Source: Eubacterium sp. (GTDB lineage Bacteria > Bacillota > Clostridia > Lachnospirales > Lachnospiraceae). Taken from it: a stretch of DNA of 64,000 bases. The notes under the pieces are model-generated. The model did not search any database and was not told the origin of the DNA. It saw only the letters and a program-made list of their open reading frames with translations. Location: positions 25,552-89,551 of the forward strand of contig JALERM010000045.1 in assembly GCA_022764165.1 (NCBI GenBank). Reading direction: 5' to 3'. The position numbers were made by a program, and so were the translations under genes. Shown here in pieces: positions 1 to 64,000 of the stretch. Position 1 is the first letter of the stretch; each line of letters begins with the position of its first letter.

Positions 1-1032
1 GTTTTATACGGTCTAATGTTAGACCGTATGAGCCTTAGTATCAAAAACCGCTGGTTTGACGAGGAAGATCGGGTATATATTATCTTTACCGTTGAGGAGG
101 TTATGGAACTGCTTGGATGCGGCAGGCAAAAGGCGGTTAAGAATATTGCGGAGCTTGACACAGAAAAGGGAATCGGCCTGATTGAAAAGAAGCGGCTAGG
201 TTTGGGAAAACCGAATGTAATCTATGTAAAAAATTTTATGATTACGGATTGTCCGGAACCGGAGCGTGAGGAGGAACATGAGGAAGTACATAGGGAAGAA
301 CAGCCGGAAAACTCCGCAAATTCACAGAAGTATGAAAATCAAACTTCAAGAAGTATGAATAACGGATTTCAAGAAGTTCCCGAATCAAATTTCCAGAAGT
401 ATGAAAATCAAACTTCAGGAAGTATGAAAAGCGAATTTCAAGAAGTTCCCGAATCAGACTTCAAGAGTTATGAAAATCAGACTTCAGGAAGTATGAAAAA
501 CGAACCTCAAGAAGTTCCAAAATCAAACTGTAATAATACTGATATTAATAAGACTGATTATAACGATACTGATTACAGTTATACAGAATTTAACAAGACT
601 GATATAAGTGAGACTGAGACTATCTTATCTGATCGAATCCAATCAGGGGATGCTGGTACTGCTTTGGGAAGAAAAGATGTGATTGAAAAAATGAACGCAT
701 ACCGGGAACTTATTCGGGAGCGCATTGAGTATTCCTATCATTCAGCGGAAGATGTAGATGAACTTGTAGAACTGATGGTAGAGGTTATGATGATGCCAGA
801 TGACAGCACGATAAGGATTGCGGGAGTGGACAAACCTGTGGCACTTGTAAAGAATAGGTTTATGAAAATGACATATTCGCATATTGAGTATGTATTGTTC
901 TGCCTGCACAGAAATACAACCAAAGTGGGAAATATCAAAGCGTATCTGTTGACAACGCTTTATAATGCGTCAATGACGATAAATAGCTACTATCAGGCGG
1001 AAGTAAATCATGATTTGTACGGAGGTGGATGA
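1..1032 (+). CDS. RepA_N-family replication initiator, 5' end cut off
   Basis: The protein matches the RepA_N type initiators of Firmicute plasmids and Tn1549-like elements. The reading frame is open to base 1, and the upstream codons read VLYGL before MLDRMSLSIKNRW, which is the family's usual run, so the ATG at 16 is internal and the true start lies before the window. The first 75 residues form the winged-helix DNA-binding domain. A low-complexity linker follows with three 23-residue repeats (YENQTSGSM) and a TD-rich run, then a C-terminal DUF6017-like domain from about residue 220. It would bind the origin to start replication of the circular form. It overlaps no gene; the next gene starts two bases after its stop. 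Confidence is high on family, moderate on the C-terminal domain name. Confidence 0.9.
   Translation, partial: VLYGLMLDRMSLSIKNRWFDEEDRVYIIFTVEEVMELLGCGRQKAVKNIAELDTEKGIGLIEKKRLGLGKPNVIYVKNFMITDCPEPEREEEHEEVHREEQPENSANSQKYENQTSRSMNNGFQEVPESNFQKYENQTSGSMKSEFQEVPESDFKSYENQTSGSMKNEPQEVPKSNCNNTDINKTDYNDTDYSYTEFNKTDISETETILSDRIQSGDAGTALGRKDVIEKMNAYRELIRERIEYSYHSAEDVDELVELMVEVMMMPDDSTIRIAGVDKPVALVKNRFMKMTYSHIEYVLFCLHRNTTKVGNIKAYLLTTLYNASMTINSYYQAEVNHDLYGGG
325..531 (+). repeat. Three 69-bp tandem repeats inside rep gene (iteron candidates)
   Basis: The run TATGAAAATC recurs at 331, 400 and 469, exactly 69 bp apart. Each unit holds the short inverted repeat ACTTC-AA/GG-GAAGT and a second TTCAAGAAGTTCC or similar. 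The units stay in frame. In RepA_N plasmids such as pAD1 the origin is known to lie in repeats inside the rep gene, so these are candidate initiator-binding sites; that role is inference. Confidence 0.85.
538..627 (+). repeat. Six degenerate 15-bp tandem repeats in rep gene
   Basis: Units starting ACTGAT, ACAGAA or ACTGAG follow each other every 15 bp from 538 (ACTGATATTAATAAG and variants), encoding NKTDY-like pentapeptides. The stretch is AT-rich and sits directly after the 69-bp repeats, as expected of a DNA-unwinding element beside iterons, although it could simply be a flexible protein linker. Confidence 0.7.
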
Positions 1033-1033
1033 A

Positions 1034-1375
1034 ATGAGAATCAGTGAGTTTTTGGGAAAAGTGATATTTCCGGTGGGAGCGGCGATATTTTTAGCCGCAT
1101 TGTTTTATCCTGTGTGTGTGGATAATGGAGTATGTGATTATTTAAAATTGTGGATATTAACAGGCATCCCATTTGGTGTGCATCGGATGTTCGTATGGGT
1201 GATTCCAAAAGGTTTTGATATTGGAGGAACCATAGGAGTTTTAGTCATGAATCTATTGGCGGGCGGTGTAATAGGGGGTGTAATCCTGATCTGGCGTCTG
1301 GTGCTGGCGGCATTTTATCTTATAAAAGGCATTGGTTCGGGTATCCTCTGGCTGGCAGGAAAACGTGCTGTGTGA
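1034..1375 (+). CDS. Small membrane protein, DUF6050-like
   Basis: A 113-residue protein whose start is the ATG at 1034, 6 nt after GGAGGTGG. I prefer it to the upstream in-frame codon at 1010, which lies inside the rep gene. It has about three hydrophobic segments (residues 8-24, 38-55, 65-90). The run DNGVCDYLKLW then GIPFGVHRMF is typical of a family I recall as DUF6050, found next to the initiator in Tn1549-like elements. Its function is unknown. The gene is probably co-transcribed with rep and is closed by a hairpin terminator at 1437. Confidence 0.7.
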   Translation: MRISEFLGKVIFPVGAAIFLAALFYPVCVDNGVCDYLKLWILTGIPFGVHRMFVWVIPKGFDIGGTIGVLVMNLLAGGVIGGVILIWRLVLAAFYLIKGIGSGILWLAGKRAV

Positions 1376-1436
1376 TAGGAACAGTGGCTTTACAGGGGAA
1401 TAAGTGGAGACAGAGAAATGAATAGAGGTTCATAGA

Positions 1437-1467
1437 AGCAGCTAGAGTCATATTTAGCTGCTTTTTT
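1437..1467 (+). terminator. Rho-independent terminator
   Basis: AGCAGCTA and TAGCTGCT form a perfect 8-bp stem around a 10-nt loop, followed by a run of five further T. It ends the rep/DUF6050 transcript. Confidence 0.85.
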
Positions 1468-1485
1468 CTGCCTGTTTGGAGGAAA

Positions 1486-1510
1486 ACTTTACGACACGAT
1501 GTCGCAAAGT
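1486..1510. promoter_or_regulatory. 25-bp palindrome, copy 1
   Basis: Arms ACTTTACGACA and TGTCGCAAAGT (one mismatch) around a 3-nt centre. The identical 25 bp recurs at 20075-20099, and a perfect version is at 63609-63633. Here it lies 36 bp before the TTG start of the XRE gene, the usual place for an autoregulatory operator. No binding protein can be proven from sequence. Confidence 0.8.
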
Positions 1511-1545
1511 TCTAAAAAGAAAATTTCATGGAAGGAGGTGCCGTA

Positions 1546-1902
1546 TTGGGGAACCGTGCTGTGTCGCAGGGGTTGATTGAGTTAGGGGAACGTATCAGGA
1601 AACGCAGGCAGGAAGTCCATTTATCACAAGAAGCCTTTGCGGAGAAAGCCGGTATCAGTGTCAATACGGTTAGCCGGGTTGAGGGAGGGCAAACGGCGAT
1701 GTCCATTGAAATTTTTAAGAAGATGGTTGAAATATTGGAGGTTGATGCGGATGAGCTGCTAGGGAAGTGTCCGAAAGAAAAAGAAAAAAAAAAATACGAT
1801 ACATTAGTCAGGCGGATTCAGCAGTTAAAAGAAAATGAGCAGAAGATTGTGCTGCAGACAATGGAAGTCCTGATTGATGGGATAAATAAATTCCACAAAT
1901 AA
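1546..1902 (+). CDS. XRE-family transcriptional regulator
   Basis: A 118-residue protein with an HTH_3 domain at about residues 8-62 (LSQEAFAEKAGISVNTVSR) and a helical C-terminal tail rich in K and E. The start is taken as TTG at 1546, because GGAGGTG ends 5 nt before it; the ATG at 1528 has no ribosome site and would put that Shine-Dalgarno inside the gene. It probably controls element genes, and the 25-bp palindrome just upstream is a candidate site for it. Any repressor of helix-turn-helix type would fit; which promoters it controls is not visible. Confidence 0.8.
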   Translation: MGNRAVSQGLIELGERIRKRRQEVHLSQEAFAEKAGISVNTVSRVEGGQTAMSIEIFKKMVEILEVDADELLGKCPKEKEKKKYDTLVRRIQQLKENEQKIVLQTMEVLIDGINKFHK

Positions 1903-2017
1903 GGGGTGTGGACAGATAAATCTCCCCATATTTGCCGAGGGAAAAAAGAAGGTTAGTTGTTAAACTGGATATAGAAAGCGGCTGAAAACACAGGAGCCGG
2001 AAAGGAGGGATGTTGTT

Positions 2018-2170
2018 GTGACGAGGGAAGAAAGTCTGGCTTACCGGAAAAACTGCCCATATGACGCAATGGGAGATTATTCGGTTTTCTTTGCGGAAGA
2101 TAAGCAGAAAAAGGAGAATAAAGAAACAGGACTTTCCCAAACGGATATTTCGGGCAAACAAATAAAGTGA
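2018..2170 (+). CDS. Small conserved-looking hypothetical protein (50 aa)
   Basis: GTG start at 2018, with AAAGGAGGG ending 8 nt before it, gives a 50-residue soluble peptide (begins VTREESLAYRKN, contains CPYDAMGDYSVFF) ending at TGA 2170. It is absent from the ORF track because of length. The good ribosome site and compact, non-repetitive composition argue that it is real. Small proteins of this kind occur between the XRE gene and the sigma-like genes in related elements. Function unknown. Confidence 0.6.
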   Translation: MTREESLAYRKNCPYDAMGDYSVFFAEDKQKKENKETGLSQTDISGKQIK

Positions 2171-2187
2171 GTTTTATGAATAGAATC

Positions 2188-2283
2188 TGTCACAGGCAGT
2201 AAAAGGAGTTTCAGGCTCCCGTTAAAAAAAACGGGTGAGCCGGGAGCCATTTTTTACTGCCTTTTTGTTGGATTCCTGTGACA
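2188..2283 (+). promoter_or_regulatory. Long three-part inverted repeat (possible attenuator)
   Basis: Three nested arms pair in order: TGTCACAGG (2188) with CCTGTGACA (2275), GGCAGTAAAA with TTTTACTGCC, and GGCTCCCG with CGGGAGCC. It lies between the 50-aa gene and the sigma-like gene at 2331. The inner stem followed by ATTTTTT resembles a terminator, so attenuation of the downstream sigma genes is the simplest reading; an origin-type structure is an alternative. Confidence 0.65.
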
Positions 2284-2330
2284 GCGTACTTTCGGGCCAC
2301 CCGGAGCCTAATGGCAGAAGGGTGGTCTTT

Positions 2331-2996
2331 ATGCTGACATTGCAGGAAGTAAAACAAATGGTAGAGATTCCAAAGGAGGGAAATAAAGTACCGACAGAAA
2401 AACAATTAAGGAATACCGGAACTGCTGTTATAAGCAGACGATTAGATAAGAATACGGAGATCAGAGTATACCGGAGTGGATATGCGGTGTATTACCTTGA
2501 TAAATATAAGACCGTATTTTCTATCCATAGTTGCGGTGATTATTTCTATCAGTCAGACGGCAATATCCTTTGTATAGAAGAAGCCTTTTTTAACAGACAG
2601 GAGTGGTATTTGCGCCTGATATTAGAGGGAGAAGATCGGGTAATCAATAACCGTGAAGCGTGGGAGCGTGAGAAGAATATCTCTTACAGTGACATACCGG
2701 AGACAGGGGGATTAATGGCTGATAATGGGAAATCTCCGGTAGAACAGTTGATCTGGATAGAAAACTTTGAAGAAATGATGATTCTTTTGACAGAGCGGCA
2801 ACGTCTGATTGTCAGACAGTTCTTCTTTCTCCAGAAAACACAAAAGGAGATCGCACAGGAGCTTGGTATTGCTCCGCCAGTAGTATCACGGACAATTAAA
2901 AGTGCAGTACGGCGAATACGCAGACGGCAGCCGGAATTTTCCCAAACCACTAATAGAATACAAGTAGGGAAAGGGGGAGTTTTCCATGCGTGGTAA
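2331..2996 (+). CDS. Sigma-70 region 4-like regulator
   Basis: A 221-residue protein starting at ATG 2331 (GAAGGGTGG upstream); the 32 upstream codons in the track overlap the hairpin and lack a ribosome site. The C-terminal part (about 145-205) carries an HTH of sigma region 4 type: TERQRLIVRQFFFLQKTQKE then IAQELGIAPPVVSRTIKSAVRRIRR. No region 2 is seen, so it is unlikely to work as a full sigma factor. Related elements carry this gene beside a second such protein, and here the two overlap by 11 bp, so they are probably co-expressed and act together. Confidence 0.75.
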   Translation: MLTLQEVKQMVEIPKEGNKVPTEKQLRNTGTAVISRRLDKNTEIRVYRSGYAVYYLDKYKTVFSIHSCGDYFYQSDGNILCIEEAFFNRQEWYLRLILEGEDRVINNREAWEREKNISYSDIPETGGLMADNGKSPVEQLIWIENFEEMMILLTERQRLIVRQFFFLQKTQKEIAQELGIAPPVVSRTIKSAVRRIRRRQPEFSQTTNRIQVGKGGVFHAW

Positions 2997-3432
2997 GAAA
3001 CCAAAGGAGAGAAAGAGTTATGTGCTGCGTATGGGAGATGGTACGCTTGTGGAAGTAACCAGGGAGGTTTATCTGGAGTGGTATCAATCAAGGCGCAGAG
3101 AGCGGTATCAAAAGGAGAGAAATCAAAAGTATGGCGTATGCAGCCTGAACGAATTGGAGGAAAGGGGAGATTCCTTCATACCCGTGACAGACAGCCTTGA
3201 GGAAACAGCGATTAAGAAGTTGTATATTGAGAAACTTCGGAAGGTTCTGGATGAACTGCCGGAAGCGGATGTTTATCTAATGTATCTACTGTTTTTTGAG
3301 GAAGTGACAGTGAAAGAGGCGGCGCAACTTTGTGGCTGCAGCAGGAAAACGATTGAAAACAGGCGTAAGCGGATTCTAAAGGAATTAAACTGTAAAATGC
3401 AGGAATTGGGAATTGTGGGCGGGTGTTTTTAA
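2986..3432 (+). CDS. Second sigma-70 region 4-like regulator
   Basis: A 148-residue protein; ATG 2986 follows AAAGGGGGAG and overlaps the end of the previous gene by 11 bp. Residues 70-140 form a region 4-type HTH (LDELPEADVYLMYLLFFEE, VKEAAQLCGCSRKTIENRRK). The N-terminus is basic and contains a YLEWYQSRRRE segment typical of these element-borne sigma-like proteins. It probably controls element gene expression with its neighbour. The 297 bp after it hold no gene beyond a 7-codon reading frame at 3600 and the leader of the ECF operon. Confidence 0.75.
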   Translation: MRGKKPKERKSYVLRMGDGTLVEVTREVYLEWYQSRRRERYQKERNQKYGVCSLNELEERGDSFIPVTDSLEETAIKKLYIEKLRKVLDELPEADVYLMYLLFFEEVTVKEAAQLCGCSRKTIENRRKRILKELNCKMQELGIVGGCF

Positions 3433-3729
3433 AGTTAATTCAATGCAGTGGACAGTGTTGATTTTCTGATGCTTCCGGGTTGTTTTTCAAGTGATAGTAG
3501 GAATTAAGAAAGGTTTTATTTTGACTTTTGGGAAAAAGAAAGATGTTATATTTTATACCTTTTCATAAAAACAAACGTGTGAAAAAGGGGAATTTACTGA
3601 TGGATATTCTTTGTGTAAAATAGGATTGAAAATTTTTTTAAAAACTTAAATCCTTTTGAGGGGTTCAGTTGTATATAAAGTGTAAGACGTTTCACAGAGA
3701 GGCGGTGACATAACATCGAAGACTTTATT

Positions 3730-4260
3730 TTGATTAAAAAGATACAAGCTGGTGATACAGAAGCTTTTGATACGCTAGTCCGTAAATATTACCGATCCAT
3801 CTATCAGTTTTGTTATCGCCGCTTAAATGGAGATGCAGATACTGCAGCCGACATTACGCAGGATGTTTTTTTGAAATTATTGGAGAATATCCAGGCGGTT
3901 CGTATGTTGGGAAAGTTTCAAAATTACCTACTTACGATTGCAGTTAATACCTGTAACAATTATTTCAAAAAAGAAAAACCTTATGTAGATTTAGAAACTT
4001 TGGAAATTGTTGATGAGGCAGATAGTTCTTTAGAAAAAGTAATACGGAGGGAAAGTCAAAATGCCGTTAGAAGGGCAATCACTGAATTGCCTGATTATCA
4101 AAAAGAGGTCATTATATTGCGTTTTTATTACGACCTTAAAATAAAAGAAATTGCAACTATTACAAATGCGAGTGTTCCTACAGTTAAGTCCCGGTTACAG
4201 CAAGGTCTGAAGAAGTTGCAACGATATTTGGCTGATTTTAAAGGAGGCAATAATATATGA
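3730..4260 (+). CDS. ECF-type RNA polymerase sigma factor
   Basis: A 176-residue protein with both ECF domains: region 2 at about 5-70 (FDTLVRKYYRSIYQFCYRRL, ADITQDVFLKLLENI) and region 4 at about 110-165 (LPDYQKEVIILRFYYDLKIK). It directs polymerase to a regulon, probably the following ABC genes. The track starts at TTG 3730, 22 nt after the ribosome site GAGGCGGTG. The codons just before (AAC ATC GAA GAC TTT ATT) read NIEDFI, resembling the usual start of such proteins, so initiation at the non-standard ATC 3715 is possible. Its stop overlaps the next ATG (ATGA), indicating translational coupling to a putative anti-sigma-like membrane protein. Confidence 0.85.
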   Translation: MIKKIQAGDTEAFDTLVRKYYRSIYQFCYRRLNGDADTAADITQDVFLKLLENIQAVRMLGKFQNYLLTIAVNTCNNYFKKEKPYVDLETLEIVDEADSSLEKVIRRESQNAVRRAITELPDYQKEVIILRFYYDLKIKEIATITNASVPTVKSRLQQGLKKLQRYLADFKGGNNI

Positions 4261-5030
4261 GCAAAAAAATGGACGATTTGCAGCAATGGATACAGGATTA
4301 TGATGTTCCAGAAGCACCTGAAAATAGAATGGAAAAGTTAATTTCTATGGGGCAAAGCTACATGGAAGGTCCTGAGTTTAATAAGAACTCTCTGCGAAAT
4401 GTTTTCTTGAGCCAGTTACAATATCTTCCATTTTCTTTTTGGACTGTCCAGGTAGGATTCCTTATGGCAGTGATAGCGGCAGTTTGCCTATTAGGACATT
4501 TTAAGGTTCAGCTTTATTATCCGCTCACTGTTTTGGCAATTACGATTCCTTTTATTGTGCTGTTAGGGGTAAGACAGATTTCCAAAAGTAATACTTATGG
4601 TATGTGGGAGATTGAACAGTCAAGTAGGTGTCAATTAGTAAAATTGGTGGCTTGCCGGATGATGATTGTTGGATTGTTTGACTTGTTTTTCGTAACAGGT
4701 ATATTGGTTCTAATGAGTTATTATTATCAACAACCCATCATCGGAATGATTTTGTACGGAATAGTTCCCCTTAATATATCCTGTGCCAGTTATCTGGTCA
4801 CGATTACAAAAGGAGAAAAATCGGAAGAGTCCTATCACTTGATCGCTTGTATGGTATGCCTTATGATTGCGTTTTCATTTATTTTAAGGCAACAGATTTT
4901 GTTTGAAGTTTCAATGATCTGGATGTGGGCTGTGTTTTATGTATCATCCATTATCTTTTTAGGAAAAGCAATTCAGAAATATTTGAAATATGAAAAAATG
5001 ATTGGAGAGTTGACATGGAACTTACAATAA
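4257..5030 (+). CDS. Six-TM membrane protein of ECF/ABC operon (possible anti-sigma)
   Basis: A 257-residue protein with about 60 soluble N-terminal residues, then six hydrophobic segments (roughly 63-82, 88-106, 130-152, 156-178, 190-207, 214-235). I do not recognise a named family. It is translationally coupled to the ECF sigma gene (ATGA overlap) and overlaps the ABC ATPase gene by 16 bp, so it belongs to a four-gene operon. The soluble N-terminus next to a coupled sigma factor would suit a membrane anti-sigma or sensor; that is inference. Confidence 0.65.
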   Translation: MSKKMDDLQQWIQDYDVPEAPENRMEKLISMGQSYMEGPEFNKNSLRNVFLSQLQYLPFSFWTVQVGFLMAVIAAVCLLGHFKVQLYYPLTVLAITIPFIVLLGVRQISKSNTYGMWEIEQSSRCQLVKLVACRMMIVGLFDLFFVTGILVLMSYYYQQPIIGMILYGIVPLNISCASYLVTITKGEKSEESYHLIACMVCLMIAFSFILRQQILFEVSMIWMWAVFYVSSIIFLGKAIQKYLKYEKMIGELTWNLQ

Positions 5031-5914
5031 AAGATCTCACAAAAGAATATGGAAGTAAAAAAGCCGTTTGCAATTTCAATGTTACATTAACCGATGGTGT
5101 ATATGGCTTATTAGGAGCAAACGGAGCAGGCAAAACAACATTAATGCGTATGTTATGCGATGTCCAGACCGAGACCAAAGGCGCTATTTTATTGAATGGG
5201 AAAAATATTCATGATCTGGGTGAACAGTACCGTAATGTTTTAGGATATTTACCGCAGCACTTTGGATATTACCCTAATTTTACCGCATATAAATTTCTTA
5301 TGTATATTGCGGCGGTCAAAGGCTTGCCGCATAAAAAGGCACATAATCGTACGTTGGAATTGTTAAAAGAAGTGGACCTACTGGAACAGAAAAATGAAAA
5401 AATCAAGAATTTTTCCGGTGGAATGAAACAGCGATTAGGGATTGCACAGGCCCTTTTGAATAATCCTAAAATTTTGATCCTGGACGAGCCTACAGCGGGG
5501 CTTGATCCAAAAGAACGTGTACGATTTAGGAACCTAATTAGTGCATTAGCAGAAGATCGGATTGTGATTTTATCAACTCATATCGTATCGGATGTTGAAT
5601 ATATCGCGAAAGAAATCCTGATTATGAAAAAAGGAAAATTGGTTCATCAAGGAGCACCGGAGGAAATACTGATGCCAATCGAAAACTATGTATGGGAGTG
5701 TGAAGTTTCACATAAGGAAGCAGGAAGATTGGAAATGGAATATATTACAGCAAATCTCAGGCATAGTAATGGTGCAGAGAGACTACGGATTATTTCAGAG
5801 AAAAAACCTTGCGAAAGTGCATGGAATGTAGAACCGACACTGGAAGATTTGTATTTGTATTATTTTGCGGAGGAATCAGAACATGAAGGATATGATAAAA
5901 GCAGAAAGAACTAA
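5015..5914 (+). CDS. ABC transporter ATP-binding protein
   Basis: A 299-residue ATPase of the BcrA/CcmA drug- or peptide-exporter class. Walker A GANGAGKTT (about residue 34), signature FSGGMKQRLGIAQ (about 134), Walker B ILILDEPTAGLDP (about 155) and the switch histidine in LSTHIVSD are all present, so it should be active. The last 75 residues are an accessory domain. It overlaps the upstream membrane gene by 16 bp and the permease gene by 32 bp. Together with the permease it would export or extract a hydrophobic compound or peptide; the substrate is not visible. The operon is headed by an ECF sigma gene. Confidence 0.9.
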   Translation: MELTIKDLTKEYGSKKAVCNFNVTLTDGVYGLLGANGAGKTTLMRMLCDVQTETKGAILLNGKNIHDLGEQYRNVLGYLPQHFGYYPNFTAYKFLMYIAAVKGLPHKKAHNRTLELLKEVDLLEQKNEKIKNFSGGMKQRLGIAQALLNNPKILILDEPTAGLDPKERVRFRNLISALAEDRIVILSTHIVSDVEYIAKEILIMKKGKLVHQGAPEEILMPIENYVWECEVSHKEAGRLEMEYITANLRHSNGAERLRIISEKKPCESAWNVEPTLEDLYLYYFAEESEHEGYDKSRKN

Positions 5915-6989
5915 AATTATGTTAAGAAAACCGACAAAGATTTTGTTTATTGCCGGGGTTATTCTTACATTGGCCTACTTCTTCTTTTTACAGTTTAATT
6001 ATGCTTCAGTATATTATGATTATGATACAGGTAAGATGAGCACAGTAAGCGGTTTTGCAGCTGTGGAACAGAGAAAAGAAATTGCTGGTCTTTTTGAAGG
6101 AGAATTGACACAAGATACTTTGGAGAGAATACAACAGAAACTGAATGAGGCTGAAAATGCCACAAAGGGCAGGGATGAAAATTCTGTATTTTCTGCCACA
6201 CATGTTTATCGTGATCAGGCGGCTATTTTGGAATATGTAATGAATCCGGATGGAAGTTTGAAAGAACTTCAAGCTGCATATCCAAACAGTAAATCTGTTA
6301 TTTTAGGCTATTGTGACGGATGGGATCTTATGCTGTCAGGAATGGGTGGAGTTTTAAGCCTACTCATGTGCCTGTTAGTAGTGATTGCTTTATCTCCGGT
6401 TTTTGCAGAAGAATATTCCAGCCATACAGATAGCGTGATTTGTGCAGCACGTTATGGGAAAACAAAGTTAGTAACTGCAAAAGTAATTGCCTCACTGGAA
6501 ACAGTAGTCGGAATGTATATTGTTTATCTTTTCCTTTATGCTGTTCTTTATGGTGGATTTTATGGATTTGATGGGTGGAATGTGAGCATCCAGTCATCTT
6601 TGCATTACGCTTCATCGACCTATGCAATTACATTCTTACAGATGTTTTTAATTTCTGTAGCATTAAATATATTAGGGATTATAGCTTTAACAGTGATTAC
6701 GTTATTCTTGTCTGCAAAGATGGGAAGCCCGGTTTCGGCATTAATTATTTCATGTGTTGTATCTTTCCTGCCTGTACTGTTCGATTTTACAGATAGTATA
6801 CCGATTTTGCAAAAAATGCAGGAGATTTGCCCGATTTTCATGCTTCATATCAATGGGGTATTTGCAGCAATGAAAACCTATGCGGGGATTATACAGCCGA
6901 TTATTATGATTGTATTTAATTTAGGGATTGGTGTGGTGTTTTATGTATTAATAAAAAAGACATTTAAAAGACATCAAGTAATCGCATAA
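5883..6989 (+). CDS. ABC-2 type permease
   Basis: A 368-residue membrane protein, partner of the ATPase before it. ATG 5883 is preceded by GCGGAGGAA; the track start at 5865 has no ribosome site. One TM segment near residue 22 is followed by about 115 extracytoplasmic residues (38-150), then five further TM segments to the C-terminus. This layout is that of ABC-2 exporters with a large first outside loop. It is the last gene of the ECF operon. Downstream come a degenerate winged-helix fragment and a terminator at 7267. Confidence 0.85.
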   Translation: MKDMIKAERTKIMLRKPTKILFIAGVILTLAYFFFLQFNYASVYYDYDTGKMSTVSGFAAVEQRKEIAGLFEGELTQDTLERIQQKLNEAENATKGRDENSVFSATHVYRDQAAILEYVMNPDGSLKELQAAYPNSKSVILGYCDGWDLMLSGMGGVLSLLMCLLVVIALSPVFAEEYSSHTDSVICAARYGKTKLVTAKVIASLETVVGMYIVYLFLYAVLYGGFYGFDGWNVSIQSSLHYASSTYAITFLQMFLISVALNILGIIALTVITLFLSAKMGSPVSALIISCVVSFLPVLFDFTDSIPILQKMQEICPIFMLHINGVFAAMKTYAGIIQPIIMIVFNLGIGVVFYVLIKKTFKRHQVIA

Positions 6990-7091
6990 TCATGCAAGGT
7001 AGGTGGTATTTATAGAAAGAATAATGGTAATGGCTTTTTCTGATTCAGAGAAACACATTATGAATAAAGTCCTTGCAGCAGTAGAAAATAG

Positions 7092-7262
7092 GTCAACAAT
7101 GAGTGGGTATTCTCGAAAGAACAAAAATATGGGGCTGTGTGGAAAGAGTCTGGTAATAGGTGTGGAGTAATAATGACAATCATGATAAGCCAGATTAGGA
7201 AAAAATTGGGTGTTGCGTATATACGGACCGTGATAGGTAGTGGATACAAGTTTGATTTATAA
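7092..7262 (+). pseudogene. Remnant of OmpR-type winged-helix regulator
   Basis: Reading 7092-7262 in frame gives VNNEWVFSKEQKYGAVWKES, then ISQIRKKLGVAYIRTVIGSG and YKFDL-stop. This is the C-terminal half of an OmpR/PhoB effector domain, like the ends of the intact genes at 10205, 57781 and 60618. The frame is closed by TAG just upstream and the DNA before it shows no receiver or first helix, so this is a decayed fragment. It lies directly before a strong terminator. Confidence 0.75.
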
Positions 7263-7266
7263 AAGA

Positions 7267-7310
7267 AGCAGCAGAGGTAGTTTTATTGTTGAGCCACCTC
7301 TGCTGCTTTT
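7267..7310 (+). terminator. Rho-independent terminator
   Basis: AGCAGCAGAGGT pairs perfectly over 12 bp with ACCTCTGCTGCT, followed by TTT. It closes the ECF/ABC operon and its winged-helix remnant. Confidence 0.85.
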
Positions 7311-7319
7311 GGCACTTAG

Positions 7320-7348
7320 TTGAGAAAGATGTAAATTTGCGATATAAT
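7320..7348 (+). promoter_or_regulatory. Sigma-A promoter for XRE/ABC cassette
   Basis: TTGAGA (7320-7325), 17 nt, then TATAAT (7343-7348). It lies about 150 bp upstream of the GTG start of the XRE gene at 7499, directly after the terminator, and is the likely promoter of the XRE/ABC/permease genes. Confidence 0.75.
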
Positions 7349-7498
7349 GGTAGGCACGATTCAACAGTAATACATAGAAAATTATAAAAAATAGCAATAG
7401 ACATCTGTGTCGGGTGAAAGAAATAGCGCATTTCTCGCTTTATGTCGTGTTCTTTTACCCAAAGAGAAGGTAGTCTGTTTTTGAAAGGAGGAACGATT

Positions 7499-8182
7499 GT
7501 GAATCCAAAAGAAATAGGAGCATTTTTAAAACAGCTTCGTAATGAAAAGGGAATCACACAGGAACAATTAGCAGAAATTTTGGGGGTTTCAGGGAGAACT
7601 GTTTCAAGATGGGAAACGGGAAACAATTTACCTGACCTGAGCATTTTGGTACAAATTTCTGAATACTACAATGTAGAAATTAAAGAAATTTTGAATGGAG
7701 AAAGGAAAAGCGAGGATATGGATAAAGAATTAAAAGAAACATTATTAAAAGTAGCTGATTATACTGAGCTGGAGAAGCAAAGAGCTGCAAGAAGCGGAAA
7801 TATTTCATTTGGTATTATGTTCCTGGTATGTGCAGCAGCTATTGTTGTACAAATGATTATGACAGGAGATATGTCCCTGATTATTGGGGAAACGGTAATA
7901 CTGATTTTCGGTGCGGGGGTATATATTTTTTCTTCCGTAAACAATGGAGCATGGAATGGAACCCGGATAAAAAGTACACCTAAGAAAGATTTTATCGTCA
8001 GCGTAATATGTGTAGGAATCTTTAGTATTCTGCTCTGTTTGATATTATCCAAAACTATGGTCTTATCTCGTGCTATTGGAATGTCTATTTGCTTTTTTAT
8101 TGTTCTTTCAACAGTATCATATGCTTTGCTAAGAGGGATTTCCTATCTTTCTAAAAAGAAATCTGACGAGTTAAAAGATTAA
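7499..8182 (+). CDS. XRE regulator with C-terminal membrane segments
   Basis: A 227-residue protein. GTG 7499 is chosen because AAAGGAGG lies 7 nt before it and the HTH begins directly (MNPKEIGAFLKQLRNEKGIT). An HTH_3 domain spans residues 5-60 (LAEILGVSGRTVSRWE); after a helical linker there are four hydrophobic segments (about 101-120, 124-142, 163-182, 187-207). Such HTH-membrane fusions are common beside ABC exporters and may sense envelope state. The next genes are the ABC ATPase and permease at 8256 and 9116. A similar protein is encoded at 54689, beside the second ABC cassette. Confidence 0.85.
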   Translation: MNPKEIGAFLKQLRNEKGITQEQLAEILGVSGRTVSRWETGNNLPDLSILVQISEYYNVEIKEILNGERKSEDMDKELKETLLKVADYTELEKQRAARSGNISFGIMFLVCAAAIVVQMIMTGDMSLIIGETVILIFGAGVYIFSSVNNGAWNGTRIKSTPKKDFIVSVICVGIFSILLCLILSKTMVLSRAIGMSICFFIVLSTVSYALLRGISYLSKKKSDELKD

Positions 8183-8255
8183 CGAAACGCTGTATAGGGT
8201 AAATGTTGATATTATGTGATGGAGACAATGGAAAGGCGTATTGGAGGAATAACAT

Positions 8256-9119
8256 ATGAGTCAGGACGTGTTAACAGTAAATGGAATCTGTAAGAATTAT
8301 GCGGATTTTTCGCTAAAAAATGTAACATTTCATGTTCCAGGAGGCAGTATCGTTGGTTTGGTTGGAGAAAATGGAGCTGGCAAGTCAACCACTCTAAAAA
8401 CTATATTAAATATCTGTTCTGTAGATGAGGGGAGTGTGGAATTTTACGGAAAAGAAATCCGCACTCTCTCAGCACTAGAGAGAGAAGACATAGGAGTGGT
8501 GTTTGATGACAGCGTTTTTTATGAAAATCTTACAGCACTTGAACTGGAAAAGATTTTTTCAAAGATTTATAAAAAATGGGACTGCACGTATTTCCTGGAA
8601 TTATTGAACCGATTTTATATCTCAGCAGATAAGAAACTGAGTGAGTATTCAAAAGGGATGAAATCAAAGCTGGCTCTTGTCAGCGCATTAAGCCATTATC
8701 CGAAGCTGCTAGTGATTGATGAATCACTGTCTGCTTTAGATCCGGTGATCCGGGATGAGGTATTGCAGATGCTGCATGAATTTGTAGCAGATGGGGAGAA
8801 GGCAGTTTTATTTTCCTGCCATATTGTGGAGGATTTGCAGAAGATAGCAGATTATATCGTGTTTATTAACCACGGAAAGGTTGCTTTTGAGAAAAGTCTG
8901 GATGACCTTTTATGTGGGAATGCGGTGATCCATTGTGTTGGAAATCAAATGCGGGAAATTGAGAAAGAGGATGTGATTGCTTACTGCAGAGAGGGAAATG
9001 AAACAGCAGTTATGATCCGCAACTATGGTCATGCGGGAGAAAAATATCAACAATTTTCTTTTGAGCAGACAACGATGGATGAAATATTGAAAATTATGAT
9101 GAAGGGGGAATGGTCATGA
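8256..9119 (+). CDS. ABC transporter ATP-binding protein (YtrB-like)
   Basis: A 287-residue ATPase. Walker A GENGAGKST at about 38, signature variant YSKGMKSKLALVSAL at about 132, Walker B LLVIDESLSALDP (DES in place of the usual DEP), and the switch histidine in FSCHIVED. Its overall plan, including the SKGM signature and the length, matches the ATPase at 56223, also 287 aa, so the two are paralogues. It overlaps the permease start. The class resembles YtrB, which works with small ABC-2 permeases in envelope-stress exporters; the substrate is unknown. Start ATG 8256 follows TTGGAGGAA. Confidence 0.88.
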   Translation: MSQDVLTVNGICKNYADFSLKNVTFHVPGGSIVGLVGENGAGKSTTLKTILNICSVDEGSVEFYGKEIRTLSALEREDIGVVFDDSVFYENLTALELEKIFSKIYKKWDCTYFLELLNRFYISADKKLSEYSKGMKSKLALVSALSHYPKLLVIDESLSALDPVIRDEVLQMLHEFVADGEKAVLFSCHIVEDLQKIADYIVFINHGKVAFEKSLDDLLCGNAVIHCVGNQMREIEKEDVIAYCREGNETAVMIRNYGHAGEKYQQFSFEQTTMDEILKIMMKGEWS

Positions 9120-9754
9120 AAGGCTTATTGCTGAAGGATTTTTATAATTTAAGGACAACACTGAAAACGATGCTGATGATCTTGGTGATATTTTTGGCTT
9201 TTGTAATTATACGGCATTATGAATTTGCACTGCCGCTGATTCCGGTCCTGCTTAGTAGCTCCTTGTTAACAACAGTTATAAATCTGGATAAACATTCCAA
9301 ATGGAATATGCTGATGGTCACAGCGCCGATAGAGAAAAAAGAACTGGTGCAAGAGAAATACGCATTACTTATGCTGCTGAATATATGTGGTATACTGATC
9401 GGCACAGCAGCATCCATTCCGTTTATTTTGTCTGGTAAAATAAAACTGGTCAGTTTTATTGATATGACATTACTCGGATGGAGTATTTCATTACTACAGG
9501 GAACAATTTTCCTTACACTTTCTTACCTGTTTGGTAAGAACCTGATGGAAAAGCTGGAGCTTATGATGGTAGTGTCGTATGTGGTTTCATTTGCAATCAT
9601 CATTCCCGTATATTTCTTAGTGCCGGATTTGTTTGGTACTGAAAATCACAGCCTGATTATTACACATTTCATCATTTTTCTTGCGATATTGGCCGTGTAT
9701 GGAATTTTGGAACAAGTGTCGATTACGAAAAGTATGAAATCAGAAAATTTGTAG
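9116..9754 (+). CDS. ABC-2 type permease, small
   Basis: A 212-residue membrane protein with six hydrophobic segments and no large outside loop, beginning MKGLLLKDFYNL. ATG 9116 is preferred over 9110 because GGGGGA lies 7 nt upstream; it overlaps the ATPase stop (ATGA). It is the partner of the ATPase at 8256. It is paralogous to the permease at 57083, which starts MKGLLTKDYLTI. Confidence 0.85.
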   Translation: MKGLLLKDFYNLRTTLKTMLMILVIFLAFVIIRHYEFALPLIPVLLSSSLLTTVINLDKHSKWNMLMVTAPIEKKELVQEKYALLMLLNICGILIGTAASIPFILSGKIKLVSFIDMTLLGWSISLLQGTIFLTLSYLFGKNLMEKLELMMVVSYVVSFAIIIPVYFLVPDLFGTENHSLIITHFIIFLAILAVYGILEQVSITKSMKSENL

Positions 9755-9766
9755 GGAGGAAAATAG

Positions 9767-10162
9767 ATGGATTTTAATGATGAGAAAGATTATATTATGC
9801 GTATCATTAAAGAAATGGTAAGGGTTCTTTTTTCTTTAATGCTTGGAAAACAGTACAAGTCTGTAGAGTTACCAGAGGAAAATAAGTATGAGGTTTCTGG
9901 AAAAGCATTAGAGGAATTTGAAAAGATGGTAGATCGGGGCTTTGTAAATGAAGCAGAAAATATGCTATTGGAAAACATTAATTATACGAAAAAAGAAGAA
10001 ATTCTTGCTGCGCTACTATTTTATCAATATGTGAGTGAGAAAGATAATGCTTTCTTGGCTTCTCATAATTACTCCAAAGAAGAAGCGTTGGATGGAATTA
10101 AGGCGTTGGCAGAAAGAGCAGGATACGGTGAAATGAGCGAAATATTTCTGGACTCTCTTTAA
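9767..10162 (+). CDS. DUF6483-like protein
   Basis: A 131-residue soluble helical protein following GGGAGGAAA. The order of features (DYIMRIIKEMVRVLFSLMLG at the start, a helix ending in NEAENMLLENI, then YVSEKDNAFLASHNYSKEE) matches a Firmicute family I recall as DUF6483. No function is known. It lies 12 bp after the permease and 42 bp before the winged-helix gene, so it is probably part of the same transcript. Confidence 0.7.
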   Translation: MDFNDEKDYIMRIIKEMVRVLFSLMLGKQYKSVELPEENKYEVSGKALEEFEKMVDRGFVNEAENMLLENINYTKKEEILAALLFYQYVSEKDNAFLASHNYSKEEALDGIKALAERAGYGEMSEIFLDSL

Positions 10163-10204
10163 ACAGTGGCGTAGCCAATGGTATTGAAAGGAGGGCGAGC
10201 CTGT

Positions 10205-10642
10205 GTGGGAAAAGTGTTAATAGCTACATTTGACGATAAAGAGGAAACAACATTTGATGAGTTGCTTTCGTTTTTGAAATCAAAAAGCCATATAAAAGTG
10301 CTGAATACTTTTCCTAATGATAGCTATTTGAGATACGATAACTTGATGATAGATGTAAAATATCGAATGGTAGAGAGGGATGGGGAAAGTATTGAACTGA
10401 CTAATTATGAGTTTGAAATTCTTCATTTGCTGGCACAGCATCCCGGACAAGTATTTTCTAAAGAACAAATATATAATCAGGTGTGGAAAGAACCCTATTA
10501 TGGGGCAGAGGACAATGTTATGAGTTTGATCCGCCGGATACGAAAGAAAATAGAACCTGATCCGGCAAAGCCAATCTTCATACTCACGGTTTGGGGTGTT
10601 GGGTATCGCTTCAATCCTCATGTGGCAAGACAGACAATATAA
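10205..10642 (+). CDS. Orphan OmpR-type winged-helix regulator
   Basis: A 145-residue protein starting at GTG 10205 (GGAGGGCGA upstream). Residues 1-45 are a short domain (GKVLIATFDDKEE) that is not a full receiver: it is far too short and lacks the phospho-acceptor layout. Residues 50-140 are a complete OmpR/PhoB DNA-binding domain (LTNYEFEILHLLAQHPGQVF, NVMSLIRRIRKKIEP, VWGVGYRF). Control by phosphorylation is therefore unlikely. It is closely similar to the gene at 60618, sharing PYYGAEDNVMSLIRRIRKKI. It ends the left cargo block, before a terminator. Confidence 0.85.
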   Translation: MGKVLIATFDDKEETTFDELLSFLKSKSHIKVLNTFPNDSYLRYDNLMIDVKYRMVERDGESIELTNYEFEILHLLAQHPGQVFSKEQIYNQVWKEPYYGAEDNVMSLIRRIRKKIEPDPAKPIFILTVWGVGYRFNPHVARQTI

Positions 10643-10668
10643 AAAATAAATAATGAATAATCAAGAAG

Positions 10669-10710
10669 TAAGCAGTGTTTATTACAGAAAATAACGCTGC
10701 TTATTTTTTT
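10669..10710 (+). terminator. Rho-independent terminator
   Basis: TAAGCAGTGTT pairs with AACGCTGCTTA (10693-10703), followed by seven T. It closes the left cargo block. Confidence 0.85.
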
Positions 10711-10860
10711 CTCAAAAATATCAAAAAAATTTTCTAAACAGGCTATTTTTTACCCTTTCAAACCTGCGATTAGTGAAGGGGTAAATATTCTTACATTCAA
10801 ATCAAAATTTTTCCCTTTCATCGTACCTTGACAATTTCATCGCCTGCCCGAATTGATACC

Positions 10861-10894
10861 CGGTATAGGAGTGTGCATCCTGCACACCGTACCG
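10861..10894 (+). other. Hairpin in 0.5-kb intergenic leader
   Basis: CGGTA/TACCG outside and GTGTGCA/TGCACAC inside, with a TCC loop, form a two-part stem. It lies in the 517-bp stretch between the winged-helix gene and the adhesin. I find no convincing gene there: an open frame across about 10838-10988 (it includes VPEETLRNWKAGAGTG) has neither start codon nor ribosome site. Confidence 0.6.
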
Positions 10895-10985
10895 GAGGAA
10901 ACGCTGCGGAACTGGAAAGCCGGAGCTGGAACGGGTTCGTGGAAGAAAACAGGCAAAACGCTCAAATTATATTTCGTGAAAATTA

Positions 10986-11046
10986 GATAACAGTAGATAC
11001 CGTGCGGGGAAGTCTTGGAACTTCCCCGCATTTATGTGCTGTTATC
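10986..11046 (+). terminator. Long hairpin/terminator upstream of adhesin
   Basis: A perfect 11-bp stem, TGCGGGGAAGT with ACTTCCCCGCA (11003-11030), is followed by TTTAT, and an outer stem GATAACAG/CTGTTATC encloses it. The short T run makes it a weak terminator; with the adhesin start 114 bp further on it may instead be part of the adhesin leader. Confidence 0.65.
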
Positions 11047-11159
11047 CTGCAACAGTACAAAACTTAAAAAGAGGAGGGGAGCTGCCATGAAAACATAGGG
11101 AAATAAGAAGTTATCAGATCAGGCGTTTTATCAAATTATGAAAAGCGAGGTATTTAATC

Positions 11160-14100
11160 ATGAAAGGAAAAGTAAAAAGGATTGTTTCGGGGATGCTTTC
11201 GGTAATGACAATCCTGACTTCTGTTGTACAGCCTGTCACAACGTATGCGGCAGAGCCGGAGCCGGCAGCTTATGAAGCAGAATACCCGGCGCTTGAAAAA
11301 GTGCGGGATATGCTGGCAGAGGATGAAGTGGTTACAGCAGAGGACTATGAAGTGGAGATTGGAAGTGATTTTGATGTGGAAACCGATTTTTCCGGTATGG
11401 AGATTAATGAAGAAAAAGTCAAAGTGACTTTCCATGAAGCAAAGAATGAAGCCGGGGAGGACTTTAATGGAAACCATGCGGATTCCTATAAAGCGGTCTA
11501 CTTTGTAGAACCTGCCAGCGGCAATCCTTCTTATCATATTGTCAGGAAGATCATTGTAAAAGAGCCGGCTACTGAATCACAGTCGGAAAAATCGTCCGAG
11601 GCCGGAGGTGATACGGGGCAGTCCGAAGAATCAGAAAGTGAAGATGGAGAATCGGACACCCATTCGGAACTTGCTGCAGAAACAGAAATGTTATCGGAGA
11701 CTGAACTGGACGCTGCGTTAGAGACATCGGAAACACAGGATACCGTTGATGAAGAAAGCGGGCTTACCCTTAGTGATGTCATGCTGCAGGCCGTAGAACA
11801 GGATGTTGATCTTCTTGAGATGGAGGAAGGGGAGACAGTTACATTTACCGCAAGTTCGGCAATGCTTTATGCGGCAAGGGCAACACAAAGTGTAACAGTG
11901 ACAAAAGGTTCCTGGTATTATTATGCGGATTATGGTCTTGGTTCTTATCTCACCTGCCCGTATACGGTTACATTTGGAAGTATAACAGCTACGGCTTATT
12001 GTGTACAGCCATCAAAACCGGGGCCGGGAAATGGAACCTATACGATTACAAAACTGGCAGACAGCAAGACACTTGCAAAGGTTTGCTATTATGGCACAAA
12101 GGCATCTGGTGATGAGGGATTTTTTGAGGAGAAATATCCTGATTTTTCAGCCGGAAAGCGTTTTATCATTACCCATATTGCGGCTGCATATGCAAATGGG
12201 AGCAGCGATGCGTTTTCCGGAACCAACAGTACGGGACAGGCACTTGCAATGGAACTGTATAACTATTGTGTAAGCCAGCCGGATATTCCGGATGTGGCAA
12301 TGTCATTTTCAAATGCCAGTGTAACTGCCTATGTGGATGGGAATGAGCAGCGTACAAAGGAAGTTACCTTTAACGCTGATACATTACAGACAATTACTAT
12401 GAATTTACCGGATGGCGTGAAATTTCATAACGTAACAACGGGAAAGACAAGTAAGGCAGGTGCGTCCGTAGAAGTAGCGGGAGGCACGAAGTTTTATCTT
12501 TCAGCTCCGCTGACACAGACAGCCGATGTATCCGGTTCCTGGTCTGCCACGATGAAAGGAAGTATCACCAAAGATTACTCCGCTTACAAGATTACGACAG
12601 GAAGTGATACACAGGATTTGGCACTCGTGTTTGGCGAAGGTGTTGATGATGAAAAATATGTGGATTTTTCTGTAAAGTGGCTGGAACTTGCAAAGGTTCA
12701 GGTAGTGAAAGTGGATTCTAATAATAAGGACGCAAAATTATCCGGTGCGGTATTTGGTATTTACAGTGATAAAGACTGTACGCAGTTGATTACAAAAATG
12801 CCGGCAACAGACAGTAATGGTGCGTCCACTGTGGAAATTGTAAAGACGCAGGATACCGTGTACTTAAAAGAAATTACAGCTCCAACAGGATACCGTATCA
12901 ATACGACTTCCTACAATGTAACATTGGTTGCAAACAAGACTGCAACAACAACCGTACCGGATGTGGAGCAGCTTGGGGAATTGACTATTTATAAAGAAGG
13001 GCAGGTTTTGGTTGGTGCGGATGTAAGTGAAACAGGTACAGTATTCCGTTATGAGAATCACCGTCAGCCAGGAGCCATTTACAATGTCTATGCCGGGGAG
13101 GATATTGCTACTGCCTATGGTGCGGTTGTATATAAAAAAGGCGATCTTGTAAAAGAAAACCTGACAATGGATTCCAATGGTGCGGTAATCCTGAAAAATC
13201 TGCATCTTGGCACTTACGTTGTGAAGGAAATGCAGGCTCCGGAGAATTTCTATAATGCGGGGGAAGAAAAAACTGTGACATTATCTTATGCCGGACAGAA
13301 TGTTGAAGTAGTATTTTCCGAGACAACTTTCACGAATGACCGTCAGAAGGCAAAGGTAACTGTTACAAAGAAAGATCAGGATACAGAGAATCCGCTGGAT
13401 GGCGGTGTTTTCGGACTGTATGCGAACAGCGATATTATAGCCTTTGATGGTACAGTGATTGTCAAAAAGGGAACGCTGATTGAGAAGGCTGTGACCGGGG
13501 ATGATGGAACAGCGGCTTTTACGGCTGATTTTCCGATAGGCTTTTCTTACTGTGTGAAAGAGGAGCAGGCCCCGGAAGGGTATCTAAGGAACACGAAGGA
13601 TGTATATTCCTTTGCCTTTTCTTATACCAATGATAGTGAAGCGGTGGTTTCTTTCTCCCATACCTTTACTAATGAACGTGTTAATGCAAAGATTTCTCTG
13701 CATAAAAAGGATGCGGAGACGAATCAGGCAGTGCCGCAAGGGGATGCGACACTGGAAAATGCTGTCTATGGCCTGTATGCCCGTGAGGACATTGTGCATC
13801 CGGACGGGGCAACGGGTGTGATCTATAAGGCAGGAGAAAAAGTGGCAACGCTGACAACGGATGAACATGGTGAGGCATCTGTGGAAAATCTGTATCTTGG
13901 CAGCTACTATGTAAAAGAAATTACTCCGCCGACAGGGTATCTGGCAGATGAAAATGAATATGACCTGGTGTGCAGTTATGAAGGCGATCTGGTGGCTACG
14001 GTAGAACGGGAATGTACTTCCCAGGAGCAGGTAGTGAAACAGCCGTTCCAGATTATTAAAGCTGCGGATAATGGAAAGACAGACGCAGATCTGCTTTCTG

Positions 14101-17100
14101 GTGCCGGATTTACCGCTTACCTGGTATCCTCTCTGAGCGTTAAAGAAGATGGAAACTATGATTTTTCTTCCGTAACGCCAGTGGTAATCGGGGAAAATGG
14201 TGCGACAGAAATCTTTACGGATGAAAAAGGCTATGCCTGCAGTATTGCAATCCCATACGGTACATATATCGTCCGTGAGACAACGACACCGCACAATTAT
14301 ACTCCGGTGGATGATTTTATTGTCCGTATTACGGAGCATCATCCAAACACGCCGCAGGTATGGCGGGTACTTCTGGACGATGAATTTGAAGCAAAGCTGA
14401 AAATTGTGAAACAGGATGATGAAACCAAAAAGCCGGTGTTAGCAAAAAATACAGAGTTTAAGATTTATGACCTTGATAATGAGCAGTATGTAGAGCAGGT
14501 AACAACTTATCCAACTACTGTTGTCCATAAGTCCTACTTTACGGATGAGCAGGGGTATCTGATCCTGCCGCAGAATCTGAAAATCGGGCATTACCGGATT
14601 GAAGAAGTAAATGCTCCGTATGGCTATACGCTGAATGAAAATTATTATGAGGTGGCTGTGGATTCCAACACGGCTTATCAGATGGACACTGTTTCCGGGG
14701 ATGTTGTCATTGAAGTGATCTACGAAAATCATCCGGTCAAGGGAGAACTGAAGGTTGTAAAACGTGGTGAAGTCCTGGATGGATTTGATAAGAATTTTAC
14801 TTACAAAGAGGAAACATTGGAAGGGGCTGTGTTTGAAGTATATGCCGCAGAGGATATTTATACGGCTGATTTCCAGAAGGATTCCGATGGAAACCGGATT
14901 TTGGAGTATGATGCGGATGCGCTGGTGGCAACACTGACTACGGATGAAAATGGAGAGGCGTATCTTTCTGATCTTCCGCTTGGTTCTTACCGGATTGTGG
15001 AAGTGACCGCACCGGAAGGATTTGTATTAAATGAGTCAGCACAGACAGTTACCTTTACCTATGCAGATCAGAATACACCTGTGGTTAAACAGGAAGCAGT
15101 CTTTACAAATGAACGCCAGAAGGTGGAAGTATCTGTGATAAAGCAGGATGCTGTGACAAAGGCGGAAGTTGCCGGAGCCGTTTTTGGTCTGTATGCAAAA
15201 GAGGATATTCTGTCTCATGGAGAAGTCATTGTAGAAGCGGATACATTGCTTGGAAAAGCACTGTCAGAGGAAGATGGAAAAGCTGTTTTCGCATTAGATG
15301 TGCCGTTTGGAAATTACTATATCAAAGAGCTGACCGCTCCGGCTGGTTATGTATCTTCCGATCAGGTGCTGGAACTGACCGCTGCTTATCAGGGACAGGA
15401 TATAAAAGTGGTTGAACTGGAGTCTGTGTTTGAGAATGAGCCTACAAGGATTTCGGTAAAGAAAACAGACCTTACTACCGGAGTGGAGCTTTCCGGAGCA
15501 ACATTAACTGTTCTGGATAAGGATGGAAATGTGGTAGATACATGGAAGTCTGTCAAAGGTGAGGAACATATGATTGAACGTCTGACTGTGGGCGAGACAT
15601 ATACGCTGCGTGAGGAACTGGCTCCGTATGGTTATCTGCAGGCGGAGGAAATCACATTTACGGTGGAAGATACCGCAGAGGTTCAGAAAGTAGAAATGAA
15701 AGATGATGTTCCGACGGGGCTTCTCCTGATTAACAAAAAGGGAGAATTTCTGGAAAATGTGTCTGTGATGGATTCAGTTGGCGGATGGATTGCACACCTG
15801 TTTGAGTATATATCCGGTTCCCTGAAAGATGTTACCTTTGAAGTATATGCTTTGGAGGATATTAAAGCTGCTGACGGGGAAAGTGAGGATTATTACAAAA
15901 AGGATGAGCTGATTGCGGAGATTACAACAGATGATACCGGAGTAGCAAGGCTTTCTGATCTTCCGCTTGGCAAATACTATGTGAAAGAAAAAGAGACAGC
16001 CGACGGGTATGTCCTGGATGGGGAAATTCGTGAGATTGACCTGACTTACCGTGACCAGAATACGGAAGTTGTTACCTATTCTTCTGATTGGCAGAATCTG
16101 CGGCAGAAGGTTGAGGTATCGGTTCTGAAAAAGGAAAAGGATTCTGATCGTGTACTGGAAGGGGCCGTATTTGCCCTGGCTGCGAATGAGGATATTACCA
16201 ACAAAGACGGAAAAGTGATCATGGAGGCCGGAACCGTCATTGAGGAGAGAGCAACGGATAAAGACGGGAAACTTACCTTTACGGCTGATCTTCCAATAGG
16301 CTTTTCCTATTCTGTGAAAGAAACAGTACCAGCACCGGGATTTGCAACAACGGATGAGGTTCAGGAATTTATATTCACTTATGAAGATGCAGAAAAAGAA
16401 TCCGTCTCTTTTGCATTTACTTTTGAGGATGAGCCTACTGTGTTTGAGTTTACCAAAACATCCCTGACAGATGGAAAGGAAGTAGAGGGAGCAAAACTGC
16501 GGATTACAGATGAAGATGGCAATGTAGTGGAAGAATGGACTTCCGGAAAGGAACCGTATATCATTAAGGAGCTGGTTGTGGGGAAGGAATATACCATGAC
16601 AGAAACTCTGCCTGCGGATGGTTATGTGACAGCGGAAAATATTACCTTCACTGTGGAAGATACTGCCGAAGTTCAGAAAATCGAGATGAAGGACGATGTG
16701 ACAAAGGTGGAAATCTCTAAAACAGATATTTCCGGTAAGGAGCTGCCGGGAGCAAAATTAACCATTCTTGACAAAGACGGTAATGTGGTGGAAAGCTGGA
16801 CATCCACTGAGGAGCCGCATTATATAGAAATGCTGCCAATCGGAGAATATACACTTCGTGAGGAATCTGCACCGGAAGGGTATCTGGTAGCCGAGGATGT
16901 GAAATTTGAGGTAAAAGATACCGGAGAAATTCAGAAGGTGGTGATGAAGGATGAAGTGAAACCGGAAGAAACACCGCAGACTTCTTCGGACACACCGAAA
17001 ACAGGTGATGATACTCATGCGGTATTGTGGATTATTCTTTGCGGGCTGGCATTTGCAGGACTGGCAGGCTCTGTGGTACTGCTTCGCAGGAAGAAAAAAT

Positions 17101-17102
17101 AA
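11160..17102 (+). CDS. Giant wall-anchored adhesin with Cna-B repeats
   Basis: A 1980-residue surface protein. It has a signal peptide (1 to about 31, ending TTYAA), an acidic Ser/Glu-rich stretch (140-190), a domain at about 243-400 resembling a thioester adhesin domain (Cys in TATAYCVQPSKPGP, about 281), then about 13 Cna-B/SpaA-like repeats from 510 to 1930. The repeats show the usual lysine (VVKVD, VTKKD) and glutamate (KEITAPTGY) positions for isopeptide bonds. The end is TPKTGDD (about 1944), a TM helix and RRKKK, a class B- or C. difficile-like sorting signal. It would extend from the wall to bind host surfaces or cells. A class B sortase is encoded at 28733. The ribosome site is weak (GCGAGG) and the leader holds hairpins and a three-codon minigene at 11087. 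Confidence 0.9.
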   Translation: MKGKVKRIVSGMLSVMTILTSVVQPVTTYAAEPEPAAYEAEYPALEKVRDMLAEDEVVTAEDYEVEIGSDFDVETDFSGMEINEEKVKVTFHEAKNEAGEDFNGNHADSYKAVYFVEPASGNPSYHIVRKIIVKEPATESQSEKSSEAGGDTGQSEESESEDGESDTHSELAAETEMLSETELDAALETSETQDTVDEESGLTLSDVMLQAVEQDVDLLEMEEGETVTFTASSAMLYAARATQSVTVTKGSWYYYADYGLGSYLTCPYTVTFGSITATAYCVQPSKPGPGNGTYTITKLADSKTLAKVCYYGTKASGDEGFFEEKYPDFSAGKRFIITHIAAAYANGSSDAFSGTNSTGQALAMELYNYCVSQPDIPDVAMSFSNASVTAYVDGNEQRTKEVTFNADTLQTITMNLPDGVKFHNVTTGKTSKAGASVEVAGGTKFYLSAPLTQTADVSGSWSATMKGSITKDYSAYKITTGSDTQDLALVFGEGVDDEKYVDFSVKWLELAKVQVVKVDSNNKDAKLSGAVFGIYSDKDCTQLITKMPATDSNGASTVEIVKTQDTVYLKEITAPTGYRINTTSYNVTLVANKTATTTVPDVEQLGELTIYKEGQVLVGADVSETGTVFRYENHRQPGAIYNVYAGEDIATAYGAVVYKKGDLVKENLTMDSNGAVILKNLHLGTYVVKEMQAPENFYNAGEEKTVTLSYAGQNVEVVFSETTFTNDRQKAKVTVTKKDQDTENPLDGGVFGLYANSDIIAFDGTVIVKKGTLIEKAVTGDDGTAAFTADFPIGFSYCVKEEQAPEGYLRNTKDVYSFAFSYTNDSEAVVSFSHTFTNERVNAKISLHKKDAETNQAVPQGDATLENAVYGLYAREDIVHPDGATGVIYKAGEKVATLTTDEHGEASVENLYLGSYYVKEITPPTGYLADENEYDLVCSYEGDLVATVERECTSQEQVVKQPFQIIKAADNGKTDADLLSGAGFTAYLVSSLSVKEDGNYDFSSVTPVVIGENGATEIFTDEKGYACSIAIPYGTYIVRETTTPHNYTPVDDFIVRITEHHPNTPQVWRVLLDDEFEAKLKIVKQDDETKKPVLAKNTEFKIYDLDNEQYVEQVTTYPTTVVHKSYFTDEQGYLILPQNLKIGHYRIEEVNAPYGYTLNENYYEVAVDSNTAYQMDTVSGDVVIEVIYENHPVKGELKVVKRGEVLDGFDKNFTYKEETLEGAVFEVYAAEDIYTADFQKDSDGNRILEYDADALVATLTTDENGEAYLSDLPLGSYRIVEVTAPEGFVLNESAQTVTFTYADQNTPVVKQEAVFTNERQKVEVSVIKQDAVTKAEVAGAVFGLYAKEDILSHGEVIVEADTLLGKALSEEDGKAVFALDVPFGNYYIKELTAPAGYVSSDQVLELTAAYQGQDIKVVELESVFENEPTRISVKKTDLTTGVELSGATLTVLDKDGNVVDTWKSVKGEEHMIERLTVGETYTLREELAPYGYLQAEEITFTVEDTAEVQKVEMKDDVPTGLLLINKKGEFLENVSVMDSVGGWIAHLFEYISGSLKDVTFEVYALEDIKAADGESEDYYKKDELIAEITTDDTGVARLSDLPLGKYYVKEKETADGYVLDGEIREIDLTYRDQNTEVVTYSSDWQNLRQKVEVSVLKKEKDSDRVLEGAVFALAANEDITNKDGKVIMEAGTVIEERATDKDGKLTFTADLPIGFSYSVKETVPAPGFATTDEVQEFIFTYEDAEKESVSFAFTFEDEPTVFEFTKTSLTDGKEVEGAKLRITDEDGNVVEEWTSGKEPYIIKELVVGKEYTMTETLPADGYVTAENITFTVEDTAEVQKIEMKDDVTKVEISKTDISGKELPGAKLTILDKDGNVVESWTSTEEPHYIEMLPIGEYTLREESAPEGYLVAEDVKFEVKDTGEIQKVVMKDEVKPEETPQTSSDTPKTGDDTHAVLWIILCGLAFAGLAGSVVLLRRKKK

Positions 17103-17128
17103 TATTTTAAAGAGTTACTGATGATACA

Positions 17129-17170
17129 GGCGTTTATGGTCTGCTTTTGCATTCCATGAGCGCCTTTTTG
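17129..17170 (+). terminator. Terminator after adhesin
   Basis: GGCG-ATGG pairs with CCAT-CGCC (GGCGTTTATGG / CCATGAGCGCC) and is followed by TTTTTG. It separates the adhesin from the transfer operon, probably incompletely. Confidence 0.65.
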
Positions 17171-17195
17171 TGTTTATAAGAAAGGGCAGATAAGA

Positions 17196-17342
17196 ATGAA
17201 AGGAATTATGATCGGAGTTGTGGCGGTTGCCGCCTTATTTACATTTTTCCTTTACTGCTGTGTCCGTGTAGGGGCACAGGAGGACAGATGGATGGAAGAA
17301 ATGGAGTGGAAGGATAGACAGGATGTCAGGAGAAGCGGATAA
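17196..17342 (+). CDS. Small single-TM protein
   Basis: A 48-residue peptide absent from the ORF track: ATG 17196 follows AAAGGGCAG. One N-terminal TM helix (MIGVVAVAALFTFFLYCCV) is followed by a charged tail (QEDRWMEEMEWKDRQDVRR). It overlaps the next gene by 20 bp. Its position at the head of the transfer operon suggests a small element protein. Function unknown. Confidence 0.6.
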   Translation: MKGIMIGVVAVAALFTFFLYCCVRVGAQEDRWMEEMEWKDRQDVRRSG

Positions 17343-17562
17343 TCAACGGTTTGCAGAAGATAAGCCTGGGGATTGTACCTGCTGTTATTTTTGGGATAAC
17401 CGAAAGCGTTCTTGTACAAAGGAAACCTGTTATTACCTTCTTCCGGAAACGGGAACCGGTAATGACAGCAGAGATTGCAGCGTTTGTCCATATGGCAGGC
17501 ATTCCCCTTGCATTGGGTACTGCCTGTTAAAGATTATTCGGGAAATGCGCCTGCGGATATAA
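17323..17562 (+). CDS. Small cysteine-rich protein
   Basis: A 79-residue protein with ten cysteines, arranged CTCC, C, C, CSVC and C-C (as in CPYGRHSPCIGYCL), which suggests zinc or Fe-S binding. It is not a clear match to the Cys_rich_VLP or KTR families, though similar proteins occur in Tn1549-like elements. ATG 17323 overlaps the small TM gene and has GACAGGATG upstream. Function unknown; it is probably co-transcribed with pcfB and virD4. Confidence 0.6.
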   Translation: MSGEADNQRFAEDKPGDCTCCYFWDNRKRSCTKETCYYLLPETGTGNDSRDCSVCPYGRHSPCIGYCLLKIIREMRLRI

Positions 17563-17585
17563 AGCAGAGAAAGAAGGTGATTATC

Positions 17586-18104
17586 ATGCAGGATGAAGTA
17601 AATGAGAAAACGGTATCCCTCTGTATCAATGGTGGCAAAATTTCCGCACGGATATTGAAAAATGCAATGGCAAAAGCACTCGCAAAGATGGAGCAGGAGA
17701 AGCGGAAAGGGCAGCAGAAAGCAGCAGAGAAAGGGCAGGAGAAAGATACTGCGGTCTATCATGGGAAACAGAGTATGGAGAAACTGATGAAGCAGAACTG
17801 CCAGTTATCGAATATTGAAGTGACAAACGGGAATATAAAGTCCTTTGAGAAATGTGCCAGAAAATACTGCATTGATTTTAGTCTGAAAAAGGATACTTCT
17901 GTATCTCCGCCCCGATATTTTGTGTTCTTTAAAGCAAAGGATGTGGATGTAATGACAGCGGCTTTTAAAGAATATTCCGGAAAGCAGCTTACTAAGAGCA
18001 AAAAGCCTTCTATCCGTAAAAAACTGTCACTGGCGAAAGAGCGTATGGCAAAGCACAGAGAGAGGGAAAAAACCAAACAGAAAGAACGGGGGCCGGAGCA
18101 TTGA
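17586..18104 (+). CDS. PcfB-like protein (DUF3801)
   Basis: A 172-residue protein. ATG 17586 follows GAAGGTG; the track start at 17475 lies inside the Cys-rich gene. The plan (KTVSLCINGGKISARILKNA near the start, then a folded region around 70-145 with QNCQLSNIEVTNGNIKSFEK and a basic tail) matches DUF3801/PcfB. In pCF10 PcfB binds the coupling protein and relaxosome. It overlaps the VirD4 gene start (TTGA), consistent with a stoichiometric partnership. Confidence 0.85.
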   Translation: MQDEVNEKTVSLCINGGKISARILKNAMAKALAKMEQEKRKGQQKAAEKGQEKDTAVYHGKQSMEKLMKQNCQLSNIEVTNGNIKSFEKCARKYCIDFSLKKDTSVSPPRYFVFFKAKDVDVMTAAFKEYSGKQLTKSKKPSIRKKLSLAKERMAKHREREKTKQKERGPEH

Positions 18105-20026
18105 GTGTAAAAAACAAACAGAAAAATGTGAGCATCCCAATAAGAAAGCTGGCTGCAGATGTAAAAGGAAGGCTGCCCCCTATGGATGGAAAACGGCTAA
18201 TCATGCTGAATATTCCCTATGTGATTGTATTTTATCTTGCGGATAAGGTAGCATGGCTGTACCGTCATTGCATGGGGGATTCTCTGGTAGCAAAAGTGGG
18301 AGTATTGTTTTTAAATTTTCAGCTTGCGTTTGAAAATTTTATGCCTAGCTTTCATATTTATGATCTGATTGCAGGCATGGTTGGTGCTGTGGCAGTAAAA
18401 ACAGCGGTATACCTTAAAGGTAAAAATGCAAAGAAATACCGGCAGGGTGAGGAGTATGGTTCTGCCCGTTGGGGAAATGAGAAGGATATAGCTCCTTTTA
18501 TTGATCCGGTGTTTGAGAATAACATCCTTTTAACGCAGACGGAACGGCTGACGATGAACAGCCGCCCGAAACTTCCAAAATATGCCCGGAATAAGAATGT
18601 AATCGTAATTGGCGGCTCCGGTTCCGGTAAGACAAGATTTTATGTGAAACCGAATTTAATGCAGATGACACCGAATGTCAGCTATGTGGTTACTGATCCG
18701 AAGGGTACGATCCTGGTGGAATGTGGGAAAATGCTAAAACAGGGTTCCCCGAAGATAAAAGACGGGAAGATTGTGCGGGACAAAAATGGGAAGATCGTTT
18801 ATGAACCGTATAAGATAAAAGTCTTAAATACCATCAATTTCCAAAAGTCCATGCACTATAATCCGTTCCGATATATCCGGTCTGAAAAGGATATTTTGAA
18901 GCTGGTGAATACTATTATCGCCAATACCAAAGGGGAAGGGGAGAAATCTTCGGAGGATTTTTGGGTGAAAGCAGAGAGACTTCTGTATTGTGCTTTGATC
19001 GGCTACATCTATTATGAGGCCCCGGAGGAGGAACAAAATTTTTCCACGCTGCTTGAATTTATCAATGCGTCCGAAGCAAGGGAGGATGATGAAGAATTTA
19101 AAAATGCGGTGGATGAGCTGTTTGAGGAACTGGAAAAGGAAAAGCCGGAGCATTTTGCGGTACGCCAGTATAAAAAATATAAACTGGCGGCAGGTAAAAC
19201 AGCGAAGTCAATACTTATTAGCTGTGGTGCAAGGCTGGCTCCTTTTGATATAGCAGAGTTACGGGAACTGACTTCTTATGATGAGATGGAGTTGGATATG
19301 TTGGGAGATCAGCGAACGGCCATGTTTGTCATTATCTCCGATACGGATGATACCTTCAATTTTGTTGTGGCAATCATGTATACGCAGCTATTCAATTTGC
19401 TCTGTGACCGTGCGGATGATGTGCATGGCGGCAGGCTCCCTTACCATGTAAGGCTTTTGCTCGATGAATTTGCGAATATCGGGCAGATTCCGAAGTTTGA
19501 CAAGCTGATCGCAACCATCCGAAGCCGTGAAATATCGGCTTCTATTATTTTGCAGTCGCAGAGCCAGTTAAAAACGATTTATAAAGATGCTGCTGAGACA
19601 ATTCTGGGAAATTGCGACACCATGTTGTTTCTTGGCGGCAAGGAAGGCAGCACGTTAAAGGAGATTTCGGAAACGCTTGGGAAGGAAACGATTGACCTTT
19701 ATAACGAATCGGACACTCGTGGACAGAGCCGCTCCTATGGATTGAATTACCAGAAAACCGGAAAAGAATTAATGAGCCGGGATGAACTTGCGGTTATGGA
19801 TGGAAATAAGTGTATCCTGCAGCTTCGTGGGGTGCGCCCATTTTTCAGCGATAAGTTCGATATTACCCGTCACAAGCGGTATAAGGAGCTGTCAGACTAT
19901 GACAAGAAAAACGCCTTTGACGTGGAGGCGTATATGAAACATCAGCTTCAGATCAGAGTAAAAGAAGAATTTGACCTGTTTGAAGTGGATGGAGATGAAA
20001 ATGAGGATATGGACAGTGAGAAGTAA
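18101..20026 (+). CDS. VirD4-like type IV coupling protein
   Basis: A 641-residue coupling ATPase that links the relaxosome to the secretion channel at the membrane. Two N-terminal TM segments (about 35-55 and 85-107) come first, then Walker A GGSGSGKTRFYVKPN near 170, Walker B LLLDEFANIG near 449 and the RSREISASIILQSQSQL segment typical of TraG/VirD4. The start is TTG 18101 with GGAG 6 nt before, overlapping the PcfB stop. The acidic tail (DENEDMDSEK) may contact partners. Length and motifs are as usual for the PcfC/VirD4 branch. Confidence 0.92.
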   Translation: MSVKNKQKNVSIPIRKLAADVKGRLPPMDGKRLIMLNIPYVIVFYLADKVAWLYRHCMGDSLVAKVGVLFLNFQLAFENFMPSFHIYDLIAGMVGAVAVKTAVYLKGKNAKKYRQGEEYGSARWGNEKDIAPFIDPVFENNILLTQTERLTMNSRPKLPKYARNKNVIVIGGSGSGKTRFYVKPNLMQMTPNVSYVVTDPKGTILVECGKMLKQGSPKIKDGKIVRDKNGKIVYEPYKIKVLNTINFQKSMHYNPFRYIRSEKDILKLVNTIIANTKGEGEKSSEDFWVKAERLLYCALIGYIYYEAPEEEQNFSTLLEFINASEAREDDEEFKNAVDELFEELEKEKPEHFAVRQYKKYKLAAGKTAKSILISCGARLAPFDIAELRELTSYDEMELDMLGDQRTAMFVIISDTDDTFNFVVAIMYTQLFNLLCDRADDVHGGRLPYHVRLLLDEFANIGQIPKFDKLIATIRSREISASIILQSQSQLKTIYKDAAETILGNCDTMLFLGGKEGSTLKEISETLGKETIDLYNESDTRGQSRSYGLNYQKTGKELMSRDELAVMDGNKCILQLRGVRPFFSDKFDITRHKRYKELSDYDKKNAFDVEAYMKHQLQIRVKEEFDLFEVDGDENEDMDSEK

Positions 20027-20054
20027 GGGCATGGATTCATAAATGCTCTTTTTT
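20026..20054 (+). terminator. Weak terminator after virD4
   Basis: AGGGCAT pairs with ATGCTCT (one G-T) and a run of six T follows, just before the second 25-bp palindrome. It would separate the coupling-protein transcript from the Maff2 operon. Confidence 0.5.
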
Positions 20055-20074
20055 GCTGTCTATTTTTGATAATA

Positions 20075-20099
20075 ACTTTACGACACGATGTCGCAAAGT
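20075..20099. promoter_or_regulatory. 25-bp palindrome, copy 2
   Basis: Identical over 25 bp to copy 1 at 1486 (arms ACTTTACGACA / TGTCGCAAAGT). It lies 18 bp before the ATG at 20117 and upstream of Maff2 and the channel genes, so it could control expression of the transfer operon. Confidence 0.8.
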
Positions 20100-20116
20100 C
20101 TGGACTTGGGGGGATT

Positions 20117-20293
20117 ATGACCTTTTTTACTGCAATGCCCATTTGTGGCAAACATAAATATCCGCCCATTCGTGCGGAGCCTGTTGAAATGAGAGACAGG
20201 AGATTTTATATGAGCAAACAAAATTATAACAGAAAGGAACCGGATAAATCCGGTAACAGGTATAACTATGGCATTTTTTACTTCAGCAATTAA
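20117..20293 (+). CDS. Small hypothetical protein upstream of Maff2
   Basis: ATG 20117 follows GGGGGG and gives 58 residues (MTFFTAMPICGKHKYPPIRA onward, basic C-terminus). A second in-frame ATG at 20210 has its own ACAGGAG, so a 27-residue product is also possible. The frame ends inside the Maff2 gene, overlapping its start by 26 bp, which would couple translation of Maff2. No known domain; it may serve only as a coupling leader. Confidence 0.5.
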   Translation: MTFFTAMPICGKHKYPPIRAEPVEMRDRRFYMSKQNYNRKEPDKSGNRYNYGIFYFSN

Positions 20294-23250
20294 TATTTTG
20301 CAGACACTTGTGGTAGCAATCGGCGCAGGTCTTGCCGTATGGGGCGTGATTAACCTTCTGGAAGGTTACGGAAATGACAACCGTGCGACACGTTCGTAAG
20401 TGAAAAGCTTACGCACAAAGTCGAAGGGCAATTGTAGCCCGAAACTTTGGAGAACTGATATTCCGATGGGTGAAATGAGGGGGTAACGTCCCGAAGCGCC
20501 ACCCTAATACTCCGAATGGCGGGGAGCATGCAACGGCTCTCTCCAAAAGTTTATAGAGCTCGGTGAAGTCGGCAGAGAGCAACCGTAAGACTGGTTTTCA
20601 GACCAGACACGAAAGCTGTCCAGAGGTGGATGGTGTTGCCTATATGCCGGGGGTCGGATATCCATGGTGAGAATGTATGAAAATACTGACGAAATTCCGA
20701 ATGTACGAGTCTAAACGTTGATGCTGTCGAAAGGCAGTACACCTTTCATGGTGGTATCTGTGGGCGAGTAAAATTGGTTGTTATGAAAGTCCATGCATCG
20801 TTACAGGCGGTGCGGTTATGCATGACCAGATACAGGCTTAGAGGAAGAACCTAAAGATATCCAATGATAGGAATATCGGAACGTGGAAAGCTGGGGACAC
20901 GGAGGCGGTTGCAGGCCAGTGATGTGGTGGATGGGAATACCTTCGCGGGAGGGCAATAACCATTCTTTATTCCAGTGAGAGTAGTGGCACAGTACCTATG
21001 AAGCCGTGAATAAGTAAGCGGTGGAGGGATAGCCACAAGTCGAATTCAGCAATGAAAATGAAAACACAACAAACACAGCTTCGAGTATGACAAAGAAAAT
21101 CCAAACCGAAGGGAGAGGATGCCTGTGTTGACTTCGGGGCAGCAAGAAAGGAAAAGTAAACAGAGAAAAATCCGCAACTCAGAGTATTACGACATGGAAG
21201 GTACTTTTGACAGGCTGTATGCAGAAAGTAAGAAAGATAAAACCTTCAACCATCTGATGGAAATCATCGAGAGTGAAGAAAATATCAAGCTTGCATACAG
21301 AACGATAAAGAAGAATACAGGAAGTGATACTTCGGGAGTGGATAAAAGGACGATAGCCGACCTTGCAAAGTTAAGCGAGGAAGAATACGTCCGTCTCATA
21401 CGGAAACAATTCAGTAATTATCATCCACGACCCGTAAGGCGAGTGGAGATACCAAAGCCCAATGGAAAGACCAGACCTCTGGGAATTCCAACTATCGTAG
21501 ATCGGATCGTACAGCAATGTATTTTGCAGGTCATGGAGCCGATATGTGAAGCAAAATTCAGTGAGAACTCCAACGGGTTCCGCCCGAACCGTTCCGCTGA
21601 GACTGCTATTGCGCAATGCATGAGGCTGATACAGGTACAGCATCTGTACCATGTGGTTGACCTCGATATTAAAGGCTTCTTTGATAATATCAGCCATACA
21701 AAGCTGATTCGTCAGATATGGGCATTGGGAATCCGGGAAAAAAAGCTGTTATGCATTATAAAAGAGATGCTGAAAGCACCTGTTGTTCTGCCAAATGGAG
21801 AGAAAACATATCCCGCACGGGGTACCCCGCAAGGCGGTATTTTGTCGCCATTGCTTGCAAACATCGTATTGAATGAACTGGATTGGTGGATTGCTTCCCA
21901 GTGGGAGCAGATGCCAACAAAAACAAAATTCAAAACAAGGAGCAATGCGCAGGGAACAGAGATTAAGAGCCACGCCTACAGGGCTCTGCGTCGGAGCAGA
22001 TTAAAAGAGATGCATGCAGTTCGGTACGCAGATGATTTTAAAATTTTCTGCGCAACACATGAGGATGCTGTCAGAGCATACAAGGCAACAGAGTTATGGC
22101 TAAAGGACAGGCTGGGGCTGGAAATCAGCCCTGACAAATCCAAAGTAGTTAATCTCAAAAGACAGTATTCTGATTTTCTCGGGTTCAAACTGAAAGTCCG
22201 TAAAAAGGGTAAGAAATATGTAGTTCGGTCTCATATGAGCGATAAAGCATACAAAAAGGCTCATGAAAAAGTCTCGGAAGAAGTAAAGAAACTGGCTCAT
22301 TCGTCAGATGATAATGCTCAGTTCATGCAGCTTCAGAAATACAACTCTGTAGTTGCCGGACTTCATGAATACTATTGTATTTCTACAGAAGTATCTCATG
22401 ACTTCAGCAGACTTGCCTTCAGTATCAACAAACAGCTCAGAAACAGACTGAACGGCGACTTATCCAAAAAGGGACAGCTCAGAAATGGGTTCATTAAAGA
22501 AAAGTATGGAGCAAGCAGACAGATGAGGTTCCTTCATGGACGTCCGGTGGTTCCACTGGGATATGTCCAGTCAAAGAATGCCCAGCATAAAAGGAAATCC
22601 ATCAATAAATATACGGTCAAAGGTCGGGAACAGATTCATAAGAATCTTGCAATCGACACAGCGACAATGTTATGGCTGATGAGAAATCCTGTAAAGGGCA
22701 GAACCATTGAATATGCGGATAACCGTATTTCCTTGTATGCGGCACAATATGGTAAATGTGCAGTGACGGGAATTCCGATGGATTCCTATGATATTCACTG
22801 CCACCATAAAGTGCCGGTAAGCAATGGCGGTTCAGATGAATACGCAAATCTTATTCTTGTCAGCAAAGCGGTTCATATCCTTATCCATGCTTCTTCAGAA
22901 CCTACGATTGAAAAGTACCTGAAATCCTTAAATCTTGACAATAAACAAATGGAAAAGCTTAACAAACTCCGTACTATGGCAGAAATGCCACTTATTATTC
23001 TTTGAATTTAATGCTGTAACGAAGTGTGTAAGTTGTGTTTAAAAGCCCTGGACGGCTGAATTCGATGGAGCGCCGTGTGCGGTGAAAGTCGCATGCACGG
23101 TGTGGAGCGGGGGAAAATCCGGAGATAACTTCAAAGGATTACCTATCGCTATCAGGTGCAAAATCACAGGGAATCAAACAGCTTATGGCAGGCGGTGGCG
23201 TGGTTCTGATTGGTACACAGCTTATTCCCCTGCTTGGAGGTTTGTTCTGA
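20268..23250 (+). CDS. Maff2 family protein, split by group II intron
   Basis: Exon 1 is 20268-20382 and exon 2 is 23153-23250. Joining them gives 213 nt and a 70-residue protein with the junction EGYGNDN-P-GAKSQG, the conserved Maff2 run. Two hydrophobic segments flank a Gly-rich turn (TLVVAIGAGLAVWGVINLL and AGGGVVLIGTQLIPLLGG). Its size, two-TM form and position just before VirB6-, VirB3- and VirB4-like genes suggest a VirB2-type channel or pilus subunit; that is inference. Without splicing the frame runs into intron sequence and stops, so conjugation should depend on intron removal. Confidence 0.85.
21119..23005 (+). CDS. ltrA: Group II intron reverse transcriptase/maturase
   Basis: A 628-residue intron-encoded protein. 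RT domains lie at about 85-370, with the catalytic RYADDF motif near 303 and RT motifs GIPTIVDRIVQQCI and TPQGGILSPLLANI. The X/maturase domain spans about 380-520. An HNH endonuclease sits at the end (CAVTGIPMDSYDIHCHHKVP, NGGSDEYANLIL). It binds its intron RNA, helps splicing, and supports retrohoming by cutting the target bottom strand and copying the intron. The start ATG 21119 follows GGGAGAGG. No frameshift or missing catalytic residue is seen. Confidence 0.95.
   Translation: MPVLTSGQQERKSKQRKIRNSEYYDMEGTFDRLYAESKKDKTFNHLMEIIESEENIKLAYRTIKKNTGSDTSGVDKRTIADLAKLSEEEYVRLIRKQFSNYHPRPVRRVEIPKPNGKTRPLGIPTIVDRIVQQCILQVMEPICEAKFSENSNGFRPNRSAETAIAQCMRLIQVQHLYHVVDLDIKGFFDNISHTKLIRQIWALGIREKKLLCIIKEMLKAPVVLPNGEKTYPARGTPQGGILSPLLANIVLNELDWWIASQWEQMPTKTKFKTRSNAQGTEIKSHAYRALRRSRLKEMHAVRYADDFKIFCATHEDAVRAYKATELWLKDRLGLEISPDKSKVVNLKRQYSDFLGFKLKVRKKGKKYVVRSHMSDKAYKKAHEKVSEEVKKLAHSSDDNAQFMQLQKYNSVVAGLHEYYCISTEVSHDFSRLAFSINKQLRNRLNGDLSKKGQLRNGFIKEKYGASRQMRFLHGRPVVPLGYVQSKNAQHKRKSINKYTVKGREQIHKNLAIDTATMLWLMRNPVKGRTIEYADNRISLYAAQYGKCAVTGIPMDSYDIHCHHKVPVSNGGSDEYANLILVSKAVHILIHASSEPTIEKYLKSLNLDNKQMEKLNKLRTMAEMPLIIL
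23068..23152 (+). ncRNA. Group II intron domains V and VI
   Basis: GCCGTGTGCGG, the GTGAAAGTCGC segment and CATGCACGGT form the domain V hairpin with the AGC triad at its base. The following AAATCC...GGATT stem with CCTATC is domain VI, carrying the branch-point adenosine. Both are catalytic parts of the ribozyme. Confidence 0.8.
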
Positions 23251-23270
23251 TAAGATAGGAGGATTCGTTC

Positions 23271-24143
23271 ATGTTCGATGGCATATTCGATGCAATCGAG
23301 GAATGGATGAGGGAACTTCTGTCCGGAATGGTTACGTCCAACCTGACAACGATGTTTACCGATGTCAATGAAAAGACCGGGGAGATCGCTACGCAGGTTG
23401 GACAGACACCGCAGGGGTGGAATGGCAGTATATTCAGCCTGATACAGAACTTGTCAAATTCGGTGATTGTGCCCATAGCAGGTATGATTATCACATTTGT
23501 TCTGTGTTATGAACTGATTACTATGCTGACCGAGAAGAACAATATGCACGAAATCGACACATGGATGTTCTTCAAATATTTTTTCAAGATGTGGGTGGCG
23601 GTGTATCTTGTGACCAATACCTTTACCATAGCGATGGCGGTTTTTGATGTGGGACAGCATGTTGTCAATGCGGCAGGCGGCGTCATTAATTCACAGACCG
23701 CTATCAACGTGGATTCCATGATTGATTCTATGGAAACTGCGATGGAGTCTATGGAGATAGGGGAACTTGTAATACTGGCACTGGAGACACTTCTGGTCAG
23801 TCTGTGTATGAAGATTATGTCAGTGCTGATTACGGTCATCCTTTATGGACGTATGATTGAAATTTACCTCTATACCTCGGTTGCGCCAATCCCATTTGCT
23901 ACAATGTCCAACAGGGAATGGGGGCAGGTGGGAAATAATTATTTCCGAGGGCTTTTAGCTCTGGGATTTCAGGGATTTTTTATGATGGTATGCGTCGGCA
24001 TTTATGCGGTGCTGGTATCTACCATTGAGATTTCTGACAATATGCACTCTGCGCTTTTTGGTGTGGCGGCATATACTGTGATTCTGTGTTTCAGCCTGAT
24101 GAAAACAGGAAACCTAAGCAAATCTATTTTCAATGCACATTAG
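23271..24143 (+). CDS. VirB6/TrbL-like channel protein
   Basis: A 290-residue membrane protein with a soluble amphipathic N-terminus (FDAIEEWMRELLSGMVTSN) and five to six TM segments from about residue 65. The segment YTSVAPIPFATMSNREWGQV near 205 is characteristic of the VirB6/TrbL-like proteins of Firmicute elements. It would form the inner-membrane channel of the type IV secretion system. The start follows GATAGGAGGATTC and it lies 20 bp after Maff2 exon 2; it is followed at 8 bp by the MT-A70 gene. Confidence 0.85.
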   Translation: MFDGIFDAIEEWMRELLSGMVTSNLTTMFTDVNEKTGEIATQVGQTPQGWNGSIFSLIQNLSNSVIVPIAGMIITFVLCYELITMLTEKNNMHEIDTWMFFKYFFKMWVAVYLVTNTFTIAMAVFDVGQHVVNAAGGVINSQTAINVDSMIDSMETAMESMEIGELVILALETLLVSLCMKIMSVLITVILYGRMIEIYLYTSVAPIPFATMSNREWGQVGNNYFRGLLALGFQGFFMMVCVGIYAVLVSTIEISDNMHSALFGVAAYTVILCFSLMKTGNLSKSIFNAH

Positions 24144-24151
24144 GAGGAAAT

Positions 24152-24709
24152 ATGGAACAGAAAAAATACAATATTATCTATGCTGATCCGCCGTGGCGTT
24201 ATGAAGTGAGCAGAGGGCAGGGAGTGGCAGAAAACCACTATTCCACGATGGGCATAGAGGATATTTGCTATCTTCCTGTAAAGGAGATTGCCGGGAAGGA
24301 TTGCGTCCTGTTTTTGTGGGTAACATTTCCGCAACTTCCGGAAGCGTTCAAAGTTATAAAGGCATGGGGATTTTCCTATAAAACAGTTGCGTTTGTGTGG
24401 TTGAAGCTGAATAAGTCCGGCAAAGGCTTCTTCTTTGGATTGGGGTATTGGACACGCTCCAATGCGGAGATATGCCTGCTTGCGGTAAAAGGGAAACCCA
24501 AACGGGTATCAAAAAAAGTATTCCAGCTTATCGTTACTCCTTTGCAGGCGCACAGCAAAAAGCCAGATGAAACAAGAGAGCGTATTGTGGAGCTGATAGG
24601 CGATCTGCCGAGAATCGAATTGTTTGCAAGGCAGAAATCACCCGGATGGGATGTGTGGGGGAATGAAGTTGAAAATTCTATCATGCTTCATTCTGATGAA
24701 AATATATAG
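24152..24709 (+). CDS. MT-A70 family adenine methyltransferase
   Basis: A 185-residue methyltransferase. ATG 24152 is chosen for the TAGGAGGAAAT before it. It has the catalytic DPPW motif (YNIIYADPPWRYEV, about residue 10), the MT-A70 run HYSTMGIEDICYLPV and a closing KSPGWDVWGNE. It transfers a methyl group from S-adenosylmethionine to adenine N6, probably in DNA. Its place between VirB6- and PrgI-like genes means it is co-expressed with transfer, so it likely marks transferred DNA against host restriction. No restriction enzyme is nearby. Confidence 0.88.
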   Translation: MEQKKYNIIYADPPWRYEVSRGQGVAENHYSTMGIEDICYLPVKEIAGKDCVLFLWVTFPQLPEAFKVIKAWGFSYKTVAFVWLKLNKSGKGFFFGLGYWTRSNAEICLLAVKGKPKRVSKKVFQLIVTPLQAHSKKPDETRERIVELIGDLPRIELFARQKSPGWDVWGNEVENSIMLHSDENI

Positions 24710-24724
24710 AAGGAGGGATTTGTC

Positions 24725-25105
24725 ATGGCATTCGTATCGGTGCCAAAAGACTTAACCAAAGTAAAGAACAAGGTTGTATTGAACCTTACAAAACGGCAGA
24801 TTATCTGTCTGACGATTGCAGCAGCCATAGGGCTGCCTTTTTATTTTCTTACGAGAGGGACTATTGGGACAAGCAATGCGGCAACGGGTATGGTACTGCT
24901 TATGCTTCCGGCCTTTATGTTTGCTATGTATGAGAAAGACGGACTGCCGTTGGAGAAAATACTTTGGAACATCATTAACGTAAAAATTTTAAATCCGGCT
25001 ATCCGCAGGTATGAGGTGGAAAACCTGTATGAAATGCGAGAACAGAAATCTGTTTCAAAGGAGAAGAAAGGGGGAAAACGACGTGGAAAGAAAAAGAAAC
25101 GATGA
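24725..25105 (+). CDS. PrgI family protein (VirB3-like)
   Basis: A 126-residue protein starting ATG 24725 after AAGGAGGGA. Residues 1-25 match the PrgI start (VSVPKDLTKVKNKVVLNLTK), then two TM helices (26-46 and 52-70) and the EKDGLPLEKILWN segment, followed by a very basic tail. PrgI proteins are the VirB3 counterparts of Gram-positive type IV secretion and pair with the VirB4 ATPase, whose gene overlaps it here by 23 bp. Confidence 0.9.
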   Translation: MAFVSVPKDLTKVKNKVVLNLTKRQIICLTIAAAIGLPFYFLTRGTIGTSNAATGMVLLMLPAFMFAMYEKDGLPLEKILWNIINVKILNPAIRRYEVENLYEMREQKSVSKEKKGGKRRGKKKKR

Positions 25106-27932
25106 ATTTGCGTGGAATGGAAACCACAAGGCTTATCGTGAACCGCCAGATGATTATTATCTGGATGAGCCGGATGATGAAGAATTTGAGGACTATGATG
25201 CGGATGATCTGCTTAACAGGGTAAAAGGGCAGCCGCCCCGGTATTCGCAGGAACCATATATATCTGGTTATGAAGCATTTGAGCGTAGCCGGGGTAGAAG
25301 AACATCCCGTAAATTAACCAGGCGAGAGAAAAGAGCGATTAAAAAAGCAGAGAAGATGGCTGAAAAACTGCGGAAGGAACAGGAGAAAGCAGATAAGAAA
25401 GCGGCAAAGAAAAATGCGAAAGTCGCTGCTCGTGAAGAAAAAAGAGCTGCCCGTGAGGAGCAGAAGGCATCTAAGCATAAACCGAAGCAGAAAAAATCCT
25501 CTGATAAACATAGTTCTGTGAAAAATGTTCCGATAAAGAGTGGAACGGTAAAAGCATCTCCGGTAAAGGAGACTGGAAACAGAAAGCCTATGTCTAAGGC
25601 AGAGGAGAAGAAAGCAAAAGAAAAGAGACTTTCCGCACAGAAGTCGATTCCATACCGGGAAATGGCAAGGGACGGTATCTGCCGTGTTCAGGATAAATAT
25701 TATTCAAAGACTATCCGGTTTTACGATATAAATTATCAGTTGGCACAGAATGAGGATAAGAACGCTATTTTTGAAAATTGGTGTGATTTCCTGAATTATT
25801 TTGACAGTACCATCCATTTTCAGCTTTCCTTTATCAATCATCACAGCAACATGAAGGAGTATGAATCAGTTATCCAGATCAGGCCGCAGAATGATGCGTT
25901 TGATGATGTGCGCATGGAGTATGCACAGATGCTGAAAAATCAGCTTGCGAAGGGCAACAATGGTTTGGTGCGGACAAAGTATATCACGTTTGGGATTGAA
26001 GCCGATAATATCCGGGAAGCAAAACCGAAGCTGGAGCGTATTGAAGCGGATATTTTAAACAATTTTAAAGTGCTTGGCGTATCCGCCTATCCGTTGAATG
26101 GAGAAGAACGGCTGCAGGTTATGTACGAGACATTTAATCCGGAGGAAAAAGTACCATTCCAGTTTTCCTATGATAAAGTGCTGCGTACCGGGATGGGAAC
26201 AAAGGATTTCATTGCGCCTACCAGTTTTGTATTCAAGAACGGCAAAGATTTTATGATGGGGAATACCATTGGTGCGGTGTCGTATCTGCAGATACTGGCC
26301 CCGGAGCTGACGGACAAGATGCTGGCAGAATTTCTGGATATGGACAGAAATTTAATTGTGAACCTTCATATCCAGTCCTTAGACCAGATGAAGGCAATCA
26401 AGCTCGTAAAGAGCAAAGTAACGGACATCAACCGTATGAAGATTGAGGAACAAAAGAAAGCGGTACGTTCCGGATATGATATGGACATCATTCCATCAGA
26501 CTTAAACACCTATGGCGGCGAAGCAAAGCGGCTGTTAGAGGATTTGCAGTCGAGGAATGAAAGGATGTTTCTTGTAACCGTGCTGTTTTTAAATACGGCA
26601 AAGACAAAACAGGAACTGGACAATGCGGTGTTTCAGACTTCCGGTATCGCACAGAAGTATAATTGTTCGCTGCGCCGCCTGGATTATATGCAGGAGCCGG
26701 GATTGATGAGCAGTATTCCGTTGGGGATTAACTTAATTCCGATTAAACGGGCACTGACTACCACATCTACGGCTATTTTTGTGCCTTTTACCACGCAGGA
26801 GCTTTTTATGGCGGGAGAATCCCTTTATTACGGTTTGAACGCTCTTAGCAACAACATGATTATGGTAGACCGGAAGAAACTGAAAAATCCTAACGGTTTG
26901 ATTTTAGGTACACCGGGTTCCGGTAAATCTTTTTCAGCAAAGCGTGAGATTACCAATGCTTTTTTTGCTACACAGGATGACATTATCATTGGTGATCCGG
27001 AAGGAGAATACTATCCGCTTGTCAATGCGCTTGGCGGGCAGGTAATTCATATCTCCCCTACAAGCCATGATTACATTAATCCGATGGACATCAACCTGGA
27101 CTATTCGGACGATGATAACCCGCTTGGCTTTAAGAGTGATTTTATTTTATCTCTGTGTGAACTTATCATGGGTTCCAGAAATGGGATTGAAGCGGAGGAA
27201 AAATCGGTCATTGACCGTTGCCTGCCGATTGTGTATCAGAAATATTTTGAGAATCCTGTGCCGGAGAATATGCCTGTGCTTGGGGATTTGTACCAATGCC
27301 TTCGGTCACAGAGGGAAGTGCAGGCACAGCGTATCGCAACCGCACTGGAAATCTATGTAAATGGTTCCTTAAAAGTATTCAATCATCGTACCAATGTGGA
27401 ACTGAATAACCGGATTATCTGTTTTGATATTAAAGATTTGGGGAAACAGCTTAAAAAACTTGGGATGCTGATTGTACAGGATCAGGTTTGGAACCGTGTA
27501 ACCATTAACCGTGCCGCTCATAAATCCACCCGGTATTACATAGATGAGTTCCATTTGCTCTTAAAAGAGGAACAGACAGCGGCGTACTCGGTGGAAATCT
27601 GGAAACGATTTAGAAAGTGGGGTGGTATTCCGACAGGAATTACGCAGAATATCAAGGATTTGCTGGCAAGCCGTGAGATTGAGAATATTTTTGAAAACTC
27701 CGATTTTATTTACATGCTGAATCAGGCTGCCGGGGACAGGCAAATACTGGCAAAACAGCTTAATATTTCCCCGCATCAGTTGTCCTATGTGACGAACAGC
27801 GGCGAAGGAGAAGGACTGATTTTCTACGGCAGTACCATTATTCCATTCAAGGATAAATTTGATAAATCGTTGAGGTTGTATAAGCTGATGACAACGAAAC
27901 CTTCGGAAATGGAGAATCGGCAGGGAAAATGA
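25083..27932 (+). CDS. VirB4-like conjugation ATPase
   Basis: A 949-residue ATPase. GTG 25083 (AAAGGGGGAAA upstream) is preferred; the track start at 25011 is deep in prgI. The first 200 residues are highly charged, acidic then Lys/Arg-rich, likely a cytoplasmic docking tail. A VirB4 N-domain (about 215-560) is followed by Walker A GTPGSGKSFSAKRE near 608 and GDPEGEYYPLV. Walker B lies in YYIDEFHLLL near 820, then a GIPTGITQNIKDLLAS segment. It powers pilus or channel assembly and substrate passage together with VirD4. It overlaps the methylase gene (ATGA). Confidence 0.92.
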   Translation: MERKRNDEFAWNGNHKAYREPPDDYYLDEPDDEEFEDYDADDLLNRVKGQPPRYSQEPYISGYEAFERSRGRRTSRKLTRREKRAIKKAEKMAEKLRKEQEKADKKAAKKNAKVAAREEKRAAREEQKASKHKPKQKKSSDKHSSVKNVPIKSGTVKASPVKETGNRKPMSKAEEKKAKEKRLSAQKSIPYREMARDGICRVQDKYYSKTIRFYDINYQLAQNEDKNAIFENWCDFLNYFDSTIHFQLSFINHHSNMKEYESVIQIRPQNDAFDDVRMEYAQMLKNQLAKGNNGLVRTKYITFGIEADNIREAKPKLERIEADILNNFKVLGVSAYPLNGEERLQVMYETFNPEEKVPFQFSYDKVLRTGMGTKDFIAPTSFVFKNGKDFMMGNTIGAVSYLQILAPELTDKMLAEFLDMDRNLIVNLHIQSLDQMKAIKLVKSKVTDINRMKIEEQKKAVRSGYDMDIIPSDLNTYGGEAKRLLEDLQSRNERMFLVTVLFLNTAKTKQELDNAVFQTSGIAQKYNCSLRRLDYMQEPGLMSSIPLGINLIPIKRALTTTSTAIFVPFTTQELFMAGESLYYGLNALSNNMIMVDRKKLKNPNGLILGTPGSGKSFSAKREITNAFFATQDDIIIGDPEGEYYPLVNALGGQVIHISPTSHDYINPMDINLDYSDDDNPLGFKSDFILSLCELIMGSRNGIEAEEKSVIDRCLPIVYQKYFENPVPENMPVLGDLYQCLRSQREVQAQRIATALEIYVNGSLKVFNHRTNVELNNRIICFDIKDLGKQLKKLGMLIVQDQVWNRVTINRAAHKSTRYYIDEFHLLLKEEQTAAYSVEIWKRFRKWGGIPTGITQNIKDLLASREIENIFENSDFIYMLNQAAGDRQILAKQLNISPHQLSYVTNSGEGEGLIFYGSTIIPFKDKFDKSLRLYKLMTTKPSEMENRQGK

Positions 27933-28714
27933 GTTTGGAAGCGGAAAGACTAATCAATCACGTTTATCAGATGGATTGCCTTGAACTGATGAAGCAGATG
28001 CCGGATGAAACAGTATCTATGATTCTCACAGATCCCCCTTATGGGATTTCTTACCAAAATCAGTTTACCAATCAGAGGCATCTGGTGCTGGAGGGCGATA
28101 GCGGAATCCCATATGAAAGGTTTGCAAGTGAGAGTTACCGTATTTTAAGGGGAAATTCCCATGCGTATTTCTTTACCCGTTATGATTGTTATCCATATCA
28201 TTATGAATGTTTAAAGCAGGCAGGATTTTCTGTGAAAAATTGTATGGTTATTGAGAAGGGGACTATCGGTGGTATTGGAGATTTGAAAGGCAGCTTTGCG
28301 AACAATGCAGAGTGGATCATTTTTTGCCAGAAAGGGCGGAGGGTTTTTAACCGAACTACGCTTCTTGAAAATAAGAAAAAAGAAGGCACTCAATTCCATA
28401 GAGGGCGTGAACCTAGTAAAAAATACAAGACGAGGTTTAACGCTTGCTGGTTTGGAGAAGAATATCCCAAATCTACCTATAATTCCATGTGGCAGAAGAA
28501 GAACCAGATATACCATCCTACGATAAAAAATGTGGAATGTTTGTCTTGGCTCATACAGATTTCTTCTTTGCCTGGGGAATTGATATTTGACGGGTTTATG
28601 GGAACCGGAAGTACGGCACTGGCGGCATTGCTTACTGGAAGAAATTATCTTGGAGCAGAAATTGATCCCGGATATTTCCAGATCATCGGAAAGCGTCTGC
28701 AACAGCAAATTTAA
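27929..28714 (+). CDS. DNA methyltransferase (N4/N6, type II style)
   Basis: A 261-residue enzyme with DPPY motif IV (MILTDPPYGISYQNQ, about 32) before the SAM-binding FMGTGSTALAALL (about 231), the beta-class order of pfam01555 adenine-N6 or cytosine-N4 methylases. No dedicated target-recognition insertion larger than about 120 residues is seen, and no restriction partner. Its ATG overlaps the virB4 stop, so it is made with the transfer machinery, as is the MT-A70 enzyme. Likely role: protecting element DNA in recipients, or epigenetic control. Confidence 0.9.
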   Translation: MSLEAERLINHVYQMDCLELMKQMPDETVSMILTDPPYGISYQNQFTNQRHLVLEGDSGIPYERFASESYRILRGNSHAYFFTRYDCYPYHYECLKQAGFSVKNCMVIEKGTIGGIGDLKGSFANNAEWIIFCQKGRRVFNRTTLLENKKKEGTQFHRGREPSKKYKTRFNACWFGEEYPKSTYNSMWQKKNQIYHPTIKNVECLSWLIQISSLPGELIFDGFMGTGSTALAALLTGRNYLGAEIDPGYFQIIGKRLQQQI

Positions 28715-28732
28715 CGGGAAAGGAAAAGCAAC

Positions 28733-29509
28733 ATGAGGAAATGGCTTGCGGGATTATTACTGATCTGTTCTATTGTACTACTCTCTATCAGTATTTACTC
28801 GTTGATGGGGATGTTCTTTCAGGAGAAAAAAGACGATTCACTACAGAAGCAGTTGGAAGAAATTTATGAAGATGGTGACAGGGCGCAGGAACCGGAGGGA
28901 GAATTACCTTCAGGGGAATCTGCGCCCTTTGTGGTGGATGAGGGGATTCTTGCCCTGCATGAAAAAAATCCGGATTGTATTGGGTGGCTGACTATCGAAG
29001 GAACCATGATTGATTATCCAGTCATGTACCATCCGGAGGAAGAAAATTATTATCTGCATCGGGATTTTAATGGTGAGTATTCCGCAAATGGCTGTTTGTT
29101 TCTATCAGAAAAATGTGATCCGGAAACCAGCGACAATCTCATTATCTATGGGCATCACATGAACAGCGGCAAGATGTTTGCGGCACTGGAAGGATATAAA
29201 CAACAGGCGTTTTGTGCGGAGCATCCGCTGATTCTCTTTAATACTCTGCATGGGAAAGAAACCTATCAGGTCATGGCGGCATTTAGCACTCCTGTTTATA
29301 CAGGGAATGATTTTGCATATTACACTTTTACCAAAGCGGAAAACGAGGGCGAGTATCAGGCTTTTATAAATGCAATTATGGAGCGTTCTTTTTATGACAC
29401 CGGGATTACGGCGGTTTATGGGGACAGGTTGCTGACGTTATCTACCTGTGAGTATTCGCAGAAAAACGGACGGATGGTTGTTGTGGCAAAACAAGTTAAA
29501 ACAAATTAG
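28733..29509 (+). CDS. srtB: Class B sortase
   Basis: A 258-residue membrane-anchored transpeptidase. An N-terminal TM helix (7-25) is followed by the sortase fold. Catalytic His lies in IYGHHM (about 138), Cys in TLSTCEYS (about 238) and the Arg a few residues later in KNGR. DCIGWLTIEGTMIDYPVM is typical of class B. It would join surface proteins to peptidoglycan, and the adhesin at 11160 ends in TPKTGD, close to the (S/P)PxTG signals known for C. difficile sortase B. ATG 28733 follows GGGAAAGG; the gene is the next after the methylase in the operon. Confidence 0.92.
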   Translation: MRKWLAGLLLICSIVLLSISIYSLMGMFFQEKKDDSLQKQLEEIYEDGDRAQEPEGELPSGESAPFVVDEGILALHEKNPDCIGWLTIEGTMIDYPVMYHPEEENYYLHRDFNGEYSANGCLFLSEKCDPETSDNLIIYGHHMNSGKMFAALEGYKQQAFCAEHPLILFNTLHGKETYQVMAAFSTPVYTGNDFAYYTFTKAENEGEYQAFINAIMERSFYDTGITAVYGDRLLTLSTCEYSQKNGRMVVVAKQVKTN

Positions 29510-29529
29510 TGGAAAGGATGGAATTTATT

Positions 29530-29814
29530 ATGGAGATTTATGTGTTGAATATCGGAGAAAAGGATTTACCCAAAGAGGGAAAAGAAATGTTGGATATGAA
29601 GAAAGATGGCGATGGAGAGGAAGTTTTTGGCTGCTTAATGGACGATATGCTGTATCTGGCAGCATTGGTTGATTTGCAGAGTGATCTTCTGCAGATTGCT
29701 GAATTAAGGGACGGTGTCTTGCCGGAAGGATTTGATGATTTTCCGGAATCCGTGAGAAAACTGGCAGATCAGACACTGGCAAAATGGGAGATTTATGCGC
29801 AGCCTGTGGTGTAA
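29530..29814 (+). CDS. Hypothetical element protein (94 aa)
   Basis: An acidic soluble protein (MEIYVLNIGEKDL start, LMDDMLYLAALVDLQSDLLQ helix). The start is ATG 29530 with GGAAAGG upstream. It sits between sortase and cell-wall hydrolase, a slot that related elements often fill with a protein of this size. I do not recognise a domain and give no function. Confidence 0.6.
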   Translation: MEIYVLNIGEKDLPKEGKEMLDMKKDGDGEEVFGCLMDDMLYLAALVDLQSDLLQIAELRDGVLPEGFDDFPESVRKLADQTLAKWEIYAQPVV

Positions 29815-29841
29815 TGCAAAGAAACGAAGGGATTGTTGACT

Positions 29842-32337
29842 ATGCAGGAACATGAATATAAGGCAAGAGATAAAACTGTAAAGAAAATGAGCCGTGAAGG
29901 GCTAACAGAAGAAAATCTGCATAACCGTGAAACGGTCAGTATCAGCCAGAAAGAAAGGGAAGATATTACACTTCCCGCACGGGTGGAGGATTCGTTTAAT
30001 TTCCAGAATATCCGTAACCAGGGGGAAGATGGAAAACACCGCAGGCTGTATGATTCACGTGCTGACAGAACAGATTTCAGTGGAGAAACAGAGGAAAATG
30101 GTAAGCGAAAAAAGCCACCGCAGCGAACTGCCGATTTGGAAACAGATCAAAAGGTTTCCGAAGATGGGGAAGGGGTGGATTCTGCCAGAGGCGTGTCGGA
30201 ACATTCCGCACGAATGGAAGGCATACGGGGGCATCCGTCCGGGAGTGCCTATGCGGAGGCCGCCGCCGAGGTAAACCATAACTGGAAGAAAAAACAGGTG
30301 CAGGCATATTCCCGAAAACAAAGGGAAAAGCAGGCTGCAACGCAGCGGCGTGAAGGGGAGGCAGAGAAAGAAAATTCTCGTTTTCAGAGGAACCATCAGG
30401 CGGCAGAGCAGTCTATGGAAGGGTTTCGGGAAGAAATCAAGGAAAAAGCAAAGCGTGAGCAGTTACATAAGGAACAGCGGAAGAAAGTTTCTCGTTTAGC
30501 GTTTGGTGATGAAAATGACGGTATGGTGCGTGGCGCCGGCATGGGTATTTCAAAAAGGGTAATTTCAGCAGCGGCAGGTTCTGCCGCTGTTTATCTTCAC
30601 GGAAAAGGGCATGAAGCGGAAGAAGATAACGCTGCGGTTGAAGGTTCCCACAGGGCAGAACTGATGGCAGAAAATGCTTTGCGCCATGCTATGAACAGAA
30701 CGAACCGGGGAGTTAGAAAAAGAAGTTCCAGATGGCAGGAAAATCCTGCGGATGCTGTGACAAAAGGAAGGCTGCAGTTTGAAGCGGTACAGGAAGCCGC
30801 AAAAAGTACCGGACGGCAGGCAGCAGAAATGGAGCAGGCAAAAAAGAGTGCTATCCGGCGTTTCTGGCAGAAGCAAAGATATAAGAAAGCGTACCAGGCA
30901 GCGAAGAATGGTGAAAAAACAGCAGCGGAGACAATGCAGATCACACAGACCGTCTTTGCAAAGGCGAAAAGGGCGGCGGCAGCGGTCATCGGGCGGAATA
31001 AAGGAATATTTGGCGCATTGGCGGCAATGGTGCTGCTCTTTGTATTGATTGCCACAAGTCTGTCAAGCTGCAGTGCATCCCTTCAGGGTGCCACTTCCAG
31101 TATTGCGGGGACAACTTATGCCAGTACGGATGAGGATATTTATGCGGTAGAAAATGCGTATGCAGCGTTAGAAGATGCCTTAAACAGTCAGATTAACAGT
31201 ATAGAGTCCCGCCATTCCGGTTACGACGAATACCGTTATCAGGTGGATGAAATTTCCCATAATCCGTACCAGCTTATTTCTTATTTTACAGCAAAATACG
31301 GGGAGTTTACCTATGGGCAGGTAAAAGACGAGGTGGAAGAAATCTTCCGGCAGCAATACAGCATTTCTACGGAAAGTACAAGGGAGACCGTTACAGAAAC
31401 AAAAACAGTGCGTGTCGGAGAATCTTTGGGGCAGGTTGTAACCAGCGGATATTGTAGCTGTGCAATCTGTTGTGGCGTATGGGCAGGAGGCCCGACTGCG
31501 AGCGGCGTATATCCGACAGCAAACCATACCATTGCGGTAGATGCAAACAATCCATTCGTACCGATGGGAACTAAGGTTGTGATGAATGGTGTGGAGTATG
31601 TGGTAGAGGATACGGGAGCCTTTGCACAATATGGCGTACAGTTTGATGTTTATTACGATGCTCATGCGTCTGCATTAGCACATGGACACCAGACCTGGGA
31701 AGCATATATAGCTGATGACAACGGAAGTCAGGAAGTGGAAGTAACCAGCACGAGGGAAGTAAACCGCCTGGATGTAACCATGACAAATCATAACCTTGAT
31801 GCCGTGCTTCGCAGCAGGATGGATGAAAATGAGGAAAAAAGGTATGACCTTTATAACACCACCTATGGAAACCGCAATTACCTGTTTGACGTAAATACGC
31901 TGCCAGGTGGAGGAGCCGGAGGTTTTGGATATGACATTCCGGCAGAGGCGTTGTCAGATCAGAAGTTTGCAAATATGATCCGGGAAGCGGAGAAATATCT
32001 TGGTTATCCCTATGTATGGGGCGGAGCTTCACCTTCTACCAGCTTTGACTGTTCCGGTTTTGTGAGTTGGGTAATCAATAACTGTGGAAATGGATGGAAT
32101 GTGGGAAGGCAGACAGCGGATGGACTGCGGTCATGCTGTGCTTATATATCTCCATCAGAGGCAAAACCGGGAGATTTAGTCTTTTTCCAGGGTACTTACA
32201 ATACGTCAGGAGCAAGCCATGTGGGAATTTATGTTGGCAATAACATGATGATTCATTGCGGAAATCCCATCCAGTATACGAGCATTGCATCGTCTTACTG
32301 GCAGGAACATTTTATGGCGTTTGGCAGGATTCATTAG
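29842..32337 (+). CDS. Cell-wall hydrolase, 3D plus NlpC/P60 (CD1108-like)
   Basis: An 831-residue conjugation hydrolase. ATG 29842 follows AACGAAGGG. The first 385 residues are hydrophilic, basic and Gln-rich and probably cytoplasmic. A TM helix (about 388-410, ALAAMVLLFVLIATSLSSC) anchors it. A linker leads to a 3D/double-psi-barrel domain (about 530-625, SGYCSCAICCGVWAGG, YVVEDTGAF) and an NlpC/P60 peptidase (about 711-831) with Cys in FDCSGFVSW and His in SHVGIYVGN. It would open peptidoglycan so the secretion channel can cross the wall, like Orf14 of Tn916 and CD1108-type proteins. Confidence 0.9.
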   Translation: MQEHEYKARDKTVKKMSREGLTEENLHNRETVSISQKEREDITLPARVEDSFNFQNIRNQGEDGKHRRLYDSRADRTDFSGETEENGKRKKPPQRTADLETDQKVSEDGEGVDSARGVSEHSARMEGIRGHPSGSAYAEAAAEVNHNWKKKQVQAYSRKQREKQAATQRREGEAEKENSRFQRNHQAAEQSMEGFREEIKEKAKREQLHKEQRKKVSRLAFGDENDGMVRGAGMGISKRVISAAAGSAAVYLHGKGHEAEEDNAAVEGSHRAELMAENALRHAMNRTNRGVRKRSSRWQENPADAVTKGRLQFEAVQEAAKSTGRQAAEMEQAKKSAIRRFWQKQRYKKAYQAAKNGEKTAAETMQITQTVFAKAKRAAAAVIGRNKGIFGALAAMVLLFVLIATSLSSCSASLQGATSSIAGTTYASTDEDIYAVENAYAALEDALNSQINSIESRHSGYDEYRYQVDEISHNPYQLISYFTAKYGEFTYGQVKDEVEEIFRQQYSISTESTRETVTETKTVRVGESLGQVVTSGYCSCAICCGVWAGGPTASGVYPTANHTIAVDANNPFVPMGTKVVMNGVEYVVEDTGAFAQYGVQFDVYYDAHASALAHGHQTWEAYIADDNGSQEVEVTSTREVNRLDVTMTNHNLDAVLRSRMDENEEKRYDLYNTTYGNRNYLFDVNTLPGGGAGGFGYDIPAEALSDQKFANMIREAEKYLGYPYVWGGASPSTSFDCSGFVSWVINNCGNGWNVGRQTADGLRSCCAYISPSEAKPGDLVFFQGTYNTSGASHVGIYVGNNMMIHCGNPIQYTSIASSYWQEHFMAFGRIH

Positions 32338-32354
32338 AAATGGAGGCAGAAGCA

Positions 32355-32687
32355 TTGAGTAAAAAATTAAATCGGGTTTTGGATGAGATTCAGAAAACCG
32401 AGGAAAAGATTGCGGTATGGCAGGAACATCTGCGGGAATTGAATACACTTCGGGAACAGCTTGAAAATCAGGAGATTATTAAATCTATCCGCTCTATGAA
32501 ACTGGACAGCCGCAGGATGTTGGAATTTTTAGAGGGTATCCAAAGCGGAACCGTTTCTATCCGGTGTGCAGAGGAAGAAGATCACAATACTGTAACGGAG
32601 AACGATATGAAAGATACGTCAGGACAAATACAGATGCAGGAAGAAAGGGCATCAGAAAGTGAGGACAGGAGTAATGAAGAAACTTAA
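32355..32687 (+). CDS. DUF4315 protein
   Basis: A 110-residue coiled-coil protein. TTG 32355 is chosen because GGAGG lies 8 nt before and DUF4315 proteins begin directly with this K-L-x-x-x-L-D-E-I helix (SKKLNRVLDEIQKTEEKI). The tail is acidic. The gene is standard between the NlpC/P60 and DUF4366 genes of CTn-type elements; function unknown, presumably part of the transfer apparatus. It overlaps the next gene by 14 bp. Confidence 0.82.
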   Translation: MSKKLNRVLDEIQKTEEKIAVWQEHLRELNTLREQLENQEIIKSIRSMKLDSRRMLEFLEGIQSGTVSIRCAEEEDHNTVTENDMKDTSGQIQMQEERASESEDRSNEET

Positions 32688-33354
32688 AAAGTGGCTGGCA
32701 TTGTTTGTAATGGCGGCGGGGATTGTGTCTTCCGCCAATGTGACAGCATTTGCCTATGCGGAGGAACCTGCGCAGACTGAACCTGTGGAGGCGGCTTCGG
32801 AGATGGAACCGACAGTTCTGGAGGAAAATGTGCAGGAAACAGAAGCAACACCTTTCTCGGTTCCGGGAAATGGACAGGTTGTGGATGATAAAACCAATGA
32901 TGATACAAAGGAGTTTTTAACCATTCAGACAAAGAATGGAAATACATTTTTCCTTGTGTTAGACCGTTCCAGTAACACAGAAAATGTCTACATGCTTTCC
33001 ATGATCGATGAGAATGACCTTGCGGAGTTTATCGAAAATACTTCGGAAATGAATGTGGAAACGGAGGCAGAAGCGGCGCAGGTTGTTATTCCGGAATCAG
33101 AAACCATACCTGAAGAAACAGAGGTGGAAACAGAGAAAGAGCAGGAAAAGGAGAAAGCCGGCGTAAGCACAGGCGTCCTTCTGGCGGCATTGCTTCTGCT
33201 GGCAGGCGGCATTGGCGGCTTCTATTATCTGAAGGTTGTAAAACCGAAAAAGGCGGAAGAAGCTGCGGATGAAGAAGATTTAGAGTTTTATGATGGCGGG
33301 GCGTACATCAATGAAGATACAGATGAGGATTCGGAAAGTGAGGATGGGGAATAA
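32674..33354 (+). CDS. DUF4366 / CD1107-family protein
   Basis: A 226-residue protein with a signal peptide (1 to about 29), an acidic Thr/Glu-rich region, a short conserved folded part (KEFLTIQTKNGNTFFLVLDR, about 78-97), a further acidic linker, a C-terminal TM helix (163-190, Gly-rich) and an acidic cytoplasmic tail. This is the architecture of CD1107-family mobile-element proteins, thought to be part of the Gram-positive transfer apparatus. ATG 32674 follows ACAGGAG. It is the last gene of the transfer operon before a terminator. Confidence 0.85.
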   Translation: MKKLKKWLALFVMAAGIVSSANVTAFAYAEEPAQTEPVEAASEMEPTVLEENVQETEATPFSVPGNGQVVDDKTNDDTKEFLTIQTKNGNTFFLVLDRSSNTENVYMLSMIDENDLAEFIENTSEMNVETEAEAAQVVIPESETIPEETEVETEKEQEKEKAGVSTGVLLAALLLLAGGIGGFYYLKVVKPKKAEEAADEEDLEFYDGGAYINEDTDEDSESEDGE

Positions 33355-33399
33355 GTCCTGCGGTGCAATTTGAAAACCATGTGACAATATATAGGAAGG

Positions 33400-33426
33400 G
33401 CAGCCAGTATAACTTGGCTGCTTTTC
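33400..33426 (+). terminator. Terminator after transfer operon
   Basis: GCAGCCA and TGGCTGC form a 7-bp stem with an 8-nt loop, followed by TTTTCCTTT. It separates the transfer genes from topB. Confidence 0.75.
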
Positions 33427-33465
33427 CTTTGTTGAGGCAGGAGATCTGTCGGAAAGGAGATTGTT

Positions 33466-35568
33466 TTGTATTTAGTATTAGGTGAGAAGCCGAGTGTGGC
33501 GCAGGCACTGGCAAAGGTGTTAGGTGCTAAGAAACGAAAGGATGGCTATTTTGAGGGGAATGGATGGCTTGTAAGCTGGTGTTTGGGGCATTTGGCGGAA
33601 TATGTATCGCCGGAGGCATATGATGAACGGTATCAGAAATGGGAGTTTTCTGACCTTCCGATTTTTCCGGAGGCATGGCAGCTTGCCATAGCGAAGGATA
33701 AAAAAGAACAGTTTCATGTGTTGAAAAAACTGCTCAACCGTGATGATGTGGAGTATGTAGTCAATGGATGTGACGCAGGGCGTGAAGGCGAGCTGATCTT
33801 TAAGAGAGTCTATGACTTGTCTGGGAGCCATCTTCCGGTCAAACGGCTGTGGATCAGTTCAATGGAGGATGCTGCCATTCGGGAAGGGTTTGCCCATTTG
33901 AAAGACGGTGCCGAGTATAAAAATCTTTGTGAAGCGTCGATTTGCAGAGCAAAGGCGGATTGGTTAATCGGCATGAACGCTACCAGGGCATTTACTACAA
34001 AATATTATAAGCGTCTGGTAGTAGGACGTGTGCAGACACCCACGCTTGCGATGCTGGTGGAAAGAGACAGCCAGATTAATCATTTCCAAAAGGAAGCATA
34101 TTATAACGTGCATTTGGATTGCAACGGTCTGGAAGTAATAAAAGAAAAGATTTTTGATAAAGCAGAAGCAGACAGATTAAAGGATGCCTGTAACGGGGCA
34201 TCCGCTGTGGTGGAAAAAACTGTGTCAACAGAAAAAACAGTCAATCCACCAAAACTATATGATCTGACAACATTGCAAAGGGAAAGTAACCGTTATTATG
34301 GTTATACGGCGAAGGAGACATTAGATTTTACACAGAGTTTATATGAAAAAAAGCTGGTTACATATCCGAGAACGGACAGCCAGTATCTTACAGAGGATAT
34401 GGAACAGACGGCGGAACAGGTCATCCGTATGGTGTGCGGGAAATTCGGTTATGGTTCGTCCGTATATCCGTCAAAACCAAATGTAAAACGTGTCATGGAT
34501 AATAAAAGAGTATCCGATCATCATGCCATTATCCCTACGGCAGAGTTGGAAAGCTGCGAGATAGGGGAACTTTCCAAAGGTGAACGGGATATATTACTTT
34601 TGATTTCCACACGTTTGCTCTGCGCAACGGGACCAAAACACCTTTATGTAGAATCTGTAGTTTCCATATCATGTGCCGATGAGATATTTACAGCAAAAGG
34701 AAAAGTAATCAAAGAAATCGGCTGGAAAGCTATTGAAGCAGCGTTTTGTCAGGCGCAGGGAGGAAGAAATCGTAAGGCTGTGGATAAAGAATTAGTGGCG
34801 ATTCCTTTTGTGGCGGAAGGCAATGTTATTGACAGCGTAACGGCAGGAGTGACAGAGCATTTCACGACACCACCCAAACCATACAGTGAAGATACACTTT
34901 TGTCTGCAATGGAGACTGCCGGGAATAAAGAATTTGACGAAGATACGGAAAAGAAAGGACTTGGCACTCCGGCAACGAGGGCAAGCATTATAGAAAAGCT
35001 GGTTTCTTCCGGTTATGCGCTGCGTAAGGGTAAGCAGATAGTTCCTACCAGCGATGGAGCCGATCTGATCGCTGTGCTTCCAGAATATTTGAAATCCGCA
35101 GCCATGACAGCGGAATGGGAAAACAAATTGCTTTTGATGGAAAAGGGACAGCTTGAAGGCAGTGGGTTCATGCAGGGAATCACGGATTTGATTGACCGGA
35201 TGCTTTTGGAGTGCAGTACCATATCTGGAGAGGAACAGAATCGTTTTCATCCGAGGGAAGAAATCGGGAAGTGTCCGTTGTGTGGCAGTCCGGTTTATGA
35301 GGGAAAGAAAAATTTTTATTGTTCCAACCGGGATTGCTCCTTTTCTCTGTGGAAAGAGAACCGCTATCTTTCTGGTATGAGGAAACAGGTAGATAAGCAC
35401 ATGGCAAAGGAATTGCTGCAGCAGGGACGTACCCATGTGGATGATCTGTATTCGCAGAAAAAAGGAAAGACGTTTGCGGCGGATTTGCTTCTTGAGATGC
35501 AGGATGGCCGTGCTAACTTTAAGCTGGAATTTCCCAAAAAGAAAGGAAGTAAAAAGAAATACAAATAA
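33466..35568 (+). CDS. topB: DNA topoisomerase III
   Basis: A 700-residue type IA topoisomerase. The start is TTG 33466 with AAAGGAG 7 nt before; the Toprim domain begins at once (YLVLGEKPSVAQALAKVLG, then GCDAGREGELIF near 101). The active-site Tyr is in VTYPRTDSQYL (about 299). A C-terminal zinc-ribbon-like part follows (CPLCGSPVYEGKKNFYCSNR, about 602). It relaxes or decatenates DNA during element replication or transfer. Tn1549-like elements usually carry it at this position, before the large methylase-helicase. Confidence 0.93.
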   Translation: MYLVLGEKPSVAQALAKVLGAKKRKDGYFEGNGWLVSWCLGHLAEYVSPEAYDERYQKWEFSDLPIFPEAWQLAIAKDKKEQFHVLKKLLNRDDVEYVVNGCDAGREGELIFKRVYDLSGSHLPVKRLWISSMEDAAIREGFAHLKDGAEYKNLCEASICRAKADWLIGMNATRAFTTKYYKRLVVGRVQTPTLAMLVERDSQINHFQKEAYYNVHLDCNGLEVIKEKIFDKAEADRLKDACNGASAVVEKTVSTEKTVNPPKLYDLTTLQRESNRYYGYTAKETLDFTQSLYEKKLVTYPRTDSQYLTEDMEQTAEQVIRMVCGKFGYGSSVYPSKPNVKRVMDNKRVSDHHAIIPTAELESCEIGELSKGERDILLLISTRLLCATGPKHLYVESVVSISCADEIFTAKGKVIKEIGWKAIEAAFCQAQGGRNRKAVDKELVAIPFVAEGNVIDSVTAGVTEHFTTPPKPYSEDTLLSAMETAGNKEFDEDTEKKGLGTPATRASIIEKLVSSGYALRKGKQIVPTSDGADLIAVLPEYLKSAAMTAEWENKLLLMEKGQLEGSGFMQGITDLIDRMLLECSTISGEEQNRFHPREEIGKCPLCGSPVYEGKKNFYCSNRDCSFSLWKENRYLSGMRKQVDKHMAKELLQQGRTHVDDLYSQKKGKTFAADLLLEMQDGRANFKLEFPKKKGSKKKYK

Positions 35569-35573
35569 AAAAT

Positions 35574-35594
35574 CTCCCCGCATGTAGCGGGGAG
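35574..35594 (+). terminator. Hairpin after topB
   Basis: CTCCCCGC and GCGGGGAG form an 8-bp GC stem just after the topB stop. No T run follows, so it may stabilise the 3' end or be a weak terminator. Confidence 0.6.
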
Positions 35595-35661
35595 TGCTAC
35601 CTTATATCAGTGAAAAACTGAGTTATGGATTCATAGATTTGAAAAGAGTGGAGGTTTTATC

Positions 35662-38600
35662 ATGGCAAAATTAAATGATATTCGGATGCTTGCCGGGTAT
35701 GAAGCGAAAGAAGTTGCCGGATCACCGCAGGACTGGATGCGTTATCTGGATACAGCGTCAAGGCTGTACCGTTATCCTTTTTCCGATACACTCTTGATTC
35801 ACGCACAGCGTCCGGATGCTATTGCCTGTGCGGAACTGGAGGTTTGGAATGAGAAGATGCTGCGGTGGGTAAATCGTGGCGCAAAGGGAATCGCCCTGAT
35901 TGACGATACAGGGCCGAGAACGAGGCTGCGTTATGTATTTGACATTTCCGATACCCATATGGTTCGTGGCGGGAGGACGCCTTATCTTTGGAAGCTGCAG
36001 GAACAGCAAAAGGACAGGCTTCTTGACCATCTGGCGGACACCTATGGGCTTGAGGGGGAAAACGCCATAGACCTGCAGTCTGCTTTAATGGCAGTTGCGG
36101 CAGAGATGACGGAAGAAAATCTGAATGAAGCAATGGAAGGATTAGAGTATGAACTGGACGGCACATTTTTAGAGGGGTTGGATGCGGATACAATCCGGGT
36201 AGAGTTCCGGAACCTGTTAATGAACAGTGCGTTCTATTCCCTTTCCAGCCGTTGTGGACTTGATCCGATGGAATATCTGGAGGAAGCAGATTTCTTTGGA
36301 ATCACGGATTTCAATTCCCTTTCTGTTCTGACTTTTTTAGGAAATGCCACAAGCCAGTTGGTGGAGCCGGTACTGCGTGACATTGGCCGGACAGTCCGGA
36401 GGATAGAACTGGAAGAAATACAAAATGAAGCGCAGAATATGGTTGAAAATTCTTCATCCATCGGTTATAATCAATTTAACACGTTAATTCGTGAAAGTGA
36501 AAATATAGAAGGAGGAAAAGAAGATGGAACTGACATATCATCGCAAGGGAGATTACCTGTTTCCGAACCTGACCATAGAGAACGAGGAAGTGACCATAGG
36601 GAAGTACGGGATGCTGCGGAGGACATTTCTGAAGGAGAACAGGAAGAATTGGTATCAGAGCATGTTGCTGAGCGGGAAACTGAACAGACATCTGATGGAG
36701 ATAGAGAAGGCAGCGCAGGAGAGGATGGAAATCCTGATGGATGGACTGCTTACGACATATCCGGCACCGGACAAAGAAGTGGATCAGATAAAGTGGACAG
36801 CGCACATGAATATGCTGAGGGAGATGGCGGAGGAAACCATCTTGACGGAATTGGTGTACAGTTAAGTGAGGATATAACAGAACAGGATTTGAGTAGAGCA
36901 GAGGAAGAAACCGCCTCTGCTTTATCTTTGCCCGATTTGCCTACGGTAAAACAGCAAATACGTTCCATAGAGGAACGGCAGGCGGCCCTTTATGCCGGAG
37001 AGATCGCTATCCCACCGGAAGTGGTGGATGAGGTACTGAGAAAAGGTGGGAATAAGAGACACAGCCATCTTCGTATTATTTACAACTTTATGATTGAGCA
37101 ATCACCGGAGGAATATACTGAGTTTGTACGCCGAGAATATGGTACAGGTGGAATCGGGCTTACGATTGGAGGGAATGAATACTCTGTCTGGTATGATGAA
37201 CTTGGGATGCAGATTGCGGTGGGACATACTGTAAATGACAGGCTTCTGGATAAGGCATTTTTATCATGGGAGGAAGTGGCCGGACGGATTCATCAGCTTT
37301 TAAAGCAGGGAGAATATGCCCCGCAGGTGGTTCTGGATGCGGCAAGTGAGAACGCTGTAAAGGAACACGCACAGGCGCTTGCGTATATGCACGGGGATAT
37401 GGCGGAAGGCGTGGCAGAAATTGTTTTTGGGGAAGAAAATGATTTCGGATATGTTTATCCTAAGAAAACAGACCAGATAGAAAAGCTGATTGTACAGCCG
37501 GAATATCTGGCGGATCTGAACGAACGTCTGGAAGGTCTGGCGGAAGCCTATGCGGAGGATAAAAGTATTATGCGGTTCAACCATTACCGTCCGGACAAGA
37601 TACTGGCGCAGTTCAGGAAATTTGCAAAGGAGGCGGTGCCGTATCAGGCAAGGGATGGGTTTTTATGGGAAGAACATCAGGTGTTTATTACGCAGGATGA
37701 AATTGATGCGTTTCTTGCCGGCGGCGGCCCCTATTCTGACGGGCGGCTTTCCACCTATGCTTTTTTTATTCAGGATAAAAGTGAAAAAGAAAAGGCAGAT
37801 TTTTTAAAACAGAGGTATGGTATTGGAGGGAGCAGCCATGCTCTTTCCGGTGCGGATAATTCCCATGCCGATTATAGTGGAAAAGGTCTGAAACTGGAAA
37901 GGGGGAGCTACGGCAATCCGGATGCCACAGTTTTGTTGAAATGGCCAAAGGTGGCAAAGCGTGTCCAGTTTTTGATTGAGAACGATAAATATTTAAAAGC
38001 CGGTGATTTTTCTCGGATGCCTGTGTATGAGCGGGAACAGATGGCACTTCGTATCATCCGGTTTTATAATCATCTTCCGGATGAGATCGAGCGTCCCTTT
38101 GAGGAAGATTTTTTTAATGAAAACGCAAGAAAAACATTGCCTGTTCTTTTAGAAAATCCGGAGACTGCGGAGAAATTAGTGGCGCAGATGGACGCTGCGC
38201 TTGCTTCCTTGCCTTTGGATTTTGAGGATTATGAAAATCGGGTAGAGATACTATCAACCATCCATCAGTATATAGAGGGGACTTATACGATTTTCCCTGA
38301 GCAGAAGAAAGAGGTTCAAATTGAGGGCAGTGCGAGACAGTTGTCCTTGTTTGATTTTTGGGATACGGGGACGGAGACACCTGTAAAAGTAGAAAAGCCT
38401 ATAGAAAAAACAGCAGAGTCAGAGAATGATGCAAAAGGAGAAAAGCTAACGCCGGAAAATGAGGCGGAAAGTGAAGAAACATATGTAGAAGAAGGCCAGA
38501 AGATGGTTCTGGAGACAACCGAAGCAGAGGAGAATTTGCCTGATCGGGAACCAGAACAGTCAGAAAAAGAACTGGATTCCAATCACTATGAGGAAATCGA

Positions 38601-41600
38601 AAGCAAAATTTCCGAAGCAATGGAAAAGGCGGATACATACTTTGATGAATTTTCCCCGGAACAGACCGATGTAATCTATGCGTCTGCAGAAAAAGGATTG
38701 GATGTAACACCAATGCTGAATACAGAATTTTCTCCGGCGCAGATGCAGCTTATCGCAGATGTTATGGAGCGGATGGCAGCGGATGAAAGGGTGCTGTTTG
38801 GAAATGAAATAGGACAGCTTACCAGCCATGCGATGAATCCGGAGGAAATCAATGCGGTACGGCGGGAGCGCAATCTGCCTTTAGAGCCGACAGATTCCGG
38901 CAGTGAAGAAACACTGGAGCAGAAGATTGAAGCACAGAAAGACAAAGGACAGCAATCTGTAAAGAAACGTCCACATGAAGAAGCAATCCCAAAAACAGAA
39001 CTGATAAACTTCCGCATTACGAATGATGATCTTGGAGCAGGCGGCCCGAAACAGAAATTCCGAGCCAACATGGAAGCGGTGCGTCTTTTGCATCAGTTGG
39101 AGTTTGAGGAACGTATGGCAACACCGGAGGAACAGGAAGTTTTATCCCGCTATGTTGGATGGGGCGGACTTTCCCAGGCGTTTGAGGAAAACAGTAAGGA
39201 TTGGTCGGAAGAATTTACCGAATTGTATACGGAACTGTCACCGGAAGAATATCGGGCAGCAAGAGCATCCACGCTGAATGCTTTTTACACTTCTCCGACA
39301 GTGATTAAGGCAATGTACGAAGCATTAGGAAATATGGGGTTAAAATCCGGAAATGTTCTGGAGCCTTCCTGTGCTATCGGAAATTTTATGGGCCTTGTGC
39401 CGGAAGAAATGGACGGTTTGAAGATGTATGGTGTGGAATTGGATAGCGTATCCGGCAGGATTGCAAAACAGCTTTATCAAAAAAATGCCATTGCCATACA
39501 GGAATTTGAAACTACAGATTATCCGGAAAGTTTTTTTGATTGTGTGATTGGAAACGTACCGTTTGGTGCATATAAGGTGGCAGACCGCAAGTATGACCGT
39601 CATAATTTTATGATCCATGATTATTTTATCGCAAAATCACTGGATTTGGTGCGTCCGGGCGGCGTGGTGGCAGTAATTACATCCAGCGGGACAATGGATA
39701 AGCAGAACTCCAATGTCCGGAAGTATATTGCGAACCGTGCTGATCTGCTTGGTGCCATCCGGCTCCCGAACAATGCTTTTCAGAGAAACGCCAATACAAA
39801 TGTGGTGGCAGATATATTATTTTTACAGAAACGTGACAGGGCATCCCTGGAACAACCGAAGTGGGTGGAGCTTGGAACGACACCGGAGGGATATTCTGTC
39901 AATTCTTATTTTGTGGAACATCCGGAAATGGTGCTTGGCGAGTTTTCTACGGAAAGTACACAGTATGGAAAACAGGAAGTGACTGTAAAACCTATCAGGG
40001 ATGCTGTTCTTTCTGAACAGTTAAAAGAAGCTGTGGGGCATATTCACGGAACGATTACGGAGGTTGAGATAGAAGATTCTGAACTGGATGAAATAGATAC
40101 GTCCATTCCGGCAGATCCGTCCATTAAGAATTTCAGCTTTGCAAATGTGGACGGAAAAGTGTATTATCGTGAAAATTCCAGAATGAACCTGATGGAGCTG
40201 CCGGCCATGACAACGGAGCGTGTGCTTGGAATGATTGCGCTGCGTGATCTGACGCAGGAACTGATCCAGTGCCAGATGGAGGATGGGACGGATGCGGAAA
40301 TCATGTTGCTTCAACAGAAGCTGAATCAGTCTTATGACCGCTTTACGGCAAGATACGGACTGATTAGCAGTAATGCCAATAAAAGGGCATTTTCGCAGGA
40401 CAGTAGTTATTGCCTGCTATCTTCCCTTGAACTTTTGGACGAGAACGGAAATTTGAAGCGGAAGGCAGATATTTTTACAAAGCGGACAATCCGAAAGCCG
40501 GAGCCTGTTACCTCTGTGGATACGGCCAGTGAAGCACTGGCTGTTTCTATCGGAGAGCGGGCAAAGGTAGATGTTTCCTTTATGGCGCAGTTAGCGGGAA
40601 AGCGTGAGGATGAGATCACGGAGGAACTTATCGGGGTAATTTTCAGGAATCCATTGACGGATATATGGGAAACGTCCGATGAATATTTATCCGGGAATGT
40701 CCGGGAAAAACTGGCTGTGGCAAGACAGTTTGCTGAAAATCATCCGGAATATGAAATTAACGTGCAGGCACTTGAACGTGTCCAGCCGAAGGATTTGGAA
40801 GCATCGGAGATTGAAGTACGGCTTGGGGCAACATGGATTGATCCGGAATATATCACGGATTTTATGGGGGAATTGTTTAAAACACCAAAATATTTTCTTG
40901 GGAGCAGCATTAATGTAAAATATGCGCCGATCAATGGACAATGGAATATCAGTGGGAAAAATGCGGATCGGGGGAATGCTCTTGTTACTGCTACTTATGG
41001 TACAGAACGGGCAAATGCCTATCGGCTTCTGGAGGATGCACTAAATCTGCGGGATACCAAAATCTTTGATAAAGTTACAGAGGATGGGACGGAAAAGCGT
41101 GTCCTAAACAAGAAAGAAACCATGCTTGCACAGCAGAAGCAGGAATTGATCCGGGAAGCCTTTAAGGAGTGGATATTCCGGGATATTGACCGCAGGGAGG
41201 ATTTATGCCGGAAATATAATGAACTGTTTAACAGTATCCGTCCCCGTGAGTATGATGGCAGCCATATCCAGTGTGTAGGTATGACGCCGGAGATCACGCT
41301 GATGCAGCACCAGAAAAATGCCGTAGCGCACATTCTCTATGGGCATAATACGCTGCTTGCGCATTGTGTCGGGGCAGGAAAGACGTTTCAGATGATTGCA
41401 GCCGGAATGGAAAGCAAGCGGTTGGGGCTGTCACAGAAAAATCTGTATGTAGTGCCGAATCATTTAACTGAACAGTGGGGAAGTGATTTTCTCCGTCTGT
41501 ATCCCGGAGCCAATGTCCTTGTGGCAACAAAAAAGGATTTTGAGCCGGCGAACCGGAAAAAGTTTTGTTCCAGGATTGCTACCGGGGATTATGACGCCAT

Positions 41601-43917
41601 TATTATCGGACACAGCCAGTTTGAACGGATTCCCCTTTCAAGAGAACGGCAGGCGGCAGCCATTGAACGGCAGATTGATGAGATCACGATGGCGATTGAG
41701 GAGGCGGCAGAAGAAGAAGGCTCCCGTTACACCGTAAAGCAGATGGAAAAAACCAGAAAATCTCTGGAGGCAAGACTGGAAAAACTCAATGACCAGACAA
41801 GGAAGGATGATGTAGTCACATTTGAGCAGCTTGGGGTGGACAGGCTTTTTGTGGATGAAAGCCATAACTATAAAAATTTGTTCCTTTATACAAAAATGCG
41901 GAACATTGCCGGAATCGCACAGACGGACGCACAGAAAAGTTCCGATATGTTTATGAAATGCCAGTATCTGGATGAACTGACCGGGGGAAAGGGTGTAACC
42001 TTTGCGACAGGTACTCCCGTGTCGAATAGTATGGTGGAGCTTTACACTATCATGCGCTATTTACAATATGATACGCTTCAGAAGATGGGCCTGGGGCATT
42101 TTGATTCCTGGGCAGCCGCTTTTGGAGAGACAGTGACGGCGATTGAGCTATCGCCGGAAGGAACGGGCTACCGTGCAAAAACACGGTTCGCCCGTTTTTT
42201 TAACCTTCCGGAGCTGATTGCATTGTTTAAAGAGAGTGCGGATATTCAGACAGCGGATATGCTCAACCTGCCTGTCCCGGAAGCAGAATACATTAATGAA
42301 GTGCTGCAGCCGAGTGACGAGCAGGTGGATTTGGTTAGTTCTTTTGCTGAGAGGGCGGAAATTGTACGTGCCGGGTTAGTGGAACCGACGGAGGACAATA
42401 TGCTCAAGATTACCAACGATGGACGTAAATGTGCCTTAGACCAGCGGTTGATTAACGATATGCTGCCGGATTGTCCGGACAGCAAGGTAAACCTGTGCGT
42501 AAAAAATGCCTTTGACATCTGGCAGGAAACAGCGCAGGAACGCTCCACACAGCTTATTTTCTGTGATCTGTCTACACCAAAAAATGACGGTTCCTTTAAT
42601 GTTTACGATGATGTCAGGGAGAAACTGGCGGCAAAAGGCATACCGAGGGAAGAAATCGCTTTTATCCATGAAGCCGGAACTGAAGCAAAAAAGGCAGAGC
42701 TGTTCGCAAAGGTACGCTCCGGGCAGGTGCGTATCCTGCTTGGTTCCACACCAAAATTAGGGGCAGGAACCAATATCCAGGATAGGCTTATTGCTCTCCA
42801 TCACCTCGATGTGCCCTGGAAACCATCTGATCTTGAACAGCAGGAAGGCAGGATTCTTCGTCAGGGTAATCAAAATCCAAAAGTGAAGATATACCGGTAT
42901 GTAACCGAAAATACGTTTGATGCGTACATGTGGCAGATTTTGGAGAATAAGCAGAAATTTATTTCGCAGATTATGACGAGTAAATCCCCCGTCCGTGCCT
43001 GTGAGGATGTGGATGATACGGCACTTTCCTATGCGGAGATTAAGGCGCTGGCAACGGGAAATCCCTATATAAAGGAGAAGATGGATTTGGATATTCAGGT
43101 CAGTAAGTTGAAACTGATGAAAGCGAACCATACCAGCCAGAAATATCGTCTGGAGACGGACATTGCGAGAAATTACCCGATGCAGATTACAGCGGCAAAA
43201 GAGCGGCTACAGGGCCTTAAAGCAGATGTAGAAGCGGTAGAACCGATCTTTAACAGGGAAAAGGAAAAAGACGATTTTGCTATAACTATTGGGGGAAAGG
43301 TTTATACAGACCGGAAAGAAGCTGGTACGGCCCTGATTGCCGCTTGCGCCGGGTTAAAGGCTGTCCGGACATCCGGGCAAGTGGGAGAGTTTCATGGGTT
43401 TACGATGACAGCGGAATTTGACAGCTTCAATCAGAAGTATATTCTGACGTTAAAACGCCAATGTAGCTACAAGATCGAAGTCGGCAAGGATGCTCTGGGA
43501 AACCTGCAGCGTATCAGCAATGCGCTTTTGGGGATTGCAAAGAAGGTAACAGATACCGAGCAAAAGTTAGAAACGCTGCAGCAGCAGTTAGCTACTGCGA
43601 AGGAAGAAGTGGCAAAACCATTTCCAAAGGAGCAGGAGCTGGCGGAGAAAACGGAGCGTCTGGCAGAGTTAAATTCCCTTTTAAATATGGATGAGAAAGG
43701 GCCGGCGGAAACGCTCGGTATGGATGATGTACCAGAAGTGGCAGACCTTCCGAGAAAAGCCGTAACCTATGCGGGCAGGGTATCTGAAGTATCCAAAACT
43801 GCGGACAGTGTGTGTAAACCATCCGTGCTTGGAAAACTGAAAGCGGCCCAGGAAAGGATTGCCGGGAAAACGGAGGGCAGACAGAAACCGGCAAGAAAAC
43901 AGGAACAGCAATTATAA
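35662..43917 (+). CDS. Giant polyvalent methylase-helicase (N-6 methylase plus SNF2-like)
   Basis: A 2751-residue protein typical of CTn elements. An ArdC-like N-domain (1-280, FSDTLLIHAQRPDAIACAEL) is followed by a linker (260-425) that overlaps the nested tnpV unit. Two related copies of a YG-x-GG domain come next (about 430-560 and 680-790; GTGGIGLTIGG and GIGGSSHALSG). An N-6 adenine methylase follows (EPSCAIGNFMG near 1230; IGNVPFG near 1296). Last is an SNF2-like helicase (AHCVGAGKTF near 1903, VDESHNY near 2063, LGAGTNIQDRL near 2367, GRILRQGNQ near 2396) and a coiled coil. It probably protects and processes element DNA on entry. ATG 35662 follows GTGGAGG. Confidence 0.9.
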   Translation: MAKLNDIRMLAGYEAKEVAGSPQDWMRYLDTASRLYRYPFSDTLLIHAQRPDAIACAELEVWNEKMLRWVNRGAKGIALIDDTGPRTRLRYVFDISDTHMVRGGRTPYLWKLQEQQKDRLLDHLADTYGLEGENAIDLQSALMAVAAEMTEENLNEAMEGLEYELDGTFLEGLDADTIRVEFRNLLMNSAFYSLSSRCGLDPMEYLEEADFFGITDFNSLSVLTFLGNATSQLVEPVLRDIGRTVRRIELEEIQNEAQNMVENSSSIGYNQFNTLIRESENIEGGKEDGTDISSQGRLPVSEPDHRERGSDHREVRDAAEDISEGEQEELVSEHVAERETEQTSDGDREGSAGEDGNPDGWTAYDISGTGQRSGSDKVDSAHEYAEGDGGGNHLDGIGVQLSEDITEQDLSRAEEETASALSLPDLPTVKQQIRSIEERQAALYAGEIAIPPEVVDEVLRKGGNKRHSHLRIIYNFMIEQSPEEYTEFVRREYGTGGIGLTIGGNEYSVWYDELGMQIAVGHTVNDRLLDKAFLSWEEVAGRIHQLLKQGEYAPQVVLDAASENAVKEHAQALAYMHGDMAEGVAEIVFGEENDFGYVYPKKTDQIEKLIVQPEYLADLNERLEGLAEAYAEDKSIMRFNHYRPDKILAQFRKFAKEAVPYQARDGFLWEEHQVFITQDEIDAFLAGGGPYSDGRLSTYAFFIQDKSEKEKADFLKQRYGIGGSSHALSGADNSHADYSGKGLKLERGSYGNPDATVLLKWPKVAKRVQFLIENDKYLKAGDFSRMPVYEREQMALRIIRFYNHLPDEIERPFEEDFFNENARKTLPVLLENPETAEKLVAQMDAALASLPLDFEDYENRVEILSTIHQYIEGTYTIFPEQKKEVQIEGSARQLSLFDFWDTGTETPVKVEKPIEKTAESENDAKGEKLTPENEAESEETYVEEGQKMVLETTEAEENLPDREPEQSEKELDSNHYEEIESKISEAMEKADTYFDEFSPEQTDVIYASAEKGLDVTPMLNTEFSPAQMQLIADVMERMAADERVLFGNEIGQLTSHAMNPEEINAVRRERNLPLEPTDSGSEETLEQKIEAQKDKGQQSVKKRPHEEAIPKTELINFRITNDDLGAGGPKQKFRANMEAVRLLHQLEFEERMATPEEQEVLSRYVGWGGLSQAFEENSKDWSEEFTELYTELSPEEYRAARASTLNAFYTSPTVIKAMYEALGNMGLKSGNVLEPSCAIGNFMGLVPEEMDGLKMYGVELDSVSGRIAKQLYQKNAIAIQEFETTDYPESFFDCVIGNVPFGAYKVADRKYDRHNFMIHDYFIAKSLDLVRPGGVVAVITSSGTMDKQNSNVRKYIANRADLLGAIRLPNNAFQRNANTNVVADILFLQKRDRASLEQPKWVELGTTPEGYSVNSYFVEHPEMVLGEFSTESTQYGKQEVTVKPIRDAVLSEQLKEAVGHIHGTITEVEIEDSELDEIDTSIPADPSIKNFSFANVDGKVYYRENSRMNLMELPAMTTERVLGMIALRDLTQELIQCQMEDGTDAEIMLLQQKLNQSYDRFTARYGLISSNANKRAFSQDSSYCLLSSLELLDENGNLKRKADIFTKRTIRKPEPVTSVDTASEALAVSIGERAKVDVSFMAQLAGKREDEITEELIGVIFRNPLTDIWETSDEYLSGNVREKLAVARQFAENHPEYEINVQALERVQPKDLEASEIEVRLGATWIDPEYITDFMGELFKTPKYFLGSSINVKYAPINGQWNISGKNADRGNALVTATYGTERANAYRLLEDALNLRDTKIFDKVTEDGTEKRVLNKKETMLAQQKQELIREAFKEWIFRDIDRREDLCRKYNELFNSIRPREYDGSHIQCVGMTPEITLMQHQKNAVAHILYGHNTLLAHCVGAGKTFQMIAAGMESKRLGLSQKNLYVVPNHLTEQWGSDFLRLYPGANVLVATKKDFEPANRKKFCSRIATGDYDAIIIGHSQFERIPLSRERQAAAIERQIDEITMAIEEAAEEEGSRYTVKQMEKTRKSLEARLEKLNDQTRKDDVVTFEQLGVDRLFVDESHNYKNLFLYTKMRNIAGIAQTDAQKSSDMFMKCQYLDELTGGKGVTFATGTPVSNSMVELYTIMRYLQYDTLQKMGLGHFDSWAAAFGETVTAIELSPEGTGYRAKTRFARFFNLPELIALFKESADIQTADMLNLPVPEAEYINEVLQPSDEQVDLVSSFAERAEIVRAGLVEPTEDNMLKITNDGRKCALDQRLINDMLPDCPDSKVNLCVKNAFDIWQETAQERSTQLIFCDLSTPKNDGSFNVYDDVREKLAAKGIPREEIAFIHEAGTEAKKAELFAKVRSGQVRILLGSTPKLGAGTNIQDRLIALHHLDVPWKPSDLEQQEGRILRQGNQNPKVKIYRYVTENTFDAYMWQILENKQKFISQIMTSKSPVRACEDVDDTALSYAEIKALATGNPYIKEKMDLDIQVSKLKLMKANHTSQKYRLETDIARNYPMQITAAKERLQGLKADVEAVEPIFNREKEKDDFAITIGGKVYTDRKEAGTALIAACAGLKAVRTSGQVGEFHGFTMTAEFDSFNQKYILTLKRQCSYKIEVGKDALGNLQRISNALLGIAKKVTDTEQKLETLQQQLATAKEEVAKPFPKEQELAEKTERLAELNSLLNMDEKGPAETLGMDDVPEVADLPRKAVTYAGRVSEVSKTADSVCKPSVLGKLKAAQERIAGKTEGRQKPARKQEQQL
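36443..36471 (+). promoter_or_regulatory. Promoter of nested tnpV
   Basis: TTGAAA (36443-36448), 17 nt, TATAAT (36466-36471), inside the methylase-helicase gene and 52 bp before the nested tnpV start. It is a near-consensus sigma-A promoter. Confidence 0.7.
36524..36865 (+). CDS. tnpV: TnpV protein, nested in another frame of the helicase gene
   Basis: A 113-residue protein whose whole length fits the transposon-encoded TnpV family: MELTYHRKGDYLFPNLTI start, TIGKYGMLRRTFLKENRK, LLSGKLNRHL, and an ETILTELVY end. It lies entirely inside the 2751-aa gene but in a different frame (+1). GGAGG ends 8 nt before its ATG, a consensus promoter is at 36443, and a hairpin with T-rich tail follows at 36897. 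The helicase frame here encodes only a charged low-complexity linker. Function of TnpV is unknown; it accompanies mobile elements of gut Firmicutes. Because family sequence appears only in this frame, I take it as a real gene, unlike the other overlapping frames. Confidence 0.85.
   Translation: MELTYHRKGDYLFPNLTIENEEVTIGKYGMLRRTFLKENRKNWYQSMLLSGKLNRHLMEIEKAAQERMEILMDGLLTTYPAPDKEVDQIKWTAHMNMLREMAEETILTELVYS
36897..36929 (+). terminator. Terminator-like hairpin after nested tnpV
   Basis: AGCAGAGG pairs perfectly with CCTCTGCT around a 9-nt loop, then TTATCTTTG. It is placed 31 bp after the tnpV stop, inside the helicase reading frame. Confidence 0.6.
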
Positions 43918-43924
43918 ATTTTAG

Positions 43925-43958
43925 CATCCCGTCAGATTACTGGCGGGATGAATTTTTT
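43925..43958 (+). terminator. Terminator after methylase-helicase
   Basis: CATCCCGTCA pairs with TGGCGGGATG (one G-T), followed by AATTTTTT. The T run merges into the ribosome site (GGAGG) of the next gene. Confidence 0.75.
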
Positions 43959-43967
43959 GGAGGTATT

Positions 43968-46900
43968 ATGGCAGGAAAAAGAGAACAGCAGATGAAGGAG
44001 ATCACGGAACGTCTGGAGCAGGGCGTGAAGAAACTGTTTACTTCGGAAAGGTATATGGAATATCTGAAAACGATGTCGCAGTTCCACAATTACAGTTTTA
44101 ATAATACGATGCTGATTGCTATGCAGAAACCAGATGCAACGCTAGTAGCAGGTTATCAGGCGTGGCAGAAGAAATTTAAGCGGCAGGTTAAGCGTGGGGA
44201 AAAAGGGATTCAGATTATTGCTCCGGCTCCTATCCGTGAAAAAGAAGAAGTAGAAAAATTTGATCCCGTTACAAATGAGCCGATCCTGCGTCCGGATGGA
44301 AAGCCGGAGACAGAGGAAATAGAGCATATTATTCCACGATTTCGTTTGACTACAGTTTTTGATATATCGCAGACTTATGGGGAGCCGCTGCCGGAACTGG
44401 AAACACCAGAGCTTATAGGGAGCGTGGAGAATTTTGAAATTTTTATGCAGGCAATCCGGGAAGTATCGCCTGTGCCTATCCGGTTTGATGAGATTGAGAG
44501 TGGTGCAAAGGGATATTACAGTAATGTGAATAAAGAAATCGTGATCCAGCAGGGCATGAGCGAGAGCCAGACCATGAAAACAGGCGTCCATGAAACTACC
44601 CATGCGAAGCTCCATGACCGGGACATTATGGAAGAATTGGGAGAGAAGAAAAACCAGATGACAAGGGAAGTGGAAGCGGAGAGTGTGGCCTATACGGTCT
44701 GCCAGTATTTCGGTCTGGACACTTCCGATTATTCCTTCCCGTATATCGCCGGGTGGAGCAGCAGCATGGATATGAAAGAACTGCGCTCCTCGATGGATAC
44801 AATACGGAAAACGGCGGGGGAAATGATTGATGGCATGACAGAAGTTATGCAGCGTCTCATGCGGGAGAGGCAGGAAAAAGAGCAGGCAGAGGAAAGAGAG
44901 AAAGCTGCGGAAAATACGGAACGGTATCAGGAAGTGGAGCTTTTTGATGTCCCGGCGCTATTTGCAAACGGGCGTGTGGAACTGGAAACACTTCCGGAAG
45001 GGATATACCGCTATGAGCTTCGGGGAACGGATAGTGATCCCGGCTATCCGTACAGTGTGGAGGAACATGTGACAGTTAACCATGCCGCAACCATCCTGAC
45101 CGCATTTCCATTGAATCTGCCGGAGGAAGGATGGCTGTTAATTGGCGATGAACTGAATTTTACCGGAGGGGATATGACAATCCATGAGTATCAGCAGACG
45201 GTGGCAGACAGAAGTATTGCTGTGGAACAGGAAAAAACGGAGAACGCCATAGGGAGGGCAAATGAAGAATTGTATCTGTCCGGGAAAGAGGACCGCTATG
45301 CGGTTTATCAGATTATCAGTGGGACAAAAGGGAAAGATTACCGATTTATGGGACTGGACTTTGTGGTTTCCCATGATATGAAAGTGGATGCGGCGGATTA
45401 TGGATATGTTTACGGCGGGCGTTTATCCGGGGAAGAAACACTGGATAGCTTGTATGAAAAATTCAATGTCAGCCATCCGGAAGGTTATGAGGGGCATTCC
45501 CTTTCTGTCAGTGATGTGGTTGTGCTGCAGAGGGAAGGAGAGGCAAAAGCCTACTATGTAGACAGTTTCGGGTTCCAGGAACTGCCGGATTTTGTGCAGG
45601 AACGCCTGCATGAAGCTAAAATGGACAGGAAACGTTGGTTTGCTCCTGTGACGTTGGATACGGATGCGGTGGAAATCGAGCAGCATGAGGGATTGTGGCA
45701 CGCTGTTGATAAGCGGGAAATACAGGATGAGATTTTTTATCTGATGAAACACAATGAGTATGGGGATTCGGCTGCCGCTGTGATTGTTGATTCCGAAGGA
45801 AATCTTGCGGCGCAGGAACTGGAAAACGGGTTTGATCGTGGAGCGATGGAAGCCATCAAAGAGTACCTTTCGGAAAAGGGGATAGAATGGGAACCGGGAG
45901 AAGCAGAGCTAAGAGAATTGGGAATAGAGGAGAAAACATTGCCGGAAACGGTATCAGAACAAAAAGTGTATCCTCCGATCTATCCCTATACCCTTGACTT
46001 TGCGGTGGAACACGCTGCCGCAGATGAGTATCTGGATTCCAGAAAATTAAATATTGACTGTAAAAATGCGGTAGAAAATGCTATCCGTACACATTTTGAC
46101 GGACTACACCTTGCCCATGACGCAGTAGATTCAGTGCTGGAAGAATATGGGCGGGAACGTCTTGCGTATGTCCTTGCCTGTACGGTACAGCATAAAGAAT
46201 CAGATGGGCGGTTTTCCAGAGGAACAAAAGAATGGGCCGCAAGTATTCCTGTTGCTGAAAATGTCAGCAGAGGCATGGACTTGAACAATGATTATGTGAT
46301 AGACAGCCATCCGGCTGTGTTGGATGGTTTTATCGGACTTGCCAGAGATAAGTTTGCGGAACTGGAGAAAATGGAGCAACAGAAAAAGGCAGAGCCATTT
46401 ATCGCACAGTATTATGTAGTAAACGATACCTATGGGATAAAGGCAGAAAGGGAATATCAGTATTTTCCTGATCTGGATTCTGCGCTTACGGCTTATATGT
46501 TGCTTCCTAACCATCTTGAAAAGGAAATTGGCATGGAAAGCACAGAGCAGCCACCTTCTCGTATGAGCTTGATTAAATGCCGGAATGGTCTGGAGGTATT
46601 GGAGGATATAGAAGCCGTCTCTTTGAGTGGGAAATGGATAAATACGGAAAGCAGGGAAGCAATGCGGATGGCGGAAATGTATCTGGATAACCATGATACG
46701 GAGATTGCCTACCATTTGGAAACAGCAGGACGGTATTTTTCTATTCAGACAGTATCGGAGGGGTATGACTATACGTTCTATGACAATCATTTCCGGGAGT
46801 TAGACGGCGGCATATATGATAATCCGGATATTTCTTTACAAGAGGCAATGAAGGATATTTTAGAGGATGAAGGGATGTCCTTGTCGGACTGTAAGGTAAT

Positions 46901-49124
46901 GGATTTTGAGGAACTGCAGGAGAAAGTCAATGAAGCAGAGCGGGAACGTGACGAGAAACCGCTGACAGTGGAATCTGTGACTGACCTAAAAGGAAGGAGA
47001 TATGAGTTTAATTCAGGAGCCAGGGAAGCCGTTTATGAATTTGATTGTCTGGTAAATGGGAAAACTGCCGTGCTGACATACACAGTGGGACAGAGGGAGC
47101 ATTTTCACAGCCCTCTCTATGATCGTGGAGAGATTGAGGATGTATTTTCAATCCATACGGACGGTGAGGATGTTTGGGACAGGATGCCAGAGCCTGAATT
47201 GGAAAAGTTGGAAAGGATACTGGCGGGAGAAGCAGAGGCATTTCTGATTGAGGAAAGAATTGCTGAAGCGAGTTCTATCCATGATCTGAAGGAAGTTGAT
47301 TATTATATGATGGATATGGAATCGACTTCTATGACGGATGTACAAAAGAAACGACTTTGGGACGGGATATGCGGTAGAGGAACCATCATTTTAGAGGAGG
47401 CATTAGCTAATGCTGTAAGCAGAGAAGAAATGCAGGGAGTCCGTGATTTACTTACGGCGGCAGAGAGCATTTTAGGAGAAGAACAGTATGAGAATCTGAT
47501 AACAGCAGTCCAAAAAAAGGAATCCGAATTGACAGAATCGAAAGATATTTCTCTTATTTCAGATATGACAAAACCGGAAAAATCTTTAGGAGGTCAGAGC
47601 CGGGCGGAGATTGAGGAAACGGTGCTTTGCTATGCACAGGCACAGATTGATGAAATGGGATTGACGGATGAAGTGAAGCTGCTTGGTGCCCGTGTTTATG
47701 GCAGCCGCACAAGATCAGGTCTGTACCATGATAATTCGGATATAGATGTGGTGCTTTCTTATACCGGGAATATCCATGAGGACAGTTTCTTTAACGCGCT
47801 GCATGAAGATGGTATGAAGATTGCAGGACTTCCACTTGACATCAACCCGATTTCGCTGGAAAAGACAGGGACACTGGAAGAATTTATGGAAAATGCCGGG
47901 AAATATCTGGATATGAAAGAAATACAGCATCTTACATCAGATATTGTAAGGTATGAGTTGGACTATGAACAGGACTTGGATATGCTGAAATTTTGGGATG
48001 GAGATGCGGAAATAGAAACGGAGCCAATTTACCAGGTGCATGAGATTATCGGAAAGGCACTTGAAAAAAAGGAGACTGACAAATTTGTAGAACATCTGGA
48101 ACAGGTTATACATGAACATGGAGCAGAGGAACCGATTGTAAAAGCAGCAGTGGATTTGTTAGGGAAAATTGCAGGAAAAATCGTTGTGGTTCTACCTGAT
48201 GCTAAAGTTGAGATTACTTCTGGGGAAGATAAAGAGATGCAGAAGCTGGCAGAAGAACTTGACAAGTTTGCCCGTGATATTGATCCGTATGAATATCAGG
48301 ATAACGTTGAGAATAGCGAGGATGGCTGCCTTTACATGATGGGATATATTGCAAATGGGGAAACGGAGGGCATTAAAGAACAGTTGGCACTGATTGCAGA
48401 AGAAAATGAAATTCCGGAGAATGTGGCAGAAGCAAAACGTCTGCTTTCCAGATTGGAATATATTGAAAAGCTACAGGCGGGAGTGGAACTGGCTAAAACA
48501 GAACCGGATTCAGAGCAAGTACCAAAGATTTCTTTCTATGTGGCGGAGTGCATGGAGTTTCCGATACTTGGGGAGTACCATGATAATCTGACACTGGAAG
48601 AAGCGGTACGAAAATATAATGAAATTCCGGCAGACAGAATGAATGGAGTGAAGGGCATTGGATTCCGTCTGGAAGATGGGAGTATGTATGACGGAGATTA
48701 TGAGCTGATGTCGGCAGGAACCATATCAAAAGATTTGATTGATCTTGTTCCTCATTACAAAGAAAGTCCGTTGGTACAGCAGGCAATTACCGATTTGGAG
48801 AAGTTACTTTCTGTCGGACAGCGGGAGATAGTTCAGAGACAACCGCAGGAAAAACAGGAAGATAATGCGGAAAAAAGCGTGCAAGAACCGCCATTATCGG
48901 AAGGTAAAGATAATAAGGCCGATACGGTGCGGGAAACAGCTCCAGAACCGTTAAAACAGTCTGAAAAGACACCGGAAAAGGACAATCCTATAGCAGAGGG
49001 ATTAGGAAGAAAACAGTCTGTTTTGAAAGCTCTCCGGGAACGGCAGGCAAAGCTGAAGGAGCAGGAACAGAAAAATACGGAACAGAAAGCACAGCGCCAT
49101 AAGAAGGGAGATCAGGAATTATGA
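43968..49124 (+). CDS. ArdC-type polyvalent protein with nucleotidyltransferase domain
   Basis: A 1718-residue protein. Its N-terminus is ArdC-like (HNYSFNNTMLIAMQKPDATL, VKRGEKGIQIIAPAP), and a zinc peptidase domain follows with VHETTHAKLHD (HExxH near 208). After that come a YodL-like region (about 325-395) and a second one (about 430-540), a DUF3849-like domain (673-764), and a minimal nucleotidyltransferase near 1225-1310 (ARVYGSRTRSGLYHDNSDID). Large polyvalent-type regions and a DUF4316-like end (PIAEGLGRKQSVLKALRERQ) complete it. Such proteins are thought to protect entering single-stranded DNA. The stop overlaps the TTRAP start (ATGATG). Confidence 0.85.
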   Translation: MAGKREQQMKEITERLEQGVKKLFTSERYMEYLKTMSQFHNYSFNNTMLIAMQKPDATLVAGYQAWQKKFKRQVKRGEKGIQIIAPAPIREKEEVEKFDPVTNEPILRPDGKPETEEIEHIIPRFRLTTVFDISQTYGEPLPELETPELIGSVENFEIFMQAIREVSPVPIRFDEIESGAKGYYSNVNKEIVIQQGMSESQTMKTGVHETTHAKLHDRDIMEELGEKKNQMTREVEAESVAYTVCQYFGLDTSDYSFPYIAGWSSSMDMKELRSSMDTIRKTAGEMIDGMTEVMQRLMRERQEKEQAEEREKAAENTERYQEVELFDVPALFANGRVELETLPEGIYRYELRGTDSDPGYPYSVEEHVTVNHAATILTAFPLNLPEEGWLLIGDELNFTGGDMTIHEYQQTVADRSIAVEQEKTENAIGRANEELYLSGKEDRYAVYQIISGTKGKDYRFMGLDFVVSHDMKVDAADYGYVYGGRLSGEETLDSLYEKFNVSHPEGYEGHSLSVSDVVVLQREGEAKAYYVDSFGFQELPDFVQERLHEAKMDRKRWFAPVTLDTDAVEIEQHEGLWHAVDKREIQDEIFYLMKHNEYGDSAAAVIVDSEGNLAAQELENGFDRGAMEAIKEYLSEKGIEWEPGEAELRELGIEEKTLPETVSEQKVYPPIYPYTLDFAVEHAAADEYLDSRKLNIDCKNAVENAIRTHFDGLHLAHDAVDSVLEEYGRERLAYVLACTVQHKESDGRFSRGTKEWAASIPVAENVSRGMDLNNDYVIDSHPAVLDGFIGLARDKFAELEKMEQQKKAEPFIAQYYVVNDTYGIKAEREYQYFPDLDSALTAYMLLPNHLEKEIGMESTEQPPSRMSLIKCRNGLEVLEDIEAVSLSGKWINTESREAMRMAEMYLDNHDTEIAYHLETAGRYFSIQTVSEGYDYTFYDNHFRELDGGIYDNPDISLQEAMKDILEDEGMSLSDCKVMDFEELQEKVNEAERERDEKPLTVESVTDLKGRRYEFNSGAREAVYEFDCLVNGKTAVLTYTVGQREHFHSPLYDRGEIEDVFSIHTDGEDVWDRMPEPELEKLERILAGEAEAFLIEERIAEASSIHDLKEVDYYMMDMESTSMTDVQKKRLWDGICGRGTIILEEALANAVSREEMQGVRDLLTAAESILGEEQYENLITAVQKKESELTESKDISLISDMTKPEKSLGGQSRAEIEETVLCYAQAQIDEMGLTDEVKLLGARVYGSRTRSGLYHDNSDIDVVLSYTGNIHEDSFFNALHEDGMKIAGLPLDINPISLEKTGTLEEFMENAGKYLDMKEIQHLTSDIVRYELDYEQDLDMLKFWDGDAEIETEPIYQVHEIIGKALEKKETDKFVEHLEQVIHEHGAEEPIVKAAVDLLGKIAGKIVVVLPDAKVEITSGEDKEMQKLAEELDKFARDIDPYEYQDNVENSEDGCLYMMGYIANGETEGIKEQLALIAEENEIPENVAEAKRLLSRLEYIEKLQAGVELAKTEPDSEQVPKISFYVAECMEFPILGEYHDNLTLEEAVRKYNEIPADRMNGVKGIGFRLEDGSMYDGDYELMSAGTISKDLIDLVPHYKESPLVQQAITDLEKLLSVGQREIVQRQPQEKQEDNAEKSVQEPPLSEGKDNKADTVRETAPEPLKQSEKTPEKDNPIAEGLGRKQSVLKALRERQAKLKEQEQKNTEQKAQRHKKGDQEL

Positions 49125-49351
49125 TGGTAAGATTTGAGGAAAATGAATATATGATGATGGCAATGTTCCAGAAGGAAAACCGTCAGCAGACTATGAGAGA
49201 AATCCGCAGCGTCATTCCTTTTGTAAAGGATGATGCGGAGATGCTTTCGCTCATTAACAGCACACTGGAAAAGATGGAGCATATTTCGGATCAGGAATTT
49301 TCCGGGATAGACCTGGAGCCATATAAGCAGGAGCCGATGGAGGACGAGTGA
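49121..49351 (+). CDS. TTRAP family (transposon-transfer assisting) protein
   Basis: A 76-residue acidic protein matching the TTRAP family (RFEENEYMMMAMFQKENRQQ, IRSVIPFVKDDAEMLSLI). The start overlaps the previous stop and its own stop overlaps the next ATG (GAGTGATGGAG), so the three genes are translated together. Thought to help element transfer; the mechanism is unknown. Confidence 0.85.
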   Translation: MMVRFEENEYMMMAMFQKENRQQTMREIRSVIPFVKDDAEMLSLINSTLEKMEHISDQEFSGIDLEPYKQEPMEDE

Positions 49352-50202
49352 TGGAGATCAACCAATTTGCCATATATCAGTTAAAGAATATGCCAGAAAA
49401 CCGGGGTATCCGGTTCCGTTCCTATGAAACGCTGCAGAAGAATCAAATCCAGGTGCGCTATGAAAACTACGAGCAGAAATATCTCGGACGGATGCTGCCG
49501 GGAGACACGCCGGGAAGCATCCGGGAACGGTTCCACAGGCAGACGCCCCGGAGGTTTCAGGGGCATTCTATCAGCGTCAGCGATGTATTGGTACTGAATC
49601 AGGATGGAGAAGTGACTGCCTATTATGTGGAAAAGGAAGGCTTCACGGTGATTGCTGGATTCATCCGCAATGGTTCGTCCGGAGCCTAGATTTCTTATGA
49701 TACTACGGATTTCCACATCGAGGGCAAAGAGGGGAGCTGGCTTGCCTATGACAGCATTATCATAGATGGGAAAGAGTTCTTCCTGATGGAGCATACCACT
49801 TATGGGAAAGAAGCTGCCAATGTGGTGTTGGACGAAGATGGGAAAGTAGTGGTGGATCAGGTTTATCATGGATTTGACGAGACTGTAAAGAAACAGATTA
49901 AAGAGTATCTGAATCCCACGCCATCTGTGCCGGAAACGGAAAAGCGGAAGCCGCCGATGGAGAACTGGCAGAAATACTATGAGAATGGGGAGTATCTGCG
50001 GAGTGCGGAAATGACGGAAGAACAAAACTATAATATGATCGACGGACGCATGAATAATCTTCCATTAAAGCCGAGAATAATGGGGAAACGGATTTCTGTG
50101 CTGGACAGACTGCATTTAAAACAGGCGGAGATTGCAAAGCGCAGTGGAAAGCCTGTACAGCAGATGGCAATGGCAGAGGATATGGAGCGTAGACGAAAAT
50201 AA
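49348..50202 (+). pseudogene. YodL / DUF4316 protein gene broken by TAG
   Basis: The frame 49348-49689 gives a YodL domain (QFAIYQLKNMPENRGIRFRS, GHSISVSDVLVLNQDGEVTA) and stops at TAG 49687. The same frame continues at once (ISYDTTDFHIEGKEGSWLAY onward) to 50202 and completes the protein, including DUF4316 (MENWQKYYENGEYLRSAEM). A whole protein would have 284 residues. Thus one base change to TAG splits a gene that is otherwise intact; translation could restart at ATG 49786, or read through. The break looks recent since no other damage is visible. Confidence 0.85.
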
Positions 50203-50209
50203 TAAAAAA

Positions 50210-50250
50210 GGAAGATGTTTGCCCTTGCGTGGCGGCATCTTCCCTTTTTT
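50210..50250. terminator. Bidirectional terminator
   Basis: GGAAGATG and CATCTTCC form an 8-bp stem with AAAAAA before and TTTTTT after, so it ends the plus-strand YodL transcript and the minus-strand Abi transcript (the T run overlaps the Abi stop). Confidence 0.8.
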
Positions 50251-51193
50251 ATGGAGTTAATCGGTAGCGGGTAATATCTTTCCAGTTTGGTGGGAAACCC
50301 ATCCGATTAAGAAGTTCAGTATTGTCAATATGGATAAGATTTTTTGAGGTATGGTCAATTAACGTAGATAACTTCCGTTTGAAAACCTGAAAATCTTTAC
50401 CTGGAATCAGATAGCGAAAGGCAATCACAACGGCAAACAAATCATTTTTTCCATATTGATATTGGATTCCATTCATCGGTATTGAAAGTTTTTTATGTAA
50501 TGGCAAATCAGAAATATTATCTATTGTCCGATAGGTAAATAAGCGTTCTCCGTGAGCGCATACGTTTCTGAACTTTGTCAGCACAGATAAAAATTGTTCC
50601 ATCTGGCGTCTGTTAATGATACCGAAATTTTTGCATACTTTGGACTGTAGGGATTGCGGAAATACTTTATACATTTTTGAAAGATTTCCAAAGGTCAGGA
50701 CGTTAATTAATACCCATAAGGGGATATTTCCATAAGTGGCTCTATAATAATTGATGTATTCGTAATCAGTAGTTGAAGCTGCCCTTTGCAAGGTTGCGAT
50801 TAAACGGACAACAGTTTTATGATTTTTCCGGCTGTTGTTGAAATTATTTTCGTCCAGATAAGCGGATTGTGCTTCTCCATATTGTTCTGAAAAATAGTAT
50901 GACATCAAAGAACGGAGATGCCGTTCTATTTGCAGCAGATATTTGAAAAACAATTCTCTAAGTTCTTTATCGAACTCATAGAGAGAAACAATTTCTTCAA
51001 AGGAAGTACCATTTTTATATTTCTTTGTTAATGGAATACGGAATAAATGCTTATAGCCGCCCATTAAGGGAAAATAACCAATGCGTTTCAAAATATCTTC
51101 CGCATACTGCTTATCTGAAATGATAATATGCTTTTCTTCATGGAGCCATTCAACCTGTTCCGAAAAAGTGGAAAATTTCTTTTGTGGCAACAT
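50249..51193 (-). CDS. Abi_2 (AbiF/AbiD-like) HEPN abortive-infection protein
   Basis: A 314-residue protein of the Abi_2 family. Start ATG 51193 follows AAGGAG; the track's extra 87 codons read through the RNA gene upstream. Family features are FSEQVEWLHEEKHI, an LKRIGYFPLMGGY segment, ELFFKYLLQIERHLRSLMSY, and the HEPN motif FRNVCAHGER (R209 to H214, R-x4-H). HEPN proteins of this group are RNases that stop growth during phage infection, and AbiF-type ones are linked to a small RNA. It is transcribed against the transfer operon, after an XRE gene and a small RNA locus. Confidence 0.88.
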   Translation of the reverse strand: MLPQKKFSTFSEQVEWLHEEKHIIISDKQYAEDILKRIGYFPLMGGYKHLFRIPLTKKYKNGTSFEEIVSLYEFDKELRELFFKYLLQIERHLRSLMSYYFSEQYGEAQSAYLDENNFNNSRKNHKTVVRLIATLQRAASTTDYEYINYYRATYGNIPLWVLINVLTFGNLSKMYKVFPQSLQSKVCKNFGIINRRQMEQFLSVLTKFRNVCAHGERLFTYRTIDNISDLPLHKKLSIPMNGIQYQYGKNDLFAVVIAFRYLIPGKDFQVFKRKLSTLIDHTSKNLIHIDNTELLNRMGFPPNWKDITRYRLTP

Positions 51194-51205
51194 TTTTTTC
51201 TCCTT

Positions 51206-51277
51206 AAACAAAAGAGGGAGAGACCCGCAGGTTCTCCCCCGGTCACGGGCTTCGCAAGTTTCCGTAACACGATCACT
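51206..51277 (-). ncRNA. Candidate abiF-type small RNA upstream of Abi gene
   Basis: From a consensus promoter at 51284-51312 an RNA of about 72 nt would run to a strong hairpin (GGGAGA-ACC / GGT-C-TCTCCC, loop TGCG) followed by TCTTTTGTTT. A second stem is GTTACGG / CCGTGAC. It ends 12 nt before the Abi ATG. I recall a conserved RNA motif named abiF just upstream of Abi_2 genes; the position fits, the structure was not checked against the model. Confidence 0.65.
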
Positions 51278-51283
51278 GAGTCT

Positions 51284-51312
51284 AATATAGCAGGATTGAC
51301 GGAAAAAGTCAA
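51284..51312 (-). promoter_or_regulatory. Promoter of small RNA / Abi gene
   Basis: On the minus strand TTGACT (51312-51307), 17 nt, TATATT (51289-51284). Likely start of transcription is near 51277. Confidence 0.8.
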
Positions 51313-51380
51313 TACGCTGGTTCAACTCTGTGTTAGTATATGCCGTATTACCGGAAAAGATACCAGAGAGTGCGTCAGAG

Positions 51381-51424
51381 AATAAAAATAAGCCTGATCC
51401 TGTGTGAGAGTAGCGATCAGACTT
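51381..51424 (-). terminator. Terminator of minus-strand XRE gene
   Basis: AAGTCTGATC pairs with GATCAGGCTT (one mismatch) and is followed by ATTTTTATT on the minus strand. It separates the XRE gene from the small RNA/Abi unit. Confidence 0.75.
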
Positions 51425-51623
51425 AATCTTTATAATGTGTCGCAATATCCTCAATATTACAATCCAGAATATTGCATAGAGTATTTATAGTGTTCATGCT
51501 TACGCCTTCATTATTTTGCAAGCGATGAAGCAGAGATTTGCTGAAATGATATTCTTTATGCAACGTATATTTAGTTATGCCTTTGGATTTCATGGTATCC
51601 CACAGTTTGTCATACTTTATCAT
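51423..51623 (-). CDS. Small XRE-type regulator next to Abi gene
   Basis: A 66-residue HTH protein (YDKLWDTMKSKGITKYTLHK, FSKSLLHRLQNNEGVSMNTI, LDCNIEDIATHYKD) that fits the HTH_26/XRE group. Start ATG 51623 lies after AAAGGGGGATG; the ORF-track start at 51890 is in the region of the divergent gene. It probably controls its own promoter and may control the Abi/RNA unit, although a terminator lies between them. Confidence 0.78.
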   Translation of the reverse strand: MIKYDKLWDTMKSKGITKYTLHKEYHFSKSLLHRLQNNEGVSMNTINTLCNILDCNIEDIATHYKD

Positions 51624-51750
51624 TTGCTCATCCCCCTTTCTCTCTTGCGTTTCTTTCATTATAGATTTAGGATAAGAAGTAACAAAGGTTCTGTTTTCGG
51701 AACCCATAATAACCGTTGGATTACGGGGAATAGGATTCGGAGTGGAAGAA

Positions 51751-52197
51751 ATGAAAAGAAAGATAGGTTTTATTTGTGCCGTGTTGGTATGTATCATTAT
51801 CCCTATGATTTCACATACAAGAGAAAAATATACAGAGTGGAAGAAAGATAATTGTGGAATACCGGACGTTGTGAGTAGTATGATAATCAACGATGAGCAT
51901 CATTTGACAGTGGTGGCCAATTCCGGAAAGATTGATGATGAAGAAGCGTTTGCCTGTGAATTAATTGAGATGTGCAGAGATAATGCTTTCCACACAATTA
52001 AGTTTTCAACGGATATAAACGGCTACCCGTCCAGACTGGACATTTCTGTTTATCTGAAACAGAGTGACATAGGAAAACACGAACCTGTCTGCAGGATAAG
52101 ATATGAGCCTTTAGAATATAATGAGGACTACGATATTAAGAATAATGCGGATCAGTATCATCTGTATTTGGATGACGAGGAAATTATTTTGGAGTGA
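51751..52197 (+). CDS. Hypothetical membrane-anchored protein
   Basis: A 148-residue protein with an N-terminal TM helix (residues 5-20, IGFICAVLVCIIIPMI) and a soluble domain of about 120 residues facing outside, with no recognised family. ATG 51751 follows TCGGAG. It is divergent from the XRE gene and lies between the Abi locus and the relaxase. It could be part of the accessory Abi region or cargo; I assign no function. Confidence 0.6.
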   Translation: MKRKIGFICAVLVCIIIPMISHTREKYTEWKKDNCGIPDVVSSMIINDEHHLTVVANSGKIDDEEAFACELIEMCRDNAFHTIKFSTDINGYPSRLDISVYLKQSDIGKHEPVCRIRYEPLEYNEDYDIKNNADQYHLYLDDEEIILE

Positions 52198-52250
52198 AAA
52201 GAGGCCGGAGAATGTTTTCACATTCCCCGGCAATCGGGTGAGGATTCATG

Positions 52251-53900
52251 CTAAGATATATCCTGGTTCTTTTCCTGTTCGGGATGTTTAGCATGATTTT
52301 TTCCTAAAATCATATCCACGTTTGTACAGACAGTTTTTAGTTCGTTTTGATAACCTCGCAGATTTTGGTAGGCTTCATATTGAGTATTTTTCAGAGCAGT
52401 TAGTTTTTCTTTTTCTGCCTTTAGTGTTTTCATTGATGGCAGTTTGCCGCTATCAGATTTTTCTTTTAAAATACGGTGGGCAGTTTCATAAAGTGTAATT
52501 TCAGACAGGTGTTCCTGACGGAATTGTTTCTTGTTTTTGGATTTCAGAAATTGCCCATATACAGATTTATTTGCCAGATATTGTCCGGTATAATGAATCT
52601 GCTCATTGACTTCTTTTAACTGTTGCTCTGTGGAACGCAGGGCTTTACGAATTTCGGTGGTTTGCTCCTGTGCTTCGGAAAACGCTGTCAGCAAATCTTC
52701 CTGCGTATCATATCCATGTTCCTGCACATAGGCAACCGTTTTTGCCATTTGTTGTAAATTGGACAATTTTACACGTCTGGCATATGCGTCACTTTGCTGT
52801 GCCTTGACACAATGCTGCAGATATACAACGAGGCGGAGATCAGACTTAATGAAAATAAAAGCAGGAATGTCTGTCTTTATGGTTTCACCATGTGGGAGAC
52901 TATTTTTCGTAAGAGTATTATCTACCAATGGTGATTCTGATAAGTTCTTTTGTCTTTGCTGTTCTGCATTTCGTTCAAATAATGTAAGCAGATAATCCTT
53001 TTCATAATGTGTACCGAGGTTCCTGCCTGTGATCGGTTTGCTGCGTTCTGGGTGGAGATAACTAAACCGGCCACGGCTGATTTTGAGAGTAACATGGTAA
53101 TTTTCCGCAAGTAGTTGCTGAAACTCGTCCAGATTGCCGGCAGAAGCAGCAGCATTTTCAATCGCTGTCCGGAGAAATTCTTTCTGAGTCTGATATTTGG
53201 TCTGGCGGGGAGTAATGCCTTCGGATTGCATCTGTTTGTTGCGTTCATTTAGTTTTTTCTGCCCTCTGCGGTTTGCATGATATTCACGATCTGAAATTTT
53301 CTTTTCAGCAGGAGTAAGCAAATCTACCTGGTGGAAATGTTCCCGATGGCACATATCCATGACAGATTGTTTTAAGTGAATTAGATAATTTTTAGTCAAA
53401 TGATGTTTGCATCCGGCACGGTATTCGCTTCTTTGCGTCATAAAAGGTTGTTTTTCTATATCGTATTTCCGAAGGCTGTTAATTACAATATGCACATGAA
53501 TGTTGCCGCTTTCATTGTGACCGTCTGTATGGGTACAGACAAGGGCCTGATGTCCGGGAAAATTCTTTTTTGCATATTCCAGTCCCAGTTGTTGTGCTTG
53601 TTCTCCGGTCAAGCCATTTTCCGTCACATCTTTCGGATCAAAGCTAAGGATGTAGTGGTGGGACTTGATTTCGTTGTATTTCTGGTTTTTATGATATTTT
53701 TCGTTTAACTCCCTACACTCTAAATCAAAAGTGAATGGATCACAGTTTATCCCATCAAGATAATATTCCTCACGGGGAATCAGCTCACCATTCTCATCAA
53801 GAATGGGTTTATTGGTATACTCATCATACTGGAACATGAGATACCGCTGTGCTTCTCCATAATCAGCATTTTTACTCGTTATATGTTTCAGTATCGCCAT
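52251..53900 (-). CDS. Relaxase (MobA/VirD2-like)
   Basis: A 549-residue relaxase with the nuclease domain in the first 240 residues: the metal-binding histidines lie in THTDGHNESGNIHVHIVINS (H126, H135, H137 region, the HxH motif), and a tyrosine near the N-terminus (Y14, Y20, Y26 are candidates) would attach to DNA. The rest is a helical, Gln/Lys-rich part (350-540). It nicks oriT and leads the strand through the channel. The gene overlaps mobC by 29 bp and both read away from the oriT-like region at 54265. Start MAILKHITSKN is standard. Confidence 0.92.
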   Translation of the reverse strand: MAILKHITSKNADYGEAQRYLMFQYDEYTNKPILDENGELIPREEYYLDGINCDPFTFDLECRELNEKYHKNQKYNEIKSHHYILSFDPKDVTENGLTGEQAQQLGLEYAKKNFPGHQALVCTHTDGHNESGNIHVHIVINSLRKYDIEKQPFMTQRSEYRAGCKHHLTKNYLIHLKQSVMDMCHREHFHQVDLLTPAEKKISDREYHANRRGQKKLNERNKQMQSEGITPRQTKYQTQKEFLRTAIENAAASAGNLDEFQQLLAENYHVTLKISRGRFSYLHPERSKPITGRNLGTHYEKDYLLTLFERNAEQQRQKNLSESPLVDNTLTKNSLPHGETIKTDIPAFIFIKSDLRLVVYLQHCVKAQQSDAYARRVKLSNLQQMAKTVAYVQEHGYDTQEDLLTAFSEAQEQTTEIRKALRSTEQQLKEVNEQIHYTGQYLANKSVYGQFLKSKNKKQFRQEHLSEITLYETAHRILKEKSDSGKLPSMKTLKAEKEKLTALKNTQYEAYQNLRGYQNELKTVCTNVDMILGKNHAKHPEQEKNQDIS

Positions 53901-54264
53901 GAAATTCCCCCGCCAGTTTTAACACTTCATACTTCATTTCGTAAATTCGTGCAATGCTCTGATTGATTGCTTTTCTCATTTCCTGTGAATGGATGCCGCC
54001 GCTGTTAAAGTGGCGTGCGATCTGATTCAGATTGCTGCCTATTTTTCCGAACTCACCAATCAGCTTTTTCAATTCTGGCAAATCTGCCACAAGCTCATAT
54101 TTTACAATTACCTTTTTATTCATTATCTGCTTACGGGCATATTCTGCGAGTGAGAGGTTTGCGGCCTTTGCATTTGCGGCAACAATCTCATATTCAGTGT
54201 CTGTAAGACGGAGCATAATCTGATGATTGTGTCGTAGTTCTTTTTCTTTTTTTGGTCTTGCCAT
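53872..54264 (-). CDS. mobC: Relaxosome accessory protein MobC
   Basis: A 130-residue DNA-binding protein. A ribbon-helix-helix-like part (MLRLTDTEYEIVAANAKAAN, LSLAEYARKQIM) is followed by the MobC domain (LKKLIGEFGKIGSNLNQIAR, HFNSGG). It helps the relaxase by binding and opening oriT. ATG 54264 follows GGAAAGGAT. It overlaps the relaxase gene, so the two are made together. Confidence 0.9.
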   Translation of the reverse strand: MARPKKEKELRHNHQIMLRLTDTEYEIVAANAKAANLSLAEYARKQIMNKKVIVKYELVADLPELKKLIGEFGKIGSNLNQIARHFNSGGIHSQEMRKAINQSIARIYEMKYEVLKLAGEFHGDTETYNE

Positions 54265-54445
54265 GTTTTTATCCTTTCCCGTGATGGCTTGCCGTCACGC
54301 TGCGACTATTTTTAATAGGAGCCAAATGGCACATTTAAGAAATGTGCAGCAACCGAGGGTATGGGGAAACGGAATCCCCATCAAGATTGCTAGGTAAGTG
54401 AAACTCACAAAGTGAGTTTTGAGTTACTCTAGCGAATCTTGCTCT
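54265..54445. other. Origin of transfer candidate
   Basis: The 424-bp gap before the next gene holds four inverted repeats within 160 bp: CGTGA/TCACG (54280-54299), GCACATTT/AAATGTGC (54329-54347), ATGGGGA/TCCCCAT (54361-54381), and a long one (54383-54440) where AAGATTGCTAG, AAACTCAC and their complements pair with an AAA loop. It sits directly upstream of mobC and relaxase, the usual place of oriT. The nick site cannot be fixed from sequence; the CTAGCGAATCTTGC side of the long repeat is a candidate. The rest, to 54688, holds nothing recognisable. Confidence 0.7.
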
Positions 54446-54688
54446 GAAAGAGAATAAAAGCCCTTCTATAATAAAAGCCGATTTGAGAAAAGGAATGATA
54501 CCTGAAAAAAGAGAAAAGTAATTTGAAATAGGTAATAGCATTGAATCTGTTGGAGGAGATACCAGGAAATCCTATGTTACCATTTTGTTTACATGGATTT
54601 TTAAGGGTGTTTCTTTCTTTTGCCAGCAGGATATTTTATAATCAACCTATCCTATAGGAATCAAATCAGAAAAAGGCGGTTGATATTT

Positions 54689-55507
54689 ATGGTTGAATTT
54701 GGTGAAAAACTAAAGAGGGCAAGAGAAGAAAAGGGAATGACACAGCAGACCTTATCAGACCATCTCTATGTTACCCGGCAGGCGGTATCTCGGTGGGAAT
54801 GCGGGGACAGGTATCCAGACCTTCTGACGGCTAAGAAATTATCAGAAGTGTTAGAGGTATCTATGGATGAACTGCTGTCTGGGGAGGAAATGAAAAAATG
54901 CGTGGAAAAAAATCCTATTGTGGAATCTCCTGTGATAGGTAGAGTACAGTCTGCCTTATATGCCCTTGCAGGGGTAGCATATTTACTTATGAGCATTTCT
55001 ACAATTAGATTTCTAATGCCGGAACTTGCAGGAGCAAACTTGGAAGTGATCGGATATGGAACTGCATATATGTTAGGATATGTGCTGATTACATTGCTGC
55101 TTTTTTGCGGATTGGCATTTTCCATTCGTGGAAAATTAACACCTAAAAAGACAGGAGTGATTGCCGCTTCCTATTTTGGTATGCAAATATTATCAAGTAT
55201 TTTTGAACTAATACAGGTGCCGGGTATATGGACGACTGTATTTCAAAGTATCATTTATCTGCTTTGTATTGCAGTTATTGTCGGATATTATTTCCAGGCG
55301 AGAAGGCTTTCTCCGATACCAGTGTATTGTGTTGCTGCGTTTGGCTTGATAAGAAGTGTTGTCATGTATTTTCAGATGTTGCAGTTGGAAAATGATTTTA
55401 CATTTATCGTAAGAACCATATGCTTGATAGCGGTTGCAGGATATATGGGATTAATGACATACCAGGCATATTCGTTAGGGAAAAAATGGCGATTGGCGGT
55501 AAAATAA
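54689..55507 (+). CDS. XRE regulator with C-terminal membrane domain
   Basis: A 272-residue protein. ATG 54689 is chosen because the HTH begins there (MVEFGEKLKRAREEKGMTQQ); no strong ribosome site is visible (AAAAGGCGG is closest). An HTH_3 domain (5-60, LYVTRQAVSRWECGDRYPDL) is followed by a linker and seven hydrophobic segments from about 90. This HTH-membrane type is paralogous in plan to the protein at 7499. It stands before the second ABC cassette and is followed by a broken winged-helix gene. Confidence 0.82.
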   Translation: MVEFGEKLKRAREEKGMTQQTLSDHLYVTRQAVSRWECGDRYPDLLTAKKLSEVLEVSMDELLSGEEMKKCVEKNPIVESPVIGRVQSALYALAGVAYLLMSISTIRFLMPELAGANLEVIGYGTAYMLGYVLITLLLFCGLAFSIRGKLTPKKTGVIAASYFGMQILSSIFELIQVPGIWTTVFQSIIYLLCIAVIVGYYFQARRLSPIPVYCVAAFGLIRSVVMYFQMLQLENDFTFIVRTICLIAVAGYMGLMTYQAYSLGKKWRLAVK

Positions 55508-55534
55508 GTAATTCGAAAGATCAAGGAGGCGGAG

Positions 55535-55671
55535 ATGTCAGTACAAATGAATATCAAGCCACCGAATGTTGCGGTTTGGCATTGATAAATGTGATTAGCC
55601 AGATTAGGAGGAAAATCAGAAATGGGTATATAGACACTGTGGTTGGGAGCGGGTATCGGTTTGGGGGATAA
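55535..55671 (+). pseudogene. Deleted copy of winged-helix gene
   Basis: ATG 55535 after GGAGGCGGAG begins MSVQMNIK, the same as the gene at 57781, but stops at TGA after 16 codons. In another frame the DNA continues as INVISQIRRKIRNGYIDTVV, then GSGYRFGG-stop, equal in plan to the last 30 residues of 57781. An internal deletion with frameshift of a 105-residue gene explains both. It is the second such remnant, after 7092. Confidence 0.75.
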
Positions 55672-55769
55672 GAGAAGATCTCGGAGTGGTGTTGTGGCTG
55701 CTCCGGGACATTTTTATGTGTTTCCTTATAGAATATCACTTATCTCGCTTTTTCTATACTTCCTCTCCC

Positions 55770-55818
55770 TTGACATATAAACTTGTGCGTTCTATACTGT
55801 ACTTGTATTAGCAATACA
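55770..55818 (+). promoter_or_regulatory. Promoter and operator of GntR/ABC operon
   Basis: TTGACA (55770-55775), 17 nt, TATACT (55793-55798), followed by the perfect inverted repeat TGTATT-AGC-AATACA (55804-55818) over the expected transcription start, a typical operator position for autorepression by the GntR protein encoded 27 bp downstream. Confidence 0.8.
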
Positions 55819-55844
55819 CTATAAAACGGTATGGTGGTGAGAAT

Positions 55845-56222
55845 TTGGAGATAGTCGTAAGTAATAAGGCAAGCCGACCTTTGTACGAACAGATAGCGTC
55901 GCAAATTAAAGCAGCAATTATGAGCGGTGAGTTAAAGGCCGGTGAAGCAATTCCGTCTGTAAGGTCATTAGCAAAATCATTGCATATCAGTATTCTAACG
56001 GTTCAAAAAGCATATGCCACGCTTCAGGAAGATGGTTTTATTGAAACAACCGCTGGAAAAGGCTGCTATGTATCTGTACAAAATCAGGACTTCTATCTGG
56101 AGGAACAGCAGAAAAAGATAGAGGAACACTTTAGCGAAGCGATAGAAATTGCACGAAGCAGTGGTATAAGTTTTGACAAGCTCGTTGATCTGCTTACTCT
56201 TTTATATCAGGAGGATGATTAA
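55845..56222 (+). CDS. GntR-family regulator, YtrA subfamily
   Basis: A 125-residue protein with the GntR winged-helix (10-75, YEQIASQIKAAIMSGELKAG, IPSVRSLAKSLHISILTVQK, GFIETTAGKGCYVS) and a short helical dimerisation tail in place of a ligand domain, as in YtrA. The start is TTG 55845 after GGTGGTGAG. It stops just before the ABC ATPase start and would repress this operon until envelope stress or a drug acts. The inverted repeat at 55804 is its probable operator. Confidence 0.88.
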   Translation: MEIVVSNKASRPLYEQIASQIKAAIMSGELKAGEAIPSVRSLAKSLHISILTVQKAYATLQEDGFIETTAGKGCYVSVQNQDFYLEEQQKKIEEHFSEAIEIARSSGISFDKLVDLLTLLYQEDD

Positions 56223-57086
56223 ATGTCAGAGAATATTTTAGAGGTTAAGAACCTAACAAAAGATTATGGGGATTTTACGTTGGATGGATTGAACTTTACT
56301 ATTCCACGCGGCGTTGTTATGGGCCTGATAGGTGAAAATGGTGCCGGAAAATCTACAACGATCAACTGCATATTAAATGAGATACGAAAAGATGGCGGTG
56401 AAATTTCGATTTTTGGAAAAGATCACATCCAAAGTGAAATTGAGATCAAAGATAAGATTGGTGTAGTATTTGACGAAAATCACTTTCCCGACATTTTCAC
56501 TCCGATGGAAATAGGTAAATACATGGCGGGTATTTATTCTGCATGGGAGTGGCCAGTGTATCGCAAATTCTTAGAACAATTTGAATTACCAGCAGATAAG
56601 AAAATTAAAGATTTTTCTAAAGGAATGAGAGTAAAGCTGGCTTTTGCTGTAGCGCTCTCGCATAAAGCAGAACTTCTGATTTTGGATGAAGCTACCAGCG
56701 GCCTTGATCCTATTATTCGAGATGATATTTTAGATATGCTGATTGATTTTGTACAGGACGAAAATCATTCCGTGTTAGTATCTTCCCATATTACCAGTGA
56801 TTTAGAGAAGATTGCTGATTATATCACCTTTATTCATAAAGGAAAGCTGATTTTTAGCTATCCTAAAGATGATTTAGTTGATAACTACGGAGTTGTTAGT
56901 TGCGGAGCTGCTGTATTTGATACTATGGATAAGTCGGAAGTCGTTGCTTATCGAAAAGAGGATTTTCAGTACAAAATCCTTGTTAAAGATCGTAGTAAAG
57001 CTGCAAGAAATTATCCGAAAGCACTTGTCGGACCTGCTACGATTGAGGAAATCATGTTGTTTCATGTAAAGGGGGAATTGAAATGA
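56223..57086 (+). CDS. ABC transporter ATP-binding protein (YtrB-like)
   Basis: A 287-residue ATPase with Walker A GENGAGKST (about 38), signature FSKGMRVKLAFAVAL, Walker B LLILDEATSGLDP and the switch His in SSHITSD. Paralogue of the ATPase at 8256, of equal length, with the C-terminal part ending in IEEIMLFHVKGELK. It starts 1 base after the GntR stop and overlaps the permease start (ATGA). Substrate unknown; it is likely an envelope-stress or peptide-resistance exporter. Confidence 0.88.
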   Translation: MSENILEVKNLTKDYGDFTLDGLNFTIPRGVVMGLIGENGAGKSTTINCILNEIRKDGGEISIFGKDHIQSEIEIKDKIGVVFDENHFPDIFTPMEIGKYMAGIYSAWEWPVYRKFLEQFELPADKKIKDFSKGMRVKLAFAVALSHKAELLILDEATSGLDPIIRDDILDMLIDFVQDENHSVLVSSHITSDLEKIADYITFIHKGKLIFSYPKDDLVDNYGVVSCGAAVFDTMDKSEVVAYRKEDFQYKILVKDRSKAARNYPKALVGPATIEEIMLFHVKGELK

Positions 57087-57727
57087 AGGGATTGCTCACG
57101 AAGGATTATCTGACTATTAAGAAAAAATATGGTGCGGCACGACTTTTCATGGATCTTGCTATTATCATTGCACTTATGAAGGTTTTGGAAGGAGCAGGAG
57201 CTATCTATATTAGCTTTTTACTTATTCCAATCGAAGTTACATCTATGATAATTTCGCTCACAACTTGTGATGAACAATGGAAATGGGGAAAATATGCAGT
57301 TTCTTTGCCGGTATCAAAAAAGCAGATTGTACAGAGCAGATTCTTATTTGCAGCTATAATCTCCCTAATGGGATTGGCTGTTGCATTAGCAGTAAATACA
57401 ATTACCTATTTTTGTTTTCCCGAATACGCATACGGATTTTATCTGTTTATTGCGTTTGCTTCATTTGGCATGACGCTGTTATTCTTAGCATTTATTCTAC
57501 CTTCCAACTATTCTTTGGGGGTCAATGCGGGATTTGCTGCGATGATTGTTTTGGTGATTGTTATTGTTGCATTAGGATTTTGGTCTAAAATGACCGGAGA
57601 TGCAATTATGTGGTTTGTGGTTGATAATTTTGAATTGTGTATAGGAATCTTTTTTACGGCAGTCATTTGTTTATGCGTGATATCTTATGCAATATCGGTA
57701 TCTTTTTTTAAAAGAAAATATGCTTAA
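57083..57727 (+). CDS. ABC-2 type permease, small
   Basis: A 214-residue membrane protein with six TM segments, starting MKGLLTKDYLTIKKKYG, partner of the ATPase at 56223. It resembles the permease at 9116 in length, starting sequence and topology, and overlaps the ATPase by 4 bp. It is followed by the winged-helix gene at 57781, as the left cassette is followed by the winged-helix gene at 10205. Confidence 0.85.
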   Translation: MKGLLTKDYLTIKKKYGAARLFMDLAIIIALMKVLEGAGAIYISFLLIPIEVTSMIISLTTCDEQWKWGKYAVSLPVSKKQIVQSRFLFAAIISLMGLAVALAVNTITYFCFPEYAYGFYLFIAFASFGMTLLFLAFILPSNYSLGVNAGFAAMIVLVIVIVALGFWSKMTGDAIMWFVVDNFELCIGIFFTAVICLCVISYAISVSFFKRKYA

Positions 57728-57780
57728 ATGGAGGAACGGCGAATGGAATAATTTGCTTGATGTAGTGAGGGAGGGCGGAG

Positions 57781-58098
57781 ATGTCAGTACAAATGAATAT
57801 TAAACGGCAACCCGTCATCGAGCGTGGATGTCTTACCATTGACCTGCAATGCTGTACGGTTATATTGTCGGGTGAACAAATAACTCTATATCCGAAAGAA
57901 TTTGATGTCCTTTATCTATTGGTGCAATATCCTGGTTGGGTGCTTTCCCCGGAGCAGATTTACGAATCTGTATGGAAGGGGGAGATGACCGGATGTGAGT
58001 ATGTGGTCTATAATGTGATTTGCCAGCTTAGAAGGAAACTGAAAAACCCGGATTTGATCCAGACGGTTGTCGGTAGAGGGTATAAGTTTGTGGGGTAG
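57781..58098 (+). CDS. Orphan winged-helix regulator
   Basis: A 105-residue protein that is only an OmpR/PhoB effector domain (LYPKEFDVLYLLVQYPGWVL, SPEQIYESVWKG, YNVICQLRRKLKNPDLIQTV, GRGYKFVG), without receiver. Start ATG 57781 follows GAGGGCGGAG. The shortened copy at 55535 begins with the same MSVQMNIK. Lacking a receiver, it would be controlled by amount or a partner, not by phosphorylation. It ends just before a two-way terminator. Confidence 0.82.
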   Translation: MSVQMNIKRQPVIERGCLTIDLQCCTVILSGEQITLYPKEFDVLYLLVQYPGWVLSPEQIYESVWKGEMTGCEYVVYNVICQLRRKLKNPDLIQTVVGRGYKFVG

Positions 58099-58146
58099 GA
58101 TGATTTTGTGGAATATTGCGAAGATATAATTTTATGAGTAAAAAAG

Positions 58147-58188
58147 TCCCGAAGTGACGATGGGTGATCACACTTTGGGATTTTTTTT
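58147..58188. terminator. Bidirectional terminator
   Basis: TCCCGAAGTG pairs with CACTTTGGGA (one mismatch), flanked by AAAAAG and eight T. It serves the winged-helix gene and the convergent padR. Confidence 0.8.
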
Positions 58189-58196
58189 GCGAATTA

Positions 58197-58733
58197 TTAT
58201 TGAGTGTCTATTTTTTCTTTCACAGAGGAAATCCATGATTCGATTGCCTGGACTAAGACAAGCTGCTGCTGTAAAACGGCCATTCCCGTTTCCGGCACTT
58301 CTGCAAGGTTTTCTTTTGCGAGAATATTTTCCTCGATATAGGATTTCAGAATTTTCACGTTTTCTTCAATATTGGCAATACAGGATTTTTGCTGATCGGA
58401 CGAAAGGCTGTCCAGATTTACAATCACTGCATTAAAATCCAGAAAAATGTTGATTGGTTTACGGGCAATTTCCATCATCAGTTTTTCAAATTGCTGTTCT
58501 CCAGCCTCTGTCAAAGAATAAACTGCTTTTTCAGGCATTTTTCCTTCTTTCATGGTCACACCTTTGATCAGTCCCTTTTCTTCTAATTGAATGACTTTTT
58601 TATAAATGGACGGGGTACTGATTTTTACCCATCTTGATATATTACGGTATTCCACCAATTTCTGAATATCATAGGCGCTTAGCGATTCTTTTTTTAACAT
58701 TCCCAATACAATTAAATCTATAGTAGCCATCAT
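58197..58733 (-). CDS. PadR-family transcriptional regulator
   Basis: A 178-residue repressor. The N-terminal winged helix (1-85; IDLIVLGMLKKESLSAYDIQ, STPSIYKKVIQLEEKGLIKG, YSLTEAGEQQFEKLM) is followed by a helical C-terminal dimerisation domain (90-175). Start ATG 58733 follows AAGGAG. It is divergent from the MATE gene, and the space between holds four 15-bp operator-like repeats. PadR proteins of this layout release DNA on binding a drug or phenolic ligand, so it probably controls the pump. Confidence 0.88.
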   Translation of the reverse strand: MMATIDLIVLGMLKKESLSAYDIQKLVEYRNISRWVKISTPSIYKKVIQLEEKGLIKGVTMKEGKMPEKAVYSLTEAGEQQFEKLMMEIARKPINIFLDFNAVIVNLDSLSSDQQKSCIANIEENVKILKSYIEENILAKENLAEVPETGMAVLQQQLVLVQAIESWISSVKEKIDTQ

Positions 58734-58762
58734 ACGTTCTCCTTTATGATTGCGTTTATATT

Positions 58763-58922
58763 ACTGTAATTTATACTAATTTATTTTATGGAGAGTGTCA
58801 AGTAAAAATATCATTACTACTACTATAAAATATAGTAAAAAGATGTTGACAGACACTATAATTTATAGTAGTATAATTACTACTAAATTTATAATATAAA
58901 TTATAGTACCGTAATTTATAGT
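58763..58922. promoter_or_regulatory. Four PadR operator-like repeats and MATE promoter
   Basis: ACTATAATTTATAGT (58855-58869) and ACTATAAAATATAGT (58822-58836) are perfect palindromes; ACTGTAATTTATACT (58763) and ACCGTAATTTATAGT (58908) are variants. TTGACA at 58846, with TAGTAT at 17 nt spacing, forms the MATE promoter, whose spacer is covered by a perfect site. Confidence 0.8.
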
Positions 58923-58944
58923 AAAATATGAAAGGAGTTTTACA

Positions 58945-60321
58945 ATGAAAGAACGTAATAGCAAGATGGAACTTTTGGGGAGTGCGCCTATTCCAAAAGC
59001 ACTGATGTCTCTTGGCATTCCGATTATGATTGGTATGTTAATAAATGCCTTGTATAATTTGGTGGATGCTTATTTTGTAGGCGGATTAGGTGAAAGCCAG
59101 ATGGGAGCGATATCCATTGTGTTCCCATTAGGGCAGGTTGTTGTTGGATTGGGGTTGATGTTCGGTAATGGTGCTGCCTCCTACCTTTCAAGACTATTAG
59201 GTCAGGGAGACAGAGATACCGCAAACAAAGTCGCCAGTACAGCTTTGTATAGCAGTGTTATGATCGGAGCAATTATCATTATTCTTGCGACTATTTTCCT
59301 GAAACCGATATTGGCCTTACTGGGAGCAACAGAAACGATCCTGCCTTATGCATTGGTATATGCCAGGATTTATGTGATTTCGTGTATCTTCAATGTGTTC
59401 AATGTGACTATGAATAATATTGTTGCAAGCGAAGGGGCAGCGAAAACAACGATGTGCGCTTTGTTATTGGGGGCAGTCATGAACATAGGCTTAGATCCGG
59501 TCTTTATCTATGTGTTGGATATGGGAGTTGCCGGAGCAGCCATTGCTACTGCGATTTCACAGTTTGTTTCCACACTCGTGTATTTATCCTATGTACTTCG
59601 TAAAAAGAGTGTATTTTCTTTTAGGCTGAGAGAGTATGCGCCGACAAAGCAGATTCTGTCAGAAATTTTGAAAATCGGCGTGCCGACACTGACCTTTCAG
59701 CTCCTTACCAGCCTTTCTGTCGCACTGATTAACCGTGCGGCAAATGGATATGGAGATGCAGTCATTGCGGGTATGGGAGCAGTTACAAGAGTTACTTCTA
59801 TGGGAACGTTAGTTGTATTTGGCTTTTTGAAAGGGTTCCAGCCGATTGCTGGATTCAGTTATGGGGCGAAGAAATTTGACCGTCTGCATGAGGCAATCAA
59901 AACCTCAATCTTATGGTCAACAATTTTCTGTGTAATTGTCGGAGGATTAATGGCTTTATTCTCCACACAGATCATTTCACAGTTTACAGAAGGAAATGCG
60001 GAGATGATTTCTGTTGGTTCTAAATCTCTCATGGCAAATGGTATTTCATTTATGTTCTTTGGATTTTATACCGTGTATTCTTCACTGTTTCTTGCGCTTG
60101 GGAAAGGAACAGCAGGATTTCTTCTTGGCGCCTGCAGGCAGGGGATTTGCTTTGTTCCTGTGATCCTGATTCTTCCGATGCTTTGGGGAATCAATGGTAT
60201 TCTTTATGCTCAGCCGATTGCGGATGCTTTATCTGCGATTGTTACTGTATTTATGGCCGTGCATCTGGGAAAGGAGTTATCGGAAGCAAAAGCAAAATTC
60301 GTATTAGAAAAGCAACCGTGA
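58945..60321 (+). CDS. MATE-family multidrug efflux transporter
   Basis: A 458-residue pump of the MATE family with 12 TM segments. MELLGSAPIPKALMSLGIPI, the run MIGMLINALYNLVDAYFVGG, MGAISIVFPLGQ and GFQPIAGFSYGAKKFDRLHE are typical of the DinF/NorM-like Firmicute branch. It expels drugs or cationic compounds with a sodium or proton gradient. ATG 58945 follows AAAGGAG. Its divergent padR and the operator array predict ligand-induced expression. It is likely a selective cargo gene of the element. Confidence 0.92.
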   Translation: MKERNSKMELLGSAPIPKALMSLGIPIMIGMLINALYNLVDAYFVGGLGESQMGAISIVFPLGQVVVGLGLMFGNGAASYLSRLLGQGDRDTANKVASTALYSSVMIGAIIIILATIFLKPILALLGATETILPYALVYARIYVISCIFNVFNVTMNNIVASEGAAKTTMCALLLGAVMNIGLDPVFIYVLDMGVAGAAIATAISQFVSTLVYLSYVLRKKSVFSFRLREYAPTKQILSEILKIGVPTLTFQLLTSLSVALINRAANGYGDAVIAGMGAVTRVTSMGTLVVFGFLKGFQPIAGFSYGAKKFDRLHEAIKTSILWSTIFCVIVGGLMALFSTQIISQFTEGNAEMISVGSKSLMANGISFMFFGFYTVYSSLFLALGKGTAGFLLGACRQGICFVPVILILPMLWGINGILYAQPIADALSAIVTVFMAVHLGKELSEAKAKFVLEKQP

Positions 60322-60352
60322 TTGGCTGGTAATGTAAGTTTGAAATAGTAAA

Positions 60353-60385
60353 AAAGCTGTACGGCAGAATAACGCTGTCGTACAG
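60353..60385 (+). other. Hairpin after MATE gene
   Basis: GCTGTACG (near 60355) pairs with CGTACAGC (near 60378). No T run follows directly, so terminator function is uncertain. Confidence 0.55.
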
Positions 60386-60484
60386 CAAAGTTTTGTAATG
60401 TATTAGTGGGTTGCCTTATGTTGATTTTTGTGAGAGTTGTTGAAAGATGTCTTATTTTGTCGAATGATTTTTTAAATTATATAC

Positions 60485-60530
60485 CATTCATAACTCATTC
60501 ATAGGTCATTCATAACTCGGTGTTTTATAA
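60485..60530 (+). promoter_or_regulatory. Direct repeats at 11-bp spacing, with -10 box
   Basis: CATTCATA starts at 60485, 60496 and 60507, exactly 11 bp apart, followed by TTTTATAAT (about 60523-60531). This is the usual arrangement of OmpR/PhoB-type sites replacing a -35 box. The gene at 60618 encodes such a DNA-binding domain, so autoactivation is likely. Confidence 0.7.
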
Positions 60531-60617
60531 TGGCAGAAAAAGAGAGAAACCAGCAGAAACAGGGGATTCTTGTTTTACTGGCTCTATGTGAAAAATGAGA
60601 TAGAAAGGGGAGATTTT

Positions 60618-61049
60618 GTGGGGAAAGTGTTGATTGCCACTTTTGGTGATGAAGAAGAAATGGATTTAGAAGAACTAATACTTTTCCTAAAGAAAAAAAG
60701 CAACATTGTATTAGTAAATACTTCCTCAAACAATGGGTTATTAGAATACGATAATTTTGCCATTGATTCCAAATTCCGTACAGTAAAAGTAAATGGACAG
60801 AATGTTGAACTAACAAACTATGAATTTGATATTCTCTACTTATTAGCAAAAAATCCAGGGCAGGTATTTTCTAAAGAACAGATATATAGTCAGGTATGGA
60901 AAACTCCCTATTATGGAGCCGAGGATAACGTTATGAGTCTAATCCGTAGAATACGAAAGAAAATTGAACCAAATCCGGCAAAACCAATTTATATACTGAC
61001 AGTATGGGGGATTGGATATAAATTTAATAGTGCAATTCAAAATAAATGA
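60618..61049 (+). CDS. Orphan OmpR-type winged-helix regulator
   Basis: A 143-residue protein from GTG 60618 (AAAGGGGAG upstream). Residues 1-45 (GKVLIATFGDEEEMDLEELI) are the same short domain as in the protein at 10205, followed by a full winged-helix domain (LTNYEFDILYLLAKNPGQVF, DNVMSLIRRIRKKIEPN, VWGIGYKF). No receiver domain is present. The two genes are paralogues placed in the left and right cargo blocks. Direct repeats upstream suggest it binds its own promoter. The 296 bp before it hold only the hairpin and these repeats. Confidence 0.85.
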   Translation: MGKVLIATFGDEEEMDLEELILFLKKKSNIVLVNTSSNNGLLEYDNFAIDSKFRTVKVNGQNVELTNYEFDILYLLAKNPGQVFSKEQIYSQVWKTPYYGAEDNVMSLIRRIRKKIEPNPAKPIYILTVWGIGYKFNSAIQNK

Positions 61050-61080
61050 GCGGCATCTGTCTGTCATTGGGCAGTGTCGC

Positions 61081-61332
61081 TCATTTCTTATCAGTAATAC
61101 CTAAGAGGTAATCAGTAGACACATGAAAATAGTTTGCAATCGCAACAATTTCATAGTCGGGAACAAATCGTTTTCCCTGTTCAATTCGGAGAATTGTCAA
61201 ATCTGTAAATTCAAATCCTTCTGTCTGCAGACGAGCAGCAAGTGTCTTTTGGGAAATTCCCTGTGCTTTTCGTAATTCTTTAACTTTATTACCCACAATG
61301 TTTTTTGAGTGTCCATTCCAGTATATTTTCAT
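61081..61332 (-). CDS. XRE-family regulator
   Basis: An 83-residue repressor with an HTH_3 domain (VKELRKAQGISQKTLAARLQ, FTDLTILRIEQGKRFVPDYE, YFHVSTDYLLGIT). ATG 61332 is preferred (GAGGGATGG before it); the GTG at 61344 is also possible. Two identical-type 17-bp palindromes lie directly upstream, one over its ribosome site, pointing to autorepression and control of the divergent gene at 61507. Confidence 0.82.
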   Translation of the reverse strand: MKIYWNGHSKNIVGNKVKELRKAQGISQKTLAARLQTEGFEFTDLTILRIEQGKRFVPDYEIVAIANYFHVSTDYLLGITDKK

Positions 61333-61342
61333 TCCATCCCTC

Positions 61343-61413
61343 ACTTCTAAAGTTGAAGTATCTATAATTGATTCTACCGAGTTGAAGTGTTAATATACTT
61401 CTAAAGATGAAGT
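61343..61413. promoter_or_regulatory. Twin XRE operators
   Basis: ACTTCTAAAGTTGAAGT (61343-61359) and ACTTCTAAAGATGAAGT (61397-61413), differing by one base, are palindromes with ACTTC/GAAGT arms. A half site GTTGAAGT is at 61381. They lie between the XRE gene and the divergent gene. Confidence 0.8.
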
Positions 61414-61506
61414 TTTGGGAAAAATATGTTGAATTATTATAGAATGGTCACAATAAATGCACGGGGACACTAAAGTAGGTGTAGATTTTGAAAGGAGAAA
61501 ACTGAT

Positions 61507-61845
61507 ATGCAAAATGAAGTATGGAGTGAAATAGGGATGTTTCTAAATAGTTTGCGTTGCGAAAATGTAAACAGAAGCAGTTATATTCATTTACCAGAAA
61601 TGAAGGAGGCTGAACAATTAAAGAAGGCAACGTATGAGGAATTTGCAATGAGAATGGAGATGCTTGAAACAGATCAGAGACAAGCCGTAGAAAATTATAT
61701 AGAAGTTTTGCAGCAGCGGGCATTTGTGGCTGAAAAACAAGCATATTGTCAGGGATATGTAGATTGTATTCAGTTACTGGCGGGTATAGGATTGTTGGAA
61801 AACAATCCAGATATAGAAAAACTTGTTGGAATAATCAAAAAGTAA
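61507..61845 (+). CDS. Hypothetical helical protein (112 aa)
   Basis: A soluble, mainly helical protein (RMEMLETDQRQAVENYIEVL, AEKQAYCQGYVDCIQLLAGI). It starts at ATG 61507 after AAAGGAG. The C-terminal half resembles small DUF6809-like proteins of Firmicutes, a weak similarity from memory. It is divergent from the XRE gene and probably controlled by the twin operators. Function unknown. Confidence 0.6.
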   Translation: MQNEVWSEIGMFLNSLRCENVNRSSYIHLPEMKEAEQLKKATYEEFAMRMEMLETDQRQAVENYIEVLQQRAFVAEKQAYCQGYVDCIQLLAGIGLLENNPDIEKLVGIIKK

Positions 61846-61852
61846 TATGGCG

Positions 61853-61891
61853 AAAACGGCTCTTTTCCTTAGCATGGAATTGAGCCGTTTT
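61853..61891 (+). terminator. Rho-independent terminator
   Basis: AAAACGGCTC pairs perfectly with GAGCCGTTTT; loop of 19 nt. Ends the 112-aa gene; being symmetric in A/T tails it may also act on the minus strand. Confidence 0.75.
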
Positions 61892-61947
61892 GTGTCAGAA
61901 CTCTAATTATCGGAAATTATCAGCGTTTTACCAAAACTTGTCAAGCC

Positions 61948-62298
61948 TTATTCATTATAATTGTAGGTTGTGTCTGGAGCAGGTTGCAACAAGGCTGTGG
62001 CAGTTGCTAAAAGAACTTGTAATTGCTGTTCATTGCAACGGGTTAATAAACGAAGTAATTGTTTGTATGTACTATTATTAGCATTCCCATTTGGATATAC
62101 ATAATCATCAGCAGAGAGATTCAACACTCTCATGGCTTCGCAAAACAAAGGCAGACTTGGACGCCCTTTGTGTCGTTCCAAATCGCCTAAGTAAGCGGCT
62201 GATACGCCGAGTTTCTCTGCGAGATCTTCCTGCGTCCAGTGCCGATCCATTCGGGCATTTTTTATCATAGTAGCGAAAAGTGTCTTAGGAATATCCAT
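61948..62298 (-). CDS. XRE-family regulator (ICE control candidate)
   Basis: A 116-residue protein with an HTH_3 domain (MIKNARMDRHWTQEDLAEKL, VSAAYLGDLERHKGRPSLPL) and a helical C-terminal half with NSTYKQLLRLLTRCNEQQLQ. Start ATG 62298 follows GGAGGTG. This type is commonly found next to the orf7/orf8 regulators and upstream of int in Tn1549-like elements, where it represses transfer genes. Two GTATTACC repeats upstream are candidate operators. Confidence 0.82.
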   Translation of the reverse strand: MDIPKTLFATMIKNARMDRHWTQEDLAEKLGVSAAYLGDLERHKGRPSLPLFCEAMRVLNLSADDYVYPNGNANNSTYKQLLRLLTRCNEQQLQVLLATATALLQPAPDTTYNYNE

Positions 62299-62323
62299 GC
62301 TTATTCACCTCCATAAATATAGT

Positions 62324-62361
62324 GTATTACCCTATGTTTCAAAAGTGAAAAGGGTATTACC
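62324..62361. promoter_or_regulatory. GTATTACC direct repeats before XRE gene
   Basis: GTATTACC occurs at 62324 and 62354, 30 bp apart, beside a weak minus-strand promoter (TTTTGA, 17 nt, TATATT). Likely operator of the XRE gene starting at 62298. Confidence 0.55.
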
Positions 62362-62395
62362 TTAGTATTTTGGTGGGGTTAAAACCTAGATTAAT

Positions 62396-62460
62396 GCACT
62401 CATATCCTTTTTCGGATTAAAAAAAACTTGATTCCGGAAAGGGTTATTTGAGTGCTTTTT
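62396..62460 (+). terminator. Long stem terminator
   Basis: GCACTCA pairs with TGAGTGC and CCTTTTTCGGA with TCCGGAAAGG inside, followed by TTTTT. It lies in the 512-bp gap between the XRE gene and the sigma gene. Confidence 0.7.
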
Positions 62461-62585
62461 CTGTTTCTGGAGTCAATTTGGAGAGTAGAGTGTTTTTCAG
62501 TAAAGATGATGGCGGGCAATATAGCCGTTTTCTGGATATACAGTTAAAAAAATTGAAAGTAGAAATGCTCTGATATGCACCCTTG

Positions 62586-62677
62586 AACATGGGTTAAAAA
62601 CCTATGTTGAAACGGGGGTAATAAGTGAATTAGTTATAAAGTGCGTCCGATGGGCAATAGCTCGTCAGGGCGCATTT
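62586..62677. promoter_or_regulatory. Two hairpins in leader of the sigma/HTH genes
   Basis: AACATGGGTT / AACCTATGTT (62586-62608) is an operator-like repeat; TGCGTCC / GGGCGCA followed by TTTTATAT (62642-62678) is a terminator-like hairpin. A third stem AGCCG/CGGCT lies near 62762-62786. Together they suggest attenuated or repressed expression of the following sigma gene. Confidence 0.5.
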
Positions 62678-62810
62678 TATATATACGAAAATTTTTTTGA
62701 AAAATTTTTTGATTTTTCGATTTTTCAGGGAAAAATGACTGTCCACGCAACAAAGGGGGCAGCCGAATGTTTTCGAGAACGGCTTTCAGGCGGAAGGGAG
62801 GTGATCTCCC

Positions 62811-63221
62811 TTGAAGCTGACAAAGCAGGAACAGGATATTGTGCGAAGGAAATTCAGTAAATATTGTATTGAGGTTTTGAATGGCGAAGCACTGAACTAT
62901 CTGGAAGAACTGGACAGACTCTGGGAACAGGAAATCAATTTTTCTGATCTCGGAGAAAGTATTTTAAATCAGTTTTGTTCTTATGATGAAATTCCAGAAA
63001 GTGATTATTTTCAGATTATGGGTATGGAAGTGCCTGTCAGAGACGAAGCTATCAGCAATGCGCTGTACCGTTTGCCAGAAAAGAAACGCAAGATAATTCT
63101 TATGACATATTTTCTGGATATGACGGAGAAAGAAATAGCCGAGTGCATGAATCTTGTGCAGAGTACCGTACATTATCATAAAGCGGATTCTCTGCGTTTA
63201 TTAAAGAAAATATTGGAGTGA
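62811..63221 (+). CDS. Sigma-70 family regulator (Tn916 Orf7-like)
   Basis: A 136-residue sigma-like protein. TTG 62811 follows GGAGGTGA. The C-terminal half is region 4 (LYRLPEKKRKIILMTYFLDM, TEKEIAECMNLVQSTVHYHK), and the N-terminal half is short (KYCIEVLNGEALNYLEELDR). In Tn916 the orf7/orf8 pair drives excision and transfer transcription, and Tn1549 has the same pair. Here it is followed at 5 bp by an Orf8-like gene. That places the window end just short of the expected xis and int. Confidence 0.85.
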   Translation: MKLTKQEQDIVRRKFSKYCIEVLNGEALNYLEELDRLWEQEINFSDLGESILNQFCSYDEIPESDYFQIMGMEVPVRDEAISNALYRLPEKKRKIILMTYFLDMTEKEIAECMNLVQSTVHYHKADSLRLLKKILE

Positions 63222-63226
63222 TACAT

Positions 63227-63466
63227 ATGCGAAACAGAAAAAAGAAAGCGCCGGTTGCGTTTGAGGTTATTGAAGCGGCCATTGCAGGGGATGTTGTGGC
63301 TATTAACCAAATTGTTGACTATTTTCAACCATACATTAACAGCAGATGCAGGAGAAAGTTTATAGATGAATCCGGGCAGATAAAGTATGGGATTGATGAA
63401 TATATGAAACGGCGGATGGAAACGAAGCTAATAACAAAGATTTTGAGTTTTGAGATTCAGCTTTAA
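63227..63466 (+). CDS. HTH domain protein (Tn916 Orf8-like)
   Basis: A 79-residue basic protein (RNRKKKAPVAFEVIEAAIAG, VVAINQIVDYFQPYINSRCR, YMKRRMETKLITKILSFEI) that matches the helix-turn-helix (HTH_16) proteins encoded after the sigma gene in Tn916-like elements. ATG 63227 follows TTGGAG; the earlier GTG at 63218 overlaps the sigma stop. It is thought to regulate transfer together with the sigma protein. Confidence 0.85.
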   Translation: MRNRKKKAPVAFEVIEAAIAGDVVAINQIVDYFQPYINSRCRRKFIDESGQIKYGIDEYMKRRMETKLITKILSFEIQL

Positions 63467-63511
63467 TACTTGTGCATGGGAATTATCCCCTTTTCGCCCA
63501 TGCAAAAGATT

Positions 63512-63703
63512 ATGAAGCACTGTACCTTGACAAGTGCATATTTTATCCTGCAGGACACGAAAACAGTGGAGCTGTGTGACGGATACGCCATGACTACCTG
63601 TGCCTGGTACTTTGCGACATCGTGTCGCAAAGTTACCGGACATTGGAAACGAGGAAGTATCGATACCGGTATTGAAGTAAAGGTACGAGCGAGAAATATC
63701 TGA
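63512..63703 (+). CDS. Possible small protein, unassigned
   Basis: A 63-residue frame from ATG 63512 (begins MKHCTLTSAYFILQDTKTVE, four cysteines) to TGA 63703. It lacks a good ribosome site and matches no family I know, and the third 25-bp palindrome lies within it. It may be a decayed or untranslated stretch. The following bases to 64000 contain another short open frame without start codon. Confidence 0.25.
   Translation: MKHCTLTSAYFILQDTKTVELCDGYAMTTCAWYFATSCRKVTGHWKRGSIDTGIEVKVRARNI
63609..63633. promoter_or_regulatory. 25-bp palindrome, copy 3 (perfect)
   Basis: Arms ACTTTGCGACA and TGTCGCAAAGT pair perfectly around TCG. It differs from the reverse complement of copies 1 and 2 by one base. 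It lies downstream of the Orf8-like gene near the integration end of the element. Confidence 0.8.
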
Positions 63704-64000
63704 TTACAGTCAAAGTTACAGGGACTTTGTGCGAGGATGCTGTTTTTGATAATGAGACTTCCGGAGATAGCTGCTCCGGTCCGAGAGGATGGTGTATACC
63801 AATGAGGCCGTTCCTGACAGCCGCCTGCAGGAGATTATTATTTAGCAGAAAGGGGTAATCTAAAGTGAACCCATTTGTCAAGACATTTTTTTAAAAAATT
63901 TAAGTTGGATTTCGGAAGGGATAATCCCATCCTTCATCTCCCTTGTTTACCCACTAAGTGTGGATATATGAACTGTCAAGGGTGTGCTGCCTGGCAGCTT
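63704..64000. other. Right-end region without recognisable gene
   Basis: No gene can be supported. An AT-rich patch (TTTTTTTAAAAAATTT near 63885) precedes bases that may belong to another element or to the int side. No inverted terminal repeat could be fixed inside the window. Confidence 0.5.

Follow-up and report, generated by a model that had tools for sequence, protein, structure and literature searches.

The closest described counterpart of the locus analysed here is the replication gene of the Staphylococcus aureus conjugative plasmid pSK41. The N-domain of pSK41 Rep binds four Rep boxes that lie within rep, the linker encoded there is dispensable, and C-domains in the RepA_N family are genus-specific (PMC5703833). 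RepA_N origins have been defined by semi-palindromic direct repeats that converge on a poly-A tract (PMC7145576). Integrative and conjugative elements (ICEs) of the Tn1549 and TnGBS types combine conjugation genes with RepA_N, ParA and a site beside rumA/rlmD, and TnGBS elements use RepA_N to maintain the circle before integration (PMC4701971). The SXT/R391 family offers a further precedent for ICE replication (PMC4489591).

Our window, the whole 64,000-nucleotide stretch analysed (contig C45:25552-89551), opens inside a rep gene whose likely ATG lies upstream of it, at L008:9881, equivalent to window position -119. The encoded protein joins a RepA_N N-domain (PF06970, C45:25483-25707, 109 bits against a cut-off of 30) to a DUF6017 C-domain (PF19481, C45:26236-26577, 114 bits), and between the two the gene carries nine boxes that fit the definition by semi-palindromic repeats and a poly-A tract; the AT-rich region that adjoins iterons is present as a run of 15-bp repeats. 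We put at about 87% the probability that this array serves an integrated conjugative element as its replication origin, located inside the gene of the element's own RepA_N initiator. The original prediction had proposed an origin in iteron-like repeats inside rep, and it is strongly supported by the RepA_N identity of the gene, the pSK41-like geometry and the co-variation of the boxes with the N-domain.

Rep residues 8-126 match four solved RepA_N chains, 4pt7, 5kbj, 4pql and 4pta, with E values from ∼1e-25 to 6e-23. Among these, the pTZ2162 RepA N-domain solved with an iteron (PDB 5kbj) aligns over the same residues with an E of 8e-25, a comparison made by sequence similarity only. An AlphaFold2 model of DUF6017 gave no fold match in the PDB (best E 0.27), and we rejected a relationship of this domain to DnaD or to the pSK41 C-domain on that ground; the pSK41/DnaD-like fold is not a trait common to all RepA_N proteins. 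A gene for a DUF6050 membrane-like protein (window 1010-1375) overlaps the end of rep and is kept after rep in the relative G104.

Judged by gene content and order, rep sits on an integrated conjugative element beside rlmD. Upstream of rep the contig carries parB, parA, a DUF6075 gene and rlmD/rumA, and the coupling protein, VirB4, relaxase and segregation ATPase that serve as criteria for Tn1549-like ICEs are all present. The element shares with the Tn1549 and TnGBS types the conjugation genes (Table 1), RepA_N, ParA and the site beside rumA/rlmD. The window also holds an NlpC/P60 hydrolase, a large methylase-helicase and an ArdC-type protein. In G104, on a 3.8-Mb contig, the same order of pcrA, rlmD, parA, parB, rep, VirD4, VirB4 and TopB is found with the relaxase at the end, and in both genomes the element lies directly after rlmD. 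Tn1549-type ICEs have a serine integrase with direct repeats in rumA/rlmD. Searches for integrases (PF00589, PF00239) returned no match on C45, the window's contig, and no convincing attL/attR direct repeats were seen here or in G104, where the longest, chance-like match was 14 bp. A small ORF after rlmD, considered as an exchanged integrase tail, had no Pfam match and was discarded. The right end of the element was not found on C45, and the element is incomplete in the assembly.

Several other features of the element were observed. A reverse transcriptase with an HNH domain, probably from a group II intron, lies amid the conjugation genes (window 21119-23005), an Abi_2-type abortive infection protein adjoins the relaxase (50249-51454, minus strand), and a surface protein of 1980 residues, in which a thioester domain is combined with 13 SpaA-type domains, is carried as cargo (11160-17102). 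The near-perfect 23-bp palindrome CTTTGCGACATCGTGTCGCAAAG occurs at 1487-1509, 20076-20098 and 63610-63632; it has no further site elsewhere in the genome, so that all three are on this contig, and shuffled sequences contained none. Similar palindromes are found ∼400-700 bp after rep in several relatives. This palindrome is a candidate parS for the adjacent ParAB or, alternatively, a candidate operator of the HTH gene at 1528.

Table 1. Positions of the main features, in window coordinates
Feature	Position	Strand	Basis
rep, 3' part	1..1032	+	RepA_N N-domain, iteron linker, DUF6017 C-domain
Start of the predicted DNA recognition helix, CG-R80-Q81-K82-AVKN	121..150	+	top-ranked co-variation with box half-site -7 and -4
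Putative iterons of the origin, nine Rep boxes of 21 bp spaced 23 bp apart	327..531	+	
Box 3, stop-avoiding variant, left arm GAAGTTCC not GAAGTATG	373..393	+	
Box 6, stop-avoiding variant	442..462	+	
Box 9, stop-avoiding variant	511..531	+	
AT-rich 15-bp repeats, probable DNA unwinding element	531..617 (end approximate)	+	27% GC; pSK41 and relatives alike
Rep C-terminal domain (DUF6017), presumed host-replisome contact	646..1029	+	AlphaFold2 model pLDDT 82
23-bp palindrome CTTTACGACACGATGTCGCAAAG, candidate parS (or HTH operator)	1487..1509	.	whole-genome site count, shuffles
VirD4-type coupling protein	18101..20026	+	PF02534, E 1.5e-54
VirB4-type ATPase	25011..27932	+	PF19044, E 2.6e-10
Topoisomerase (TopB type)	33466..35568	+	PF01131, E 1.7e-108
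Relaxase (MobA/VirD2-like)	52251..53900	-	PF03432, E 7.6e-17

The nine boxes, anchored on their dyads, start at 327, 350, 373, 396, 419, 442, 465, 488 and 511 and have as consensus the interrupted palindrome GAAGTATG-AAAAT-CAAACTTC. The ACTTC/GAAGT inverted repeats that had been noticed from the sequence were recovered as the arms of these 21-bp palindromes, which are centred on an A-tract; the arms pair at 7 of 8 positions in boxes 1 and 4 and at 4-5 of 8 in the other boxes. The array had been described as three 69-bp units, and a 69-bp period does exist. TRF reported it at 317-527 with 3.1 copies, 87% match and a score of 310, and autocorrelation over the same interval was 0.87 at lag 69, compared to 0.68 at lag 23, 0.67 at lag 46 and a background of ∼0.35. 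A repeat search nevertheless placed copies every 23 bp, not 69, and the lag-23 run score was 69 against a best of 12 among 30 codon shuffles (lags 9-35). From the autocorrelation and the run score, the fundamental unit is therefore 23 bp, repeated as nine boxes, and 69 bp was rejected as the iteron. The predicted AT-rich 15-bp repeats do follow the array, with TRF calling them from 531 and their GC content at 27% versus 41-43% across the rest of rep; the rep genes of relatives also have an AT-rich module directly after their boxes.

When the same script was applied to pSK41 rep, it returned four 23-bp units at nucleotides 409-501 followed by 15-bp repeats at 500-550, a geometry identical to that of the window and in keeping with the expectation that RepA_N origins lie inside rep. 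The two loci have in common a RepA_N N-domain, interrupted palindromes centred on an A-tract, a 23-bp spacing just after the N-domain and AT-rich 15-bp repeats directly after the boxes. The window differs from pSK41 in having nine boxes instead of four, a DUF6017 C-domain and an integrated element as its carrier. The 23-bp geometry also occurs in Staphylococcus epidermidis and S. aureus plasmids, in the Anaerococcus plasmid pAPRE01 and in a Monoglobus replicon. The prgW gene of pCF10 and the lactobacillus RepA_N plasmids likewise have A-tract palindromes inside rep, but these are spaced by 54 bp, in frame, rather than by 23 bp. Among the 138 Clostridia RepA_N genes scored, which are mutually related and do not count as independent events, the best period over the codon-shuffle null was 23 bp in 109, 24 bp in 6 and 22 bp in 2, and most of the remainder show a 15-bp module.

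As 23 is not divisible by 3, successive copies of one DNA word fall in all three reading frames, and the nine boxes of the window run repeatedly through frames 2, 1 and 0. The consensus box contains TGA (GTATGAAAATC), which becomes a stop codon in one phase of three, i.e., in every third box. Across intact genes with TGA-type boxes, the triplet was present in 0 of 137 boxes in the stop phase versus 247 of 276 in the other phases. In the avoiding boxes the right arm is retained, with 6.7 of 8 bases as in the consensus, and the left arm is lost, with 4.9 of 8 compared to 7.0-7.25. The excess of lag-69 over lag-23 identity was 0.099 in genes with a stop triplet in the consensus and 0.048 in those without (P = 0.003). 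pSK41, whose boxes contain no in-frame stop triplet, for this reason has no 69-bp super-period. The super-period thus stems in large part from the avoidance of TGA in every third box, and is to that extent a scar that coding has left on an array of 23-bp units. The excess of 0.048 that persists where the consensus lacks a stop triplet may come from duplication of blocks of three units.

For the same arithmetic reason, the gain or loss of one box shifts the rep frame, so that the number of boxes can change only in threes without breaking the gene, unless an indel elsewhere compensates. The comparison of repeat numbers among relatives that had been proposed shows intact genes clustering at 3-4, 6-7 and 9-10 boxes, counted by box anchors, with some of the arrays given as 10 boxes including one degenerate last box. 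The last box is in one frame in most intact genes. This quantisation is expected because the frame is kept, and it is not independent evidence of function. Two natural cases fit a frame-breaking change of one unit. L101 carries ten boxes, including an identical adjacent pair, versus nine in its relatives L050 and L051, and the C-domain of L101 occupies the frame that a gain of 23 bp would give. C191, a rep of the window's own genome, has six boxes against the seven of L040, the intact gene closest to it, and the C-domain of C191 occupies the frame that a loss of 23 bp would give. Other broken reps were explained by substitutions or contig ends, not by unit changes.

C191 (G000:C191, L009 865-1939) is the second RepA_N gene of the genome; it has a different 23-bp box, GGAGGTCGGAAAAACCGAAGTCT, and is split into two frames, apparently by the loss of one 23-bp unit. 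The third (G000:C43, L010 3912-2914, minus strand) is intact, with four boxes and the recognition residues R-N-K, unlike those of the window Rep. The RepA_N genes L147, L150 and L167 have 24-bp units, which are in frame and show a weaker dyad; these genes escape the frame lock.

Co-variation was assessed over 64 N-domains that remained after clustering at 95%. With C-domain distance removed, box distance followed N-domain distance (partial Mantel r = 0.38, P = 0.0005); over the same 64 proteins it showed no correlation with C-domain distance given the N-domain (r = -0.05, P = 0.73). In the ranking of residue-base pairs (residues numbered with the K of KIQFEY as 1), residue 80 with base -7 came highest, and third place went to residue 81 with base -4. 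The two residues lie at the start of the helix that is predicted, from the general layout of winged helix-turn-helix domains, to recognise DNA. R or K at position 80 goes with G at -7 in 48 of 54 half-sites and T80 with T in 34 of 34; Q81 goes with T at -4 in 64 of 74 and E81 with C in 16 of 18, counts which overstate independence since the sequences are phylogenetically related. With 32 nearest disjoint pairs, all 8 that differ in the -7 base class also differ at residue 80, and 17 of the 24 that share the class share the residue (Fisher P = 0.0006).

The window Rep has R80 (codon at 124-126), Q81 (127-129) and K82, and the bases in its boxes are the expected ones: G at -7, T at -4 and G at -3. 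For these pairs the rule links Rep residues to box bases. Held-out plasmids obeyed the rule in 5 of 7 and 9 of 11 cases, a result not above chance given the base rates (P = 0.15 and 0.23). The two exceptions are staphylococcal Reps, those of S. aureus SA1428 and S. saprophyticus UTI-050, which also differ at residue 82. The Lactobacillus johnsonii box, GAAGTTCG-AAAAT-CGAACTTC, has the same half-site as the box of an S. aureus plasmid Rep with identical K80 and E81. We infer from the co-variation and from homology that the Rep N-domain binds the boxes.

A low-complexity linker peptide repeated at the protein level, with the DNA repeat as its by-product, would also produce a periodic array, and the peptide does show a 23-residue repeat. 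Because the frame moves two bases with each unit, however, the 23-bp unit is not a peptide repeat of the same period and yields unrelated peptides in the three frames, and the box bases follow residues of the N-domain. The codon positions also evolve alike in the array: over 108 related gene pairs, differences at positions 1, 2 and 3 were.260/.215/.205 in the array, compared to.112/.049/.388 in the N-domain and.130/.091/.364 in the C-domain, so that, relative to the two domains, the array changes more slowly at third positions and faster at second positions. This is the profile predicted where a tolerant linker is constrained at the DNA level. Some codon pattern persists over the initial 30 bases of the AT-rich module (.086/.089/.226), and the start of that module is probably under both DNA and codon constraints. 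The array-encoded peptide itself seems only slightly constrained, and so DNA function would set the array sequence. With a 23-bp period running through three frames and a flat codon-position profile, the repeats are not kept only as protein; we rejected that explanation on the autocorrelation and codon-position data, which already contradict it, and give it next to no weight.

Binding sites for Rep are by themselves no proof of an origin, and iteron-type Reps often autoregulate, so the array might serve as an operator of rep and nothing else. The array does not sit at the promoter. It is found hundreds of bases inside the reading frame of rep, and directly after it comes an AT-rich module, just as at the proven origin of pSK41, which makes a purely autoregulatory role very improbable. 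A less remote but still unlikely alternative is that Rep and its boxes are vestigial or have been put to a new use, with box binding serving another role in transfer and replication no longer being started from them. Chromosomal RepA_N genes have been suspected of serving other functions in conjugative transposons, for which replication is not a requirement (PMC7145576), and several of the reps, C191 among them, are broken. Against this, most relatives have preserved the boxes, the AT-rich module and the recognition helix, which continue to co-evolve, parAB is adjacent, and in TnGBS elements RepA_N maintains the circle before integration (PMC4701971).

If the array is the origin of the element, the winged-helix N-domain of Rep would bind the nine 23-bp boxes, as co-variation and homology to the pSK41 and pTZ2162 RepA proteins suggest, with stop-phase boxes keeping one good arm and losing the other. 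Occupation of the array may strain or open the adjacent AT-rich 15-bp repeats, whereupon the DUF6017 C-domain would recruit the host replisome. Theta replication would take place once the element has been excised as a circle, and the adjacent parAB would provide segregation. Replication as a circle is plausible given that this ICE has parAB, a type IV secretion system and a relaxase, and that TnGBS and SXT provide precedents.

Taken jointly, these observations tilt us somewhat towards a broader view, in which RepA_N origins across Clostridia are shaped by the competing demands of the binding site and the reading frame. Box number would then change in threes, as one box more or fewer kills rep; the stop triplet would make every third site one-armed, leaving arrays of two full sites and one half site, which may tune initiation; and residues 80 and 81 would form a specificity code that sorts incompatibility groups, so that several elements could coexist in a cell; the genome of the window has three distinct Reps. 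The array is a clear natural example of DNA-binding sites evolving inside a coding frame. The rule linking Rep residues to box bases is predictive, and would be useful for compatibility forecasts and for vectors for gut Lachnospiraceae. Whether the RepA_N genes of conjugative transposons still start replication is a reported doubt (PMC7145576), and intact origin sites that co-evolve with the Rep helix in many gut Clostridia make it directly testable.

What the first reader, a model, noticed from the sequence alone, without database searches (positions are those of the whole stretch)
50249..51623. AbiF-like HEPN protein with an upstream ~72-nt RNA unit and an XRE gene, carried by the ICE
Between the XRE gene and the Abi_2 gene, a perfect-spacing promoter drives a short sequence that ends in a strong hairpin and T-rich tail 12 nt before the Abi ATG. 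Abi_2 proteins of AbiF type are linked in the literature, as I recall it, to a structured RNA that works as antitoxin or guide-like partner. Here the locus sits between the transfer operon and oriT, so it may serve defence and element maintenance together.
Basis: partly seen in the sequence, partly recalled or inferred. Interest (0 to 1): 0.85.

Follow-up and report, generated by a model that had tools for sequence, protein, structure and literature searches.

The report
Toxin-paired small RNA on mobile element
A gene for a probable RNA-cutting, growth-stopping protein on a gut-bacterial mobile element is paired, across more than a hundred relatives, with a small folded RNA that is absent from the public RNA-family library and most likely keeps the protein in check.

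Summary
The gene at 50249-51193(-) is an AbiF/AbiD-type HEPN protein: Abi_2 1e-52, HEPN motif RNVCAH, predicted fold matching PbAbiF (8vz6). Upstream lie a promoter and an RNA of about 67 nt ending in a terminator. The same RNA occurs beside essentially every toxin of one clade: upstream in 117 of 121 loci at 36% identity or more, and beside all 89 non-redundant clade toxins. Its 7-bp helix is 99.7% paired, with both-sided changes in six of seven pairs. It is not the Rfam abiF RNA (RF03085), which sits beside a different Abi_2 clade in the same genomes. The RNA also occurs downstream of the toxin with its own promoter, in tandem, and alone beside broken or missing toxins; no intact clade toxin lacking it was found. 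Together with the tested C. difficile AbiF/RCd22 system, this favours a trans-acting RNA antitoxin (type III-like). The XRE gene is not part of the module, and no guide region exists. The RNA is distinct from RF03085; whether other published AbiF RNA models (Zilberzwige-Tal 2025) already cover it could not be checked.

The parts
51284..51312 (-). Sigma-70/SigA-type promoter of the RNA (TTGACT-17-TATATT, extended -10 TG)
   Evidence: conserved upstream of relatives, 98 of 100 with at least 9 of 12 consensus bases and fixed 6-7 nt distance to the RNA in 99 of 100
51211..51277 (-). Small structured RNA, about 67 nt, predicted 5' end at AGUGA; candidate RNA antitoxin
   Evidence: R2 covariance model 81.2 bits, E 8e-23; conserved upstream in 117 of 121 loci; no Rfam match
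51262..51268 (-). 5' strand of helix P1 (GUUACGG), pairs with 51248-51242
   Evidence: 99.7% paired over 43 sequences, both-sided changes in 6 of 7 pairs
51242..51248 (-). 3' strand of helix P1 (CCGUGAC)
51249..51261 (-). Conserved apical region AAACUUGCGAAGC (one C and three G invariant), candidate toxin-contacting part
   Evidence: alignment A2, invariant columns; contact with toxin is inference
51210..51240 (-). Second hairpin (UGCG loop) plus U tract: intrinsic terminator between RNA and toxin gene
   Evidence: 88% paired, changes on both sides in all 9 pairs
50249..51193 (-). Abi_2/AbiD/AbiF-type HEPN protein, 314 aa; candidate RNase toxin
   Evidence: Pfam Abi_2 1e-52; PADLOC AbiD 1e-70; PDB 8vz6 3e-20; model pLDDT 94, Foldseek to 8vz6 E 2e-11
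50552..50569 (-). HEPN catalytic motif R209-N-V-C-A-H214
   Evidence: R, N, C, A and H invariant in 26 aligned relatives
50207..50246 (-). Hairpin and T run just after the abi stop: likely terminator of the module
   Evidence: sequence; homology with relatives in other contexts ends about here
51423..51623 (-). XRE/HTH_26 gene; adjacent but not part of the module
   Evidence: found in no other locus

Best explanation
This is a two-part toxin/RNA-antitoxin cassette of about 1.1 kb (promoter, ~67-nt RNA, terminator, abiF-type gene) carried as cargo on a conjugative element. One promoter makes mostly the short RNA, because transcription stops at the terminator; read-through makes the toxin mRNA. 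The RNA folds into a 7-bp helix with a conserved apical loop and binds the dimeric HEPN protein in trans, blocking its RNase site. Loss of the element, or a phage that shuts down host transcription, would deplete the short-lived RNA and free the toxin, giving element maintenance and abortive phage defence. Shown here: the gene family and predicted fold, the conserved promoter, the RNA fold by covariation, one RNA class per toxin clade, RNA retention without toxin, and downstream and duplicated copies. Inferred: expression, binding, toxicity, the trigger and any benefit.
For: Toxin identity. RNA upstream in 117 of 121 loci with a toxin at 36% identity or more, and by pattern in 0 of 48 below that; the label needs 2 changes on the toxin tree against 42 for shuffles (all 89 clade rows once the downstream copy in G190 is counted). 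P1 99.7% paired with covariation; over the whole structure 0 of 500 shuffles reach the observed score. Fixed promoter position. Trans action: G190/L021 has the RNA 55 nt downstream of the toxin with its own promoter; G171 has copies on both sides, the downstream one with its own promoter; L009/L090 have two tandem copies. Asymmetry: 26 RNA loci have a truncated or missing toxin yet keep P1: 45 stem substitutions against the nearest linked RNA but only 3 broken pairs, all one shared allele. No intact toxin of the clade lacks the RNA. In the order-level sample, of 37 strong RNA hits (45 bits or more) 22 sit by a toxin, 7 by remnants, 8 by none (counted by hand). Precedent: C. difficile AbiF is toxic and RCd22 neutralises it in trans by direct binding (PMC12373285); PbAbiF-ncRNA structure 8VZ6, as reviewed in PMC12737573.
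Against: Nothing was measured: no expression, toxicity or binding data. The window's RNA is a single unit, whereas RCd22 carries two motifs and classical type III antitoxins are repeats. Orphan RNAs could be recent leftovers rather than selected antitoxins; five of the 26 (L240-L244) belong to one repeated element without the promoter. The RNA has no detectable match to RF03085, so the binding mode cannot simply be carried over.
Confidence: 0.8

Rival explanations
1. Cis-acting leader only: the RNA is an attenuator of the abi mRNA, perhaps relieved by a phage protein as in lactococcal AbiD1, and does not bind the toxin.
For: The RNA ends in a terminator just upstream of the gene in nearly all loci; a regulated abiD1 leader is described (cited in PMC12373285).
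Against: RNA copies downstream of the toxin with their own promoter, tandem copies, and RNA loci without any toxin that keep the fold.
Confidence: 0.12
2. Type II toxin-antitoxin pair in which the XRE protein is the antitoxin of the Abi protein and the RNA is incidental.
For: The XRE gene is adjacent on the same strand; XRE antitoxins are common in general (own knowledge).
Against: The XRE gene is found in no other of about 190 loci, including three in the same element context; homology with relatives in other contexts runs from the RNA promoter (about 51343) to just after the abi gene (about 50245).
Confidence: 0.02
3. RNA-guided RNase: the RNA is a guide that directs the HEPN protein to targets, like Cas13.
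For: AbiF is proposed as ancestor of Cas13 (PMC12165695, PMC12737573).
Against: No variable spacer: the freely varying unpaired stretch between AGUGA and P1 is about 4 nt and all else is paired or conserved (alignment A2). The predicted fold matches PbAbiF over nearly its full length, with no added targeting lobe.
Confidence: 0.03
4. A degenerate or silent locus: intact by sequence but without toxic activity in this host.
For: Abi_2 loci decay often: several relatives carry stops or deletions.
Against: The window copy has an open frame, an intact HEPN motif, a perfect P1 and a good promoter and ribosome site.
Confidence: 0.03

Closest known systems
Clostridioides difficile AbiF/RCd22 (prophage phi027; PMC12373285)
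   Same: Abi_2 HEPN protein; small structured RNA from a SigA promoter directly upstream; terminator between RNA and gene; RNA neutralises toxin in cis and in trans (tested there).
   Different: Only about 28% protein identity (phiC2 homologue). RCd22 is about 100-132 nt with two RF03085-type motifs; here one ~67-nt unit of another family, with no RF03085 match.
PbAbiF-AbiFr RNP (PDB 8vz6; Zilberzwige-Tal et al., Cell 2025, known here only through PMC12373285 and PMC12737573)
   Same: Same protein fold (Foldseek E 2e-11, TM 0.74/0.78) and HEPN motif.
   Different: 23% identity in the structural alignment; the nearest relative of PbAbiF examined (L251, 52% identical) carries RF03085 RNA at 59 bits and no R2 match.
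Rfam RF03085 abiF RNA
   Same: Short hairpin RNA next to Abi_2 genes, sometimes on both sides of the gene (L251).
   Different: Different consensus (CCCGCCAAGC...GCUCAAAUCGGCGGG); no match here at E 10; linked to a separate toxin clade.
Lactococcal AbiD1/AbiF
   Same: Abi_2 family; PADLOC assigns the window protein to AbiD; a short terminated leader transcript is reported for abiD1 (via PMC12373285).
   Different: Leader sequences were not compared here; activation by a phage protein is reported for AbiD1.
Type III TA systems ToxIN/CptIN/TenpIN
   Same: Logic: RNA antitoxin, terminator, RNase toxin.
   Different: Different toxin family (the window protein matches Abi_2 only); antitoxin there is a repeat array cut by the toxin.

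Membership tests
AbiF/AbiD (Abi_2, PF07751) HEPN proteins | Significant Abi_2 domain match | tested here: met
   179.6 bits, cut-off 25.6
AbiF/AbiD (Abi_2, PF07751) HEPN proteins | HEPN RNase motif R-polar-x3-H | tested here: met
   RNVCAH at 209-214; R, N, C, A and H invariant in 26 sequences
AbiF/AbiD (Abi_2, PF07751) HEPN proteins | Fold of the solved PbAbiF | tested here: met
   rank 1, E 2e-11
AbiF/AbiD (Abi_2, PF07751) HEPN proteins | Toxicity / RNase activity | not testable with these tools
   needs expression assay
Rfam RF03085 abiF RNA | Match to the covariance model at gathering score (37 bits) | tested here: not met
   no match even at E 10; positive controls found RF03085 beside phiC2 abiF and other paralogues
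Type III toxin-antitoxin | RNA gene upstream of toxin, shared promoter, terminator between them | tested here: met
   by sequence:
Type III toxin-antitoxin | Antitoxin made of tandem repeats | tested here: not met
   one unit in the window; two units only in L009/L090
Type III toxin-antitoxin | RNA binds and neutralises the protein in trans | not testable with these tools
   indirect support only: downstream and solitary copies
Type II TA with XRE antitoxin | Conserved pairing of XRE and toxin genes | tested here: not met
   XRE only in the window
RNA-guided HEPN nuclease (Cas13-like) | Variable guide segment next to a constant repeat | tested here: not met
   alignment A2, no variable segment

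The most novel reading that the evidence does not exclude
The RNA is an undescribed antitoxin family, separate in origin or diverged beyond recognition from RF03085, that defines its own AbiF clade. AbiF toxins as a whole would then carry several clade-specific RNA folds (R2 here, RF03085, the GGAACG class, others), i.e. repeated replacement or radical re-shaping of the RNA partner along the line that also led to Cas13.
Probability: 0.45. Interest if true: 0.75.

Novelty: new variant of a known kind. Interest (0 to 1): 0.58.

Why it matters
AbiF-RNA pairs are the proposed ancestors of Cas13, yet Rfam curates a single abiF RNA family. A second family, with more than a hundred examples, strong covariation and a clear one-to-one fit to a toxin clade, gives a ready data set for asking how RNA partners and HEPN toxins co-evolve. 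It also shows that scanning with RF03085 alone misses these systems in Lachnospiraceae and other Clostridia. The retained solitary RNAs suggest a natural immunity to the toxin that can be tested directly.

Tried and rejected
Rfam search as the deciding test: negative, but the RNA is real, so absence from Rfam is not absence of RNA. Weak Rfam hits over this RNA or its relatives (freshwater-2 19.4 bits, ZFAT-AS1_3, Atu_C8) are far below their cut-offs. XRE as antitoxin: rejected. Small peptide in the RNA: a GTG at the 5' end opens a short frame in many relatives, but there is no room for a ribosome site, the terminator part has 1-nt indels, and substitutions follow base pairing; rejected. First covariance model R1 had the second hairpin out of register and was replaced by R2. 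Toxins in the wider family without R2 (L231-L237, L131, L135) were checked: they belong to other clades and most carry another hairpin RNA; L235 has no obvious RNA and is unexplained. The automatic label for that hairpin class failed in the tree script (one search lists those rows as 'none'), so the class was assigned by eye. The Cell 2025 paper is not held, so its AbiF RNA models (named in PMC12804078) could not be compared.

Full report
What is there. The minus strand from 51312 to 50249 holds a promoter (TTGACT-17-TATATT with an extended -10), a ~67-nt stretch ending in a hairpin and T run, a ribosome site and a 314-aa gene. The protein is an Abi_2 protein (Pfam 179.6 bits; PADLOC AbiD 1e-70) with the HEPN motif RNVCAH, invariant across relatives apart from the V. 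Its only solved relative is PbAbiF (8vz6), by sequence (3e-20) and by predicted fold (pLDDT 94, Foldseek E 2e-11).

The RNA. Rfam gave no abiF (RF03085) match over the locus even at E 10 or at gathering score in the whole window. But the region upstream of close relatives showed the same element: promoter, AGUGA, a 7-bp helix enclosing (A)AACUYGNGANGC, then a terminator hairpin usually closed on a UGCG-type loop. Of 121 loci with a toxin at 36% or more identity and upstream sequence, 116 carry it by pattern and one more (L122) by covariance model. The four others: L021 has it downstream, L131 and L135 belong to another clade with another hairpin, and L066 has a toxin that lacks its N-terminal part. 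None of 48 loci below 36% identity carries it by pattern; one viral locus, L172, gives a weak 22-bit model match. In 43 non-redundant sequences helix P1 is 99.7% paired and six of seven pairs have changes on both sides; for the whole structure no shuffle of 500 and no slid version reaches the observed pairing or covariation score. The window scores 81.2 bits with the resulting model R2, its only hit. The -10 box ends 6-7 nt before AGUGA in 99 of 100 relatives, so the RNA 5' end is predicted at 51277.

A different family from RF03085. RF03085 hits in the same bacterial family lie directly beside other, about 30%-identical Abi_2 genes, beside the phiC2 gene and beside the nearest relative of PbAbiF examined (59 bits), where R2 finds nothing. 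Genome G201 has both kinds, each beside its own Abi_2 gene. On a tree of 139 toxins the R2 label needs 2 changes against 42 in shuffles; one of the two is the G190 toxin, whose RNA is downstream, so all 89 toxins of the R2 branch have the RNA. A sister clade carries a third kind of hairpin, GGAACGWACUCCGG...CCGGGGUC, also without Rfam match.

Trans action. In G190 the RNA sits 55 nt downstream of the toxin with its own promoter. In G171 there are copies on both sides, the downstream one again with a promoter-like sequence. L009/L090 have two tandem copies. Twenty-six RNA loci have a truncated toxin or none. These RNAs differ from the nearest toxin-linked RNA by 45 substitutions in P1 but break only three pairs, all the same allele in related copies. 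Toxin loss with RNA kept is common; an intact toxin with the RNA lost was not seen in this clade. That asymmetry is what an antitoxin predicts. Caveat: some orphans may be recent, and L240-L244 are copies of one repeated element without the promoter.

Context. DNA similarity to relatives in other genomic settings covers about 50245-51343, i.e. the RNA promoter to just past the toxin gene. The XRE gene lies outside this unit and occurs in no other locus, including three copies beside the same element genes (LPD18/DUF4316, relaxase) in L044, L048 and L056. So the mobile unit is RNA plus toxin. A relaxase (PF03432) and a MbpA-like mobilisation gene lie next to it; oriT itself was not examined.

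Mechanism. The tested C. difficile system has the same layout: RCd22 is made from a SigA promoter, mostly stops at a terminator before abiF, binds the AbiF protein and neutralises it in cis and in trans; HEPN residues are needed for toxicity (PMC12373285). PbAbiF binds one RNA per monomer and the RNA inhibits its RNase activity (review PMC12737573). By homology of the protein, equal layout and the evolutionary pattern, I infer the same for the window with another RNA. Expression, toxicity, binding, trigger and benefit are inferred, not shown.

Novelty. The kind is known (AbiF toxin with RNA antitoxin). The RNA is not in Rfam 15 and clearly differs from RF03085. However, PMC12804078 mentions further AbiF RNA covariance models by Zilberzwige-Tal et al., which could not be obtained. 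The fair label is a new variant of a known kind, with a real chance that the RNA class has been modelled before.

Noticed in passing
L231-L233, L131, L134, L135 (also L234, L236, L237), upstream of Abi_2 genes: A second hairpin RNA class (GGAACGWACUCCGGUGUCCUUCGGGCCCGGGGUC + T run) precedes another Abi_2 clade; no Rfam match.
   Followed up: partly
L253 (Leptotrichia hofstadii plasmid), upstream of the Abi gene: AGTGAACGTGAGCAACTTAGAGGGGAGCTCAC looks like a remote relative of the R2 RNA, though the model does not find it.
   Followed up: no
L240-L244 (five species of one genus): R2-type RNA without promoter or toxin inside a ~1.1 kb repeated element, followed by a small gene (MCDVKKYSDIYKEIAK...).
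   Followed up: partly
L021 / G190:C35: Abi_2 gene preceded by a helix-turn-helix 188-aa protein, with the RNA downstream: a rearranged form of the cassette.
   Followed up: yes
L235 / G084:C18: An Abi_2 gene with no recognisable RNA, preceded by a short charged protein that could be a substitute partner.
   Followed up: no
L251 (Phocaeicola plasmid) 415-451 and 1442-1501: RF03085 RNA on both sides of the abiF gene, the second with a longer apical loop.
   Followed up: no
window 20450-20661 and 23068-23152: Group II intron matches (D1-D4-5 and Intron_gpII families) in the window.
   Followed up: no
G000:C153:5310-5996 (L002): A second, 30%-identical Abi_2 gene in the same genome; its RNA partner was not identified.
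   Followed up: no
window 4678-4705(+): A second exact TTGACT-TATATT promoter-like site.
   Followed up: no
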